Origin: Turritopsis dohrnii
Lineage: Eukaryota; Cnidaria; Hydrozoa; Anthoathecata; Oceaniidae
Length of the DNA: 64,000 nucleotides
Assembly: GCA_027922465.2 (NCBI GenBank)
Contig: BQMF02000366.1
Span: forward strand, 248,001-312,000
Reading direction: 5' to 3'
Positions 1 through 64,000 of this stretch are shown one piece after another. Numbering within the stretch: position 1 is the stretch's first letter; every line of letters starts with the position of its first letter. The position numbers and the translations under genes are program-made. A model generated the notes under the pieces. The model was given only the letters and a program-made list of their open reading frames with translations, had not been told where the DNA came from and searched no databases.

Positions 1-143
1 CCTTTGTCTCTGCAAATGTCAGATGAACGCAATTAGGGTTATAAACAATATTTGTAACTTATGTACCATCTAAAGTAGTTGACGTTACCTGAAATACTGT
101 ATGAAGCTGGAACATCTATTAAGTAAACAATAGATTACAGTAA

Positions 144-1979
144 TTTATCAAATGTCGACTTAAAGACTCAGCACTAGGCTCTTTTCGATCCCTCAAAGAT
201 TTACCACGGATCAAAAATCTAACACTGGAAGAAATAAACTCTTTGAAGAATTTGATTAATCGCACTGACATCGTTATTCAAAAGTCAGATAAAGGAAATT
301 CTATTGTACTGGTTAACCGAGAAGATTATGTCACGGGTGTTACTGAATTATTGAATGATCCATCTAAGTTCGAACATATTCAGCTTAATAAAGGTACTGA
401 ACTAAATTATATAATTAATGTTGAAAAGAAAATTAACTCAATTTTGAAAGAATTATTGAAGAATAAGAGTATTTCTGATCAAGTATATAGCAAGCTTTCT
501 CCTTGTGGCTCACGTCCAGGAATATTGTATGGTTTACCCAAGGTACATAAACCACTGAAAGATGGCAGACCCAAATTTAGACCTATTTTGTCTGCTATTG
601 GTACTGTCACCTATCAGATAGCTAAGTTTCTTGTACCGATTCTTAAGAGTCTTTCTGTTAATGAGTATACTGTTAAAGATACTTTCCAATTTTTTGGAGA
701 TATTTTAGACCAGGATTGTAATTTATTTATGGCTAGCCTTGACGTTGATTCTTTATTTACCAACATTCCACTAGCTGAGACCAATAACATTTGTATTGAG
801 TCATTATTTGAACACACTGACAGTATCGATGGTCTATCGAAGTCAGATTTCACTAAATTGCTCAATACAGCAACATCCCAGTCTTCTTTCATTTTTAAAA
901 ATAATTTGTAGCGCCAGGTAGATGGTGTAGCCATGGGATCCCCACTGGGACCTACTTTAGCTAATGCTTTTCTTTGTTTTTACGAAACCAAGTGGCTTAG
1001 TGATTGTCCTAGCACATTCAAACCAGTATTTTATCGTAGGTATGTTGATGACATTTTCGTCTTATTTAAGTCTCCTGATCATGTTAAGCCTTTTGTTGAT
1101 TATATGAATACTAAACATAGCAATATAAAATTTACTTTCGAGATTGAAAATTTAGGTAGTATGTCTTTTCTAGATGTTAAAATATCCAGAGAGCTAGGTA
1201 AATTTGTTACATCTGTCTATAAAAAAACCACTTTTAGCGGCATATACACCAATTTTACGAGTTTCATTCCTGAAAACTTTAAGCATGGGTTAATTTTTGG
1301 TTTATTGTTCAGATGTTTCTCTATCTGCTCTGATTTAAGCAAATTCCATACAGAAGTCGTCAGTCTTAAATCTATCTTGTAGAAGAATGCCTATCCTAGA
1401 GGTTTTGTGGACAATTGCATTAAGAAATTTGTCGATAAAATGTTTACTGTTAAGGAATGTGTCACCACATTTCCCAAGAAAGAACTTCTTTTATGTCTGC
1501 CATTTTGTGGGACCAAGTCATTAGAACTTCGCAGTAAGCTCGTCAGTATGGTTAAGTCCAATTTACACATGTGTAAACTCAAAGTTATTTTTAAGTCGAA
1601 TAATAGACTCAGTTGTTTGTTTCGTTTTAAGGACAAAATTCCCAAAGAGTTACGCTCGCTTATTGTTTATAGGTTTACGTGTGGCCGATGCAATTCGACC
1701 TATTATGGTAAGTCCAAACGGCATTACCATGTTAGAATCTGCGAGCACTTAGGGATCTCTCCTTTGACTGGCAAAAATCTCAAATCACGCCAACAAACTG
1801 CCATTTCAGACCACATTTTACTGTGTGATCACGTACCGTCTGTCGAGGACTTTACAGTCATAGCTTCGGCCACCAACAATTATCTTTTAGAAATTAAAGA
1901 AAGTCTTCTCATCTCTAGGGACGAACCTAAACTTAATAAGAATATCTCTTCTGTACCGTTGTATTTATTTAATCATTAA
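144..1979 (+). pseudogene. Penelope-like RT/GIY-YIG, two in-frame TAGs (left arm)
   Basis: One continuous frame from 144 to the stop at 1977-1979 encodes a Penelope-like element polyprotein, broken only by TAG codons at 909-911 and 1380-1382. Family hallmarks in order: the QKSDKGNSIVLVN block, the GILYGLPKVHKP motif, RT motif A (ASLDVDSLFTNIP), the DGVAMGSPLGPTLAN block, the YVDD catalytic box near 1053, and a C-terminal GIY-YIG-type endonuclease (CNSTYYGKSKRHYHVR) near 1690. The stop at 909 lies just before the VDGVAMGSP motif and the one at 1380 between RT and endonuclease. The N terminus is cut: a TAA at 141-143 precedes the frame, although the bases before it (ttacag) could be a splice acceptor. 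PLEs copy themselves by target-primed reverse transcription. With two nonsense codons this copy should be dead unless they are read through. Confidence 0.9.
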
Positions 1980-2075
1980 TATATACACGGGTCATTTATC
2001 TTGTCATTGTTATTTTGTAATTTATTCATTTCGGTTTTTATATAAAATTCGTGTCATACTGTTTTGTAAAACTAA

Positions 2076-2126
2076 CTGATGATGCTCACAGTGTTGAGCG
2101 AAACGTTTAATAAAATTAGACATGTC
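2076..2126 (+). ncRNA. Hammerhead-ribozyme-like core downstream of PLE (left arm)
   Basis: CTGATGA at 2076-2082 is followed by a helix-forming GCTCA...TGAGC and GAAAC ending at 2104, the order of the hammerhead core (CUGAUGA, stem II, GAAA). A GTC that could serve as cleavage site lies at 2124-2126. Minimal type I hammerheads are known in the terminal repeats of Penelope-like elements, which fits the place about 100 bases after the stop codon. Stem III would be only about three pairs and I could not pair stem I convincingly, so activity is uncertain. Confidence 0.4.
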
Positions 2127-2444
2127 GTAGAACTGTGTCGTTCTTTTTCATAATTTCTAATGGATATGTCAACTCAACTCATCATAAGATTACAGTAAAA
2201 CTGTTATACTAGTTTAAAATGCTTAAAAAGACTAAATGCTCAGACATAATTTCAAACGTTTTGTTTTCAAGATACATAGTTGGGAAGAGGTGGTTTTACG
2301 GTTCTATGAGCTTATATTTGCTTTGATCTTAAAGGAAAATTTTAAAAGCAACTATTTAGGTCATGTAATAAAAGAAGGCTAAAAGCATTCATTTGTGACT
2401 CAACAAGATAAATGTGATATCGTAATTATCTTTTTACCTTTCAG

Positions 2445-2711
2445 AAGGGGCGCCCATATGAGAGGAGCCGGGCACTCATCACAAAAATGCAAAGTATGTA
2501 CCAGTACCATTTAACATTTTCCAAGCAAAATATAATTCCAAATGGAATGTGCCAGCTAATTTACCACTTTCTTAACGAATCAAATCAAAACTTCGTTGAA
2601 GTAACAGTCAGTGGGAAAGAACAAAGAGAGAAATTGATCTTGCTGTTCTACACAAATGCGTGGCGTTTACAAAAACACAAAGAATGGCGAATATTCTTCA
2701 GTCTGAACTGA
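2445..2711 (+). CDS. Orphan 3' terminal exon, unknown protein (left arm)
   Basis: A strong acceptor (ttttacctttcag) ends at 2444. An open phase-0 frame of 88 codons follows and ends in TGA at 2709-2711. The peptide is basic with a hydrophobic C-terminal part (LILLFYTNAW) and has no motif I recognise. No upstream exon is visible: the sequence before it is the Penelope element and then the window edge. It may be the last exon of a host gene caught in the duplicated arm, or chance. Confidence 0.3.
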   Translation, partial: KGRPYERSRALITKMQSMYQYHLTFSKQNIIPNGMCQLIYHFLNESNQNFVEVTVSGKEQREKLILLFYTNAWRLQKHKEWRIFFSLN

Positions 2712-2820
2712 AAAACAAATAAGAAAAATACGATCTTCTAACTTTAGAAATCATTACGGGACGTGTTGTAAATTACTGACAGAAAATAATTCTTCTCTTG
2801 TTTAGTTATTTTTATGAACT

Positions 2821-3091
2821 ACCGTAAATCTTCTAATCAACACACCCTGTATTTAAACGCACCCTTCTTTTAAACACCTCCCTCTAATAAACGCCCCCCT
2901 TAAAAGTTAAACATTTGAAATAAACGCCTCTTTCTCCTAAACGCATTTGTTAGAAATAGTTCCTAATAACTTCCCCTTTCCAGATTTCAGGGGGCGCTTA
3001 TTTAAGCCGGGGCGATCATTAAACATTTCAGCAGTCAATAGAGGGGCTTATTCAAAGGGGTGCTCCCTGAAGCCGGGGTAGATAATTACGA
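2821..3091. repeat. Degenerate C-rich MITE-like repeat (left arm)
   Basis: Repeated variants of AAACGCCCCC, TTTAAACGC and GGGGCGCTTATT on both strands mark an old MITE-like sequence of the kind that spells 'gggcgtttatt' on its other strand. Its start (ACCGTAAATCTTCTAATCAA) resembles a fragment at 35428-35485. The mirror copy lies at about 3945-4215. No coding potential. Confidence 0.4.
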
Positions 3092-3331
3092 TATCTACTG
3101 ATAAACGACAAGTAAAAATACTTGTGCTTTAAAAACAATATTGTGTATTAACTTCATATAACAAACCCGTAGCTATTTTTTTTTTTTTTTTCAGAAAACT
3201 CTAGAAGAATAATGCTTCCCACAAAACTGGAAACTGACATGATATTTAAAAAACGCCATAGAAGCATAGCTAATCAGCCGGCTGTAAATTTATTGAATCC
3301 TTTACCAAGGATTTGATGGTCGCTCAATTTT

Positions 3332-3704
3332 GTGGATCTAAGTGAATCCTGAAAGAACTTTAAAGAAATTTTTACAAGCCACTCACAGTATCAAGGGAGT
3401 GTCGATTGATATTTCAGTTACAAAACTGCCAAAACTGCAATTGTAAAAGAGTAGCGAATAATATTTTCCCTGGCAAATTCTTGCATGGTTAGCTATTAGC
3501 ACTCTGGCAACCCGTAAAGTAACACTTGATTGATGAGGGTGTGTATAGAATCATTTTTTATTTTTGTCATATTATCTGGAAAAAGGCAACAGCGATCCAA
3601 ACATCGATTGTCACCCTCTACGATGTGCTGTTCCAAGCAACTTGAGCACGACACATCCGCCTTGAAGACGCTTCTCGAGACTACAATTCGCTGTTGCAAG
3701 CACA
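3332..3704. other. Unique spacer between palindrome arms
   Basis: Symmetry stops at 3331/3705 and this 373-base stretch is single copy. It has short open frames but no recognisable protein, and no terminal repeats that would make it a transposon of its own. It is the natural place for an assembly or breakpoint test. Confidence 0.8.
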
Positions 3705-4324
3705 AAAATTGAGCGACCATCAAATCCTTGGTAAAGGATTCAATAAATTTACAGCCGGCTGATTAGCTATGCTTCTATGGCGTTTTTTAAATATCATGTC
3801 AGTTTCCAGTTTTGTGGGAAGCATTATTCTTCTAGAGTTTTCTGAAAAAAAAAAAAAAAATAGCTACGGGTTTGTTATATGAAGTTAATACACAATATTG
3901 TTTTTAAAGCACAAGTATTTTTACTTGTCGTTTATCAGTAGATATCGTAATTATCTACCCCGGCTTCAGGGAGCACCCCTTTGAATAAGCCCCTCTATTG
4001 ACTGCTGAAATGTTTAATGATCGCCCCGGCTTAAATAAGCGCCCCCTGAAATCTGGAAAGGGGAAGTTATTAGGAACTATTTCTAACAAATGCGTTTAGG
4101 AGAAAGAGGCGTTTATTTCAAATGTTTAACTTTTAAGGGGGGCGTTTATTAGAGGGAGGTGTTTAAAAGAAGGGTGCGTTTAAATACAGGGTGTGTTGAT
4201 TAGAAGATTTACGGTAGTTCATAAAAATAACTAAACAAGAGAAGAATTATTTTCTGTCAGTAATTTACAACACGTCCCGTAATGATTTCTAAAGTTAGAA
4301 GATCGTATTTTTCTTATTTGTTTT

Positions 4325-4591
4325 TCAGTTCAGACTGAAGAATATTCGCCATTCTTTGTGTTTTTGTAAACGCCACGCATTTGTGTAGAACAGCAAGATC
4401 AATTTCTCTCTTTGTTCTTTCCCACTGACTGTTACTTCAACGAAGTTTTGATTTGATTCGTTAAGAAAGTGGTAAATTAGCTGGCACATTCCATTTGGAA
4501 TTATATTTTGCTTGGAAAATGTTAAATGGTACTGGTACATACTTTGCATTTTTGTGATGAGTGCCCGGCTCCTCTCATATGGGCGCCCCTT
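4325..4591 (-). CDS. Orphan 3' terminal exon (right arm copy)
   Basis: Mirror copy of the exon at 2445-2711: same acceptor, same 88-codon frame and same stop, on the minus strand. Upstream on this strand lies the antisense of the EGF gene, so no partner exon is apparent here either. Confidence 0.3.
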   Translation of the reverse strand, partial: KGRPYERSRALITKMQSMYQYHLTFSKQNIIPNGMCQLIYHFLNESNQNFVEVTVSGKEQREKLILLFYTNAWRLQKHKEWRIFFSLN

Positions 4592-4909
4592 CTGAAAGGT
4601 AAAAAGATAATTACGATATCACATTTATCTTGTTGAGTCACAAATGAATGCTTTTAGCCTTCTTTTATTACATGACCTAAATAGTTGCTTTTAAAATTTT
4701 CCTTTAAGATCAAAGCAAATATAAGCTCATAGAACCGTAAAACCACCTCTTCCCAACTATGTATCTTGAAAACAAAACGTTTGAAATTATGTCTGAGCAT
4801 TTAGTCTTTTTAAGCATTTTAAACTAGTATAACAGTTTTACTGTAATCTTATGATGAGTTGAGTTGACATATCCATTAGAAATTATGAAAAAGAACGACA
4901 CAGTTCTAC

Positions 4910-4960
4910 GACATGTCTAATTTTATTAAACGTTTCGCTCAACACTGTGAGCATCATCAG
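4910..4960 (-). ncRNA. Hammerhead-like core (right arm copy)
   Basis: Exact mirror of the motif at 2076-2126: CTGATGA, a five-pair GCTCA/TGAGC stem and GAAAC on the minus strand downstream of the Penelope-like frame. The same reservations about stems I and III apply. Confidence 0.4.
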
Positions 4961-5056
4961 TTAGTTTTACAAAACAGTATGACACGAATTTTATATAAAA
5001 ACCGAAATGAATAAATTACAAAATAACAATGACAAGATAAATGACCCGTGTATATA

Positions 5057-6892
5057 TTAATGATTAAATAAATACAACGGTACAGAAGAGATATTCTTAT
5101 TAAGTTTAGGTTCGTCCCTAGAGATGAGAAGACTTTCTTTAATTTCTAAAAGATAATTGTTGGTGGCCGAAGCTATGACTGTAAAGTCCTCGACAGACGG
5201 TACGTGATCACACAGTAAAATGTGGTCTGAAATGGCAGTTTGTTGGCGTGATTTGAGATTTTTGCCAGTCAAAGGAGAGATCCCTAAGTGCTCGCAGATT
5301 CTAACATGGTAATGCCGTTTGGACTTACCATAATAGGTCGAATTGCATCGGCCACACGTAAACCTATAAACAATAAGCGAGCGTAACTCTTTGGGAATTT
5401 TGTCCTTAAAACGAAACAAACAACTGAGTCTATTATTCGACTTAAAAATAACTTTGAGTTTACACATGTGTAAATTGGACTTAACCATACTGACGAGCTT
5501 ACTGCGAAGTTCTAATGACTTGGTCCCACAAAATGGCAGACATAAAAGAAGTTCTTTCTTGGGAAATGTGGTGACACATTCCTTAACAGTAAACATTTTA
5601 TCGACAAATTTCTTAATGCAATTGTCCACAAAACCTCTAGGATAGGCATTCTTCTACAAGATAGATTTAAGACTGACGACTTCTGTATGGAATTTGCTTA
5701 AATCAGAGCAGATAGAGAAACATCTGAACAATAAACCAAAAATTAACCCATGCTTAAAGTTTTCAGGAATGAAACTCGTAAAATTGGTGTATATGCCGCT
5801 AAAAGTGGTTTTTTTATAGACAGATGTAACAAATTTACCTAGCTCTCTGGATATTTTAACATCTAGAAAAGACATACTACCTAAATTTTCAATCTCGAAA
5901 GTAAATTTTATATTGCTATGTTTAGTATTCATATAATCAACAAAAGGCTTAACATGATCAGGAGACTTAAATAAGACGAAAATGTCATCAACATACCTAC
6001 GATAAAATACTGGTTTGAATGTGCTAGGACAATCACTAAGCCACTTGGTTTCGTAAAAACAAAGAAAAGCATTAGCTAAAGTAGGTCCCAGTGGGGATCC
6101 CATGGCTACACCATCTACCTGGCGCTACAAATTATTTTTAAAAATGAAAGAAGACTGGGATGTTGCTGTATTGAGCAATTTAGTGAAATCTGACTTCGAT
6201 AGACCATCGATACTGTCAGTGTGTTCAAATAATGACTCAATACAAATGTTATTGGTCTCAGCTAGTGGAATGTTGGTAAATAAAGAATCAACGTCAAGGC
6301 TAGCCATAAATAAATTACAATCCTGGTCTAAAATATCTCCAAAAAATTGGAAAGTATCTTTAACAGTATACTCATTAACAGAAAGACTCTTAAGAATCGG
6401 TACAAGAAACTTAGCTATCTGATAGGTGACAGTACCAATAGCAGACAAAATAGGTCTAAATTTGGGTCTGCCATCTTTCAGTGGTTTATGTACCTTGGGT
6501 AAACCATACAATATTCCTGGACGTGAGCCACAAGGAGAAAGCTTGCTATATACTTGATCAGAAATACTCTTATTCTTCAATAATTCTTTCAAAATTGAGT
6601 TAATTTTCTTTTCAACATTAATTATATAATTTAGTTCAGTACCTTTATTAAGCTGAATATGTTCGAACTTAGATGGATCATTCAATAATTCAGTAACACC
6701 CGTGACATAATCTTCTCGGTTAACCAGTACAATAGAATTTCCTTTATCTGACTTTTGAATAACGATGTCAGTGCGATTAATCAAATTCTTCAAAGAGTTT
6801 ATTTCTTCCAGTGTTAGATTTTTGATCCGTGGTAAATCTTTGAGGGATCGAAAAGAGCCTAGTGCTGAGTCTTTAAGTCGACATTTGATAAA
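5057..6892 (-). pseudogene. Penelope-like RT/GIY-YIG, two in-frame TAGs (right arm)
   Basis: Identical in translation to the left-arm copy, including both TAG codons (mirror positions 5654-5656 and 6125-6127). All RT blocks (SDKGNS, LPKVHKP, LDVDSLFTNIP, GSPLGP, YVDD) and the C-terminal GIY-YIG-like endonuclease are present. Two independent insertions would not be expected to share both nonsense codons and all flanking DNA, so this copy arose by segmental duplication and not by a second transposition. Confidence 0.9.
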
Positions 6893-7026
6893 TTACTGTA
6901 ATCTATTGTTTACTTAATAGATGTTCCAGCTTCATACAGTATTTCAGGTAACGTCAACTACTTTAGATGGTACATAAGTTACAAATATTGTTTATAACCC
7001 TAATTGCGTTCATCTGACATTTGCAG

Positions 7027-8332
7027 AGACAAAGGCACTTGAAGTGATCTTATATTTTGATGATGTACACATCAATGGAAAACTTGCATCTTCAAAGAAC
7101 TTCCATGAATATAAAGATTTATTTGAAGAAAGAGCAAGTGAACGAGTAAGGGAATTATAAAAATATCGCAAGAAGAAATGGCAACCAAATTGTTTTTCTA
7201 CTATTTACGAATTCAAACACTTAGGGTTCGAAAATAATACGGTTTTTACTTACACTTCTCCTGCGTAGAAACCTTTATTCGCAGTTCTTTTTTTTTCAAA
7301 AAAGAAAAAACTTTAAGTCTATATAACAAGCATTTAAAGTTCTATCTAATTATTCATTATTTTAGTTAGCACAAATTATTGCAATGATGAACATCGCCAG
7401 TGCTGATGTAAAACATAAATCAATGACAATGTAGGTCTAACAAAATGGAAGTCCTTGAATCAGGAAAATGCACTAATTTGTTTTAAACTTCATTTCATTT
7501 CAGGCAAAATATGTCACTTCAAGTGATGGTGTCCTTTATGGGAAATGATATATTTGCAAAATGTATTATACGTAACCTTAAAACAGTTCTTGCCAAGAAC
7601 ACCAACAAGTTATTTGAACCGAATCAGTTTTTTCAAGCTACAGTGATTCCTTCGAAAATAAATGTTCAAGGTAAAATTGAATAAATGATTGATGCAATTG
7701 AGCTGATCAATTGACTGGAATATGCATTTTGATGTTTTAAACTAGATTTTGACGAGTGCTCCGGTAGTCGCTCATATTGCCACGAAAATGCAGATTGCCT
7801 TAATTTACCTGATTGGCTTTCATTTGCTTGTGGTTGCAAGAAAGGTTATAAAGGAAATGGATTCTATTGTAAATGTAAGATATTTAACAATTAGCAGCCT
7901 TTTCAGCTTGTAATCAATTATCACAAATAGATGCATTTACAGTATCTTTTAACGTGAATTTATTTGTATTAATAACTTTATTTTCATTTTGTAGCTGCTG
8001 AAGACAACAGCAAACTCGTCACAGTTGTGGTGGCTGTGAGCATTCCTGTAGTTATCTTTATAGTATTAACTTTATCTCTCACTATCTACTGCAAACGAAA
8101 GGGTACAAAAAATGAAATCAAAACGCACACTGTGTCCAATGCAACCGATCAAGCGTACAGCAATGTATCATATTATGCTTCAACTTCCTTTTCAAAACCT
8201 GATGCTGCAGTTGAAGGCGAATACAAATTTAGTACATCTGAAGTTGAGTTAAAACCTCACTATTCCAGTCTTGCGTACACAAAATGTGACGCGTATGCTT
8301 CACTGGATCATAGCACGCCATCAAAAGACTAA
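7027..8332 (+). CDS. EGF-domain single-pass membrane protein, 3' exons
   Basis: Five exons join in phase: 7027-7145, 7366-7430, 7504-7670, 7746-7874 and 7995-8332 (stop TAA). All introns are GT-AG. The 270-odd residues seen are: an extracellular stretch of about 115 residues whose hydrophobic pattern might be a SEA-like module (uncertain); a calcium-binding-type EGF domain starting DFDECSGS with all six cysteines (exon 7746-7874); a transmembrane helix (VVVAVSIPVVIFIVLTLSL) with a following Cys-Lys-Arg-Lys stop-transfer signal; and a ~75-residue cytoplasmic tail rich in Tyr and Ser. Several tail tyrosines sit in YxxV/L-like contexts (QAYSNVSY, AYASL), possible phosphorylation sites. Upstream exons are missing because the palindrome covers that side. 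The product is likely a cell-surface receptor or adhesion protein; the family is not identified. Confidence 0.8.
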
Positions 8333-8875
8333 CAATATATAAAATGCCGATCACTTTTAATCTTTATATCAGTTTTTATGTTAGAAAAACTTAAAACTCT
8401 GCATCTCATTTCATTTTATTTTTAGTCAGAACATTTATATTTACAAATTTATCATTAGATATTAACTTAACACAGATTATTTCCTTTTTATGATTTGGCA
8501 TTTAGGCCATAGCAGTAGTATTATTCAGTAGCAATGATCTTGCTTTTCTTCACAAAACTGAACAACTTATCCAGATATGGGCTTCACAAAAATATCATCA
8601 GAATCCCTACTTTCATATTAATTACGAGAAGCAAGAGTCCTTTCATCAATGTCAACGTCTTCAGTTATATAGAAATCTCAAATGTTGTCGAAGTTGGCTG
8701 ATCACGAGAAAGCGATGCAAATATTCTCGTCAGTATCAACTTTTTCGTACTGACATCATCAAAAATAACTTTAGTAATTTAAATAATTATTAAGAATTGA
8801 TAAATTTCTGTATCTCATTCAGTTTTTCGCAAGTAAGCGCATAAAAACTATTTAAAACAGGCTTTTCGTTTATGC
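8333..8875. other. 3' flank of EGF gene, no gene seen
   Basis: AT-rich sequence with no open frame of note. The 3' UTR of the EGF/TM gene must end here. Confidence 0.5.
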
Positions 8876-9198
8876 ATTAGCGGCTTTCATAAGATTCGTG
8901 TTCCAGTTATATGACTACGAATTTGTATGGACTTTTTATCAAAAATGTTTTTTAAAAGTCTCAATGTTTGAGAGACTTTTTAATTAGAGAATCAACATTA
9001 AGTTAATGTTTCTGTTGCTATGGATTTTTAAACATTTGACTATTGTTAAAATCCCAAGGCAGTAAATTAATTTGTCAGCTGAAATTACTGCACTCTCTAA
9101 CACGGGTATTTTAAAAAAGCTTATTTTCTAAATTTCCCCACAGACTTGTATTGAAAGTTTCGTATAATGTAAAACACGAATCTATGAAAGCCGCTAAT
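8876..9198. mobile_element. MITE with ~25-bp TIRs (ATTAGCGGCTTTCAT)
   Basis: The ends are imperfect inverted repeats: ATTAGCGGCTTTCATAAGAT on the left pairs with the reverse complement of the right end, which lacks two of these bases. The element is about 323 bp with no coding capacity, so it is a non-autonomous DNA transposon. I could not fix a target duplication. Confidence 0.6.
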
Positions 9199-9620
9199 TC
9201 GTTCCGAATTTTTGACTGCCTAGCCTAAGCTCCAGACTCTGTGAGACTCAGAATATTATTTCAAATCTAATGCAGGAACGTAGCTCAAATTTAAGGATTC
9301 ATAAACGTATGTTTTTTTTATTTTATTTTGTCACATAATTTATGAAGGAGTGGATATTGGACTTATATCTTACATTAAAAGGGGAGTTGAGGTTACTTTT
9401 GCTAACTAAATATTTTGATACTTGTTGTTTTTATTGTAAAGGTTTATCTTATTAAAATTTGTTTATCACCTTTCTAGTTTGTTAACTATTTACACTGTCC
9501 TCATGTATCAAGATTAATTAAAAATGCAGCTGTTTTGAATGGATTTTGGGTTCCGTAATACCATCACTGCAAACAGTTTTTTAGTTTTTATATTTTTGCA
9601 GAAGGTGCGTGTTTTTCTAC

Positions 9621-9740
9621 CACCCTATTCGGTAAACTGTAAACGATATCTATCGGAATACGCTGGCTAGCGGAGATCGATAGTTCCCGGTTACGCTTAT
9701 GCTCCACAGCTCCAGAGATAGCGGAGTGCGATTAAAATCG
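9621..9740 (+). repeat. Left terminal inverted repeat of the KDZ element
   Basis: About 120 bp, matching the reverse complement of 30787-30906 (shared blocks CACCCTATTCGGTAA, CGCTGGCTAGCGGAGATCGA, ATAGCGGAGTGCGAT). The pseudokinase start codon lies only 60 bases inside it, so the promoter or 5' UTR of that gene probably lies in or next to the repeat. Confidence 0.85.
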
Positions 9741-9799
9741 CTTCAAGTTATGATTTAGTGTAGACCGTGCTAGCATAATAATGACAACATCGATGTAAA

Positions 9800-12700
9800 A
9801 TGGCGGAGGCGGAAGCGAGTAGCCAAGTAGCTGATGAAGAGGCAATAAGCATGCAACCTGAAGCTAGAGAATTTTTGGAAAACAAATTTGAAGGTCTTTC
9901 TTTATCATTAAGTGTCTAGTTTGATGTTTTTTATTAATCATCATATCGAATGCTGAGATACAAGGCAGTTTTACATGCTCCCCTTCTTTTTTCTCTAATT
10001 AATAGTGCACTGTGAATTTATTGCATATATAAAGCAGTACAGTAATAAGAAAAATGTAGTAAGGAAATCACTTTCTGTTTTCTAGTGGTGTTTTCTAGTG
10101 ACGTAGCTCTGTACCTATATAGGTTTTCTCTTATCTAAATTGCAGCAACACCAACTGACTCTGGAGTTCTACCTACTACAACAGCTTCCTACTGTAGTCT
10201 ATATAAAGTGTGTTTCCTATGTGCTGTAAATAAAACCTCCCTCTATATATATGAATTTTGTGTGATGTGCACAAGGGTATATAGAAATAAAACTACACTT
10301 TACGAAGTTATAAACTCACATGTTTCCTAAATGTATATAAATCAGCTATATATTATGTGAATTGTAAACATCTCTACAATAATATGAGATGGTCTGCCTC
10401 TTGTGTTGCCTATGGTTGTTATGGATGTAGTAGGCTTAATTGCCCCACCTTTTTACATGTCTCATCCAATAATCAACAAAAAATAAGCTGCAGCTATTTA
10501 TAAATTTTAAGCAATTCGGCCATTATTTGTATATAAATGTCAACCAAAGTTCTGAGTTTTCAAATTTGTTTATGGTCAAATTTTATGATATTTTTGGGAA
10601 GAAGAATCCCTATACTTTCAAGTTCTAAACAATTTAATTGCAAAGAAGCTCCAGAAATATTTTTACATGGGCTTTAACAACAGGCACTTTTTCATCTTTA
10701 TGAATTGGAAAAAAGGACAAATTTGGTAGTGTGAGAAGAATATTGATCAACTTTGTGTTTGCTGCACATTATTTCATGTCAAATAAATTGGGACAGTAGT
10801 TTGAATTCCTAAAATGAAAGCCAAATTAGTGTTATTTGACCAAAATACTCCATATTTTATGTCATGTCACGTCACGTCACATTTTAAGACAATCTTATTA
10901 ATAAATTTTGAAATAATAGTACTATCTTGCTCAAATTAAAATTTCAAAGCCAAAAAGTACCCATCTAAAGGTCTTTTGAAAGTTCTTCTCAATCTTCTTT
11001 TTTGACCTAGTTAAACTTTTGTTATGTCACCTCACGTTTAATAAAAAGTTTAATACCTGTATGGTATTATTTGCTGCAACACTCAAAAATAGAGACATTG
11101 CCATTCTAATGTTCCATATCAGGTATACAAATTTAATAAATTCTAAATACAATGGTTTTTACCACCTAAGTTAACTGTTAGTCTTTTTCAATATTTGTGT
11201 CCTCAGAGGGTTCACTGTGTGAAGGAAGATTTTATAAGAAAACAGTGTCGAAAGTTTCACATTGAAGAAATCATTTTTGGGCTCTATAGAGCTTTTCAAT
11301 CAAAGAATTTTTATTTTACTTGCTAACTTGGTTGCTAACTAGGGTAAGGTTTTTGGTGCTCTTTGCAACACCATCCCCACTTTTAACACAAATTGGTCCA
11401 GATGGCAAAAAAAATGTTTTTGGAAGTATAGATAAGACATTATCTATTTCTGACTTAATTGTTGTTTCTTATCTTTAGTACCTTTGTTTCTCTAGCATTT
11501 AGTAAATATCAAGCTTCATGGATTTTAATTTCTCTTGTCTTTTTTTCTTTTTTTATTGCTTTCAGGATCCCAGGCTATCTTGGATGGGTAAAAGTTAAAG
11601 AAAAATATAATATTTTTTCAATTCCAACTAATAAAGGTTCAAATCATGTTTAAATCAAAATTTAAGAGTAATTTATTTTGAAATAGCCAGCTATTGCGTT
11701 TACTTGTCTTTATACTGTGCACTATGTTACGTCACATCACACGAAAATACGTCACGTCACACAAATTATTTTTTATGTTGTGTTTCATGATAAGAGGTAA
11801 TCTGCACAAATTTTGGTTCTGAACACTCACCAGTCTATGTTGTTACCCAAAACTAACATTTAAAGTCAATTGAGCGGCTCAATTCACACCATTAACATGC
11901 ATGTTTGGAAAAAAAGTGTTTCTGCAAATTACGTCATGTCGCGCCTTTGCTTTAGCTTGTTTTCAAATGGAGAGGCAGTATAAAAAAGATTCTTTTTGCC
12001 AAAAAGTTTCATGCCTTGAGTCCTAATATTGACTAAAAGGATATAGTCAAAACTACATTTCCCTTTGCACCATTAACTCTTAAAGTCTTCATGTTTTGTC
12101 ACATCACATGGAATAATGGCCGAATTGCTATATGTTTCACTTGTTAACATTCTCCAAGTATTGATGTATATGTGATGGATGAGTTTCCAATTGATGCTAT
12201 GTTTTTTATATAATACATATCATATATAATATAAAGGACAGTAATCTTGAAGTGTTTAGAACAAAACAAAACAACTCAATATAGGTATATGCAGTAATAA
12301 TCAATGAAAGAATATATATATTTGGTTCACAGGAGGAAGCCCTTTAATTAAAAAAATTCTTGTTAAATTTAATTTCTTTCGAAATACTACATAATATTTT
12401 GCATATGCAAAATCACAATAGGTAGTAACTTCATTATTATCCATGGAGCGAAAAAACTTCAAAATTTCTTGAATTTTCTCAACAAACATTTTAATAATAT
12501 TGGTAGAAAAAAATCACTCTTTTCAGGGCTTACAGCAATCAATAAAATGTAAAGAATTTTCAGGGAAGTTTGGAGCTGCATCATGGATTTTCAGTGATAA
12601 GGGAATATTCAAGGGTTGAATCTGCCCTTTCAGTTTGAATAACACATGGACACATTCTCCAAATGTTGTTATAGTTTACAAACAGTCTATGTAAGTCACT

Positions 12701-15700
12701 TCTATATCCAAATGTGAAAAGTATAATTATATATATATATATTATGTGAAAACGTTTGAAGGTTTAACTGCTTTAGTTAAAATTGTTTCAACAATTTTAG
12801 GTATTTACATGTATACACATTGTATATTCAGGTTAATTATCAGTCTATTCTGATAGAGGAGAGTGAATTGAGTTAAAATATATTCCTAATTATGTATATG
12901 TGATTCAAACTATTACTGTAGATTTTTTTTAGGCTTTATTATAAGAACAGGACCCTCAGATTTGGCCAAAAGATAAGAATGTAAACTAACAAAAATTAAA
13001 ACAGAATTTTCTTGTAAAAAGAAGCTATTGGTTATCATCACAAGCTATTGAAAAGTGATTTTTAGAAGTATATTGTTTTTAACTTTTTCATCTTCAATAA
13101 ATAAGTGAAAAAATATTATTGATGGCCTGATTTAAACCTGTTACAAAAGTATTAGCATTTTTCCATCTAACATGATAACAGTTTGTTTCAATGTTTTTTT
13201 ACTATCATCCTTTTGTAGAAATCATGTTTTGGAATTTTGTAAATTCTATTCTAGTATACTTTGCAAAAACGTTTGCTTGATATTGTATCATAAACGTGCT
13301 GTTTTTTATATAGCCTAAGTATTGATTTGTCCGTCCGACATAAAACAAGTACTTTTGTAACAGACCCACAGTCATTATGAAATAGCTACCATGTTTAATA
13401 TGTATTTCATTTCCTACCATGTTTTGTTACAAATTAATTTGAATAATAATAAAGATGGACACCAGAACAAGAAAAGTTATAGATTTATTTTTATTTATCA
13501 AAAGTTCCATAAAAACAAAATGAGACACAAAAATGTAAAAGCAAGAATAAATTAAGAACAATCCAGGCTGAAAAAGCTTCAAAATATAAGACCCCCCCAG
13601 CCTTAGGTGAGAATTTATTGGTTCTTATAACAGGTTTGTATGTGGAAAGTATATTATGTGCTTTTATCAATTTTTGTATGAAATAAGATATAAATAATAA
13701 GACGTATCTGTGAATAAACATAAATGATTTATTTTAAGCATTTACTTTTAAAAAAGATATGTTGGAAATTGGTTTATAAGAAGTGAGAGATTCAATTGTC
13801 TTTTCTGTCTTGTGGACAAAAACATTTGCTGACTGTTTAGTGAAAATGTTTCCTGCTATATATGACATTGTTTAATTATTTTATAAACCATCACTCACTC
13901 TCTGTGTATCTTCGTCTATTACTAGGTTGCACCCTTTGATGTTTTTAGTTCATTTCAAGGGTGCTTGTTTCTTCAAACAAATGTCACAAAACAATATTAT
14001 GTTATCCAGTCTAACAAGTCAATGTTAAACTATTTTGGCTCATGTATTGGCTGCAACATTTGACACTCCGGACATTTCAATAATAAATGATAAAATATTA
14101 TCTGACTTTTTATATAGCTTTAAAAGAAGGGAATAATAATGTTGATACATGTAAAGTGCAGGACTGTTCTAGAAAATCTGTATTATGTTTGTGTAACAAT
14201 TCCAGGCCATCAACCTTGGTAAAAACTCACATCAAAGGTTTCAAAGGAATAAGGCAAAAGTTGTTTTTGTAAACTCAATCACACACAAAGAACATAATTT
14301 TAGATAGTCCGGGGGTTTTTAGATGAGTTATGTGACAGACGGCTTTATTGCGTTTTCATTATAGTTCTCACGTTTCATTATAAAGTTAGGATTTCCAAAA
14401 GCTTCTATTTCACAGCCATCCAATGAGATGCTTTTTTCATAATCCTTAAATATAGTTGCATTCTTCCATTGATAAAAACTACTGGCTTTATAGACAGATC
14501 TATACAATCTTCATTTTGTCATTATCATGACTGATTTTTTAAATTTAGTGCCACATGAAGGTTTAAAATTTTGTGACTTGCTATTGCTTTTAGATCCTAC
14601 CAGAAAAAATGTCCTATCAATTTTGAGAAAGCTTTTGTCTCAAGGGATTTATGCTACTTTTTTATTCAATTTTTCAACATCGTTAAGGTTTTTTGAAAAT
14701 TTTGATTTAAGTGATTCTGTACCAACCATCTGCAATTGAGGTATTAATTCCTACCTTTTGTATAAACGTATGAAGAAAAACAGAATAAAACCTCCTTGCA
14801 TAATTCATTTGTCTTCTTTCATGTCTTTTGTTCAACAGATGTGTGGAAGGAAATCAAGGTTGCTGTAACTCCAGTATTGTCCGGAAAGTCACAACGTAAA
14901 CGTAAAGTTATGAACAGAATAAGGGAAAATCTCCAGGTAGGTAACCTTTAAGTTTTCACACTTAACTCTTTAGTCATTTAGCAGACTCATATAATTATTA
15001 CTGACAGAGAAAAGTTAGACGACTTGTGGGGACAGATATGAGTCAAGACGAGTTATTGCTCCATATTCAAACTGATTTGAATGAAAGATTTAACGTAAGT
15101 TGAATCATTCTTGTTCTTTCTGTCACACACTAAAATACTATCATGTACCGTATGATCACCGAACCGTTAGTGCACCGTTAGTGCACTCGCACTCTCAGAA
15201 AATTTCAGGCGCAACGTCTTCCACATGTTCACGCGAAAATCACTCTGTAATTTTCATAGGGCTCCGATCAACAAAACTTTTCTAATTTCTTACGAAATTA
15301 GCCTATCTTGATAAGATCAATAAGTATATTACTATGTGCTTATTCTTAGGAGTAACAGACTGCGCTGATTGTTAAATTAAAAAGTTTTTTCTTTTTCAGG
15401 TTGATTTAAAATTCGACCTTTCAAGTGCACCATTAGCTATAGTAAATGAAACCTATTCTCCTGAGGCAAGTATAGGATTTAATTTTTTCTAAATATTTTC
15501 ACTCACGTATAAAGTTTATTTTCTTTCTTTTGGCTGTAGGCTGGTTTTGGAGAATCAACCCTTGCTATAGATGGAGATGACGCATCCATTTGTACTCAAG
15601 CATGTGTAAGTGCTATTCCATTGATTTTTGGTACTGATTTAACACCATGTATTTTTTCTTTTGTACCGTTACTTTCCTGGTTTCTGTTCTGTCGGTCCAT

Positions 15701-16778
15701 TATTGTTTAGAATACAAGCAAACTAAAGGTCATAGGATGTGGATACAGACAAACTAAGGAGAACGAATTGTTAGAACGTTTGGAGGAATCCGAGAGTAAA
15801 GTTGAACATTTGAAAAGTGTCAATGCAGCTCTGGTTCATAAAGTACACGTACTTAAAGAGAAAAATGCGTCATTGTTACTCCGAAATGCCCATTTTACTA
15901 AACTGAAATTAACAGAGCAGTTAGGGCTGCGACGGTCAATGTGTGTAGTTGATGAGTCAATATTTTCTCATCATTTTCATACGGGAGACGCTATCCTGCA
16001 AGATCAAAATCCAGTAGTTTTGAATTCAAATTTCGTGGCGACGCTCTGTATCCAAGATTTAAGAAAAGGATCCTTTGCGTCTGTTAAAAAGGCTACTTTT
16101 GATGATGGTGATAGCATCATTTTGAAACATTTCATTGACGACAAGATGTCACCAGTGTTCAATAACTTACACTTTATCAGTCACGAGCACAGAATTTTAA
16201 AATTTCTTGGAGATCACGCAAACATTGTTAAGAGTATTGGCGTGGTGCACCTTCACGACTCTTTTTATTCTGTTTTAACATTTGTTCAAGGCATAACATT
16301 CGATGAAGCTATCCGTGGAATTAATTGTGTCAAAGCCAGAAGTTTGCTGAGTGGTATTGCGAAAGGTCTTAGTCATCTTCATGAACATGGAGTTCTTCAT
16401 AACCACCTGTCATCAAGCAACGTTATTGTGCAGGCTACTGATTTTCCCGTGATTATCGGGTTCTCCTTCGCATGCCGTGCTGTCTGCGTTCGGAAAAACT
16501 GTTTTGATGCAATACAGAAATTTGATCGACAAGACCATTTTGCCCCGGAACTCTATCATGGTTCCCCTGTATCGTATGCATCAGATGTATACAGTTATGG
16601 GCGTCTGCTGCAGCTAGTGTATCGACGCAGGTTCCCACTCAGTGAGAGTACTCGCAGTAAAATGGAAGGATTTGTGGTACAGTGCATGGACTCACGTCCA
16701 GAGTACCGAACACCAGCTCAACTCATCAACAAGCTGATAAACAAACTTTTTGCTTTTGACATGGAGAATAGCAGGTGA
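9800..16778 (+). CDS. Transposon-borne pseudokinase, 492 aa, 6 exons
   Basis: Exons 9800-9893, 14839-14936, 15008-15094, 15400-15465, 15540-15605 and 15711-16778 join without a stop and in matching phase. Intron 4 starts with GC (CCTGAG/gcaagt), the usual minor GC-AG form. Residues 1-140 are acidic then strongly basic (KSQRKRKVMNRIR) and unrecognised. Residues ~157-206 look like a coiled coil. A protein-kinase fold follows: glycine loop RKGSFASVKKA (~255-265), beta-3 lysine in IILKHF (~276), the catalytic loop changed from HRD to HNH (~367-369) with the later Asn kept (SSSN, ~374), DFG replaced by GFS (~387-389), then FAPELY (~414-419) and DVYSYG intact. Both catalytic aspartates are lost, so it should be a pseudokinase, possibly binding ATP or a partner. 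It opens the left side of the KDZ element. Its role in transposition is unknown. Confidence 0.85.
10510..12129. mobile_element. 1.6-kb TIR element in intron 1, rich in ACGTCAC motifs
   Basis: The ends AGCAATTCGGCCATTATT and its reverse complement (12112-12129) form an 18-bp TIR. The interior holds no gene. It does hold clustered TCACGTCACGTCAC-like words near 10860, 11025, 11745, 11930 and 12095, which resemble CRE half-sites (TGACG). It is probably a non-autonomous DNA transposon that landed in the first intron of the pseudokinase gene. Confidence 0.6.
12130..14838. other. Remainder of pseudokinase intron 1, no gene seen
   Basis: AT-rich intronic sequence with a short (TA)n run near 12730. 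Small open frames (for example 14527-14739) lack splice context or recognisable motifs. The intron ends at the acceptor ttcaacag (14838). Confidence 0.6.
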
Positions 16779-16804
16779 TTTCGTTTTGTTTATATATATA
16801 CCTA

Positions 16805-17188
16805 CAGTTGACTCTCTCTAATTCGAATTTCTACTATTCGAATCTTTCTATAATTCGAACGAAATCAAAATCACCATCAATTTTCCTTAAGAAGGTCTTA
16901 TAATTTACTTTCTACTTTTCCAATCTCTGTAATTCGAAATACCTCTATAATTCGAACAATTTGAACCTGAATTTTTGAGACCTGAATTTTTTCTGGTCTC
17001 CAAAGCGAAATTCTCTCTGTTATTCTAATTTTTGTCATCCAGAGTTTTGAATTTTTCCGATTCAGATTTGTCTCTCTAATTCGAATTTTCATCCTTTTTG
17101 CCTGAAAATTCGAATTAGGGAGGCTTTCTACTATTGGAATCTCTCTGAAATTATCTCCCTTGAGATTCGAATGAGAGAGAGTCAACTG
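16805..17188. mobile_element. Pogo/Tigger-like MITE
   Basis: The TIR is CAGTTGACTCTCTCT at the left and the exact reverse complement AGAGAGAGTCAACTG at the right. Both are flanked by TA, the target duplication of Tc1/mariner-type elements. The interior is full of AATTCGAA repeats, typical of pogo/Tigger MITEs. It lies 26 bases after the pseudokinase stop codon, so it may supply the gene's 3' UTR. Confidence 0.8.
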
Positions 17189-17771
17189 TAATTACTTAAA
17201 TTACATATTAACATTATGAGCTGCAAAAAATGAGTATCGTTTTATTACCCTCTTCCCAACTATAAAATAGATTTTTTGAATTTTACTCTTGATTTTGGAA
17301 GATACCTCGCAAGTACATTATTCGAAATTTATTTCTCTTTTCATGTTAACAAACCATCGATTGTATTCAAAAAAATGAGTTACAGAAGGCATTTTCTGTT
17401 TTTTATTTGATATGATAAGGTGATTAATGTGGTGATGAATAACTATGGCAATGCAATCCATGTTTCTTGTTTGTCTTGAACCACACTGTACCCATTCAAT
17501 CATCGCTTACTTACGTTTTTATGAAGGATTTGCTAGATATTGGAATAAATAAATGTAACAGTGACATTCGAAGAGCAAAAAGAATATCAATACCGATAAA
17601 TATGTAAATGATGCCTTGCAAGCAGTGGACAAATCGGTGCAAAATTGATTTATGATAGAGACGTTAATGAACTCACGGTAGCATGTCTTATACTCGTGAA
17701 AAAACGTAAAGGCCGTCTTACACTTCTGGAGAATTTTCTACCAAAAGAAGCGCTTTTTTTTGCTAATACAC

Positions 17772-17980
17772 CTTTCCCGAATTTCTGTTTAAATGCCGAG
17801 TTTTCAAGTTTAGCCTCGTTTCTATGTTTTTCATTGTTTTTCTAATTGCATAATGTTTAAGTAATAGTTACTCGTTCTTTCAATTCCAGTGGAATAATTA
17901 GAAGTAATTAAGAGTTTGAAAAAGAGGCGAAACTTAGAGGTTAGGCTATAACACGGCGTTTAAACAGAAATTCGGGAAAG
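17772..17980. mobile_element. 209-bp MITE (CTTTCCCGAATTTCTGTTTAAA)
   Basis: The ends read CTTTCCCGAATTTCTG and its exact reverse complement. The same family occurs at 22469-23024, with shared interior blocks (CGCCTCTTTTTCAAACTC, CTATTACTTAA). No coding capacity. Confidence 0.75.
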
Positions 17981-18199
17981 TCTATTCTTCTTCTGCTCTT
18001 TCCGTTCTTGTCCGGAAACTAGTTCCATTTTTTCTGTTGTTCCAAGCAGAAAAGAAATAAAACAATCAGGCTTAAATACTTTTTCTTTTCCGTTCCTATC
18101 GGCGTAAACAATTTCGAAAAATGGAAATCTGCCTTTAAAGTTAAAAAAGCTTGTCTGCAATTCTCAGTAGTATAATTTACCTGACTTATTTTAATAAAA

Positions 18200-21100
18200 T
18201 TACACTTTATTAAGAAAATAACATTCTAAGTCTGGTTTTGGTAGATTATCAGCGATTTCCCAGGTGCAAGTCTTATAGCCAATCCATTTTACCAAATATT
18301 GTTGCGACCCGTTTGATGTTTTTCGGTCTAAAATTTTTTCCACGAAACCTTCATCATTTCGAGATTTTTCCAAAACCTCACGAAGGGTGACAATCTTCCC
18401 TGCTTCATTTGGTACATTATCATCTATTCCTAGATTTTGAATATTTTTATCGAGATCTGCTCGCTCGATCTCATCAATAGCAATAGGGGATTTTTTCTTT
18501 GGTGGAGACTGTTCGTCACGAGTATTCTGATCGTCTACCATCATTTCAAAAGCAACTTCCATATTTTCACTATCAACCTGAGAAGCGGACGCAGGAGATT
18601 CCACAGCAGGTGCTGATGATATACCTATTTCTTTGGTGACTAGAAAGTAATTTCAAAACAAAAATTTCTCGGATCAGCAGTAATAATGAAGCATCGAGTA
18701 CACAAGAAAAGAACCTTAAGAATGCATAAATTTACCTGTGAATGTAATATAATCTATGTTTCCCCTAAGTATTTCCAGCTCTGTCTTTGAACAATTGCTG
18801 GGCTTTTTAAATGTGTATCCCACTGGAAGACCGCTGACTACTACTATCCCATCTTCGATTTGCTTATATGGCACTGTTGTCCGTCTTCCGCCAGTTGATA
18901 AATCTATGATATATTACAAACAAGGTTGAATATGCAAATATTTACATTCATACTGCTTCTTGCCATTAGACTGTTCATAGGGGGGGAAGGAGTTCGATTA
19001 ACGAGCAGACATTTCGACGCCTTACATGGTGAGATGTCGTCTGCCTAAAAGTTACTGTTGAAATTTCGCTGTATTCATATAAAAAAGGCTATCACTTTTT
19101 TTAGACGAGATCTCTGTATACAGGTTCATAATATTTTCTCACCAGATGAACGCAATTTCCTTTTCCCGTAGTTCATTTATCTTCGGAACACATAGCTCTA
19201 CAAATACCATTATCCAATGTATATTCAAATTAAATTGTTGTAGTTGTAGTATGTATCCGGGAGATAACTGAATTATGGGAACGGGAATTATGGGAAAATG
19301 GGAATTTTTACTTCGTGACGAAAATTTTCCCCGACGAAAAATTCCCCCCGATAAGATAATGAGTGAATATTGCTAAGTTATAAGAAATGTATTTTAGCGA
19401 AACAATAAAATGTATGGAAACTAGGCAAAACTTGATAGCAAGGCATTAACACGGTGTTAAAAGCAGAAGATTTATTGAACAGTCAAGTAGAATAACCGCA
19501 ATAAAAAGAAAAACATAGTTAATAAATGGAAATGCTTACAAATTTTTTGGTTTAGCAACTTGCTCACTTCTTTGCGTAAGTTTTTTGTTTCTTGAGTTGA
19601 TTGAACAGCTTCGCCTTAACATGGAATTACAGGATTTTAGCACGAGATGACACGAGTTGTTTTGATGTTGGTACTTACAAAGCGAGATATTAGTTTTTCA
19701 TATGGGATATTCTTTCCACATAAAGTTAAGCATTAATTATATATAAGTGAAAATCAGACAACCTAAACTTCTGTCGGTAAGAAGTCGTATGAAGTTTTTG
19801 ACATTTTTACCAGAGTAATTAGAATAGGATTTCGAATGTGATTTTCCTTTTTTTGAAACTTGCATTTAATTTTCAAATAGAGATCGACACAACTCTGATT
19901 CTTAGTAAAGATATTATTGTTACAAAAACTACATACCCATCACATGAGATGCGAAGCGCCATTCTAAATCATTTTGCGAATCCACAAAATCAATTCCCTT
20001 CTGGCTTCCGTATACAGTCACTTTATTTCCTTTCCTGTCAGGATCTATATCCATGATGACCACTTCTATACCCATAGTTTCCATTTCACGGCACTTACAA
20101 AAAAGATAGCAGTGATGAAATACCTTATCGGGGATAAAAAAGTCGGGAAAAGTGAGCAATTTTTTTTTTTTTTTTTTTTTTTTTGGGGGGGGGGGGAGGG
20201 GGGGGGGGGGGGGCTAAAATTTTCTCCCCCGACTTTTTTTTCCCCGATAAGGTATACAATAACTCAGACGTTATTGTAATATCTTGATTATGTTCTTCTT
20301 ATATTGAAAAGAACTAGTCAGGGAAAAGTGACTAATTTTAAAATTTAGTCGGTGAAAAGTGACTAATTTCAAAAATTGGTCGGGGAAAAGTGACTAAAAT
20401 TTCCTTAGGTGACTAAAATTTTTCACGACTAAAATTTTCCCAGACTAAATTTTTTACCACCTTTTTTTCCCTTATAAGGTATACATGGGTGTAGAAAAAT
20501 AAAAAAAACATTATATAACTATAATTAAATTAAATTCAAAAGAAGGACAATTTTAAGTTTTGAAGGGGCAGAAATACCAACCAAAGTTTCGATCTTGTTT
20601 CGTGTTTTGCGAATATGTGATAATTGTGCATCTGTTGGAAGACAACCAAACACAGGTTTTTCAACTTCCGCTGCTTCATTTTGATATTCTTTTTTTTCTT
20701 CATTGGACAGCGAACTCCAAGCATGATTGCTTTCTGCTATCCCTACACCATTTTCTAAGTTGAGATGCAATCAGAAAGAAATTGCTATTTCTAGAAAAAC
20801 TTAAAGAAGTTCTGCAAAATACTTTTTCCGTACTTCTTATTTTTGGTCCGTAACAAGGTTTAAAATTTCACTGAATCTAAACACACCTGTCATGTACTTC
20901 TTCCGGAAAATATCAAATCCTGAAGATCTTCTTCCCGGAATTTTTATTTGTTTGGCTTGCGGATTCTTTCTTCTTTTGCTATCAATCCAATCCTAATAGA
21001 TCACAATAAGAAAGTGATATTTCAAAAGTAACTAACCATTTCTGTTGGTAAATGAACCTAACCCTACTATCTTACTTTTATCTGCGATTCCTTCAATCCA

Positions 21101-21243
21101 GTTTGTACGATGGCATCTTGCAAAAGAGAACGTGCGGTTGTGTTATCAGCTTTATAATTAGTCATCCCCTTACTATAAAGAGTTTCTAAAGTCTTCACTT
21201 GTTCCGGAGTTTTCTTAGTATTTTTTCTTGGAAGCTCAGCCAT
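18200..21243 (-). CDS. Homeodomain-like / HMG-like / chromodomain protein, 428 aa
   Basis: Seven exons join in phase from ATG 21243 to a stop at 18200: 21076-21243, 20887-20992, 20582-20754, 19937-20093, 19540-19614, 18736-18903 and 18200-18639. Residues ~6-68 look like a divergent homeodomain whose helix 3 reads QIKDWIDSKRRKNP (Trp58, basic run), with an intron inside the helix. Residues ~79-119 resemble half of an HMG box (GFDIFRKKY... WSSLSNEEKKEYQNEA). A middle segment contains a conserved-looking VVIMDIDPD block, then a coiled coil (~250-272). Residues 379-428 are a chromodomain (FVEKIL, QYLVKWIGY, CTWEIADNL) keeping the aromatic-cage positions Phe381, Trp401 and Trp409, so it may read methylated histone tails. 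An acidic and Pro-Lys linker precedes it (SPPKKKSPI). It lies between pseudokinase and transposase inside the KDZ element. Role inferred: DNA or chromatin targeting. Confidence 0.8.
20120..20255. mobile_element. MITE around a poly-T/poly-G run
   Basis: ATACCTTATCGGGGA at the left and TCCCCGATAAGGTAT at the right are perfect inverted repeats, with GTCGGG/CCCGAC just inside. Between them is ~55 bases of T followed by G (20161-20213), probably a slippage-prone or poorly called stretch. It lies inside an intron of the chromodomain gene. Confidence 0.65.
20256..20485. repeat. Degenerate GTCGGGGAAAAGTGACTAA repeats
   Basis: Four or more copies of a word like GTCGG(G/T)GAAAAGTGACTAA occur on both strands. 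They end in TTATAAGGTATA, which matches the TIR of the neighbouring MITE. It is probably a second, decayed member of the same family. Intronic. Confidence 0.5.
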
Positions 21244-21399
21244 ACTGTCAACATTAACTTAATCTGAAAAAACGCAGATTTTTAACAATAAAAGATGTCT
21301 GACTAGCATTTTTAAGTCTACTTGTACGACTCTGCCAAGCTTATAAAAACCTTTTCACCACGGATAAACTAGGGTTAGAATCATTCATTTGGATGTCCA

Positions 21400-21612
21400 A
21401 AGTCATGTCAAGATCACGAAAAGCTCGACCCGATCTACCAGAGATAATGTCAGAACTCTTACGTAAAATGACCCGAACTTTGGTATGATATCATTTGCTC
21501 GTGGCATGTTTCCACACAATATAAAGTAAAGCCATGTCAAAATCACGAAAAGCTCGACCCGATCTACCAGAGATATGTCAGAACTTTCACGCGAAATGAC
21601 CCGAACTTTAGC
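21400..21612. repeat. Tandem duplication, ~83-bp unit
   Basis: The block containing ATCACGAAAAGCTCGACCCG and GATCTACCAGAGAT occurs at 21400-21482 and again at 21529-21612, about 93% alike, with unrelated sequence between. It lies just upstream of the chromodomain gene start, so it could hold promoter elements; that is inference only. Confidence 0.65.
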
Positions 21613-21769
21613 GAATTGACATTGCGCAGTTAAGGTCGGAAATCATATCAGTCATTTCTACAATCCTCATTTCTCACATCATACATAGTAGACTCCTTTT
21701 GAATCAAAGTTGTCTTGAAATACGAACGGGTAGTGGACAATGAACAACCATTTTAATGTTATTCATAAT

Positions 21770-21860
21770 ACAAGTACAAAATTTAGAAAACGCATAAAAA
21801 TTAGAAGTAATAATACAAGTACAAAATTTAAAAAACGCATAAAAATTAGAAGTAATGTTG
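21770..21860. repeat. Two tandem 45-bp units
   Basis: AATACAAGTACAAAATTTA followed by an AACGCATAAAAATTAGAA block occurs twice back to back with one difference. It lies in the spacer between the KDZ transposase and the chromodomain gene. Confidence 0.7.
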
Positions 21861-22468
21861 CTAGATGCTTATTCAGTTGAGTTGTTTCTGTTAATATATA
21901 CAGACTAGTAACCCAGGTAAAATTTTTTACCGAGTTTAACTTCGAAAAGGATGTGTAATATTCGCTTTTCCCGTGAGTAAATCCTGTGTCGAAAAATTAA
22001 ATCACCGAATTGGAAACAATGGTTCCCCTGTGACGATAAAACAAAAAAAAACTGACGTCACACCAGGTGCTACTAATAATAATCGTAAAAAACCGCATGG
22101 CCTAACGAAAAATATGACCACGATTAAGAAGATTTTGACCGTAAAATTCAATAAAATTTATCACTCTCTAAAATAAAAGTGTGATGGCCATAAAGAGCAG
22201 GACGACATCAAACCGAGCTAAGGCTGACTGATACCCAGAGAAGATAGATTCAACTTTTTGTCTACTCCTCTACTTGCCCCTGACAATGTTGGCAGAGGCA
22301 AGATTTGCCCAGTTAGTGAGTACCCGATCTAATGGCGAGCACTCACCACTGGAGTCTACAGTCGGAAACATACCGTATTGCCCCGAAATAAAGCCAAGCG
22401 ACCTATATCCGGATTCTTTTTGCGATTTGGATATTTCCGTTTAGAAAATCTCTTCCATACACAATAGA

Positions 22469-23024
22469 CCTTTTCCGAATTTCTGTTTAAACACCGTGTT
22501 ATAGCCTAGCCTCTAAGTTTCGCCTCTTTTCAAACTCTAACTTACTTGTAATTAGTCCACTGGTGAATTGAAATAACAATTGGCTATTACTTAAGGCTGA
22601 AATACATTATCATTTAAATGGATCAGTTTAATTTTTTTTATGACGATTTTGCCCACTGGGACTTCATTTCTATTTAATTTGCCATGTGAGTATGTTCATG
22701 TGTCAAATTGCAACCATTACATTTAAACGGTGAAAGCACTTACAAATATGTTTGAACAAATCAGGCTAAGCCCGACCCTTACCCTCACTAACCCAGACAC
22801 ATTTCACAAGGTCTACACCGTAAAGTCTAATGGTTGCAATTTGACACACGAACCATATGATGTATCACGTTTCCTTTTATTTAAAAAAAATTTAAACTGA
22901 TCATTTAAATGATAATGTATTTCAGACTTTACTGGAAACATTATAAAATTAGAAAAACAATAAAAAACAGAAACGAGGCGAAACTTGGTATTAACGCGGC
23001 ATTTAAACAGAAATTCGGGAAAGG
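22469..23024. mobile_element. MITE of the 17772 family, interrupted by a second MITE
   Basis: The outer ends are CCTTTTCCGAATTTCTG and its near reverse complement. After removal of the inner element (22595-22927) about 220 bases remain, and these align with the 209-bp copy at 17772-17980 across the break (CTATTACTTAA / ACATTAT). It ends 49 bases from the transposase stop codon. Confidence 0.7.
22595..22927. mobile_element. Inner 333-bp MITE (GGCTGAAATACATTATC)
   Basis: The ends read G(G/T)CTGAAATACATTATCATT in inverted orientation. A second inner inverted pair (TGTCAAATTGCAACCATTA and its complement) lies inside. Flanks TTAA and TTTA suggest a 4-base target duplication now differing by one base. 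Confidence 0.65.
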
Positions 23025-23072
23025 TGTATAGGTTAACTATAAAGTATGGCGTATCAACATAAAAAAGTACGT

Positions 23073-26000
23073 CTATTCGTTTAAGTCAACATCAGAATCA
23101 TCAGATGAACTGTCGGTGAAGTAACAGACGTCAAAGTCATCATCTAGTTCTTTGTTTAGCGCACCTTTAAACAATTCAGTCACCTCTTGTAGGATCGAAT
23201 CTTGTTCACTTAACTTCGAGTGAATAAATACTTTCATCGGACCCTCAATGTGACCCAACAACTCAGAAAGCATTGCAGATGATTCCTGAAAGTATTTTTT
23301 GGTGTTATCCATTTCTGAATATACCAGTGACTGTTCTTCAATCGCACGACATTTACGAATATAACTCTGTATCAGGCTAGCTTTGATAGTGGCTGGAACA
23401 TTTAATGTAGAGGTTTCCTAAATATTAATGATATGAAAAAGTACTGTTAGAAATAAATTTTGTACCACATTTTCCTTTCAGTCTGAACTATCTTACATGT
23501 GGTGTCAAAACATCCAAATATATTTGTGCATTAACATCTAGCACGTCCTTGTACGATATGATACGCGGGGAAGTTACACACTGCTTTCTGTCCTCGTTTA
23601 AGCATTCAACAAGGGACTTCATTTCGCTACATATCCTATTGATCTGCTTAGACACCCTCGCACAAATTGATGAACCATCTATGAAAGAAAAGGCTATGGC
23701 TAATGTAATTTAGAAAAACATCAAACTGTTGTTTTCGAACAAAATCTCAAAATATTGTGAGTATATTGAAAATCATTTAAAAGGAACCTGCATATCTTTT
23801 CTTTAACGATAAAAGCATCATTCTCTCTGACGCTCTGCAATGCAAAGTTTCCAAGACTTGCTTAATGTTTCGTTCAAGAAACTTGTGATGTTGCACTTGG
23901 TAATTTCGAGAACTTGCTTTCCACCGCGATGTTACACCTTGGTTGCGCTCAAAGACCAAAAGAGATGCTTCACATCTATGTAATATACAAGAGACATCAA
24001 TTTATTGGACAGCAATGTTTATAAGACATATTAAGTGATGCTTTATAAAATGACAATGGCCATTTTCTATACCGTCTTATTTTCGATTTACGTTTAGCAA
24101 TGTCAGTAATGTTTCCACTTATTGCCAACAACGATGTTTCCTTATAAAATTGTTTTAAATGATTATAGTAAGTCCATTCCCAACCATCGTCTAAAATATA
24201 CAAAATTTTGGATTGGATTTGCAATGACACAGTCATGGAATTGTTTCACAAAATTTCACACCTTGAGTAATAACATATTTCCATTTCACTTTTGACTCTT
24301 CTTCGTTTTTCCATGCCCTCAACAAATCATCAGTTACGCAGACTAGTGCATCAAAATGAACATAATAACATGCATAATGACAGTTATAGATAATAAAACA
24401 GATAATGGAATATTCTTACCATCAAGCCCAGTAGACAATGATCCTATTTCTTCTACGCTGGTTTGATATATGGCATTTGCCTTTTGGTACCAACTAACAA
24501 GAGTTTTCCCTAAAAAGAAACTTTTTCATTATCATAAAGATACAATTTGCCAAGAAAACTGTATTGACTTTCTAAAATTATAATAATGAAAGGTAAAAAT
24601 GAATGGACCCATACCTATTGTTAAAACTTTAGTCTTTTTAAAATGGTTCAACGCATCACACAAAAAATCAGTGCGGTGAGCAGGAGTCATTTCTTTCGTT
24701 ATTTTTGAAAATGACCGCAAATAAGACCATAATCTTTCCATTAGTTCCCCATCCATGAGCCCAAAGCCATTCAATCGGCGGATAGAGTTCTCTACCTGAA
24801 GTCAAAGCATTTTATCTTTATTGCAAAACTATCAAATCATAGCTATTTAAAATAACCGTAATACACACCTGACAATCACCTTTGTGGCCATAAGAATGAA
24901 AAACTGGAATTCCAAGTGTAAAAGATGAATAGTTGTCTAAAGTGCCCTTTTTCTGAAATTAGAAGAGGAAATCATGCATTACAAAATAATGAATTTCAAA
25001 TATAAAATCTATCGTATTTCCATCATATAATATAATGTATAGAGTGTAGCTACTGCCGCAAGGAAAATCTTGATGGTCACTTACTTTTAAGATAATTGTC
25101 TCGTATGTCATGTCATGTTAGCTGTTTATGTCAACATCAGTCAGTCAGTGGAAAACAAGAAAGGCTTTGACTATGAAACAAATATTTAAGACGTTTTGAG
25201 AATAGCGCATCAGAGAAATAGAACTAACAGTTTTTATACCATGAGATGTCTTTTCAGAACACAAGCAATATCGTAAATAACATGAGCATTGATATTTTTT
25301 CCAGAAATTTCTCTCTGAATCTGATTCATCATCATTACACTGTATCCCAATCTTCAAGGAAAAAGAAATATAGAAACTGATAATGCTAGGTGCATACTTT
25401 AAACAAGAAAAGATAATTATATGGGTTCACTTTACAGTAAACCACAAACCAGGTACCTTTCTCCATTTCGCATGTTAAGAAAACACTTTGGAATTTCATG
25501 TCTACAAGATACACCAAAAACACCAGTCACACTCAATTTGGTATTCTTTCTTTTAGATCGAATGTGATTTGCAGCCTGAAAGTTGTTGCAATCCTAAGAA
25601 TGGATAAACATCTTTTACAGCAAATCAATAATTTTGACATGCATATTGAGAGCAATCAAAACTTGCAGCCTTACCTTGTCTAAATGTTTATCATCATAAG
25701 AAGCCATAAATTCTGTAACTTCTTCATCAGGAATGAATAATTTTCGGTCATCAGATGCTGACACAGTAGAATTAGATGCTGCATTTTTCAAAACAAGTCC
25801 AAAGTTTGCATCCATACAATAATATACATTTCCATTATCCTGAATTCAAATTTCAGTTCAGAATGCACTTCTCATTCATAAAACAATCAGACCTTTATAA
25901 AATATCAGGGAAATTTGAAGATATTTATGCTAACCTTTGGGCAAGCAGGGCAGATGTAATCATTCCCAGCAGCTTTCGAGACCCATATCTCTTTTAGGTG

Positions 26001-27721
26001 ACGTTGAAACAGTCGATATTGATCAAGGGAATCAGTTTGAATAAAGCGTGTAAAAACCCTTTTCTAAGAACGAATATTTAACAAGAATACAAAAAATACC
26101 TGAGCAAGAAAATTCTAACATTAGATGTGTCAAGAACATTCATTAATCACTGACAGCATAAACTACCATTCCATAAGGAAAAATAACCATACATATAACA
26201 AGTATAATTTAATCACAACATACCAATGAAGAGTTATGCACACCAGTTTTCCATGACAATCCATCTATGAATGACGTGAAAGAGATTTTTCCTTCAAACT
26301 GCAACGAAACCAGTGTGTCAAGGAGGCGCATTGAAACAGCTGTCGATGGTTTGGTTGGTGTTGATGGCCACAGATCATACTTAACAAGTGTTGCCATTTC
26401 TGATTCACATGCACAAAAACAAATATCTGTCTGTTTGATAACACCTAAAGGAAAGACACAAAATTACAATTAGAGAAACATCTCTCCAAAAGAAGTGCTC
26501 CTTTGACAAATAAATCTTTTAGAGCTGTACGCTATATGAATGAGACACTAATTATGAAAATTTTTAATTGTTTCACTTCCTCAATGCAACCTGTGTCACT
26601 TGATAATGGTTTATAAAATTTACCTGTTTCAGAGACAATAGTAATTGAACGCCAGTAACCTTTGCTGCATATAGAAAAATGTGGACTTGTCAATCTGCTC
26701 TGAAAGCTGTACGGTTCAACTATGAAGTTAGCCTATGAGAGTTAACAAACTAGTTGAAATGATCTGATGGCATGATTTCGTAACAGTGATTTAAAAGTAC
26801 TTCAATAGACATATGATAATTTTGTAATTTTCAAGAGCATAACCTGAGAGAAATGTTTTTGTTGAGTAAAGGATGAACTTAAGCCATTGACATTTACCAA
26901 ATTGTTTAATCAAATATGCCATTTTTTTTAAAAAAAAATTGTCCTTCTTAATCGTGTTGGAGTATTCACCAAATTGTTTGGGAAGAAACAAACACACATG
27001 TCTCAGGAAAAGTTCTTAACTTCCTGGATAGGACATAGTATAAAAATAAAAGTAGAATGTCTCACTAAGAGAAAACATCTACACTTGATATTTTAGGTGG
27101 CAAAAAGTTTTCACTATGTGTTCATAGAAGGGGCATAAGATCAAAAGAATTTTTTGATCATTTTAACATCTAATTAATTTTAATATCTTATTTATTATGA
27201 TAATTTGTTGTTTTTGGAGAACAGAAGTGAAGTATACATACCGTCAATTGAATGGCTTCATGAAATGGAAAGTTTGAGTGTGCTTGATCCGCACATTCTT
27301 CACAGTATGTGGATAATGGGCCACAATCATAACAGCAAATGCAAGCATCTTGAAAACCATTACCACAAATTATGCAATTACATGCGAGGAGCATTTCATA
27401 TTTTGATGCATATTTCTGACATATAGATTCTTGCTCAACTTCCCAGGAACCAAGCTCCTTCTCCTTAATCAATTCATATCCACGTTTTTTTACTGTATTA
27501 CCACTTACCAAATATTCTAATATATTGTGCTCTTCACAATCAAATTCTATTGCTCCAGTGGAACACGAAGTGCTTGGAATATCTGAAGCAACTTCAGAGG
27601 CCCCTGAATTTAATGTGGCAGGAGAATGAGAGCTCAAAGATTTATAAAAGGTTTTGGTTTTACCATGACGAAGAGTTGAACGTACTACTCTTGCACCTTT
27701 TTTTGACTTTCCAAATGGCAT
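23073..27721 (-). CDS. KDZ transposase, 873 aa, 15 exons, intact
   Basis: The exons, read on the minus strand, are 27242-27721, 26624-26732, 26224-26444, 25935-26063, 25675-25839, 25457-25593, 25240-25351, 24869-24952, 24615-24795, 24420-24509, 24262-24342, 24073-24190, 23788-23975, 23497-23678 and 23073-23417. All introns are GT-AG, every phase fits and the only stop is the final TAG. Residues ~114-155 form a Cys/His cluster (CNCIICG, CICCYDCG, CEECADQAH) of the CxC zinc type found in KDZ proteins. KDZ signatures follow: LVKYDLWPSTPTKPSTA, CPACP, MDANFGLV (candidate catalytic Asp323), a CRHEIPKCFLNM block, YDIACVLKRHL (Asp441), PVFHSYGHKGDCQ (~467-479) and GFGLMDGELMERLWSYLR (Glu496/Glu499). 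The C terminus is acidic. Role: cut-and-paste transposase of the surrounding element. A 5' UTR exon may lie near the right TIR, 3 kb upstream. Nothing in the frame suggests decay. Confidence 0.93.
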
Positions 27722-30700
27722 CGTCTACGATTAAAATGTTCCTATAATAACAATTACTCATCAAATAATACTTTGCAAAGTTTCCATGCATTAGATATCA
27801 TTGCAATAATAACTGAGCAGGGAACACTAATTTTCTCTATCATTCCAAACCATGGGAGATAAAGATTAGATCATAGCTAGTTTTGCCATATAAAACATAA
27901 AAAAATATGCAGTAATAACAAACAAGCATTAATTCAGAAATAAAATCTCCAGAATTGTACTTCCCACCCTAACATATCAATGGCTACTTTTATTTTTATT
28001 ATTTCTTCCATTACAGTTTTTACTTGTTTTATAATTTCTAAGCAATAAATGTTTATATATAAAATATTTTGTGCACTATATGATTTCTTACAAGGCGGCG
28101 TCGCTTGCCACCCATGTTCAGCCTGCGTTGTTTCACCCAAAGAGTTCAGGAAAAATAAAATTCAAGGAAAAGTTAATGATGTCATAGAGCCCCTGACCCC
28201 AAAAGTTTTTCCCGACATTTTCCCAATTTTAGTTTAGGAAACAATGTGTTTAAATCCTGTAAAAAATGTTTGAAATGATTGTAAACTTTTCTTAAAAATT
28301 ATACACCCAAATGAAAAAAGCCAATTGCTCTGTCTTTATAACTCTTCTTCCTTTTCTCATCCCTCTCATCTGTCTTTATAACTGTTCTTCCTTTTCTCAA
28401 CTTGTAGCTTTCTGCCTAGTAGTGGCTTCGGACTTGCAGGGAGCAACTCATTTAAAAAAAAAAAAAAAGGTGACAAACCTGAATCTATTTTCCTAAGATA
28501 AATTAGTTTTTAGGTGTTTACTCGACCCAGGAGCTGAACCGCATAAAAACACACAAATAACTTTGCCCTGTAGAAACCAAGCATCAAAATAATAAATAAC
28601 TTGAACGATTACCTATAGTCTGTTCAAAAAATATGTGCACTAATTTCAGTTACCATGAGGAAACCAGATTTAACAAATTACATAAATTCCCTTGAGCCTG
28701 GTTTTTATATAAAAGCTGAAATCAGTGCATATAATTTATGAACAGACTTTAGTTTTAACCAAAAACATAAATGCATGCGTGTAGCCTTGTGTAAAAAATT
28801 TTTTACGGTTTCAAAATTACTTTCAAAACTGGAGACGTGAAACACAACCAAACATTGAAACACTTAAAATGCTATACTATTGATGGAAAACACATTTAAG
28901 ATGAAAAGTAAATTTTACAAAATGCAAACAAAAACATAACTCAAAACTAACTATATATAAACGCATGTGCGTCAGGTTCTAATCTAGAATGGAAGGGCAG
29001 TGCCCGGCAGAAGGAAAAAGGGAGCATGATGAACATCCAAAGGGCACTTCAGGCCTTAGGAAAAGGGCAACCTGAGCTTTATTTCGGTGGGTTAAACCTG
29101 TGATCCCCCTATACAAGAGTGCTTTTTGAAGTTTTTAAAGCGAAATAAATTTAAAAAAAAAAGAACATAGTAAAGAAGTACTCATCTATTATTTACTATG
29201 TAATGTAGATGTTGAACTGAAATAACAAGATATTTACAAATAATGTCAGTGGGAGTGCTACACATAGAGGGCAGCGTCCGATCAACGGACGCTTTTTCGG
29301 CCTAGATTAGACCCTGTGCATACAGGATATATCGTGTGTAAAAACATTTAATAGGTTCACTAACACTGGAGCTAAACCAAATAAAGGTTTTCTAAAATAT
29401 TTTTTACTCTGAAAACGGCCAGTGACGGAAATCATGTTTTCAATATTCAGAGGATTTAACATTATAAACAAATAGCAATATAACACAGAACTATATGTAT
29501 ACTCAGGCATACAAAAGGAAAATTAGCAGTATTAAATTAATTGAAACAAATCGATACCCTCCAACTGTTCTTTTGTGTCAAAGTTATGTTGGACAGAATT
29601 TTCAAAATAAATAACCAGCCATAAACATAATTCATGATTTTAAACCATGAGTTTAATCTCTTCATTGTTATTATAGTTTTTATATATTTCGTTTGTCTAA
29701 AAGAAAAAAGATTTCAAATATATGATACAGAAAATGATATATACATGACGACATTGAAAGAAAAACAAAACAAACTAAAACAAAGCTCGAGAACGCCTTA
29801 CCTTAAAAATAAGAATAAAAAAAACCAACAAAATTAATGATAGAATTTGTATATATAGCTAAAGATTGGAGTCCAACATCAACCTGTAATTGTGTGTGAG
29901 TCTGAGTCTCAAGCAGCAAATTAACAATAAGAACATTATAAAAAAAGTCAGACATGAGTGATGAGATGAGGCAGGGCAATATTGGGCAAGTGAGAGCTTA
30001 GATTTTCATGGAAAGAGCCAGCCATAACACATTTGTGAGCTTCTTCATAGCTCTTGCAAATGAAAACATTCACATCTGGGGAACCATTTTTATTCAAATC
30101 CTACTACCTTGGCTAACTCATCATAACACACAGCAATAATAAACAACCTTTTTATTCTTCATTCAGCTACCCATCACTGTGTTCTAACTAAAATACATAT
30201 TAGTTTAAATGTAGTTTTGACTACAAACAAAAAAGATATCTTTACTTTAGATACTACACACCATAAGTAAACAACATCGCTCATTCTTAATCATCATAAT
30301 ATACTTAATTTAAATGACGCACGAAAACAAGAAAACAAAGATTTGTAAAGTGTTTGTGATTTAAAAGCAAAAATGTAAACATCCATCATAGATGAGAGAT
30401 AAGAATTATATATAAGTATAAGTGGAATATTTAATTCAAGGTCAAAATAGTTAAATTGCTCAGGCAGCAGCAGAGAGGAGAACAACAACAAAACATATAT
30501 CACTGAATGAATGGAAGTATAACTGGATGGATAATTAATCCAAAAAGCTCTTGCAAATATAGATGCTGTCATTAAAACAAAGTTTACAAACACAAGAATT
30601 TGTTGCCCTTTTGTCAAATCAATCAATTCATCTATGCCTATATTTTCCTTCTTTTAAATTTAATTTTGTTTGCCAAAAAAGCACATGTATGTGCGTTGCC

Positions 30701-30786
30701 ATTTTAAAATGCTTCCCGCGTTGTACTTTTTGTTGGTGCGGGATGATGAGACAGGTTTAAATTTACAGGAGAAATGAACTGCTTAC
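27722..30786. other. Transposase 5' region, no gene recognised
   Basis: Three kilobases between the transposase start codon and the right TIR. I see AT-rich sequence, a 40-bp tandem pair near 28330-28400 (TGTCTTTATAACT...TTCCTTTTCTCA), one MITE (28617-28748) and a perfect small hairpin at 29273-29292 (AGCGTCCG/CGGACGCT) followed by T5. It probably holds a 5' UTR intron of the transposase gene; that is inference from the promoter-like position of the left TIR. Confidence 0.5.
28617..28748. mobile_element. 132-bp MITE (AGTCTGTTCA)
   Basis: The ends AGTCTGTTCAAAAAATATGT and the reverse complement of the right end agree over about 30 bases with a few differences, including the inner GCACTAATTTCAG. 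A short hairpin-type element without coding capacity. Confidence 0.65.
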
Positions 30787-30906
30787 GATTTTTATCGCAC
30801 TCCGCTATCTATGGAGCTATGGAGCATAAGCGTAAACCAATAATTATCGATCTCCGCTAGCCAGCGTATTCCGATAGATATCGTTTACAGCTTACCGAAT
30901 AGGGTG
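30787..30906 (-). repeat. Right terminal inverted repeat of the KDZ element
   Basis: Reverse complement of 9621-9740 with about 90% or better identity by eye. The outermost bases CCGAATAGGGTG end at 30906. The next base begins a fragment of an integrase gene, so this end has a sharp boundary with foreign coding sequence. Confidence 0.85.
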
Positions 30907-30907
30907 A

Positions 30908-31276
30908 ATGGTAATCGGTAACTCATTGCACTTAGAATGCGCATGGTTCGTATTCTCTGCTTTAATTCAACACGAACTTGACGAAGTTATGAAACTTTGG
31001 AACTCACATTACATCCGCCGATCTAGACATGATACTATCCCAGGCCGACCTGAGGAACTCTTTTTTCTCCCTGAATTACGTGGATATCTTAACTGTAAGC
31101 GTGCAGTAAGCGTAGAACAAGTAAACCAGGTCTTAACAGAGAACGACTTTCTCGATTGGGCGGAGGATGCAATAGAAGAACATGATGAAGAACTAAGTGA
31201 ATATTTTATCTATCTTGTTAACGAGCTAAATCTTATTCACCCGCCTAACAATTGGAATAGTGGTAGAAATTTATAA
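30908..31276 (+). pseudogene. 3' fragment of an RVE-type integrase gene
   Basis: A 122-codon frame starts two bases after the KDZ TIR; a TGA at 30905-30907 closes the frame upstream. The pattern LECAWFVFSALIQHELDEV, LWNSHYIRRSRHDT, GRPEELFFLPEL matches the C-terminal part of the animal 'integrase core' proteins (RVE/DDE type) common in cnidarians and fish. The catalytic part is absent. I found no matching upstream portion beyond the left TIR at 9620, so either the other half was lost or the two sides were never contiguous. It is convergent with the HECT gene. Confidence 0.65.
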
Positions 31277-31844
31277 TTAGAACTCATATCACATGCTGTT
31301 TAAAGATAGTGGAAAGTATTTCGTGGTACGTTGCGGGAATTGAAGATGAATAGGAAAAGTTTATAAAGCAACGAAATCGTCTTTTTTAACAAAACAAAAG
31401 AAACGTCATAAGTATAGCACAACAACAAACAACTCAACTTGTAGGATAAAATTATCTTATGAGCTATAAAAAGTGACTTGTTATTGTATTATACATCAGA
31501 ATTAGTTTTTCACTTTAGGAGACTGATAAAATGTGGATCTTAACCAATAACAAAACTCAACTTTTGTAGTAGAAATTTCGTCACTCATAGCTATTTTTAC
31601 AGAATTTACTTTTATGATTTAGGGCCAAAATTTCTTTTACAAAAATATCTCCCCTTAAAGTATATACATACAGGCTTATAAAAGATCAACTTAAGCAAAC
31701 AAAAATATCAAGTGGAAGTACAAACAACACAAAATGGTAACAAAATCCAAGCTTATTTTCAAAAAAAGAAACTAAAAATGTACTTAGTGAAATAACATAA
31801 GTAAAAATATCATTCAGATAAGTTTGAAGAAATATAAACAATGT
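31277..31844. other. Convergent 3' spacer, nothing recognised
   Basis: AT-rich sequence between the ends of the integrase fragment and the HECT gene. It is likely to contain their polyadenylation regions. No open frame or repeat of note. Confidence 0.5.
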
Positions 31845-33986
31845 TTAAACTTTCCCAAACCAAGGAGCCATAAGTATATCCTCTATCAAGTTGAGTTTGA
31901 ACTGCTGGCTGGAGCATGTATATCTGTCATTCACAGGGAACACCAATGTTCTTGTACATGTATCTGCAGTGACACGCCTACCAGAAATATCATTTGTTGG
32001 TGTTGAGTGAACAAAACAAATGATTCCTGTGTTCATAATTGAAGGAGTAACAAACTTTGAACCAGTACAAAATCTAACAATATCTTCTGGAGTAAATGGT
32101 TTGGAAATTGTAATTTCATTTCCATCAGCTTCCAAATCTAGATCAATCACATTCATCCTGGATGCTTCTTCAAGCTGCAAACTCTTAAGCATGTTTGTAA
32201 AATTGTAGTAAATATCCTCCTCTAATTCTTTTTTATTTCTGTTAACTAAGTCAGTTTCATCAGTTACACTTGAATAAATAACTTTACCAATCAAGCAATT
32301 CACTTCCTCCCATGTTTGGACTTGACACATTTCTAGTTCTTTCACTGCTTCCTGATAATGTTCTTTCATTAAGTCAATAACCCCAAGAATTTCCATACCT
32401 TTCTTCACTTCATTCAGTTCCTGAAGACAAATCGATATCGAACAGTGATATGCAATGTTTGCGATCAGATTCCATTTGTCTGAAAATGACACTGAACTTT
32501 TGGTAACACCACAATCAAAACGTTCGGGTAAATTGTTCAGTTCCTCTGAGAATAATGCTTCATTTTCACATTGAGATAGTTGTTGTAATTTTTCCTGCAA
32601 CTCAAAATTAGGCACATCTCCAATATCAGGCTTTACTGAAGGTCCATCTAATAGGTATGATGCAACAGCTGGCATAAGGTTTCGAGGGCCTGGACAGCCT
32701 TGCAGAAGGGATAGGGCAATGAGTATCCCAAACCGATAGAAATCCCCATTTGATACCTTTTCAATATCATGCAAAAATGTGAATGATGAATTCCCTTGCA
32801 TTATAAACCTTGGAGCATCTTCAAACAGAAGAGAAAAAAATTCTTGCAAAGGTCCTCCCTCATCTACTGCTTCTTCACCAATGAATTGGACTTTAATAGG
32901 CTTAATACCTTTTAAGAAAAAACGTTGCAATTTTTCGTTTGTATCCTGCCATACCTTACGCCGACGAATAACTAGTTTATACTTATCATCAGGGTCACTT
33001 GTAAAAATATTCTGCAATTTCTTCAACCCGTTATAGAAATTCGATTTCAAAGTGCTATCTGAACAAGTTGGAACACTGTCATTGACTATTGATCCTTCAC
33101 TAAATGTATTGAAACTTGAAGCATGCAATGAAGAAGTTGAGGCTTGGTTTGTAGAAAAATCCTGGTTATCAGGAGGTTGACTTACTGTTTCCAAGTTACT
33201 ATCTACATCCACAATAGAATCTGACAGGATATTGTCTGCTTCAAAGTAATCTGGAATAGACATTTGATAGGGTAATGGTGGAGGTTGACAGTCACTGTCA
33301 TCAAGATAACCGAGTTTAATGTCATCACTACTCTTGTGCATATCACCTTCGAACTGTGATGCCATACACAAGTAGAATATTATTTGAGAGTATGGTTTGC
33401 ACAGTTTCTTATTTATAATCCTGTAGTCTAAAAGGTTTTGGCTCCTCAGATAGTGGAACTCCCGGCAAGCATATAACCTCTTTTCCATCCGGATATAACA
33501 AGGAGTACTCCTCTAATTTGCAAAACGTTTGGTCATGAGATGCATGCTTCTTATCTATCGAAGCTAACTTTAATTCGGTAGAAGAACACTTTTCAAAAAC
33601 CTTTGGCAGTTTTTTTCCACGTACAGGCTTCAAATTACCAAAATCATCCCTAGTCATGATACAAACATTCACAAGAACTGACTTTTTACAATCAGCATTA
33701 CCACCAGAGCTGCGAGGCTTTGAACTTTGATTGGATTTAGGTTTCTTGAAATGTGATACAAGTTGTTTACGTTTTTCGTGTCCTGGTATTCTGAAAGTTT
33801 ATAAGGTCTTTTTTCAGCTTTCATCGGTGCATCACCGACAACGTCAGTATTATTCGTTACTAATATATTTGAGCTACTTGAATGGTCAGATTCAACCTTT
33901 CTACCGCATCTAAAGCAAAATCTATCCTCACTTTCCAGCGAAAAACCACAACCGTGACAAAACACACCACAGCTCCTGTTCGCCAT
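31845..33986 (-). pseudogene. Zinc-ribbon / HECT E3 ubiquitin ligase, two frameshifts
   Basis: A single-exon frame from ATG 33986 to 31845 spans 714 codons with two apparent frame changes, near 33780 (one base missing) and near 33415 (one base extra); they cancel. The N terminus is a zinc ribbon (CHGCGF...CFRCGR). A middle domain follows (NLKPVRGKKLPKVF, YSLLYPDGKEV, then after the second shift KPYSQIIFYLC). The C-terminal ~330 residues are a HECT domain: IKVQFIGEEAVDEGGPLQEF starts the N lobe, and the C lobe ends with RRVTADTCTRTLVFP, whose Cys is in the place of the catalytic thioester cysteine. G2E3-like HECT genes of this layout are multiplied in cnidarians and fish. If the shifts are real the gene is broken or uses small introns (a 54-base intron ending ataccag could mend the first). 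If they are base-calling errors it is intact. Confidence 0.75.
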
Positions 33987-34019
33987 ATTTATTTATTATC
34001 CTTGCAAAATTACGGCTCC

Positions 34020-34135
34020 GAAAGAATTTTCAATTTTAATTTCTTGATTTTGATTTTGAAATTTTTTTCTCGATTTTGAATATTTTTTTTACGATTTTGA
34101 AAATCTTTTTCTTGATTTTGAAATTTTTTTCTCGA
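34020..34135. repeat. TTGATTTTGAAATTTTTTTCTC tandem repeat
   Basis: Five imperfect ~25-base units of (C)TTGATTTTGAAA(A)TTTTTTTCTCGA directly upstream of the HECT start codon. Simple low-complexity expansion. Confidence 0.7.
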
Positions 34136-34136
34136 T

Positions 34137-37100
34137 GGCCCTTCTCGGCCACCATAAGTTATGACACCTTATAGTTCAAGAATTAATGGCAAGCCTAAAA
34201 ACTTCTGATCTCAAATCTAAAATTGAAAAATAACAAGAAAGGGCGTTAAAAGGGGCGGAGACAACTGCGACAGTGTGACTGACTGACTGACAGACACGGG
34301 GAAATGAAAGATCAGCTTCCTTGCGGCGCTGACCAACAAAACAAAAACTACAAAACATAAACAACTTTTTCTCGTGCAAATTTATAGGAAAACTTTGGAA
34401 TAAGGAGAGCTTAATCACACGAACTCCTGCTTCAAATGTTGAAATTTTAAATGAATTTCATTTTTATACGGTTAACGGAAAACAAAAAACATTTGTCGGC
34501 AATTTTAATTCCCAATAATTCATATTTATAGTTTTCACTGCGAGCGGGAGTTTAGTTGAGTGGATCAATTACATAATACAACCAGTATACCTGGTATGCT
34601 AATATTTAAATCGAGTTACATATAATGGTTTCCTTAGAATCCACCATGCGCGTCATTTCTCTAATTTTATCGGTTCGGGTAGATTGTTATTAGGATCTGT
34701 TTGTGTCTTGCAGAGATAGATATGTTTGATTTTTATGCCAAAGAAAGAAAGTGGACATAGATCTACATAACATCAGCAAAAGATTTTCAAATATCGTTTA
34801 CTGTGTTTCCACGATAGGAAATTGGCTATCAATCCGTTCAATGAATTATATGGTAAAAAAACTTAGCAACCTATCAACAACCATTCAATCCTGTTTTAAA
34901 CCAAGGATTTCGTTGTTTTTTTTCTTGAAGGTCAGAAGTTTAAGTTCAATGAAGATAAAAACAATATGTTACTAGGACACAGAAGTACACATCACGAGTA
35001 TTGTAATTTTGCAATCAGAAATGTGGCAACTTTCAACTTTTTTATAATTTAATGGAGCAAAGAAGCATATGCACTCAAAGAAAAGTTCTTGTATCTCCTG
35101 TCTTCCACTATATGTTTTTATTATTATATCTTTAATCTGCTGAAGGAATAATCCAGTGTTTTCTTATGTGGAAGTTCTTCTATGCTTTTTGCATGTGTTC
35201 GCGTTTTAAGGAAAATCCTTTTCAAACTTATTTTTCTAACGTTACGACAGCTATGAAACTTTCATGTCGTGAAAGAGGACGGCAACATACCGGTGACATT
35301 GATATTCTTTGAAATTTTTGTGAAATGTGAATGTCTCTTTTGTTTTTTCCCAAATCTTTCGTAATGTTTTCAAGGAAAAGAAAGCATTGCTGTTTAAAGT
35401 CTGCTTTCATCTCATTTTTCATTGTGTAATAAACGCCGTCCTCTATTCAACGCCGCTGTGTTTATTAGATGAAATACGGTGTATGTCTGTTTATGTGTGT
35501 AGTTTCGATTGTATCGTAGTTTGCTTAAAATAACAAAACTTGAACAAATTTAGTGAAAGCATCATTGTACTTGCAAATAGCTGTATTTTCTCAACATGTT
35601 TACTTAAACAATAACTGCTACTTACGATAACACTAGATACATTCAAAATGCAGCACCATCACCACGTATTGTCCTCAACAAAACCATCTTAGATTTAAAA
35701 TATAGCTATTTTCCAGCATGATTATATTTAGTTTTTAAACACGTTTCTTATCTTTCAAGTACATTCAACTACTGGCTGCTGATTCCCAGTTCCCTCCTTG
35801 TCTTCTGAAATTTTATCCTCGTTCATTAGATTATCAAAATCACATACTTTTCTTCACTTGTTGGACTCCTTGCTTGCTTATGCACATAGGTATCAGAACC
35901 TGAACCTTGAAGAATAACTCTTCAGTTAGAAATAACCTTATTAACTTGGCGTAATATGGAAAATAGTCTCAACGAAAAAAAACATTTATCAAATTATATG
36001 ATGATATTGTGTACCAAGCAAACAACGGCTGTCTTGTAGGTATTGTTTTTGTTGGTATACTTGAGCATTTGATAGCCTGAAAAATTACGGTCTTATGGTG
36101 TGCAACATACAATGCTTGAATAGTGGAGATGCTACTTGCTTTACAGACAAAAAAATCATTCATAGGTGTTATTTATGTTCCTGAGTGATCGATAACAATC
36201 TTTTTTGGTATTTATATTTATCAGATAAATGTCTCGATTGTGATGTTCTTTTTTATACTAATCATTTATCCAAACATTGTGCACATTCTGCATAGTTTAA
36301 ACCACCGATTCTCACTGGAATATGATATTAATTAACACATGATGTTGGTTTTATTTGTCATAAAGAAAATGTCCATTACTTGAAAATTTACCTGTTACAC
36401 CTGAAATATAAATAATTCATGCGTTTCTACGTGGAGTACTGGCGTGGGCTGTTTCCGTTTCCTGTTTTGATAATGCTCTACGCGAAAGTTTTGCAATGTT
36501 GAGTGCTCGTCTGTTTTTTATGCTTGAAGTATATTAACAGTTCACAAAATGGTAACCTCAGAACGTTGTATTGTACTTCCCTGCGAAGATAAAGACCCTT
36601 TTTACTATATACCAGATTTGAACTGATTTGATTTTGTTAGAGCCACATTGAAATGATTTATGTTTTGTTTGGCCAAGTAAAGTTTTGTAATTATTTGGAG
36701 CTTAATACTTTGGAAAGAAAGATACTGTTATAAAGGATCTTACCTCCAAAAACTTCATGTAGCGGTAAAAATAATGTCAATATACCAAACCAATACATGT
36801 TTTGATAGGATAAAAACACATTCGTTTAGTTTAGATCTATAACTTGACAAGACAAAAAAATAAGCCATTTATCGTGGTAAGTACTTGCTATTTGTTACAA
36901 TTAAAATAGCCAGGGTGTAATATCAGAATGGAAATTCCAACATTGTAACATTATAATCACTGGGACATACATAAATAACATTCTTTATCTTCAAGCACCT
37001 TCAAAATGAATCTTCATATAAAATGAACAATTTCCAGGTACGCTAGACGACCTTCTTCTCATAACTAATCCTGAAGTGGAAATATATTGGTTAAAGGCGC

Positions 37101-37440
37101 AATAATCTTTCACTTCCAAAAGTATATTTTTATCTCTCGATTAAACCACTAGCTTTTTCCAGTTTCCCTTTTGCTGAAAGATTGTTATAGCATTTTGTTT
37201 GTAATGAAAATAATTTCCACGTAATCTCAGCATATCAAACATCTTTACATGTTTGTTTTCCTTTTCAAACGATGACTAAAAGATCAAGTATTAACAAAGT
37301 GTTTTGTTTAACGTAGCGTCTAAGATTTCGTGATGGAAATAACGGTGGTGGTGTAAAACCCTATTTCAGTTAAGAGCAGAAACTTTCTTGAGCAGAAACC
37401 TTCGCGCTTTTGGCCCTTTTTTGCGAAAGTTTATGCCTTA
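34137..37440. other. 3.3-kb stretch with no recognisable gene
   Basis: Only short unsupported frames are seen. A fragment at 35428-35485 (AATAAACGCCGTCC ... TATTAGATGAAATACGGTGT) resembles the edge of a Tc1-like MITE. 37374-37440 carries the GAGCAGAAAC(T/C)TTCGCG repeat also found at 51700-51745. No promoter or RNA gene could be identified. Confidence 0.5.
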
Positions 37441-37640
37441 TTGTAGCTTTGTAATTTTTACTCGGGTTGTTTGTCCCATTCAAACTGTTGTCGAAAGACC
37501 TTTGAGAATAGTTTGACAGTGAACTGTCAATGAACAGAGTCTGACACGCTTATTGTTCCTTAATGGTCTATAACGTTCTCCGTGTTTCATTGTTATACAA
37601 ATCGTGCACTCTTGTTCTTTTGTGAATGAAAAGTTTGTTC
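37441..37640. repeat. Duplicated 5' flank of recombinase copy 1
   Basis: Aligns with 42502-42690 in the same orientation: shared blocks TTGAGAATAGTTT, ACAGTGAACTGT, GACACGCTTA, TTGTTCCTTAATG and the exact 20-mer CAAATCGTGCACTCTTGTTC. The recombinase genes were therefore duplicated with at least ~550 bases of upstream DNA. Confidence 0.8.
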
Positions 37641-37984
37641 ACTACTGTGGAGATCGATATGGAGTGTCTTAACAGGATCGTTTTCTTCCATCGCGCACTC
37701 CAAAATGTTTCCTTTTCATTAAGTCTTAATTGTTCACTACGTAAGGCACGAAATATTCTTTTTGTAATTGAAAAGTTCGTGTAAACTACTAAAGAGGAAT
37801 ACATTGTTCCTTTGTCAAAAAGAATGAATAAATGACTCTCCTGTGAAACGCACTACGGTATAAATATGTCATTCAAGTTTAAAGAACTAAGTTATCGTCT
37901 TTTATTTGTGTAAATCGTTAAGTTAAAAGTCATAAGTTTAAAGTTATAAAAAATGTTTTTAAATAAAATAAAAAAGTTTTAAAA

Positions 37985-39847
37985 ATGTCGAAGAGAACAT
38001 TAGTTGTAAACTGGGTTGGAATCAATGGCGCTGCTAAACACAAGAGAAAGTTGGTATTACGTCCAAACGATAGAAATATATACATCTGTCCTGTGCAATA
38101 TTGCCTACACATTGGTTTTAAAAGCAGTCGAGGTTTACGTAAGCATATCGATGTCAAGCATTGTTAGTATTACTATTTTGACGAAGCTCCAGATATCAAA
38201 AGGGAAGAAGTCGAGGCACAACAGCCAATCAGAAAGAAAGTATGTACGGCGCACAAGCCTTCCTTTTCTATTGACGATGGTATTGGAAAGACTTTTTGGA
38301 ACTGGCTGCGTACACCATGTGGAGGAGGAAAGTCCGAAAAAGAAGCGAAGCAATGTGCACAACGATGTATGAAATTTTTAATGGCTATTTTTGACGACCT
38401 CGAATCAGAATCGTGTTTAACCGAAGAATTTGTCGATTGTTGCTTAGGTACACCCTCCATCATTATGGACTTCCTTAAAACTCTTGAAGAAGATTGGAAA
38501 CTAAGTTGTTCGGCGTCGTTAAATTACTTAAAATCAATATCAGACATACTGGACTTTCGAAAAGCGAATGGTGCGTCCGACAGCACATTACGTTGTTTTG
38601 CCGTCACCGAAGTTTACATACGACGTGGTAAAGAAAATCTCGGAAAGAGAAAGAGACTCGAGTATTCTCGCAACCTGGATTTGGAAACGCTCATTGCTCG
38701 AAACAGTTGGGCGACCTTGGAGGAAATGGAAAACGTCATCCCATATCACATCAATCGTTTCCGAGACATCTTAAAAGAATGCAGAGATCAACGAACAGTG
38801 TCGGCATCTCAACTGGCGTTTGCAACGAGATTTATTGCTACCTATTTATTTGTTCGAGTCAAGTGCTCCAGACCAATGACCTATCAATACTTAACCATAG
38901 AAATGATTGATAAAGCAAAGACCAATGGAGGTTACATCGTCCAATAAGAATTTAAAACTGCCGAAAGATATCTCTTTGACACTGTGATTCTCGATTCCGA
39001 AACTATGGAGATTCTCGATTTCTATATCCAGTTAGTGCGACCGAAACTAAGTCCCAACTGCGACTATTTGCTCGTAACAAACAAGGGAAATCAATACACC
39101 GCGTTCTCGTCAGCCATGAGCGTCCTCGTCCACGAAGCTATTGGCAAATATATACATCCGACTCGCTATCGACAAATTGTGGAGACGGAAAGTGCGGAAA
39201 GACTGAATCAATCGGAAAGAGAAATCGTTTCACGTGACCAAAAGCACAGTTCTTACGTGGCCAAAGTAGCTTATCAAAAAAGTTTGTCAAGAGACGTTGC
39301 TTCACGCAGCAAAAAGTGTATGGAGAAACTGGTTGGCGATAAACGAAAGGAAGTGAGTGCAGGCATGATGGATGTTTTAAGATCAATCAACGACACGGCT
39401 CGTACATTCGATCAGCAAGTACTAAATCAAGCAGAAACGATAATGTCACAGCCCTGCAGTAGTTCGTCTGAACGAGCTGTTGGCGAGGCTAACGACGACG
39501 ACGATGTAACAATAACGAATACCATTCCAGCTAACTTAGAAAACGCTGCTACTACGGATTTGCATGTAGATCGAACACTTGTACCACTTATCAGTTCTGA
39601 CGTGAATTTGAAGAAAGAAGTTGTAAATGATCAAACCAAAACGCGGGTAAAATTCACAAGGGAAGAAGACGTTTTTTTGTGTAAAGGCATTTCAAAATAT
39701 GGCAAAGGATTTTGGACACTTATACTAAAAGATTCTGAATACTTGTTTCATCCGTGTCGCAACAAGGACACTTTGAGAATGCGCTCAGAAACTCAGGCCT
39801 ATAAACGTAACGCAGAAGAATATTTGAAAAGTATTTCGGTTGTATGA
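37985..39847 (+). pseudogene. C2H2 / tyrosine recombinase / Myb gene, copy 1 (two stops)
   Basis: One continuous frame of 621 codons with nonsense codons TAG at 38165-38167 and TAA at 38945-38947. Copy 2 has TGG and AAG there, so both are mutations in this copy. N terminus: a C2H2-like finger (YICPVQYC...HIDVKHC). Middle: a Crypton-like tyrosine recombinase, with Arg in RVKCSRPMTYQYLT, the HxxR box GKYIHPTRYRQ, and SSYVAKVAYQKS supplying the candidate nucleophile Tyr. C terminus: a Myb/SANT domain (KFTREEDVFLCKGISKYGKGFW) of the kind in telomere-repeat-binding factors. The acidic linker DDDDVTIT precedes it. Such enzymes cut and join DNA through a 3'-phosphotyrosine. About 85-90% identical to copy 2. 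Inferred source: a Crypton-like transposon or a domesticated derivative. Confidence 0.75.
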
Positions 39848-40125
39848 AACACATATAATTTTGTTGAAAGATGATAAAAAAATTAAATTGAAAATCTTTG
39901 CGGTTTTTAACTTTGGATCAAACGTCAAATACTTCTTTATCAAAACAAAATGGCTATCATATATACTGGTTTCTTTTAGAATGGACTGCACGAGTTCAGA
40001 AAACAAAAATGTTAATCAATATCACAGTTTCATACAGTTAATTCCCAGCTCCTCCTAATAGGCCAAGCGTTTCTAAAAGAGAATGCATAGGTTATAGTTC
40101 TGTACAGTTCGTTCCCAGTCCCTTT
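39848..40125. other. Spacer after recombinase copy 1
   Basis: AT-rich 3' flank without recognisable gene. It leads into the duplicated border of the second Penelope-like element. Confidence 0.5.
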
Positions 40126-42407
40126 TGTTCCCAATATAATTTCTCAACACTCTTTAACATTTTGCCAAACTTTGAAATTTTGTTAAGTCCAAGTTGAACC
40201 TCGTTTCCAGTTTCAACCTCGTTTTCGTAATTAAAAAGGTGATATTTGATTTAGCAAGATTTTGCGGATATGCGGCTTTGCCATAGGAAAGCCTCATAAA
40301 AGGACGGCTTCAACCACGGCTTCACACGGATTCAATGAAATAGCCTTGACACTTGTTCTTGCCATGTTTCAAGACTATAGACCACGTGATTCATAACGAA
40401 TCCGCCTGAAGCCGTCTGAAGCCGTGGTTGAAGCCGTCCTTTTATGAAGGCTGTGACCGCTGAAGCCGTGAATCCGTCGTTTTGTTCCCAATATAATTTC
40501 TCAACACTCTTTAACATTTTGCCAAACTTTGAAATTTTGTAAAGTCCAGCTTCAACCTCGTTTCTACGTGCACATACAGACTCCTTCGCATCGAACATAT
40601 ATTCAACGAAAGATTATACCTATTACAACTTAAAAGGTTTGATAAAGAACGAAAACATTGCCGTTGTTTCAGGTGATAAAGAGTCAAGCGTTGTTATAAT
40701 GAACAAATCTGATTACGTAAACAAAATCCAAGGGATGATCGACGACGGAATAAAAGAGGGTGTCTACAGACCAACAAATGACAATACCTTAGAAGATTTG
40801 AAACACTTCAAAGATTTCTTGTACAGAAACAGTTGATTACATTATAGATAAAATCTACAAAGAGGAAAAACTTCCAATAATTGCTACGAAATTGACTTTC
40901 AAACGTTTGCTTATGAAACTACTTACTGAGAGTGTCTTTGTGTTCAATGATAAATTTTACCAACAGACAGATGGGTGTACAATGGGGGGACCTCTGTCGG
41001 TCGTTTGTTCGAATATCTTCATGACAAAGCTGGAAGAAGAAATAGTTGTCACTGAAAATCCTCTTTTCTACAAAAGATTTGTCGATGACTCCATCAACCG
41101 ACGAAAGAAAAACGAACCTGACCGACTATTCGAAAAATTAAACAACTATCATCCGAAAATGAGATTCACAATCGAAATTGCTCCAAGAAAGTTTCTGGAC
41201 ACTGCGATAGAATACGACGACATAATCAAAACGTCAGTTCATCGAAATACTAACAAAGTACCTGTCCATTGGAGTTCAAACGTACCCAAAAAGTACAAAA
41301 GGAATGCTGTCAACGCTGATTTACACCGAGCACAAAGAATATCATCGGACATGGAAAAAGAAAAAGCAATAATCACAGCAAAATTTACGAAAGCCGAATT
41401 CCCTAAGAGATTCATTATGAGCATCATAAGACAGTACGAAGAGAGGAGACATGATGTTGAAATGATTATTCCACCTAACTTTTTCGAAGAACCAAAGAAA
41501 TGCATCTACGTAACTTTACCATACTGCCCGAAAAACGAAGAACTTTCAAAAAGTTTTATCGAGAAGTTAAAAGATTTTACAAACCACAAATTCAATTTTT
41601 ATATCAAATGGAATACAAAGAAATTTAAATCTCTTTTTAAACTTAAAAGCAAAAATCCCCATCCTTCCTGCAAAATCTACCAGGGTATATGTTCCTGCGG
41701 AGAAACCTACATTGGTGAAACAAAAAGGAACGTCGAGGTACGATGGAGTGAACGCAATTCCCGCGGCGGAAATTCCGAACCATCAAAACATCTACAGCTC
41801 AATGACACACATGAATTCAAATGGACTGTACTAATGACTGCTCCTCAAAATAACTATGACCGAAAAACCTTAGAGGCTTTTCAAATTGCTATTAATAAAC
41901 CTACTTTAAACAACAAGCTGGAAGCGAACACTTTACAACTCTTTAGAAACGGCATTACATAGAACTTTATGAACAAAAGAAAATCGTGAAAATTATCAAT
42001 ACCTCGTTGCTCTCTTGATGATTACCGCGTTTTCTCAAAATTTCTTTCTAAAAACGTTTTACTTGTATAGAATCTTTTACTATTTGTATGTATATGCACT
42101 GACGATGATTTTTTAACCGAAAAGCTTCTGCTTTATTTTAATAAAAAATGTCTCTCGACTTTTATTTTTAATACCACATCAATACATTTGGCTACATTTA
42201 TCAACACACAACCTCGTTTCCAGTTTCAACCTCGTTTTCGTAATTAAAAAGGTGACGTTTGATTTAGCAAGATTTTGCGGATATGCGGCTTTGCCATAGG
42301 AAAGCCTCATAAAAGGACGGCTTCAACCACGGCTTCACACGGATTCAATGAAATAGCCTTGACACTTGTTCTTGCCATGTTTCAAGACTATAGACCACGT
42401 GATTCAA
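40126..42407 (+). mobile_element. Second Penelope-like element with direct terminal repeats
   Basis: 40199-40396 and 42211-42407 are ~195-bp direct repeats (TTTGCGGATATGCGGCTTTG, AAGGACGGCTTCAACCACGG), agreeing with the pseudo-LTRs of Penelope-like elements. A further pair, 40126-40208 and 40483-40565 (TCCCAATATAATTTCTCAAC), and an inverted fragment at ~40397-40480 show that the left border is itself rearranged, as is usual for PLE integration. A degraded motif CTGACGATG ... CCGAAAAG near 42100 recalls the hammerhead core. It lies between the two recombinase copies. Confidence 0.7.
40639..41962 (+). pseudogene. PLE RT/GIY-YIG with RT core deleted
   Basis: 40639-40836 encodes the N-terminal GDKESSVVIMNKSDY block and 40892-41962, in another frame, resumes at QQTDGCTMGGPLSVVCSN and FVDD. 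The RT fingers and motif A region between them (about 150 residues in the complete copy at 144-1979) is missing, so polymerase activity is impossible. The connection domain and a GIY-YIG endonuclease (IYQGICSCGETYIGETKRNV) are intact to the stop at 41962. It belongs to a different PLE lineage from the copy at 144: sequence similarity is limited to the motifs. Confidence 0.85.
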
Positions 42408-42501
42408 AATGTCACAATGTCTTTAAAATACTTATTTCTTTCATTTCCATAAATATATACCCTCGAATCGCGCAGTGAACTGAATTTATTCAACTAACTT
42501 A

Positions 42502-42690
42502 TTGTAGCTTCATTTTTTATACTCACACTGTTTGTTACGTTTAAGCCCTTGTTAGAAGACCCTTGAGAATAGTTTTACAGTGAACTGTGAATGAACACAG
42601 TTTGACACGCTTAATTGTTCCTTAATGATCCATAATGTTCTTTATATTTCATTGCTGTACAAATCGTGCACTCTTGTTCTTTTGGGAATG
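42502..42690. repeat. Duplicated 5' flank of recombinase copy 2
   Basis: Partner of 37441-37640, collinear and about 80-85% identical, ending in the same CAAATCGTGCACTCTTGTTC word. It lies ~320 bases before the start codon of copy 2, as in copy 1, and probably includes a shared promoter. Confidence 0.8.
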
Positions 42691-43011
42691 ACAAACACGG
42701 TCATTCTAGTGGAGATCAAAACGGAGTGCTTGATAATGAATATTTGATTCGTAAAAACACTCCAAAATGTTCAACATTGCAATTCTCATATTGTTCCACT
42801 TTATTTGAAACAAATTATTCTCTTTTTAAAAGCACAATTCGTTTCATCTATAGAAAGAGAATGAATCATTCTTTTCTAAAGGGAAAAATTAAGTGACCCT
42901 CTCGTGATGCGCGATACAGTATAAAATATGTTGACTGATGTTTGAAGAACAAATTTTACGTTGTATTTCGATGGAGGATTTTATCATAAATGATGAAAGA
43001 ACAAGTTGATA

Positions 43012-44874
43012 ATGGCAAACAGAACATTAATTGTGAACTGGGTTGGAATCAATGGCGCTGCTAAACACAAGAGAAAGCTGGTGTTACGACCAAACGATAA
43101 AAATATTTACATCTGTCCTGTGAGAAACTGTCTGCACATCGGTTTCAAAAGTAGTAGAGGTTTACGCAAGCATATAGATGTCAAACACTGCTGGTATTAC
43201 TATTTTGACGAGGCTCCAGACATTAAAAGAGAAGAAGTCGAAGCACAACAGCCAATAAGAAAGAAAGTATGCACGGTGCACAAACCTTCTTTCTCTATTA
43301 ACGATGGCATTGGAAAGACATTTTTGAACTGGCTTCGAACACCGTGTGGTGGAGGAAAGTCTGAAAAAGAAGCGAAGCAATGTGCTCAACGATGTATGAA
43401 ATTCTTAATGGCAAGTGTTGACGACCTGGAATCGGAATCGTGTTTAACCGAAGAATTTGTGGATTGCTGCTTAGGTACACCCTCCATCATTATGAACTTT
43501 CTTAAAATTCTTGAAGAGGATTGGAGACTAAGTTGTTCTGCGTCGTTGAATTACTTAAAATCAATATCAGACATACTAGACTTTCGAAAGGCGAACGGTG
43601 TATCCGACAGCACTTTACGTTGTTTTGCCGTCACCGAAGTTTACATACGACGCGGTAAAGAAAATCTCGGAAAGAGAAAGAGACTCGAGTATTCTCGCAA
43701 CCTGGATTTAGAGACGCTCATCTCTAGAAACAGTTGGGCGAGCTTGGAGGAAATGGAAAACGTCATTCCATATCACATCAATCGTTTCCGAGACATCTTA
43801 AAAGAATGCAGAGATCAACGAACAGTGTCGGCATCTCAACTGGCGTTTGCAACGAGATTTATTGCTACCTATTTATTTGTTCGAGTTAAGTGCTCCCGAC
43901 CAATGACTTATCAATACTTAACCATTGAAATGATTGATAAAGCGAAGACCAATAGAGGTTTTATTGATCAAAAGGAATTCAAGACTGCTGATAGATATTT
44001 ATTTGACACTGTTATTTTAGACTCTGAAACTATGGAAATTCTGGACTATTATATCCAATTGGTAAGACCAAAACTGAATCCAACTTGCGACTATCTATTG
44101 TTGACGAATAAAGGAAAGCAATACACTGCATTTTCATCCGCAATGAGCATTCTCGTTCGCGAAGCTATTGGCAAATACATACATCCGACACGCTACCGAC
44201 AAATTGTGGAAACGGAAAGTGCGGAAAGACTCAGCCTACCGGACAGAGAAATCGTTTCTCGTGACCAAAAACACAGTTCTCACGTCGCCAAGATAGCTTA
44301 TCAAAAGAGTTTGTCGAGGGACGTTGCTTCTCGTAGTAAAGAATGCATGGACAAACTGATCGGTGATAAACGTAAAGAAGTGAGTGCTGGCATGATGGAT
44401 GTTCTGAGAACAATTAATAATACAACCTTTGATCAACGTGTACTTGACCAATCAGAAACGATATTATCACAACCGAGTGCAAGTTCATCAAAATGTATTA
44501 CAGTTGACAAAAGTGGAGAAGACGATGTAACGATAACTGGTAGCTTTTCACCTATTTCCGAAAACAATCCATCTACAAGCTTTCAAATAGACAGTTCGTT
44601 AGTATCCTTGATAAGTTCAAATGTGCAGTTAAAGAAAGAGGTGGTATAGGAACAAACCCGAACTGCAACTCGGGTAAAATTTACTAAAGAAGAAGATATA
44701 TTTTTATATAAAGGCATTTCCAAATATGGTAAGGGATTCTGGAGCCTTATACTTCGAGATTCGGACTACTCATTTCATCCGTGTCGGAATAAAGACTCAC
44801 TTCGGATGAGCTCGGAATCGTTGGCGTACAAACGTAATGCTGAAGAGTATTTCAAACAGACTCTTGTCGTGTGA
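43012..44874 (+). pseudogene. C2H2 / tyrosine recombinase / Myb gene, copy 2 (one TAG)
   Basis: ATG at 43012. The frame runs 621 codons to TGA at 44872-44874 with a single TAG at 44647-44649, where copy 1 has AAT. Zinc finger (CPVRNC...HIDVKH), tyrosine recombinase (RVKCSRPMTYQYLT, GKYIHPTRYRQ, SSHVAKIAYQKS) and acidic linker lie before the TAG. The Myb domain (KFTKEEDIFLYKGISKYGKGFW) lies after it. The nonsense codon thus falls exactly between recombinase and Myb modules. The truncated 545-residue product would keep the whole recombinase domain. Domains on both sides of the TAG are well preserved, which suggests a recent mutation, a splice that removes it, or readthrough. Confidence 0.75.
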
Positions 44875-45039
44875 GATACTATAGACTTTTTCGCATTGAC
44901 ATGTAAAATTTTCTTATTGATAAATGATAACCTGGTTTGAGAACAAAACACGACATTATGCCAAAAATTCTTTTTAATTCCATACAACAATACCCCTTCT
45001 TCACTCGTTTGGGTTGGGGTTCAAACTAAAGTTTTTAAT

Positions 45040-46781
45040 TTATCACTCCTTAGCACACCACTATCACTCGCTATCACATGTTATCACCCATTGTCACACT
45101 TTTAGGAAAATTAAATAAACATTTGGCAAGTTATTACCCAGTTCTTAAGTATGGACAGTTTGTATCTTGTCACTCGTTATCACACCACTATCACACCTTA
45201 TCACATCTTATCACCGGCTATCACACATTTTAGAAGCGTAAGGATCTATTTGAATTCGATAACAAGTGAAAAATCAGAGACTTTACTAATTACAATCTGC
45301 CTAATGAACTGACGAAAATTTATCTAATTGTTCAAAAAATCTTAAAAGGGTAACTAATTGACAATTACTTGTCACAGCCTATCACACCACTATCACTCGC
45401 TATCACATGTTATCACCCACTGTCACACTTTTAGGAAAATTAAATAAACATTGGCAAGTTATTACCCAGTTCTTAAGTATGGAAAGTTTGTATCTTGTCA
45501 CTCGTTATCACACGTTATCGTCTGGTCACGTTATCGTGATAGGCTGTGACAAGTAATTGTCAATTAGTTACCCTTTTAAGATTTTTTGAACAATTAGATA
45601 AATTTTCGTCAGTTCATTAGGCAGATTGTAATTAGTAAAGTCTCTGATTTTTCACTTGTTATCGAATTCAAATAGATCCTTACGCTTCTAAAATGTGTGA
45701 TAGCCGGTGATAAGATGTGATAAGGTGTGATAGTGGTGTGATAACGAGTGACAAGACACCAACTTGCCATGTTCAAGAAATGGGTACTAACTTGCCGAAA
45801 CTTTTTTTAATTTTCCTGAAAGTGTGATAGTCAGTGATAACATGTGATAAAATGTGACAGTGGTGTGATAAGCTGTGACAAGATACCAACTTGCCATATC
45901 CAAGAACTGGGTGCTAACTTGCGAAACCTTTATTTAAGTTTGCTGGAAGTGTGATAGACGGTGATAACATGTGATAACGTGTGATAGTGGTGTGATAAGC
46001 TGTGACAAGTAAGTGTCAATTAGTTACCCTTTTAACATTAATTAAATAATTAGAAAAATCTGCGGCATTTCATCAGGCAGATTCTGATTAGGGAAGTCTC
46101 TAATTTTTCACTTGTTATCGAATTGAAGAAGATACTTACGCTTCTAAAATGTGTGATAGCCGGTGATAACATGTGATAACGTGTGATAGTGGTGTGATAA
46201 CGAGTGACAAGACACCAACTTGCCATGTTCAAGAAATGGGTACTAACTTGCCGAAACTTTTTTTAATTTTCCTGAAAGTGTGATAGTCAGTGATAACATG
46301 TGATAAGATGTGACAGTGGTGTGATAAGCTGTGACAAGATACCAACTTGCCATATCCAAGAACTGGGTGCTAACTTGCGAAACCTTTATTTAAGTTTGCT
46401 GGAAGTGTGATAGACGGTGATAACATGTGATAACGTGTGATAGTGGTGTGATAAGCTGTGACAAGTAAGTGTCAATTAGTTACCCTTTTAACATTAATTA
46501 AATAATTAGAAAAATCTGCGGCATTTCATCAGGCAGATTCTGATTAGGGAAGTCTCTAATTTTTCACTTGTGATCGAATTGAAGAAGATACTTACGCTTC
46601 TAAAATGTGTGATAGCCGGTGATAACATGTGATAACGTGTGATAGTGGTGTGATAACGAGTGACAAGACCTCAACTTGCTATATTTAAGAATTTGGTACT
46701 ACCTTGCCGAAACTTTTTTTAATTTTCCTGAAAGTGTGATAGTGGGTGATAACATGTGATAGCTTGTGATAGTGGTGTGAT
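45040..46781. repeat. TGTGATA satellite block with ~456-bp higher-order units
   Basis: Dozens of TGTGATA / TATCACA words arranged as GTGATAACATGTGATAACGT and GTGATAGTGGTGTGATAAG. Two scales are visible. First, an inverted pair: 45170-45387 matches the reverse complement of 45539-45765. Second, direct higher-order copies: the marker ACAAGACACCAACTTGCC starts at 45751 and 46207, and a variant at 46662, giving steps of 456 and 455 bases. The block resumes after the THAP element at 50184-50240. Confidence 0.9.
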
Positions 46782-47350
46782 CACAGTTTATAGAATTCAA
46801 CTGGTTTCGAAAGATTCATAGCTCTATTGTTCTATGTTATTGCTAGACATTTTTGTGCATATTTAATTACAAGCCTGCACAAAAAAGAAGAAGATGTTTT
46901 TAAAGCAGGCGAAAAGAACGAAAAAATGTGATAACTGATCATTTTAATATTTTAAAGATTTTGGATTATTATCTAACGAGACCAAAACATAACATTGACC
47001 GTTTGGTTCCATTTGGTACACCTTAAAATAGAGTCCATTTGAGTAAAAAAATACCATCTTACACTCCGGAAAGTGAGTCAAAAATGAGACTGGTGTTTGT
47101 TTTTTTTTCTTTACGACAATATACATGAGACTTAGAACTTCTAAAAATGCATGTTTTTAAAATGCCTGGGGAAAATTGCTGCGTTGTTGGCTGTGGAAGT
47201 AACAGAAGGACTCAAGGCATTGGTATATCACAGTTTATAGAATTCAACTGGTTTTGAAAGAGTCGGCGAGATCAAAGGCGCGCATTTAAGATTTTTTTCA
47301 ATGTTGAAAACATAGCGAGATTGGAATAAGCCTGCACACATGTTATTAAA

Positions 47351-47472
47351 ATGGCGGAAAACAGTATACAAGTAGTGGAGTATTTCCCTTTGGATGATGA
47401 TTTTGAAGTTATTTTGGGCTTACTAGATGAAGATTTTGAATTGGAAGAAGAAATAAATACCATTGTAGTTGT
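47351..47472 (+). CDS. Acidic first exon, unknown protein (inner copy)
   Basis: ATG at 47351 starts a 40-codon acidic frame (VVEYFPLDDDFEVILGLLDE) that reaches a good donor (TTGT/gtaagt). Such acidic leaders begin several transposon nuclease genes, but no further exon is found in the element, so the gene is truncated. The mirror copy in the outer element is 49940-50061 on the minus strand. Confidence 0.4.
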
Positions 47473-48411
47473 GTAAGTTAAATTATAATACTTTTTATGT
47501 ACATTTTCAAGCTTTAGTCAAATTAAAGAAAATCGCTATACATCTATTATGTGGCGTGTGTGTTGTGTCACAGCTGCAGAAGGTTATCGTCGAAAATAAA
47601 ACATACATACATAAGAAAATATATATTATATACCTAAAGTAGCATTAGAGACTTAATCTAAGCAGTTAATTATTCTTATAATTATCATTATTTTTATGGC
47701 GCGAAAGGAATAAGGAGAAGTTTCATTTTTTTTTCATGTGGTTATTTATTTTTATGTTCTGAAAAAACTCTATTCCTTTGTAGGTGGATAATGAAAAAAA
47801 TGATAAAAAGTGTAAGAGTGATGGTGGATTGAAGCTGCACAAGTTGATAAAAACATGATGTATCTAATAAAATTTCAGTTGAAATTCTCACAGTTTCAGC
47901 AACAAGATAATTCAAGATTCGATGTACCCATCATATATTTTAAATGAAACTGATGGATATAAACATGGAGGTAGAGTTTTAGAAACAACAGAATCACATA
48001 AAAAATCTATGATGATGCTGAAAAATGAGATGTTTATCACAAATATATACAAATATCAACTTCACAACAACCGAAAAAGTATGCTGAATATGCGACAAAA
48101 CATGTTCGGTTTTGTTGTATTTTTACATTATGTTTATATGTATCAAATATATTGATTGCAGTTAAATTTACCCGTCCTTCTCTCCTTTGACTGTATTAAC
48201 ACTATGGCCCCATTTGCAGGTTATTTTCGCGGGTTGCACTTTTGAGCTTTATTTGATTCGACTACAAATGAATAGAATAAAGTTTCTGTATAATGTAGAA
48301 GTCGATGTGCATACTCACACTCAACCGGGGGTAAATCACGGAAGAAGGGGATGCATTTCGCACAGGTGGATTTGATTTTAGATTTTATTGACAAAAACTA
48401 CGGAAAGAAAT

Positions 48412-48546
48412 TTATTTCGTCAACTTTTTCAACCACTTATCACACCATTCTGTATGAAACTTTTGACTCAGTAATTTAAATATACCAATGCCTTGAGTCC
48501 TTCTGTTACTTCCACAGCCAACAACGCAGCAATTTTCCCCAGGCAT
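48412..48546 (-). CDS. THAP half-domain ORF, 44 aa (inner copy)
   Basis: MPGENCCVVGCGSN... ends ...EWCDKWLKKLTK. It has the first cysteine pair and the conserved Trp of a THAP zinc finger, but the frame stops before the CxxH pair and before any catalytic region. At roughly half the normal ~80-residue domain it should not fold as a complete finger. It marks the element as a THAP-transposase (P-element-like) derivative, possibly retaining only a first exon. Confidence 0.65.
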   Translation of the reverse strand: MPGENCCVVGCGSNRRTQGIGIFKLLSQKFHTEWCDKWLKKLTK

Positions 48547-49939
48547 TTTAAAAACATGCATTTTTAGAAGTTCTAAGTCTCATGTATATTGTCGTAAAGA
48601 AAAAAAAACAAACACCAGTCTCATTTTTGACTCACTTTCCGGAGTGTAAGATGGTATTTTTTTACTCAAATGGACTCTATTTTAAGGTGTACCAAATGGA
48701 AAAAACGGTCAATGTTATGTTTTGGTCTCGTTAGATAATAATCCAAAATCTTTAAAATATTAAAATGATCAGTTATCACATTTTTTCGTTCTTTTCGCCT
48801 GCTTTAAAAACATCTTCTTCTTTTTTGTGCAGGCTTGTAATTAAATATGCACGAAAATGTCTAGCAATAACATAGAACAATAGAGCTATGAATCTTTCGA
48901 AACCAGTTGAATTCTATAAACTGTGGGTATATTTAAATTACTGAGTCAAAAGTTTCATACAGAATGGTGTGATAAGTGGTTGAAAAAGTTGACGAAATAA
49001 ATTTCTTTCCGTAGTTTTTGTCAATAAAATCTAAAATCAAATCCACCTGTGCGAAATGCATCCCCTTCTTCCGTGATTTACCCCCGGTTGAGTGTGAGTA
49101 TGCACATCGACTTCTACATTATACAGAAACTTTATTCTATTCATTTGTAGTCGAATCAAATAAAGCTCAAAAGTGCAACCCGCGAAAATAACCTGCAAAT
49201 GGGGCCATAGTGTTAATACAGTCAAAGGAGAGAAGGACGGGTAAATTTAACTGCAATCAATATATTTGATACATATAAACATAATGTAAAAATACAACAA
49301 AACCGAACATGTTTTGTCGCATATTCAGCATACTTTTTCGGTTGTTGTGAAGTTGATATTTGTATATATTTGTGATAAACATCTCATTTTTCAGCATCAT
49401 CATAGATTTTTTATGTGATTCTGTTGTTTCTAAAACTCTACCTCCATGTTTATATCCATCAGTTTCATTTAAAATATATGATGGGTACATCGAATCTTGA
49501 ATTATCTTGTTGCTGAAACTGTGAGAATTTCAACTGAAATTTTATTAGATACATCATGTTTTTATCAACTTGTGCAGCTTCAATCCACCATCACTCTTAC
49601 ACTTTTTATCATTTTTTTCATTATCCACCTACAAAGGAATAGAGTTTTTTCAGAACATAAAAATAAATAACCACATGAAAAAAAAATGAAACTTCTCCTT
49701 ATTCCTTTCGCGCCATAAAAATAATGATAATTATAAGAATAATTAACTGCTTAGATTAAGTCTCTAATGCTACTTTAGGTATATAATATATATTTTCTTA
49801 TGTATGTATGTTTTATTTTCGACGATAACCTTCTGCAGCTGTGACACAACACACACGCCACATAATAGATGTATAGCGATTTTCTTTAATTTGACTAAAG
49901 CTTGAAAATGTACATAAAAAGTATTATAATTTAACTTAC

Positions 49940-50061
49940 ACAACTACAATGGTATTTATTTCTTCTTCCAATTCAAAATCTTCATCTAGTAAGCCCAAAA
50001 TAACTTCAAAATCATCATCCAAAGGGAAATACTCCACTACTTGTATACTGTTTTCCGCCAT
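49940..50061 (-). CDS. Acidic first exon, unknown protein (outer copy)
   Basis: Mirror of 47351-47472 with the same acidic 40-codon frame and the same gtaagt donor, reading inward from the right TIR of the outer element. No continuation is found. Confidence 0.4.
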
Positions 50062-50333
50062 TTTAATAACATGTGTGCAGGCTTATTCCAATCTCGCTAT
50101 GTTTTCAACATTGAAAAAAATCTTAAATGCGCGCCTTTGATCTCGCCGACTCTTTCAAAACCAGTTGAATTCTAGAAACTGTGGTGTGATAAGCTGTGAC
50201 AGGATTAGATTAATTAAATAATTGGATTAGGTTTCGGCAAGTCATTAGAAGACTCTAAATTGGGGAGCTGTTATTATTTGAGTTGTGGAAGGAAATGAAT
50301 TGAAACGACAACAGTTGTTGTTTTTGTTGTGTT

Positions 50334-50642
50334 TTATTCGCTATCCGATATTTCAATGATGTTAGTGCTCACAATATTTGGACTGAACAGCTTTATCTTT
50401 GTCTTGTCGTCGCAACTTTCGCCGTCACTGTCGCTGCTGATATCAATTGTGTACGTAGGCAATATGTTAATCTTGAAAGGCTTCCGTTCGTCTGCACTGT
50501 CAACAGGGAAAACCTGTTGTTTCCAATCAGGAAATCGATGCGTAAAAGTGGTCAACGGGAAAGCTCGTCTTTCCCTGTTGCCCCTGATTAGCCAAGCGTC
50601 GTAAATGGCATCCGTTCCGTTCCACTCAACGGAATACCTCAT
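50334..50642 (-). CDS. Small protein with two SUMO-interaction-like motifs, 102 aa
   Basis: Uninterrupted frame from ATG 50642 to the stop at 50334. The N-terminal ~60 residues (DAWLIRGNRERRAFPLTTF, WKQQVFPV) are basic-aromatic and unrecognised. The acidic C-terminal part has TIDISSDSDGE and, at the very end, NIIEISDSE. Both fit the hydrophobic-core-plus-acidic pattern of SUMO-interacting motifs. A product binding SUMO-modified chromatin proteins is possible, but the gene has no introns or homologue that I recognise, so this is tentative. It lies just outside the TGTGATA block. Confidence 0.45.
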   Translation of the reverse strand: MRYSVEWNGTDAIYDAWLIRGNRERRAFPLTTFTHRFPDWKQQVFPVDSADERKPFKINILPTYTIDISSDSDGESCDDKTKIKLFSPNIVSTNIIEISDSE

Positions 50643-50810
50643 TTCAAACACTTCAATTTATTTCGCACAGTGAACAACTTTTTGTAAACTAACTTTGGAA
50701 ATTTCAAAATAGCAAAACGCGAAAGTTTTTTCACGCGAAATCATCGATAATTTCAAAAACACGAAAGTTTTTGAGTTGAAGAAAGTTAGCTATGGTACTT
50801 TACTTTAAAC

Positions 50811-51527
50811 CATGGAGGTATAAAACAGAAGGAGAACGAACTCAAAATCTGCTATTGTACTATCCGTGATGCGCTGCATTGTTTAAGTCCTCAGTGTGTA
50901 ATAACATATAATTGCTATCATCTTGCATAATTTTTATAATTTTGGCGTTCTTGCGTGAAAATTTCGTTCATATCAATTCTCCAATGTGATTAAAGATCGT
51001 TAGAGTAAAGTTCTTAGCATGCATAATCTGTAGGAATTGGGAGAATTATGCAAAAACGTCACAAATATGCAACGAAAACATTGCAACTTTAGGTCTATAT
51101 ATCTCGTGATCCCCTCAAGCAGTTTCGCCGAGCTTCAGTTTTTGAAGAGAGAATAATCCTAAGTTTTTGCAAGTACCGCGGCACTATCGAGGCGCATTTA
51201 AGTCAGAAGATATGTAGATTGGAACTTATACATGAATTACGCGATATCTTCAACTCTTTTTAAAAACATAGATTTTCATTTGTTTCTCAAGGAAGCTTTA
51301 GGTTTAATAATCTGCTTGTCACTATGCAGCAAGTTGATCCGTTGTTATAATGGATGATATTTGGTTTTTAAATTGTCGTTAATTTTTAAAAAAGTATTCG
51401 TTTCACCGACAACCAGCCGAAAGCGCATCACGGATGACATCAAAGTGACACCGCAATGAATAGAATAGTCATTATCTGAATAATAGAAAAATAAGAGTTC
51501 GTTCTCCTTCTGTTTTATACCTCCATG
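50811..51527. mobile_element. 717-bp TIR element with 7-bp target duplication
   Basis: The ends are inverted repeats of ~36 bp starting CATGGAGGTATAAAACAGAA. They are flanked by a perfect TTTAAAC duplication (50804-50810 and 51528-51534). No coding capacity. It is inserted in a region of GCGAAAGTTTT repeats visible on both sides (50700-50790, 51590-51745). Confidence 0.88.
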
Positions 51528-51534
51528 TTTAAAC

Positions 51535-52494
51535 AAAGGGAATAAAAATCATATAATTTGAAAAAAAAGTCGTTTCTGTTTTTTTATTTGCTCATTCGCG
51601 AAAGTTTTTTTTTACGCGAAAATAAATTTTTTCTTTGATTCACGAAAGTTTTTTCCGCAAAATTGGCATGAAAATCTGCGAAACGCGAAGGTTTACTCCA
51701 TAAATTTAGCGTTTTTTGACACGCGAAAGTTTCTGCTCTTAAAGTATGCTTTAGTAGTCAGCACTATGAGATAGCTGATATCTTTCAATTACACTTGTCT
51801 GTCAATCCTTCTGTTTGTCACTGTGTAAGCTACAGATCCTCACGCCCCGTTCTAACGCCCATTACTTACCTTTTCAGTACAAACTGAAAAGTATAAAGGG
51901 ACTGTCCGGTAAAAGTAACGCTACCCCTTCAGCACTTAAATAATTAATTTTCAATTCCTCATCATCAAATATAAACTTATTTCTCATTTGCACGAAGACT
52001 ATGGAAAACTTTCACACTGTTTGTTTCCTTCTGCGTAACACTTTGTTTGGAAAAAATCAGCTCGCGAAAGTGAGGCTATTTCCGCCGTTACGTAGCAGTT
52101 TGCCACGATTAAACAATTTTAAATCCCCACCAAAATTAATCCCATTAAGGTATGATGCTTTGTATGATGCTAGATTATGATGCTAAAAATGATGTTTAAT
52201 ATTGGAGTACGACCTGATGCGTATAGCATTCCGTATTTTTATTGAAACCTTGGCAGGGTTCCAAATTTCTTTCTATTCTTATAGGTTTTTGAAGAAAATC
52301 AAGCGAAGTGACTATACGTTGTAGTTGCCGTAAGATATCCAACCAGAACTTGCAAAAGTTCATCAAATTTTGAATTAAAATATTTGAAATATTTAAAATG
52401 AAGTTTTACTACTTTTTTGTGAACACTACACGAATAAGATTTCACAGAGGAAGGTTTTTTAAACAACTCTCTCTCAAATATTTATTTTTGGAAA
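51535..52494. other. Repeat-rich spacer, no gene seen
   Basis: 51590-51745 holds GCGAAAGTTTT-type repeats on both strands. 51882-51903 is a small perfect hairpin (CTTTTCAGT ... ACTGAAAAG). The rest is AT-rich without supported frames. Confidence 0.5.
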
Positions 52495-52499
52495 CGCTG

Positions 52500-52624
52500 T
52501 GTCGTAAGAAGCCCGAGTGGAAGATACATTAATACAACCGTTCTATAGAGGACTGTATATTCAACTGAAAACTATTTACAAAGTTTAAATGTAAGTGTCT
52601 CGTTCCAGTCCACTTAACATAACA
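52500..52624 (-). repeat. BEL/Pao 3' LTR
   Basis: Matches 56152-56276 with about two differences (GTCGTAAG/GTTGTAAG, AAATGTAAG/AAATATAAG). In the coding direction it starts TGTTATGTTAAG and ends ACGACA. Unusually short for a BEL element. Confidence 0.93.
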
Positions 52625-52694
52625 CTCCCCCACCACAATATCCATCATCAAACAACAATCAAGTCAATAAACCAACAACAAACAAACTAAGAAG

Positions 52695-53346
52695 TCATAA
52701 CAAATTTCCATCCACAACCTCAACTTCATGATCACTAACAAAACGTAATGGAATCCGATGATCACTGAATGATCTAACTATATCAACGTTAACATCACCA
52801 ACAAACCTCAAAGAAATATCCTTCTCCTTAATCTGGCAATTATCTACCTCACATTCGATTGGAATCAACTTATTCAAAGGTTGACGCAACTCAATCAGAC
52901 GGCCGTTATTCTCCACAATGACCGTGACCCCTCTGATTAGGCCATCGTTGCTCTGTATAATGTTCAATACACGCCGCAAGCTTCCATCTTTGCTTCGGCA
53001 GTTTTTCGTCCATTAGCAGAACGACATTAACAGAAACGGCATGTGTTCGGTTTCCTTTGAAATGTGGCGGACGATATTCTCGTAAGCTTAGTAGATAGTC
53101 ATTACTCCATTCCTTCCAAAAGCGATCTATAATGTTTCTCAAGTGCTTAAGTCGTGTATGTACAGGTTCTTTACTTTGCTCGTATTTGTGATCATCGTTG
53201 TTATTGAACGGTAACTGTCGTCCATATATCAGATGGTTAGGAGTTAAAGCTTGAGAAGAAACTTCATCATAAATATAGGTGATCGGTCGGTTGTTCAGTA
53301 TCAGTTCGATTTCGGTAAGGATCGTTAGAAGTTCTTCGTAAGTAAC
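52695..53346 (-). pseudogene. BEL/Pao integrase C-terminal part, out of frame
   Basis: After a TGA at 53347-53349 the same frame continues (VTYEELLTILTEIELILNNR, FWKEWSNDYLLSLREY), the C-terminal module of BEL/Pao integrases. A one-base shift near 52980 then leads into 52695-52979 (RVLNIIQSNDGLIRGVTV, LIPIECEV). With one nonsense codon and one frameshift the integrase cannot be complete. Confidence 0.8.
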
Positions 53347-56076
53347 TCATTTTTTCGTAAGTACTTTCTTGGGGCAACGCTTTACAGATTGTACCAATCT
53401 TTCGATGAATCCACCCTGCCACGGCGCACCAGGTAAATAAAATTTCCATTTAATATTATGAGAAGCAGCGAATTCCTGTGTTTCATTTGCGATAAATGAT
53501 CCATTATCAGATATAATTTGCCTTGGAGATCCTCGTCTTCCAATGAAGCGTTTAAGAACATTAATGCATGTGATAGCGGAATAGTCTGTTGCAAGTTCCA
53601 AATGAATTGTTGCCGCAAATAAAAATGAGGAGCTCGTAGCACCAAATAATAAGGGACATAATCGATATTCTAATAATTGATTGTTTTCAAAGTTTTTGAA
53701 ATCAATATTGTCTACGTCCTTGAACCAAAGGAATCTTAAAATTTCGCGATCATCGAGGTGCACGGCAATTTGATGAAAGGCTTTTTCAATGTCTCCGACG
53801 ATAGCAACGTTATGTGCACGAAATCGGATTAACACTCCTAACAGTGAAGGAGTGAGCGACGGTCCTGTAAGGAGACACTCATTAAGGGAAGGCGATTGGT
53901 TCGATTTTGCACTTGCATCAAAAACAATTCTGACTTTTGTTGTGGTCCTGTCATTACGGACGACGGCTCGATGCGGCAAATAGTGTTTGCCAGCGGTTTC
54001 ATCATCAGAAATTTGTTCAATAATTCCTTGAGACATCTGCTCTTTCAGGATGGCGTCATAGCTTTTTAAAAGATCATTGTTTTCTTTAAACTGCTTAGAT
54101 GATAAAGATTTCAAACGATGTTTACTAACATTGTAATTATTCTGTATTTGCGTGATGTATTCATTAAATGGAAGACGCGTCTGGTACCGGTCATTGATAA
54201 AGTCGATGTTATTTTTAAAAGTGTGCAGGCTATACTCATTTACGTCACTAACATCCTCATTTTCCCAAAGCATTTCCAAATCTCTTCGCAATAGGAGATT
54301 TGGGTCCGTAAACTCTGCTTGAATTTTCAAAGTATGTGTGTTAACCAAATTCGATGAAATATCACCGGGAGCGCGAATTGGGCCACTGAGAACGTATCCT
54401 CCAAGCTTAGAATACATTGCAACCGGAGTATATGGCGGACCTCGGATAATATGATTTGTAAAAAATGACCAATAAAAGTCTGCTCCAATCAAAATGTCAA
54501 TATGGACAGGTTTTTCACAATTCGATTCAAGAATTTTTAAGCCATTTAGATGAGGGTAATTATTCTTTGTGAAATCGACAAATTGTCCAGACAATGGTTT
54601 ACAAATAGTAGAAACGTAGGCGGAGACATGAAGTCTAGATTCTTGTTCAGTTTTAACAGAAAATGTAACACGCGATAACCGTTTTGTACAATTCTGTCCA
54701 CCAAAAACTTTGATATTTATTTCATGTTCTTCTTCCGAAGTTAATTTTAGCGAAGTAGCAGCTTCGGGCGATATGTAAGACTTTTGTGAGCCTGAGTCGA
54801 ACAAAATGCGTAAAGATGTGGTTTTGGTATTTTTTGTGTCTGACACATGAGCGGTAGCGGTCTGTAGCAAAACTGAATTTTTCTTATTGGAAAAATCACT
54901 TTCAGAAACATTGTTGGAGATTTCAGCGTCGTTGGATTTTTCTTTTGCCGAACAAATGGCAACATGATGCTTTCCTCGACATTTAAAACAACGTATTTTG
55001 GATCCACCCGAACATTTTTTACTTGTATGTCCGACTTTCAAGCATAAAAAACAACGCTGTTCATTTTTCACCAGTGTTTTTCGAACAGAAATGTCCTTAA
55101 CTATTAAGCAATCCTGAGACTTGTGTTCTCGGCCACAGAAAATACACTTAACTGCTTTATATCCTGATGAATTATTAATGAAAGAAAATGTTGTTGATTT
55201 AGGTTTTTCGTGGTCCTCACAATCAGCATGATCTTCTGAACTTTCACTGACTCGTTCTCTGGCTCTTAATTCATCTTTTAAGCATTGCAAAATAATTCCA
55301 GAGTCCCATAAATTGTTTCCGAACTTTCTGCTTATGATGAGCTTTATCTCAGAGGGAATCTTGGTCATTATAACAGGAATGAGTAACGGCCCATAATCCT
55401 TTGTCTTAAACCCCAAACTATCAAGACACCTGACCTGACCTTCCAGTTTATCATACAATTGTCGAATATCGGAAACACTAGACACAGAATTCAGACCTAA
55501 TAAACTATTCATATGAGCAGGTACAATCACTTGCTCGACCTTATAATTCTCATTCGACATAGAAATACCTCTAATTGTCTCTTCAGCTGGACCAGATAAT
55601 AAGTTTATTAAGTAGTTCATCTTTTCCACATCCGTAATATTCGAATTCTCGTGGATCGCACTGTTAAACGAATCAATGAAGGATTTCCATTCTAACGGAT
55701 CGCCATTATATTTTTTCAACTCGATTTGAGGAAGTCTAACATTTTTCTTCGTCTCCACTGTATCTTTATTCGTAGGTATATTAATAATACTTTTCTTGAT
55801 AAATTCTTTCAACATGTAAATTTCTTCCACTGCATATTGTTCAAAGTCTGCAAATTTATCTATTTCATTTTCTATTTCTTCTTCTTCGATTTCATTAACA
55901 ATTTCATCTTGTAACTCCAATATCTTTTTCCAGTTTTTTTCCAAATATAACAACTGGGATTGCAACTTAGCCATTTCATCTTCGTTATAGTTTTCGTATA
56001 ACACGTGTAAATTATCAACAGATTTTCTAAATGAATTTATGTAAGCAGTCCGACTTCTCTGCTTTCTACTAGCCAT
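53347..56076 (-). pseudogene. BEL/Pao gag-pol frame, RT fused to integrase by deletion
   Basis: 909 open codons. Order: coiled-coil leader; BEL-type gag (LPQIELKKYNGDPLEW near residue 115); zinc knuckles (CIFCGREHKSQDC, CFLCLKVGHTSKKC, CFKCRGKHHVAIC, ~310-380); retropepsin-like protease with LFDSGSQKSYI; RT starting ~680 (AVVRNDRTTTKVRIVFDASA, GDIEKAFHQI). The RT stops at LLFGATSSSFLFAATI and runs straight into integrase core HLELATDYSAI...IISDNGSF...WQGGFIERLV near residue 822. The YVDD box, RNase H and the integrase zinc finger are missing. The shared IHLEL-like stretch at the joint suggests deletion through short homology. Such a copy could be mobilised only in trans. Confidence 0.9.
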
Positions 56077-56133
56077 TTTGAAATTTTTTTCACGAAAAGT
56101 AAATATAAATATTATTTCTTCTTACAAAATTTT

Positions 56134-56151
56134 ATCCGGCTCGGTGTACCA
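56134..56151 (-). promoter_or_regulatory. tRNA primer-binding site of the BEL element
   Basis: Directly inside the 5' LTR the minus strand reads TGGTACACCGAGCCGGA. TGG pairs with the CCA tail of a tRNA and the remainder resembles an acceptor/T-stem, so it fits a primer-binding site. The tRNA was not identified. Confidence 0.7.
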
Positions 56152-56276
56152 TGTTGTAAGAAGCCCGAGTGGAAGATACATTAATACAACCGTTCTATAG
56201 AGGACTGTATATTCAACTGAAAACTATTTACAAAGTTTAAATATAAGTGTCTCGTTCCAGTCCACTTAACATAACA
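56152..56276 (-). repeat. BEL/Pao 5' LTR
   Basis: Partner of 52500-52624. It should hold promoter and polyadenylation signals of the element, although none is distinctive by eye. Confidence 0.93.
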
Positions 56277-56281
56277 CGCTG

Positions 56282-59099
56282 AGATCGGGGCTCAAAAATA
56301 CGGTGCAGCGTATCTTGAACATTAAAAATAAACCAGAATTCTGTCATTCAATTTCCTGTATTTTCACTTATCGATACAATGATTGTTTACGTAAACTTGA
56401 ACTATCTGCTGGTAATGGCAATACCTCTTTTGAAATATTTTATACCACTATTATGAATTTAGTAAATCAACATGTGCCTCTCATCAAACTGACCAAGGAA
56501 CAACTTAAATTTTTATCAAAACCCTGGATAACTTCAGGAATTAAGAAGTCTATGTCAACCAGAGATAGGCTTCTCAAACAATTTGTTAAAACTAATGATC
56601 CATCTTTAAAGGGGAATCAAACCCAAAAATTTTTTTTCATTAAGTCCTCTTGTCAAGCCATAATTTTATAAGAAAAAATAGAAAGATTCACTGAAAGTGC
56701 TTTATTCCTTTTTTTCTCTTATTATAAGTTCCTCTACCTTTGTTGAAAAAGTGCACGAAGGAGATTTCGTGATGTACATTACGCTCAACATATTTTTCTG
56801 CTCTCCGTCGTTATGACTTGAGTACCTCGTGTCGAAGAATGGACTGTTTTTCATGTCTTATGTTTATTGCGACAAAAACGGGTGGCGCATATTATTGATA
56901 TCTAAGTTACTTACAGATCGAAAAACAGCAGCAGATAATTAATTTATATACTAAACAAATAGTTTGTTATACGTCTTTTCTCAGAGTGATGAAAATTTAC
57001 ATGAAAATGTTTTTGTTTGGGGGGCTAAAGTTTCATAAACCAACACCCGTCTGACACACACTACGTTTTGAGCTTGCACGTGCATGAATGTTAATCGATC
57101 GATAAAGCCCGTGACAAACTGTCTGAAAATTCTTTTTCCAGATAAACAAAAATCTAATTATTGTCCGTGTAGGACCTACATCACCACTCATGTCCTAATC
57201 TTTCAAAGTAGTGTACCCATGTTGTACGTGGTCGGTAGCTTGTGTAAAGCATTTGTCTAAGAACTAGTAATCTAGAGAAATACTTTTTAGAAATAGACTA
57301 GGCCTTATTAGAAATTCATATTTGTTTATTTTTTTGAATGCTTTTGCAGGAACGACAAAATATGAAGACAGACATGGAACAAAATGAAGATGTAAAAATA
57401 TTTAAAAATACGTTATTTACGGCTTAATAACTTATGTACGTAGGCAAATTTTTGAAATTTTGATGACAGTGTCGATATCTTGTTACAGCCGTTTCCAAAA
57501 CCATTCTGTTCGAAGTGTTTTGAATTCTGGATGTGAAGTGATACACTGAATGTTATCCTGTTTATCATTTAAAGGAGTTGCATTCTCCTGAGAGCATTTA
57601 CATTCAATCAACTTCAAACAGATTTGTTTAGATTTGTTTAGACAGCACCCTAAACTCTTAATTACTTCATCTTCCTCGTCAGTAGTATCAGATATCTTTG
57701 GTGATATTCTGTTTCATTGTTTGCCATCCTTATCACTTCTCTATGATCAAGCGAAACTTAACCGTAATACACGTCATATCACGTGACTACGGCTTCTTGA
57801 ACCTCAGCGCTAATGTTTTTGGGTTCAATTATGACGAATTACGAAGAGAAGGAAGATTATTTTTAGTCTCAAACAAGTTTTATTTTTATTAATTTGATTT
57901 CTTGAATGAATTTACAAAATTTTATCTGAGGGTTTGATTCCCCTTTAAAATCTTCTCTTCACTTACAATACAAGCGTTACAGAAACCAAATTGTCTCATT
58001 GTGTAGAATAAGTAAGAAAAGTTATTATTCTGAGTACTTTAATTCCAATATCAATAACATTAAAAATATCTGGAGAGGAGTGAAAGAAATAATATCTGTT
58101 AGCTCCTCCTCAAATCTCAATTCTTATTCTATATCTGTTAATGGTGATATCACCTCTGACCCTTCCACTGTAGCCAATGCATTCAATGTTTACTTCTCCT
58201 CTGTGGCTGATACTATAAGGGCTTCAACCCCCTATACCTCAAAACATTTTTCTCAATACTTAAAAAACCCTAACCGCTGACGAGGTTGCAAAGCTTATTA
58301 ATTCTTTATCTGATAATAAAGCAAACGGTCCTTATATAGTATTGTAAACAACATTCTTAAACTTCTCCAATTTGAAATCTCACATCCACTACATAAAAAC
58401 TTCAATCTTTCCTTCCCTACTGGTGTTTTTCCTACTCTCTCAACCTCTGCTGTTACTCCTGTTTTCAAAAAGGGATCTCCCCTGGAAGTCTCCAACTACC
58501 GACCAATATCTCTTCTATCTAACATTGCTCTTGTCAAAACCTGCAATGTATTATTCATACATTTAGCCCTCAATCATCAGTTACCTCGTCACATTCAGAG
58601 TATTATCAAATTTTCTAAGCTATCACATGAATTTAATACTAGAGGAAAGTCAATGGGCACTCTATCTAAACCCATAGTCAATACTAAATCCTTCAGAATA
58701 CACTCTATTACCTACCAATTCATTACTTGTTGGAATTTTTTCCAATCTACTTTTAGTCACCTGGAACTAAGCTCCATACCTCTAAGCCAACTAAAAAAAC
58801 CTTGTCAGTGGCTTCTTCATATCACAATATACAAACAATTAGCCTTTTATAATTAATGATAATTAAGCAACTTTTTTTTGTTTTTTTGTATTTTTGTTTG
58901 TTTGTTTGTTTGTTTCATTTTTGTGCTATTGTGTTCTTGCATATTAATGTATGGTTTTGTTGTTTAACTTGTTAAATGTAAATGGTATGATCCATCCCCT
59001 CTGTTTAGATTAGTCTATTGGGATGGTCTCCAGTCAAATTGTATTTTTTTAGCATCTTAGAATTCCTTTTGTTGACAAATAAATATCATTCATTCATTA
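56282..59099 (+). pseudogene. 5'-truncated CR1-like LINE remnant
   Basis: 56303-56610 encodes the end of the endonuclease-RT linker (VPLIKLTKEQLKFLSKPWI). After the inserted element it resumes in frame at 57950 (LHLQYKRYRNQIVSL, NIWRGVKEIISVS, NAFNVYFSSVADTI) to ~58280, then in broken frames through an RT start (NYRPISLLSN near 58490). The 3' end is TAAATATCATTCATTCATT at 59080-59099, the ATTC-type tail of CR1/L2-like LINEs. The RT catalytic region is largely missing or degraded. The element is inactive. Confidence 0.8.
56611..57943. mobile_element. 1333-bp TIR element inside the LINE
   Basis: GGGGAATCAAACCC and GGGTTTGATTCCCC are perfect ends flanked by TTTAAA on both sides (56605-56610 and 57944-57949). 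The duplication could equally be TTAA with TIRs AGGGGAATC, as in piggyBac-like elements. Deleting the element and one TTTAAA restores the LINE reading frame exactly (PSLKSSLHLQ). No transposase is encoded. Confidence 0.88.
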
Positions 59100-59340
59100 A
59101 CGGCAACAGGATCATCGCTCTTGTCGTCAACATTCTCAAATGTGTTTTGACATGTTCCTGTCACGCCTCGCAATCTTTTCTGCCAGTTTACTCATGAATA
59201 TTGATACTTATCGAGCCATCCATCAGATTAGGTTGAAGATTAACGTTCCACGATCAACATAATCATCGTGATTCTTTGTGATTGTACTTTCTTTTCTTCT
59301 CTTTCTCCAATGTAGTTGATAAAATGGATTGAGTTGAATT

Positions 59341-59580
59341 CGGTCAGTGCAAGATTCCATATCGTAAAACCAGATCTAAGAGTAAGTTTATCTAACAATT
59401 TCAGACCATCAAATCTTTATGGTTAAAACCTTGTTACATTTGTTTGGGATGACGAGTATTTGGTCACGTGATGACTCGTTCTTCCAAACACTTTTAAGAG
59501 ACTTTTCACCGAGAAGTTTGAATTGCTAGATAAACATACTCTCAGATCTGGTTTTACGGTATGGAATCTTTCACTGACCG
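59341..59580. mobile_element. 240-bp MITE with 7-bp target duplication
   Basis: The ends CGGTCAGTGCAAGATTCCAT and CACTGACCG in inverted form pair for ~60 bases with few differences. A perfect TTGAATT duplication flanks it (59334-59340 and 59581-59587). A near-hairpin element with no coding capacity. Confidence 0.85.
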
Positions 59581-59745
59581 TTGAATTCGTGTCAGCTGTT
59601 CTAGTTTTGTAACATTTATATCAAAGAATGCCTATATTCATATCTTCCTTCTTTCAACGGGAAATTCGAGAGCCAGACTGAAATTCAATTCAATTCGGAT
59701 ATTTTGTTAAATTTACATTACCTAGTACAGAACAAGAAAAAAATG

Positions 59746-59947
59746 ATGTGAAAACACGCGGCCGCGCCTTTTGCCGCGCCTTTTATCATTGCTTTAAGAA
59801 ATAAAATAAGCAGTAAAATACGCGGCCGCGTCTTTTCTCCGCTTGTTTGACAAAGATATATTGCAGACCAGAAAATAAAACAAGCGGGAAAATAGGCGGC
59901 AAAAAGCGCGGCCGCGTATTATAACTGGCGGCCGCGTGTTTTCACAT
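59746..59947. mobile_element. GC-rich MITE with four NotI sites
   Basis: ATGTGAAAACACGCGGCCGC at the left is matched by its exact reverse complement at the right end. GCGGCCGC occurs four times in ~200 bases, a stark contrast with the AT-rich surroundings. No gene. The target duplication is not clear. Confidence 0.75.
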
Positions 59948-62300
59948 GCGTTTGTAGATAATATGAAAGTAAAGTGTCCGAATCAGCCACGGTACAATAG
60001 CATCATGCCAACTTAAATTCAGTTTTTTTCAGGTCATTGACGACTATTGACAACCATGTCGATCTTGGACTGAAATGAAAAGCGTTCTCAAAACAGCTCG
60101 TGAAGTTCGTTTGTTGTCACCGTCGTTTGGACGGCAACTTTGTTTCAGTTTTTCAGTATAATCGACTACTTGAATGGAATTCCGAGAATTCATTTCATTT
60201 CGAATGGCCGAAGTCTTGACATCTATTCTGATCCTGATGGTGGTGTAATATGTTTTATCTTTCTAAAATGGTTTTTATTCTGCTAAATTGAAGTTTCACA
60301 TAATTTGTTAAATAAAAGGTTGAATAAAGCTTTGGAAAAGTGTGATTGTGGAATCTTTTTTTGTTTATGAATTATATAGTATAGACTGATGTATAATAAT
60401 TACAAGTAAATAATAATCCTTCTTGTCCCTCACACATCCCTGAAACGTTACAGCTTCCTTCGGTCAGCATTGTGCGTTCTGTTCAATATTGCATTCCTGG
60501 TTTGGCGTAGAGTAAGGAGGAAATTCAAGGGTTAAGTTTCTGGCTTAGAGGGTTTGCATTCGGAGTTAGAGTTGGAGATAGAGTTTCAGTTACAGAGCAG
60601 AGGCCAGCAGTGGTCATGTCAGCCTAACATCAGGGACCGCAGAGTAGAATTTTATTTGAAGGGCTGACAATTTAGGGCCAAGAAAATATAAATGGTTAAA
60701 CTGTACTGTTTTTCCTAATTAAGAAGCTCTTTTATGGCCCATAAATACAAGATGTATTGGTGGAATTCATTGAGATGCATAAAAATGATGAGTTTGTTAA
60801 AAATAAAAGTCCAGACTTTATTTACTGAAAATGAGTAAATTGAACGGAACAAAGGAATTAGAAATTATATATTAGATGAAATGTATTATTATTTGCATTA
60901 TAAGTTACACAAGATCATTTTGCATAAATTGTCCAAAATCCATTGTCGTTGTGTATCGCCAAATTGATTTTATCTGTTTGATATTTGTGATGATTCAAAA
61001 TTGTGACACTGTTAAAACGTTCTTGGTTCATTTTGATTCATTCTTGACCTTGTTTTCATTAGTCATACACATGCACATATACTGAAGGGTTTTACTTGTG
61101 GTCCCTGAACATCGGACAATGCAAATCTCTGCCTAGAATTGAATGTGTGCCCAACATTGGTTAGAATATCCTTCTAGTTTAGGTTGAACATCAAATTGAC
61201 ATCACAAAAATAAATTTCAGGTGTTAATAAGTGATGCCATTGAAAACAAAATAAAAACAAAAAGTGTGTGAAAATCATGGAGACCATTTAATTGTTTGTG
61301 AAGGTGATGTTTTGGCATTTTCACAGGAAAATGACTTTATTAATAGCATTTGTATATTTGGTAGATTAGCAGTGTATATAAATGTTATGTGGGCAAGAAT
61401 GCCAGTAATAGACCTCGATAGAAGAATACTCAACTTTTCTGATGTTTAATTAGATGTTTGAAGTAGATCACTTTCAAAGCCCATCAGGAATGATGGAATA
61501 TGGAATTCAGTTATATATTATTCAGTTTCATGGAAGACTGTTTTAAAAAGTTAATTTTGTTTTTTATTCAATTTCATGATTATATAACTGTTAGAAAATA
61601 TATATAAATTCAAAATTCATAAATTCAATAAATTCATAAATTCAATACAGCAATACGGCATTCTAACTGACAGTGATATTAAAAAGATGTTCCAAATTTT
61701 CATTTTAAAAGAGAAAATATAGTTTTTTTCTGAGTTTTTTTAGCAAAACATTTAGGTATTTTTTTGTGCTTGTCATGTTTATGCCTTTTTATGGGGCCAT
61801 CCATGTCTTCTTTATTATGTATGCTTTAAGGTGTGAGTAAGGGAAAAAAACTTGAAAATGAACCTGAAATGGAGCTACGTTTTTACAATTGTTTACAAGG
61901 TTCATTTTCTTTGACTCGTTCTAAAATTTAAAATTTTTAGTTTACCTCAAAATTTTTAACATGGGCGTTTATAGATGTAAATAAACTTTCCAAAAAGGTA
62001 TCAAACTTGATATATATAAACATATTCCTGTCAAATGGATTAATTAAAGAAAAAAACATTGATTTTTTTTGCATCTAAACATTCAAGTAATGAAATAAAC
62101 TTAAGTTCAGTTTTAAGTTTTGAAAACAAATCTAGTGCTATAAATTGCCTACCTCTTATTAATTACATTTTTATGTCCCTAATTCTTTCCGTATTCAGAT
62201 TAACTTGGAAAAAAAGATACTTAGATAGATTTCTGACTTGAAATTTCAGTGTAATAATACTTTAGGTGCATTAATTTCAATTTTAATAGATTTGCTGAAC
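59948..62300. other. No recognisable gene; possible upstream exons of the next gene
   Basis: Several AATAAA signals near 60310-60335, AT-rich stretches and an ATTCATAAATTCAATA repeat at 61605-61650. Small frames such as 61264-61449 have no supporting motif. Non-coding exons of the downstream Cys/His gene could be here but cannot be placed. Confidence 0.4.
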
Positions 62301-62882
62301 ATGAGCAAAATTCCTGGCAGTTTAAGCAGCCTTTCCAAAAAGGTGCCTCGTATAATTTCCACTGGTCATGTACCAAATGATCACATAAGAGATTCTCACT
62401 TGCATACGATGTCTGGCAAGGGACAAAGCAGCTCGAAAAGCAGGGAGAAATACAAAAGCCCTACCTCCCACAGGGAAATTTCTCATACACATTATGAGTT
62501 TTCAAGGAAGGAGCAGAATTTTAAGAAGAGATTGAAAGATACCAATGGAATGTCATCAAGGCTGAATAAACAGTTACGTGAGATTGTAAGAACTGAACAT
62601 CACCATATTATCATTAAAGAAAGAGACTCTGATGGAAATTATAGCTTTGTGCAATGGTGTCCCAAATACATTGAACCACATATTCAGAAGCATGCACCTG
62701 GAGGCAAGGCTTTACTTCATCACAGGTGTCGTGCTTGTGGCAGTATTTGCCTTCATTTATTAGGGAAGTATGGAAGTAGCAATCGAAAATGTTTAGCTTG
62801 TGTCGCATATGAGCATGGATGGGATAAAAAGGACGTCCCTGAATGGTATTTTCATAGACATAGATGTAAATATTGTAAATAG
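62301..62882 (+). CDS. Cys/His-rich protein of unknown family, 193 aa
   Basis: ATG 62301 to TAG 62880-62882; a plausible acceptor (ttttaatag, 62289) just upstream suggests that this is the last exon of a spliced gene. The N-terminal ~100 residues are polar and basic (GKGQSSSKSREKYKSP), probably disordered. Residues ~105-193 are compact and Cys/His-rich: QWCPKYIEPHIQKH, HHRCRACGSICLHLLGKYG, RKCLACVAYEHGW, HRHRCKYCK. Repeated CxxC pairs and nearby His suggest two zinc sites ending exactly at the C terminus. I do not know the family. Clean frame, no stops, and an AATAAA near 63400 support a real gene. Confidence 0.6.
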   Translation: MSKIPGSLSSLSKKVPRIISTGHVPNDHIRDSHLHTMSGKGQSSSKSREKYKSPTSHREISHTHYEFSRKEQNFKKRLKDTNGMSSRLNKQLREIVRTEHHHIIIKERDSDGNYSFVQWCPKYIEPHIQKHAPGGKALLHHRCRACGSICLHLLGKYGSSNRKCLACVAYEHGWDKKDVPEWYFHRHRCKYCK

Positions 62883-64000
62883 TTTTTGGTATTTAAAGTG
62901 TTAAGCCTGCAACAACACTTCATCTCCAAAACCACAAATGAACTAGTGAAACAAATCCTTTTTCTCTCTTCAGTAAATTGATGCTGAGTAATGTATGGAA
63001 AACTAGAACAGAAAACCCTGAGTCTATGAAAAATGAAGATACTGTTTGTTGGCATGAATTTATTTATGTGCATATTAATTAATTTATTTGTTTGTTTGTT
63101 TTTACCATTTTGTTGTTAACTTTAAGGTTCGTAGCAACTAAATGGTTTTCTCCAAAATTTAATTCCCACAATGTGCAGATTTTTTCATTTTAAAGCAACT
63201 GCAAAATTTACTTATTTCATTTATTTTCTTATCCTTTATTCATGTTATCAAGCTCAGAAAAAAACATAATATAGGTGGTCTTCTTTCTTTAAAGGTTTTG
63301 AAGTATTATGAAGGCTATTTCCCAAGTTTGAATTTAGTTTCTGCCAAATGAAGGATTGTGAGCTGCTCCACAATTCAATTTTGAATTTTGATATTATCAA
63401 TAAAATGGAAGTCAATGAACTCATACTGCATTGTTCTCACTTAAATTGAACTTTTATTTTATTATTAAGTAATTGTAAGACCTATGTCCTAAATAACGTG
63501 TTCAAGTTCTGCAGCTTTTTATTCAACTTGAAAACGAGTTCCAGGCTTCTTATAGATTCGTTTTAGAGATGCTTTTTTTTCACAAGGCAGAATTTTTTTT
63601 CGGTCTCAGCCGATAAACTTTTGCCAATTTATTCGCAGATGAGAAAAAAATTTTCTCATAAATTTTTTTGTTTGAGGTTGACCCTTATCAAGGTTGCCTT
63701 CTACTCGTTACATTTTTAACCAACGAAAAAATAGCTGAAGCAAAGTTGACATTCATTTTATTATTATTTATTATTTTTCTTTATTTAATCTCGGTAAAAT
63801 ATTTGCAAAGGCACAATGATAAATATTGACCTATTTACACCTATTTATGACAAACTGCATATACGATTCTATAAACATGCTTTTTGTAACACGACTGCAT
63901 CTGCCGATTTTCCACTTTGAGGAAAGGTAGAAAATATATTCATTAGTTTCCATGTTTTTTAGTTGTTGTTTCTTTCTATATTCAGAACAATTCAATCCAC
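62883..64000. other. 3' UTR and downstream sequence, no gene seen
   Basis: Contains a (TTTG)n run near 63085, a polyadenylation-type AATAAA near 63400 and a possible decayed inverted repeat around 63590-63660 (AATTTTTTTTCGG / TGAGAAAAAAATTTTCTCA). No supported coding sequence. Confidence 0.5.

Follow-up and report, generated by a model that had tools for sequence, protein, structure and literature searches.

The window analysed here, a 64,000-nucleotide stretch of contig BQMF02000366.1 of the hydrozoan Turritopsis dohrnii, contains at positions 9621–30906 a KDZ DNA transposon, one real mobile element of about 21 kb. Its terminal inverted repeats (TIRs), located by inverted-repeat search, enclose three genes and two small insertions. 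Gene models are from region-wise prediction and splicing by hand, a whole-window gene finder having merged adjacent genes; domains are from Pfam and, for the chromatin reader, also PDB profiles.

9621–9741, + strand: left TIR, about 121 bp, starting CACCCTATTCGGTAA
9800–16778, + strand: pseudokinase gene, 492 aa, 6 exons (9800–9893, 14839–14936, 15008–15094, 15400–15465, 15540–15605, 15711–16778), the one intron after exon 15400–15465 having a GC donor
17766–17980, unstranded: small MITE-like insertion within the element, with its own inverted ends (inverted repeats I2, I6, I13)
18200–21243, − strand: chromatin-reader gene, 403 aa, 6 exons (21243–21076, 20992–20887, 20754–20582, 20093–19937, 18903–18736, 18639–18200)
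22464–23029, unstranded: another MITE-like insertion of this type, in opposite orientation (inverted repeats I2, I6, I8)
23073–27721, − strand: KDZ transposase gene, 873 aa, 15 exons (27721–27242, 26732–26624, 26444–26224, 26063–25935, 25839–25675, 25593–25457, 25351–25240, 24952–24869, 24795–24615, 24509–24420, 24342–24262, 24190–24073, 23975–23788, 23678–23497, 23417–23073)
30786–30906, − strand: right TIR, about 121 bp, finishing TTACCGAATAGGGTG
30907–31600, + strand: right flank, outside the element, a piece of a multicopy repeat in which an rva_4 integrase ORF ends

A first-pass annotation of this DNA had described inverted repeats of about 120 bp enclosing the region, and these are borne out: the pair (9621–9740 against 30786–30906) shows 93–94% identity (112/122 aligned columns) and scores 175 bits by blastn, against a top score of 35.6 bits over 20 shuffles of the region. 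The element termini are CA..TG, and the left-TIR stretch has 28 matches in the genome, counting the window's own. All three genes splice in frame without an internal stop, as had been claimed, in 6 (pseudokinase), 6 (chromatin reader) and 15 (KDZ) exons rather than the 6, 7 and 15 originally counted. We also considered whether the two MITE-like insertions together form a nested transposon enclosing the chromatin gene. This reading was dropped, since each insertion has its own inverted ends and an element of an older family (C235) keeps the chromatin gene in the same order beside KDZ.

The identification of a KDZ transposase with a CxC cluster was correct: the KDZ domain (PF18758) is matched at 1.5e-45 (156 bits, cut-off 26.6) and a CxC2 cluster lies upstream of it at 5.2e-11 (43.1 bits, cut-off 27). 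The candidate D/D/E residues D323, D441 and E496 are invariant in 9/9 aligned proteins and sit in the D.NF, YDI and DGE..ERLW blocks, whose acidic residues we take to be catalytic. The neighbouring gene does encode the homeodomain-like and chromodomain modules first reported, but it has four modules rather than two (homeodomain-like, HMG-box-like, GTF2I repeat and HP1-type chromodomain), two of which are weakly supported. Pfam Chromo is matched at 5.5e-9, and profile matches include the CBX1 chromodomain (1.3e-6), the GTF2IRD1 repeat (5.7e-6) and the MAT-alpha2 homeodomain (4.7e-4). When aligned to the HP1-type profile, the chromodomain retains the W and Y of KWxGY, and the first position of the aromatic cage is shifted. 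A relative in Clytia has no chromodomain, and a Pfam GTF2I search of the Turritopsis genome gave two places among the matches listed, both inside these elements.

The remaining gene encodes a coiled coil and a kinase fold (Pfam Pkinase, 1.1e-22) and retrieves ordinary kinases in a PDB profile search (best 6.7e-17), with the catalytic Asp of both HRD and DFG missing; the window copy reads HNH at the first motif and GFS at the second. All five aligned sequences (the window copy and four relatives) have HNH and GF[ST]FACR, and distant relatives in the same genome show the same pattern of loss. Judged by these motifs, whose loss is conserved, it is a pseudokinase, as first annotated, and is predicted to be non-catalytic.

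Six loci in the 436-Mb genome hold the young element, with aligned pieces 96.5–99.4% identical. Copies at C501, C305, C542 and C186 align to the window element near full length and those at C351 and C148 partially; C351 and C501, whose shared flank is 99.7% identical, are one locus. The left TIR is 97.5–99.2% identical to those of the five other young copies compared. Where ends were read, copies stop at the TIRs and their flanks differ on at least one side, C305 and C542 having one flank in common and the other different. Among seven elements read at both ends, three have perfect 7-bp target site duplications (TSDs; GCCTATG at C501, AAACCTC at C305 and CCCATGG at C235) and four have none (the window copy, C186, C542 and C405). 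The C305 empty site, in which the flanks are joined without the element, matches at 314/314 bases (100%) at at least 13 top-scoring loci, the best 40 of 178 candidates having been scored. Thus both the further TIR-bounded copies with the same three genes and the empty site, which the first-pass annotation had proposed to look for, exist.

The right flank of the window copy itself lies in a repeat with 26 matches on 23 contigs, 18 of which, besides the window's, span 639–694 of 694 bases at 93–99% identity, and the usual upstream sequence of this repeat differs from the sequence left of the window element. With this missing upstream sequence, the lack of a TSD, and C305 and C542 having only one flank in common, we put the chances at about even that two KDZ insertions were joined into the window copy as a chimera in assembly. 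This concerns the window copy and not the family, however; the interior is colinear with the other copies apart from indels, and the same picture is expected from ectopic recombination between copies.

Across the genome the three genes travel together. Seven contig places among the young copies carry the pseudokinase, the chromatin gene and KDZ. The chromatin gene was found at these seven, at C513, C235 and C194, and as pieces at C145 (57/57 candidates scored), and KDZ matches co-occur on the contig at 10 of these 11 places. C145 holds two chromatin-gene exon pieces and is the one possible exception, because no KDZ or TIR is among the matches listed there; no full-length chromatin gene was among the matches listed outside KDZ-bearing contigs. 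Close pseudokinase copies sit within elements, with in addition a fragment at C178 alongside KDZ pieces (best 87 of 142 candidates). There is no pseudokinase between the TIRs of C235, and it is therefore an optional gene.

Comparison with C235 gives a dN/dS of 0.146 for KDZ (dS 0.69, 873 codons) and 0.154 for the chromatin gene (dS 0.67, 368/403 codons), the exon borders of the latter being identical in our reading of the alignment. Among the young copies, constraint is evident for KDZ (9 synonymous and 4 nonsynonymous changes in 5 copies, one-sided p 2.4e-4) and the pseudokinase (15 and 10 in 6 copies, p 3.3e-5), and in 5/5 comparisons with the window copy coding sequence has diverged less than noncoding (p at most 0.011). 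No such constraint is seen in the chromatin gene at this level (3 synonymous and 10 nonsynonymous changes, 2 stops; ratio 0.9, p 0.54). The dN/dS check proposed for all three genes indicates constraint on the transposase and pseudokinase among young copies, and on the chromatin gene at greater depth. All three frames are open as far as read at two of the six young loci, the window copy and C501; the other four have damaged frames. At C305, KDZ carries an insertion of 1 bp and lacks one splice acceptor, and the pseudokinase is truncated; the chromatin gene has stops or gaps at C186, C542 and C148, and gaps at C351 (the C501 locus); and C148 has lost a pseudokinase splice acceptor.

The two extra genes could be incidental captured cargo, hitch-hikers like those of Pack-MULEs with no role in the life cycle of the element, as might be suggested by a C235 element that lost or never had the pseudokinase and by the decay of a chromatin gene unconstrained among young copies. 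We consider this improbable, since over a dS of about 0.67 the chromatin gene has kept its exon structure and its position relative to the transposase, at a dN/dS close to the transposase's own, the pseudokinase is constrained among the young copies, and both accessory genes have Clytia relatives on contigs of identical recorded length (1,787,385). It is very improbable that they are host genes caught by chance in a segmental duplication including a KDZ gene: the assembly does have duplicated contig ends (C501/C351), some flanks are repeats and C145 has its unaccompanied pieces, but at the ends read copies stop at TIRs, with a different flank on at least one side, TSDs and an empty site are found, and no full-length chromatin gene is listed away from KDZ. 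We are confident that the window stretch is a TIR-to-TIR complete copy of a large cut-and-paste KDZ transposon with two constrained accessory genes, for which roles are proposed below. The earlier interpretation of an element encoding accessory factors is supported; a role for these in regulation or targeting is what we infer.

Relatives of the pseudokinase are present in Hydractinia and Clytia, and distant relatives in the Turritopsis genome lie just downstream of rva_4 integrase genes, which belong to another, apparently unrelated transposon type. Loci at which such an integrase element and the pseudokinase are paired are C61, C104, C695, C399, C34, C284, C291 and C25. A loose 20-kb test of linkage, which set all 47 distant pseudokinase loci against 20 of 150 integrase rows plus one dummy row, was not significant (7/47, P 0.18), and none of the remaining integrase rows, checked by eye, lay within 20 kb of a pseudokinase locus. 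Under stricter linkage (6 kb, same strand, fixed order) 3 of the 5 integrases of at least 84% identity are linked (P 3e-10; C265 and C176 are the two without linkage), as are 6/46 loci from the pseudokinase side (P 1.2e-6), with C61 and C104, equal in scores and spacing, counted once; these P values are descriptive because the 6-kb limit was set after the distances were seen. The integrase matches are the best 150 of 1081 candidates, and linkage elsewhere may therefore be missed.

The element has the common features of the KDZ superfamily (Kyakuja, Dileera, Zisupton), namely the catalytic domain, CxC2, candidate D/D/E, TIRs, large size and accessory genes. In the available parts of one account (PMC12730594), Zisupton and one Dileera family have 8-bp TSDs, whereas here they are 7 bp in 3/7 elements and absent in 4/7; two Kyakuja families have the 7-bp TSDs and CA..TG termini seen here, but Kyakuja is described without TIRs, which are about 121 bp here. 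Compared by these partial descriptions, the combination of 7-bp TSD, CA..TG and 121-bp TIRs fits neither Zisupton/Dileera nor Kyakuja.

Giant KDZ elements carrying accessory genes have been described before, going by the sections available to us: those of Ectocarpus and Chlamydomonas (PMC12477816) and KDZ1 of Cryptococcus (about 11 kb, 241-bp TIRs, 8-bp TSDs; PMC12810828) exceed 10 kb as here, and the Ectocarpus elements similarly contain nested insertions. They also have additional genes, for most of which no function is known; in the text seen none is described as a pseudokinase (PMC12477816). Fish Zisupton and F-box/CxC7 proteins, in the portions available (PMC12062965), likewise represent an animal KDZ element with an extra non-transposase domain, but there the F-box is in the transposon protein or fused to the KDZ zinc cluster, while here there are two separate genes of other kinds. 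Fungal transposons encode a TET/JBP dioxygenase, an epigenetic accessory gene in several unrelated lineages including KDZ, according to the accessible part of Kojima 2025 (PMC12730594); here, by contrast, the common gene is a pseudokinase, the second gene is a histone/DNA reader and the host is an animal. The I-repeat and chromodomain match GTF2I/GTF2IRD repeat proteins and HP1/CBX at the profile level, but here they are joined to homeodomain-like and HMG-like modules in one transposon-borne protein. No transposon-borne pseudokinase of this kind was among the matches listed from the open-licence PMC literature, in the passages available. Within that literature, the two accessory genes, and a pseudokinase common to unrelated transposons, look new.

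We propose that the element is mobilised by its transposase, acting on the TIRs as binding sites. The four-module protein may bind DNA through its homeodomain and HMG modules and methylated histone through its chromodomain, and could relieve silencing of the element's chromatin or direct the transposase to a particular type of chromatin. For the pseudokinase, we suggest a non-catalytic scaffold or decoy linking the element to host signalling or cell-cycle state, or alternatively a competitor of a host kinase that takes part in silencing. The accessory genes would thus serve anti-silencing or transposition control, and the pseudokinase may have been exchanged with, or inherited alongside, the unrelated rva_4-integrase transposon lineage. 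A broader proposal is tentative, and we rate its chances somewhat below even: that a hydrozoan dead-kinase family is a trans-acting transposon factor in at least two unrelated lineages (KDZ and rva_4-integrase), with the homeodomain–HMG–I-repeat–chromodomain reader in KDZ defeating silencing or timing transposition, an animal parallel to fungal transposon-borne TET/JBP.

The usual view of an animal DNA transposon is of one transposase gene flanked by a pair of TIRs. In this 20-kb element, a chromatin reader with several domains is held under the same selection as the transposase, and relatives of its pseudokinase recur next to the integrase of another, apparently unrelated transposon type. Animal transposons may supply anti-silencing or signalling factors of their own and trade them between superfamilies, an idea that would be testable in hydrozoans, some of which are amenable to laboratory work.

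Inverted copies in the window pair positions 9621–9740 with 30786–30906, scoring 175 bits compared to at most 35.6 in 20 shuffles. Between these terminal inverted repeats (TIRs) lie three genes:

Pseudokinase gene, between the TIRs, + strand: 6 exons, 492 aa, hand-spliced, no internal stops
Chromatin reader gene, between the TIRs, − strand: 6 exons, 403 aa, hand-spliced, no internal stops
KDZ transposase gene, between the TIRs, − strand: 15 exons, 873 aa, hand-spliced, no internal stops

Their best-matching protein relatives are in Hydractinia and Clytia, making a hydrozoan host likely. One pseudokinase intron has a GC donor, retained in all six other contig copies. Noncoding sequence of the element includes a near-palindrome at 28613–28752 (55-bp arms, 76%; 30-bp loop).

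The source genome (436 Mb, 891 contigs, here given C-numbers) contains 28 matches to the left TIR including its own, among them several facing pairs spaced 20–25 kb apart. Near full-length alignments to the element were found on C501, C305, C542 and C186, and partial ones on C351 and C148, with 96.5–99.4% identity in aligned pieces of at least 300 bases. The C351 match is a contig start representing the same locus as C501 (flank 99.7% identical), leaving six young loci including the window's; the C148 copy has additional insertions and was read short of its far end. C305 and C542 have one flank in common (99.7%), itself a repeat, and the other flank differs. An older element on C235 (20 kb TIR to TIR) carries both the chromatin gene and the transposase; the longer pieces that align are 74–83% identical to the window element. 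Additional diverged copies lie on C194 and C513. The first-pass annotation, which proposed a KDZ transposon with two passenger regulators, is borne out, as to the mobile unit and its gene content, by TIR-bounded copies carrying the same genes at separate loci. Right-end TIRs at C361:402163 and C521:116613, whose flanks are 94% alike, match the window element over only ~655 bp of the 10 kb examined, and are perhaps shorter, non-autonomous relatives.

The large pseudokinase exon is present at 99–100% identity on seven contigs (C366, which holds the window at 248001–312000, C186, C351, C501, C148, C542 and, shortened, C305); the best 87 of 142 candidates otherwise include a fragment on C178 and only 23–29% relatives. 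The chromatin gene occurs at the same seven places and on C513, C235 and C194 (57/57 candidates scored), and the transposase at the same seven and on C235, C194, C547, C513 and C178 (best 52 of 178 candidates). The pseudokinase is absent between the TIRs of C235, and is therefore not obligatory. Two chromatin-gene exon pieces, 83% identical, lie at C145:266798–267391, a contig with no KDZ or TIR match among the matches listed. At C178:232417–237132, pseudokinase and KDZ fragments are palindromic, mirrored about the middle. In Clytia, the records for a chromatin-gene relative (P0001) and a pseudokinase relative (P0003) each name a single contig, 1,787,385 long in both cases, suggesting linkage of the two.

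Perfect 7-bp target site duplications (TSDs) flank the copies on C501 (GCCTATG), C305 (AAACCTC) and C235 (CCCATGG); none was found at the window copy, C186, C542 or C405 (four elements, both ends read). The empty-site comparison proposed earlier succeeded for C305: with the element and one TSD removed, the joined site matches 314/314 bases (100%) at 13 top-scoring places (best 40 of 178 candidates), indicating clean insertion into a repeat copy. The window copy's right side falls within a different repeat, with 26 matches spread over 23 contigs, which is broken at GAATCA|AATGGTA. The left flank is not part of this repeat, so the window copy is either a recombinant with another copy or an assembly chimera. 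The multicopy repeat at 30907–33512 holds the terminal part of an rva_4 integrase ORF, after which comes, on the opposite strand, an ORF of 555 aa that matches HECT weakly (E 0.083).

Elsewhere in the window, two identical ORF sets on opposite strands (144–1979 and 5057–6892), which we take to be reverse-transcriptase-like with a GIY-YIG-like tail, represent an inverted retroelement duplication or an assembly fold-back. An ORF in two diverged copies (38168–39847 and 42997–44649) has a presumably C2H2-like start and an HxxRY block which, we assume, resembles those of tyrosine recombinases. Large ORFs at 52906–56121 are presumably gag-pol-like, from an LTR retroelement that is BEL/Pao-like by eye.

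The transposase matches Pfam KDZ (1.5e-45) and CxC2 (5.2e-11). Residues D323, D441 and E496, which we take to be candidate KDZ catalytic residues, are identical in 9/9 aligned proteins (the window's and eight relatives: one from Hydractinia, three from Clytia, those of Branchiostoma, Betta and Priapulus, and one other). This enzyme would act on the TIRs to move the element by cut and paste.

We built a chromatin-reader profile from three proteins (the window's, the one on C235 and the Clytia relative). Its PDB matches include the CBX1 chromodomain (1.3e-6), the yeast MAT-alpha2 homeodomain (4.7e-4) and a GTF2IRD1 I-repeat (5.7e-6). Among the three members Pfam finds GTF2I in 3/3, Chromo in 2/3, and weakly HMG_box_2 in 3/3 (best 0.0054) and Homeodomain in 2/3 (best 0.21). 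The window protein alone scores low for GTF2I (25.9 bits, cut-off 27) and homeodomain (E-value 0.24), and both labels therefore depend on the profile and relatives. A genome search for GTF2I found two places, C542 and C235, both within KDZ elements and above cut-off (16/16 candidates scored), although its reach was limited, as it missed other copies of the chromatin gene, and the host may have GTF2I repeats elsewhere.

The pseudokinase combines a coiled coil with a kinase domain that retains the VAIK-type lysine, with HRD replaced by HNH and DFG by GFS; HNH and GF[ST]FACR occur in 5/5 aligned sequences (window, Hydractinia, Clytia and two others). Distant relatives on C61, C25, C284 and C695 have HNQ or NNN, and [GS]FS.AC. 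A 13-row tree separates eight pseudokinases from five kinases retaining both Asp (support 94/96), though the program flagged the outgroup rows for unequal composition and long branches.

These distant relatives adjoin rva_4 integrases. An integrase lies 1.2–5.5 kb upstream on the same strand on C61, C104, C34, C284, C695, C399 and C291 (at least 7/47 distant pseudokinase loci by search; C104 has the same scores and spacing as C61), and the C25 neighbour was seen by ORF. Linkage is strong in a tight test (6 kb, same strand, fixed order, limit set after the distances were seen, P values descriptive) and not strong in a loose one (20 kb). We infer that the distant pseudokinase is carried by a second transposon. 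On C61 and C25, where the pseudokinase adjoins the integrase ORF, a HECT-like ORF lies some kb away (above the Pfam cut-off on C61, below it on C25), possibly making a three-gene transposon of another superfamily.

Comparing the window copy with C235 gives a dN/dS of 0.146 in the transposase (873 codons, dS 0.69) and 0.154 in the chromatin gene (368/403 codons, dS 0.67), with inserted columns (6 and 12 bases) excluded; such similar dS values are consistent with the two genes having descended together within a single element. Young copies were pooled excluding C351 (the C501 locus) and, for KDZ, C148 (unread there), giving 9 synonymous and 4 nonsynonymous changes in the transposase (p 2.4e-4) and 15 and 10 in the pseudokinase (p 3.3e-5). 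No constraint was seen among these copies in the chromatin gene (3 synonymous, 10 nonsynonymous, 2 stops, p 0.54), so that selection on the whole unit, as first suggested, holds for the transposase and pseudokinase among young copies but for the chromatin gene only against C235. In all five comparisons involving the window copy, coding sequence has diverged less than noncoding (p ≤ 0.011), and the 0.7–1.3% noncoding divergence points to recent spread. Only the window copy and C501 have all three frames open; in the sequence read, at least one gene is damaged at each of the other four young loci, and the chromatin gene is gapped on C351.

Fungi and algae are already known to harbour giant KDZ elements with accessory genes, according to PMC12730594. 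Among the matches listed from the open-licence literature, no report was found of a transposon-borne pseudokinase or GTF2I-chromodomain protein. The combination of 7-bp TSDs and 121-bp TIRs in this family differs from Zisupton and Dileera (reported 8-bp TSD) and from Kyakuja (reported 7-bp TSD, no TIR). That the two accessory genes are passive cargo is a reading weakened by the selection results, and is most tenable for the pseudokinase, given the C235 element. Most likely, the chromatin reader and pseudokinase would regulate how their own element is expressed, silenced or targeted.
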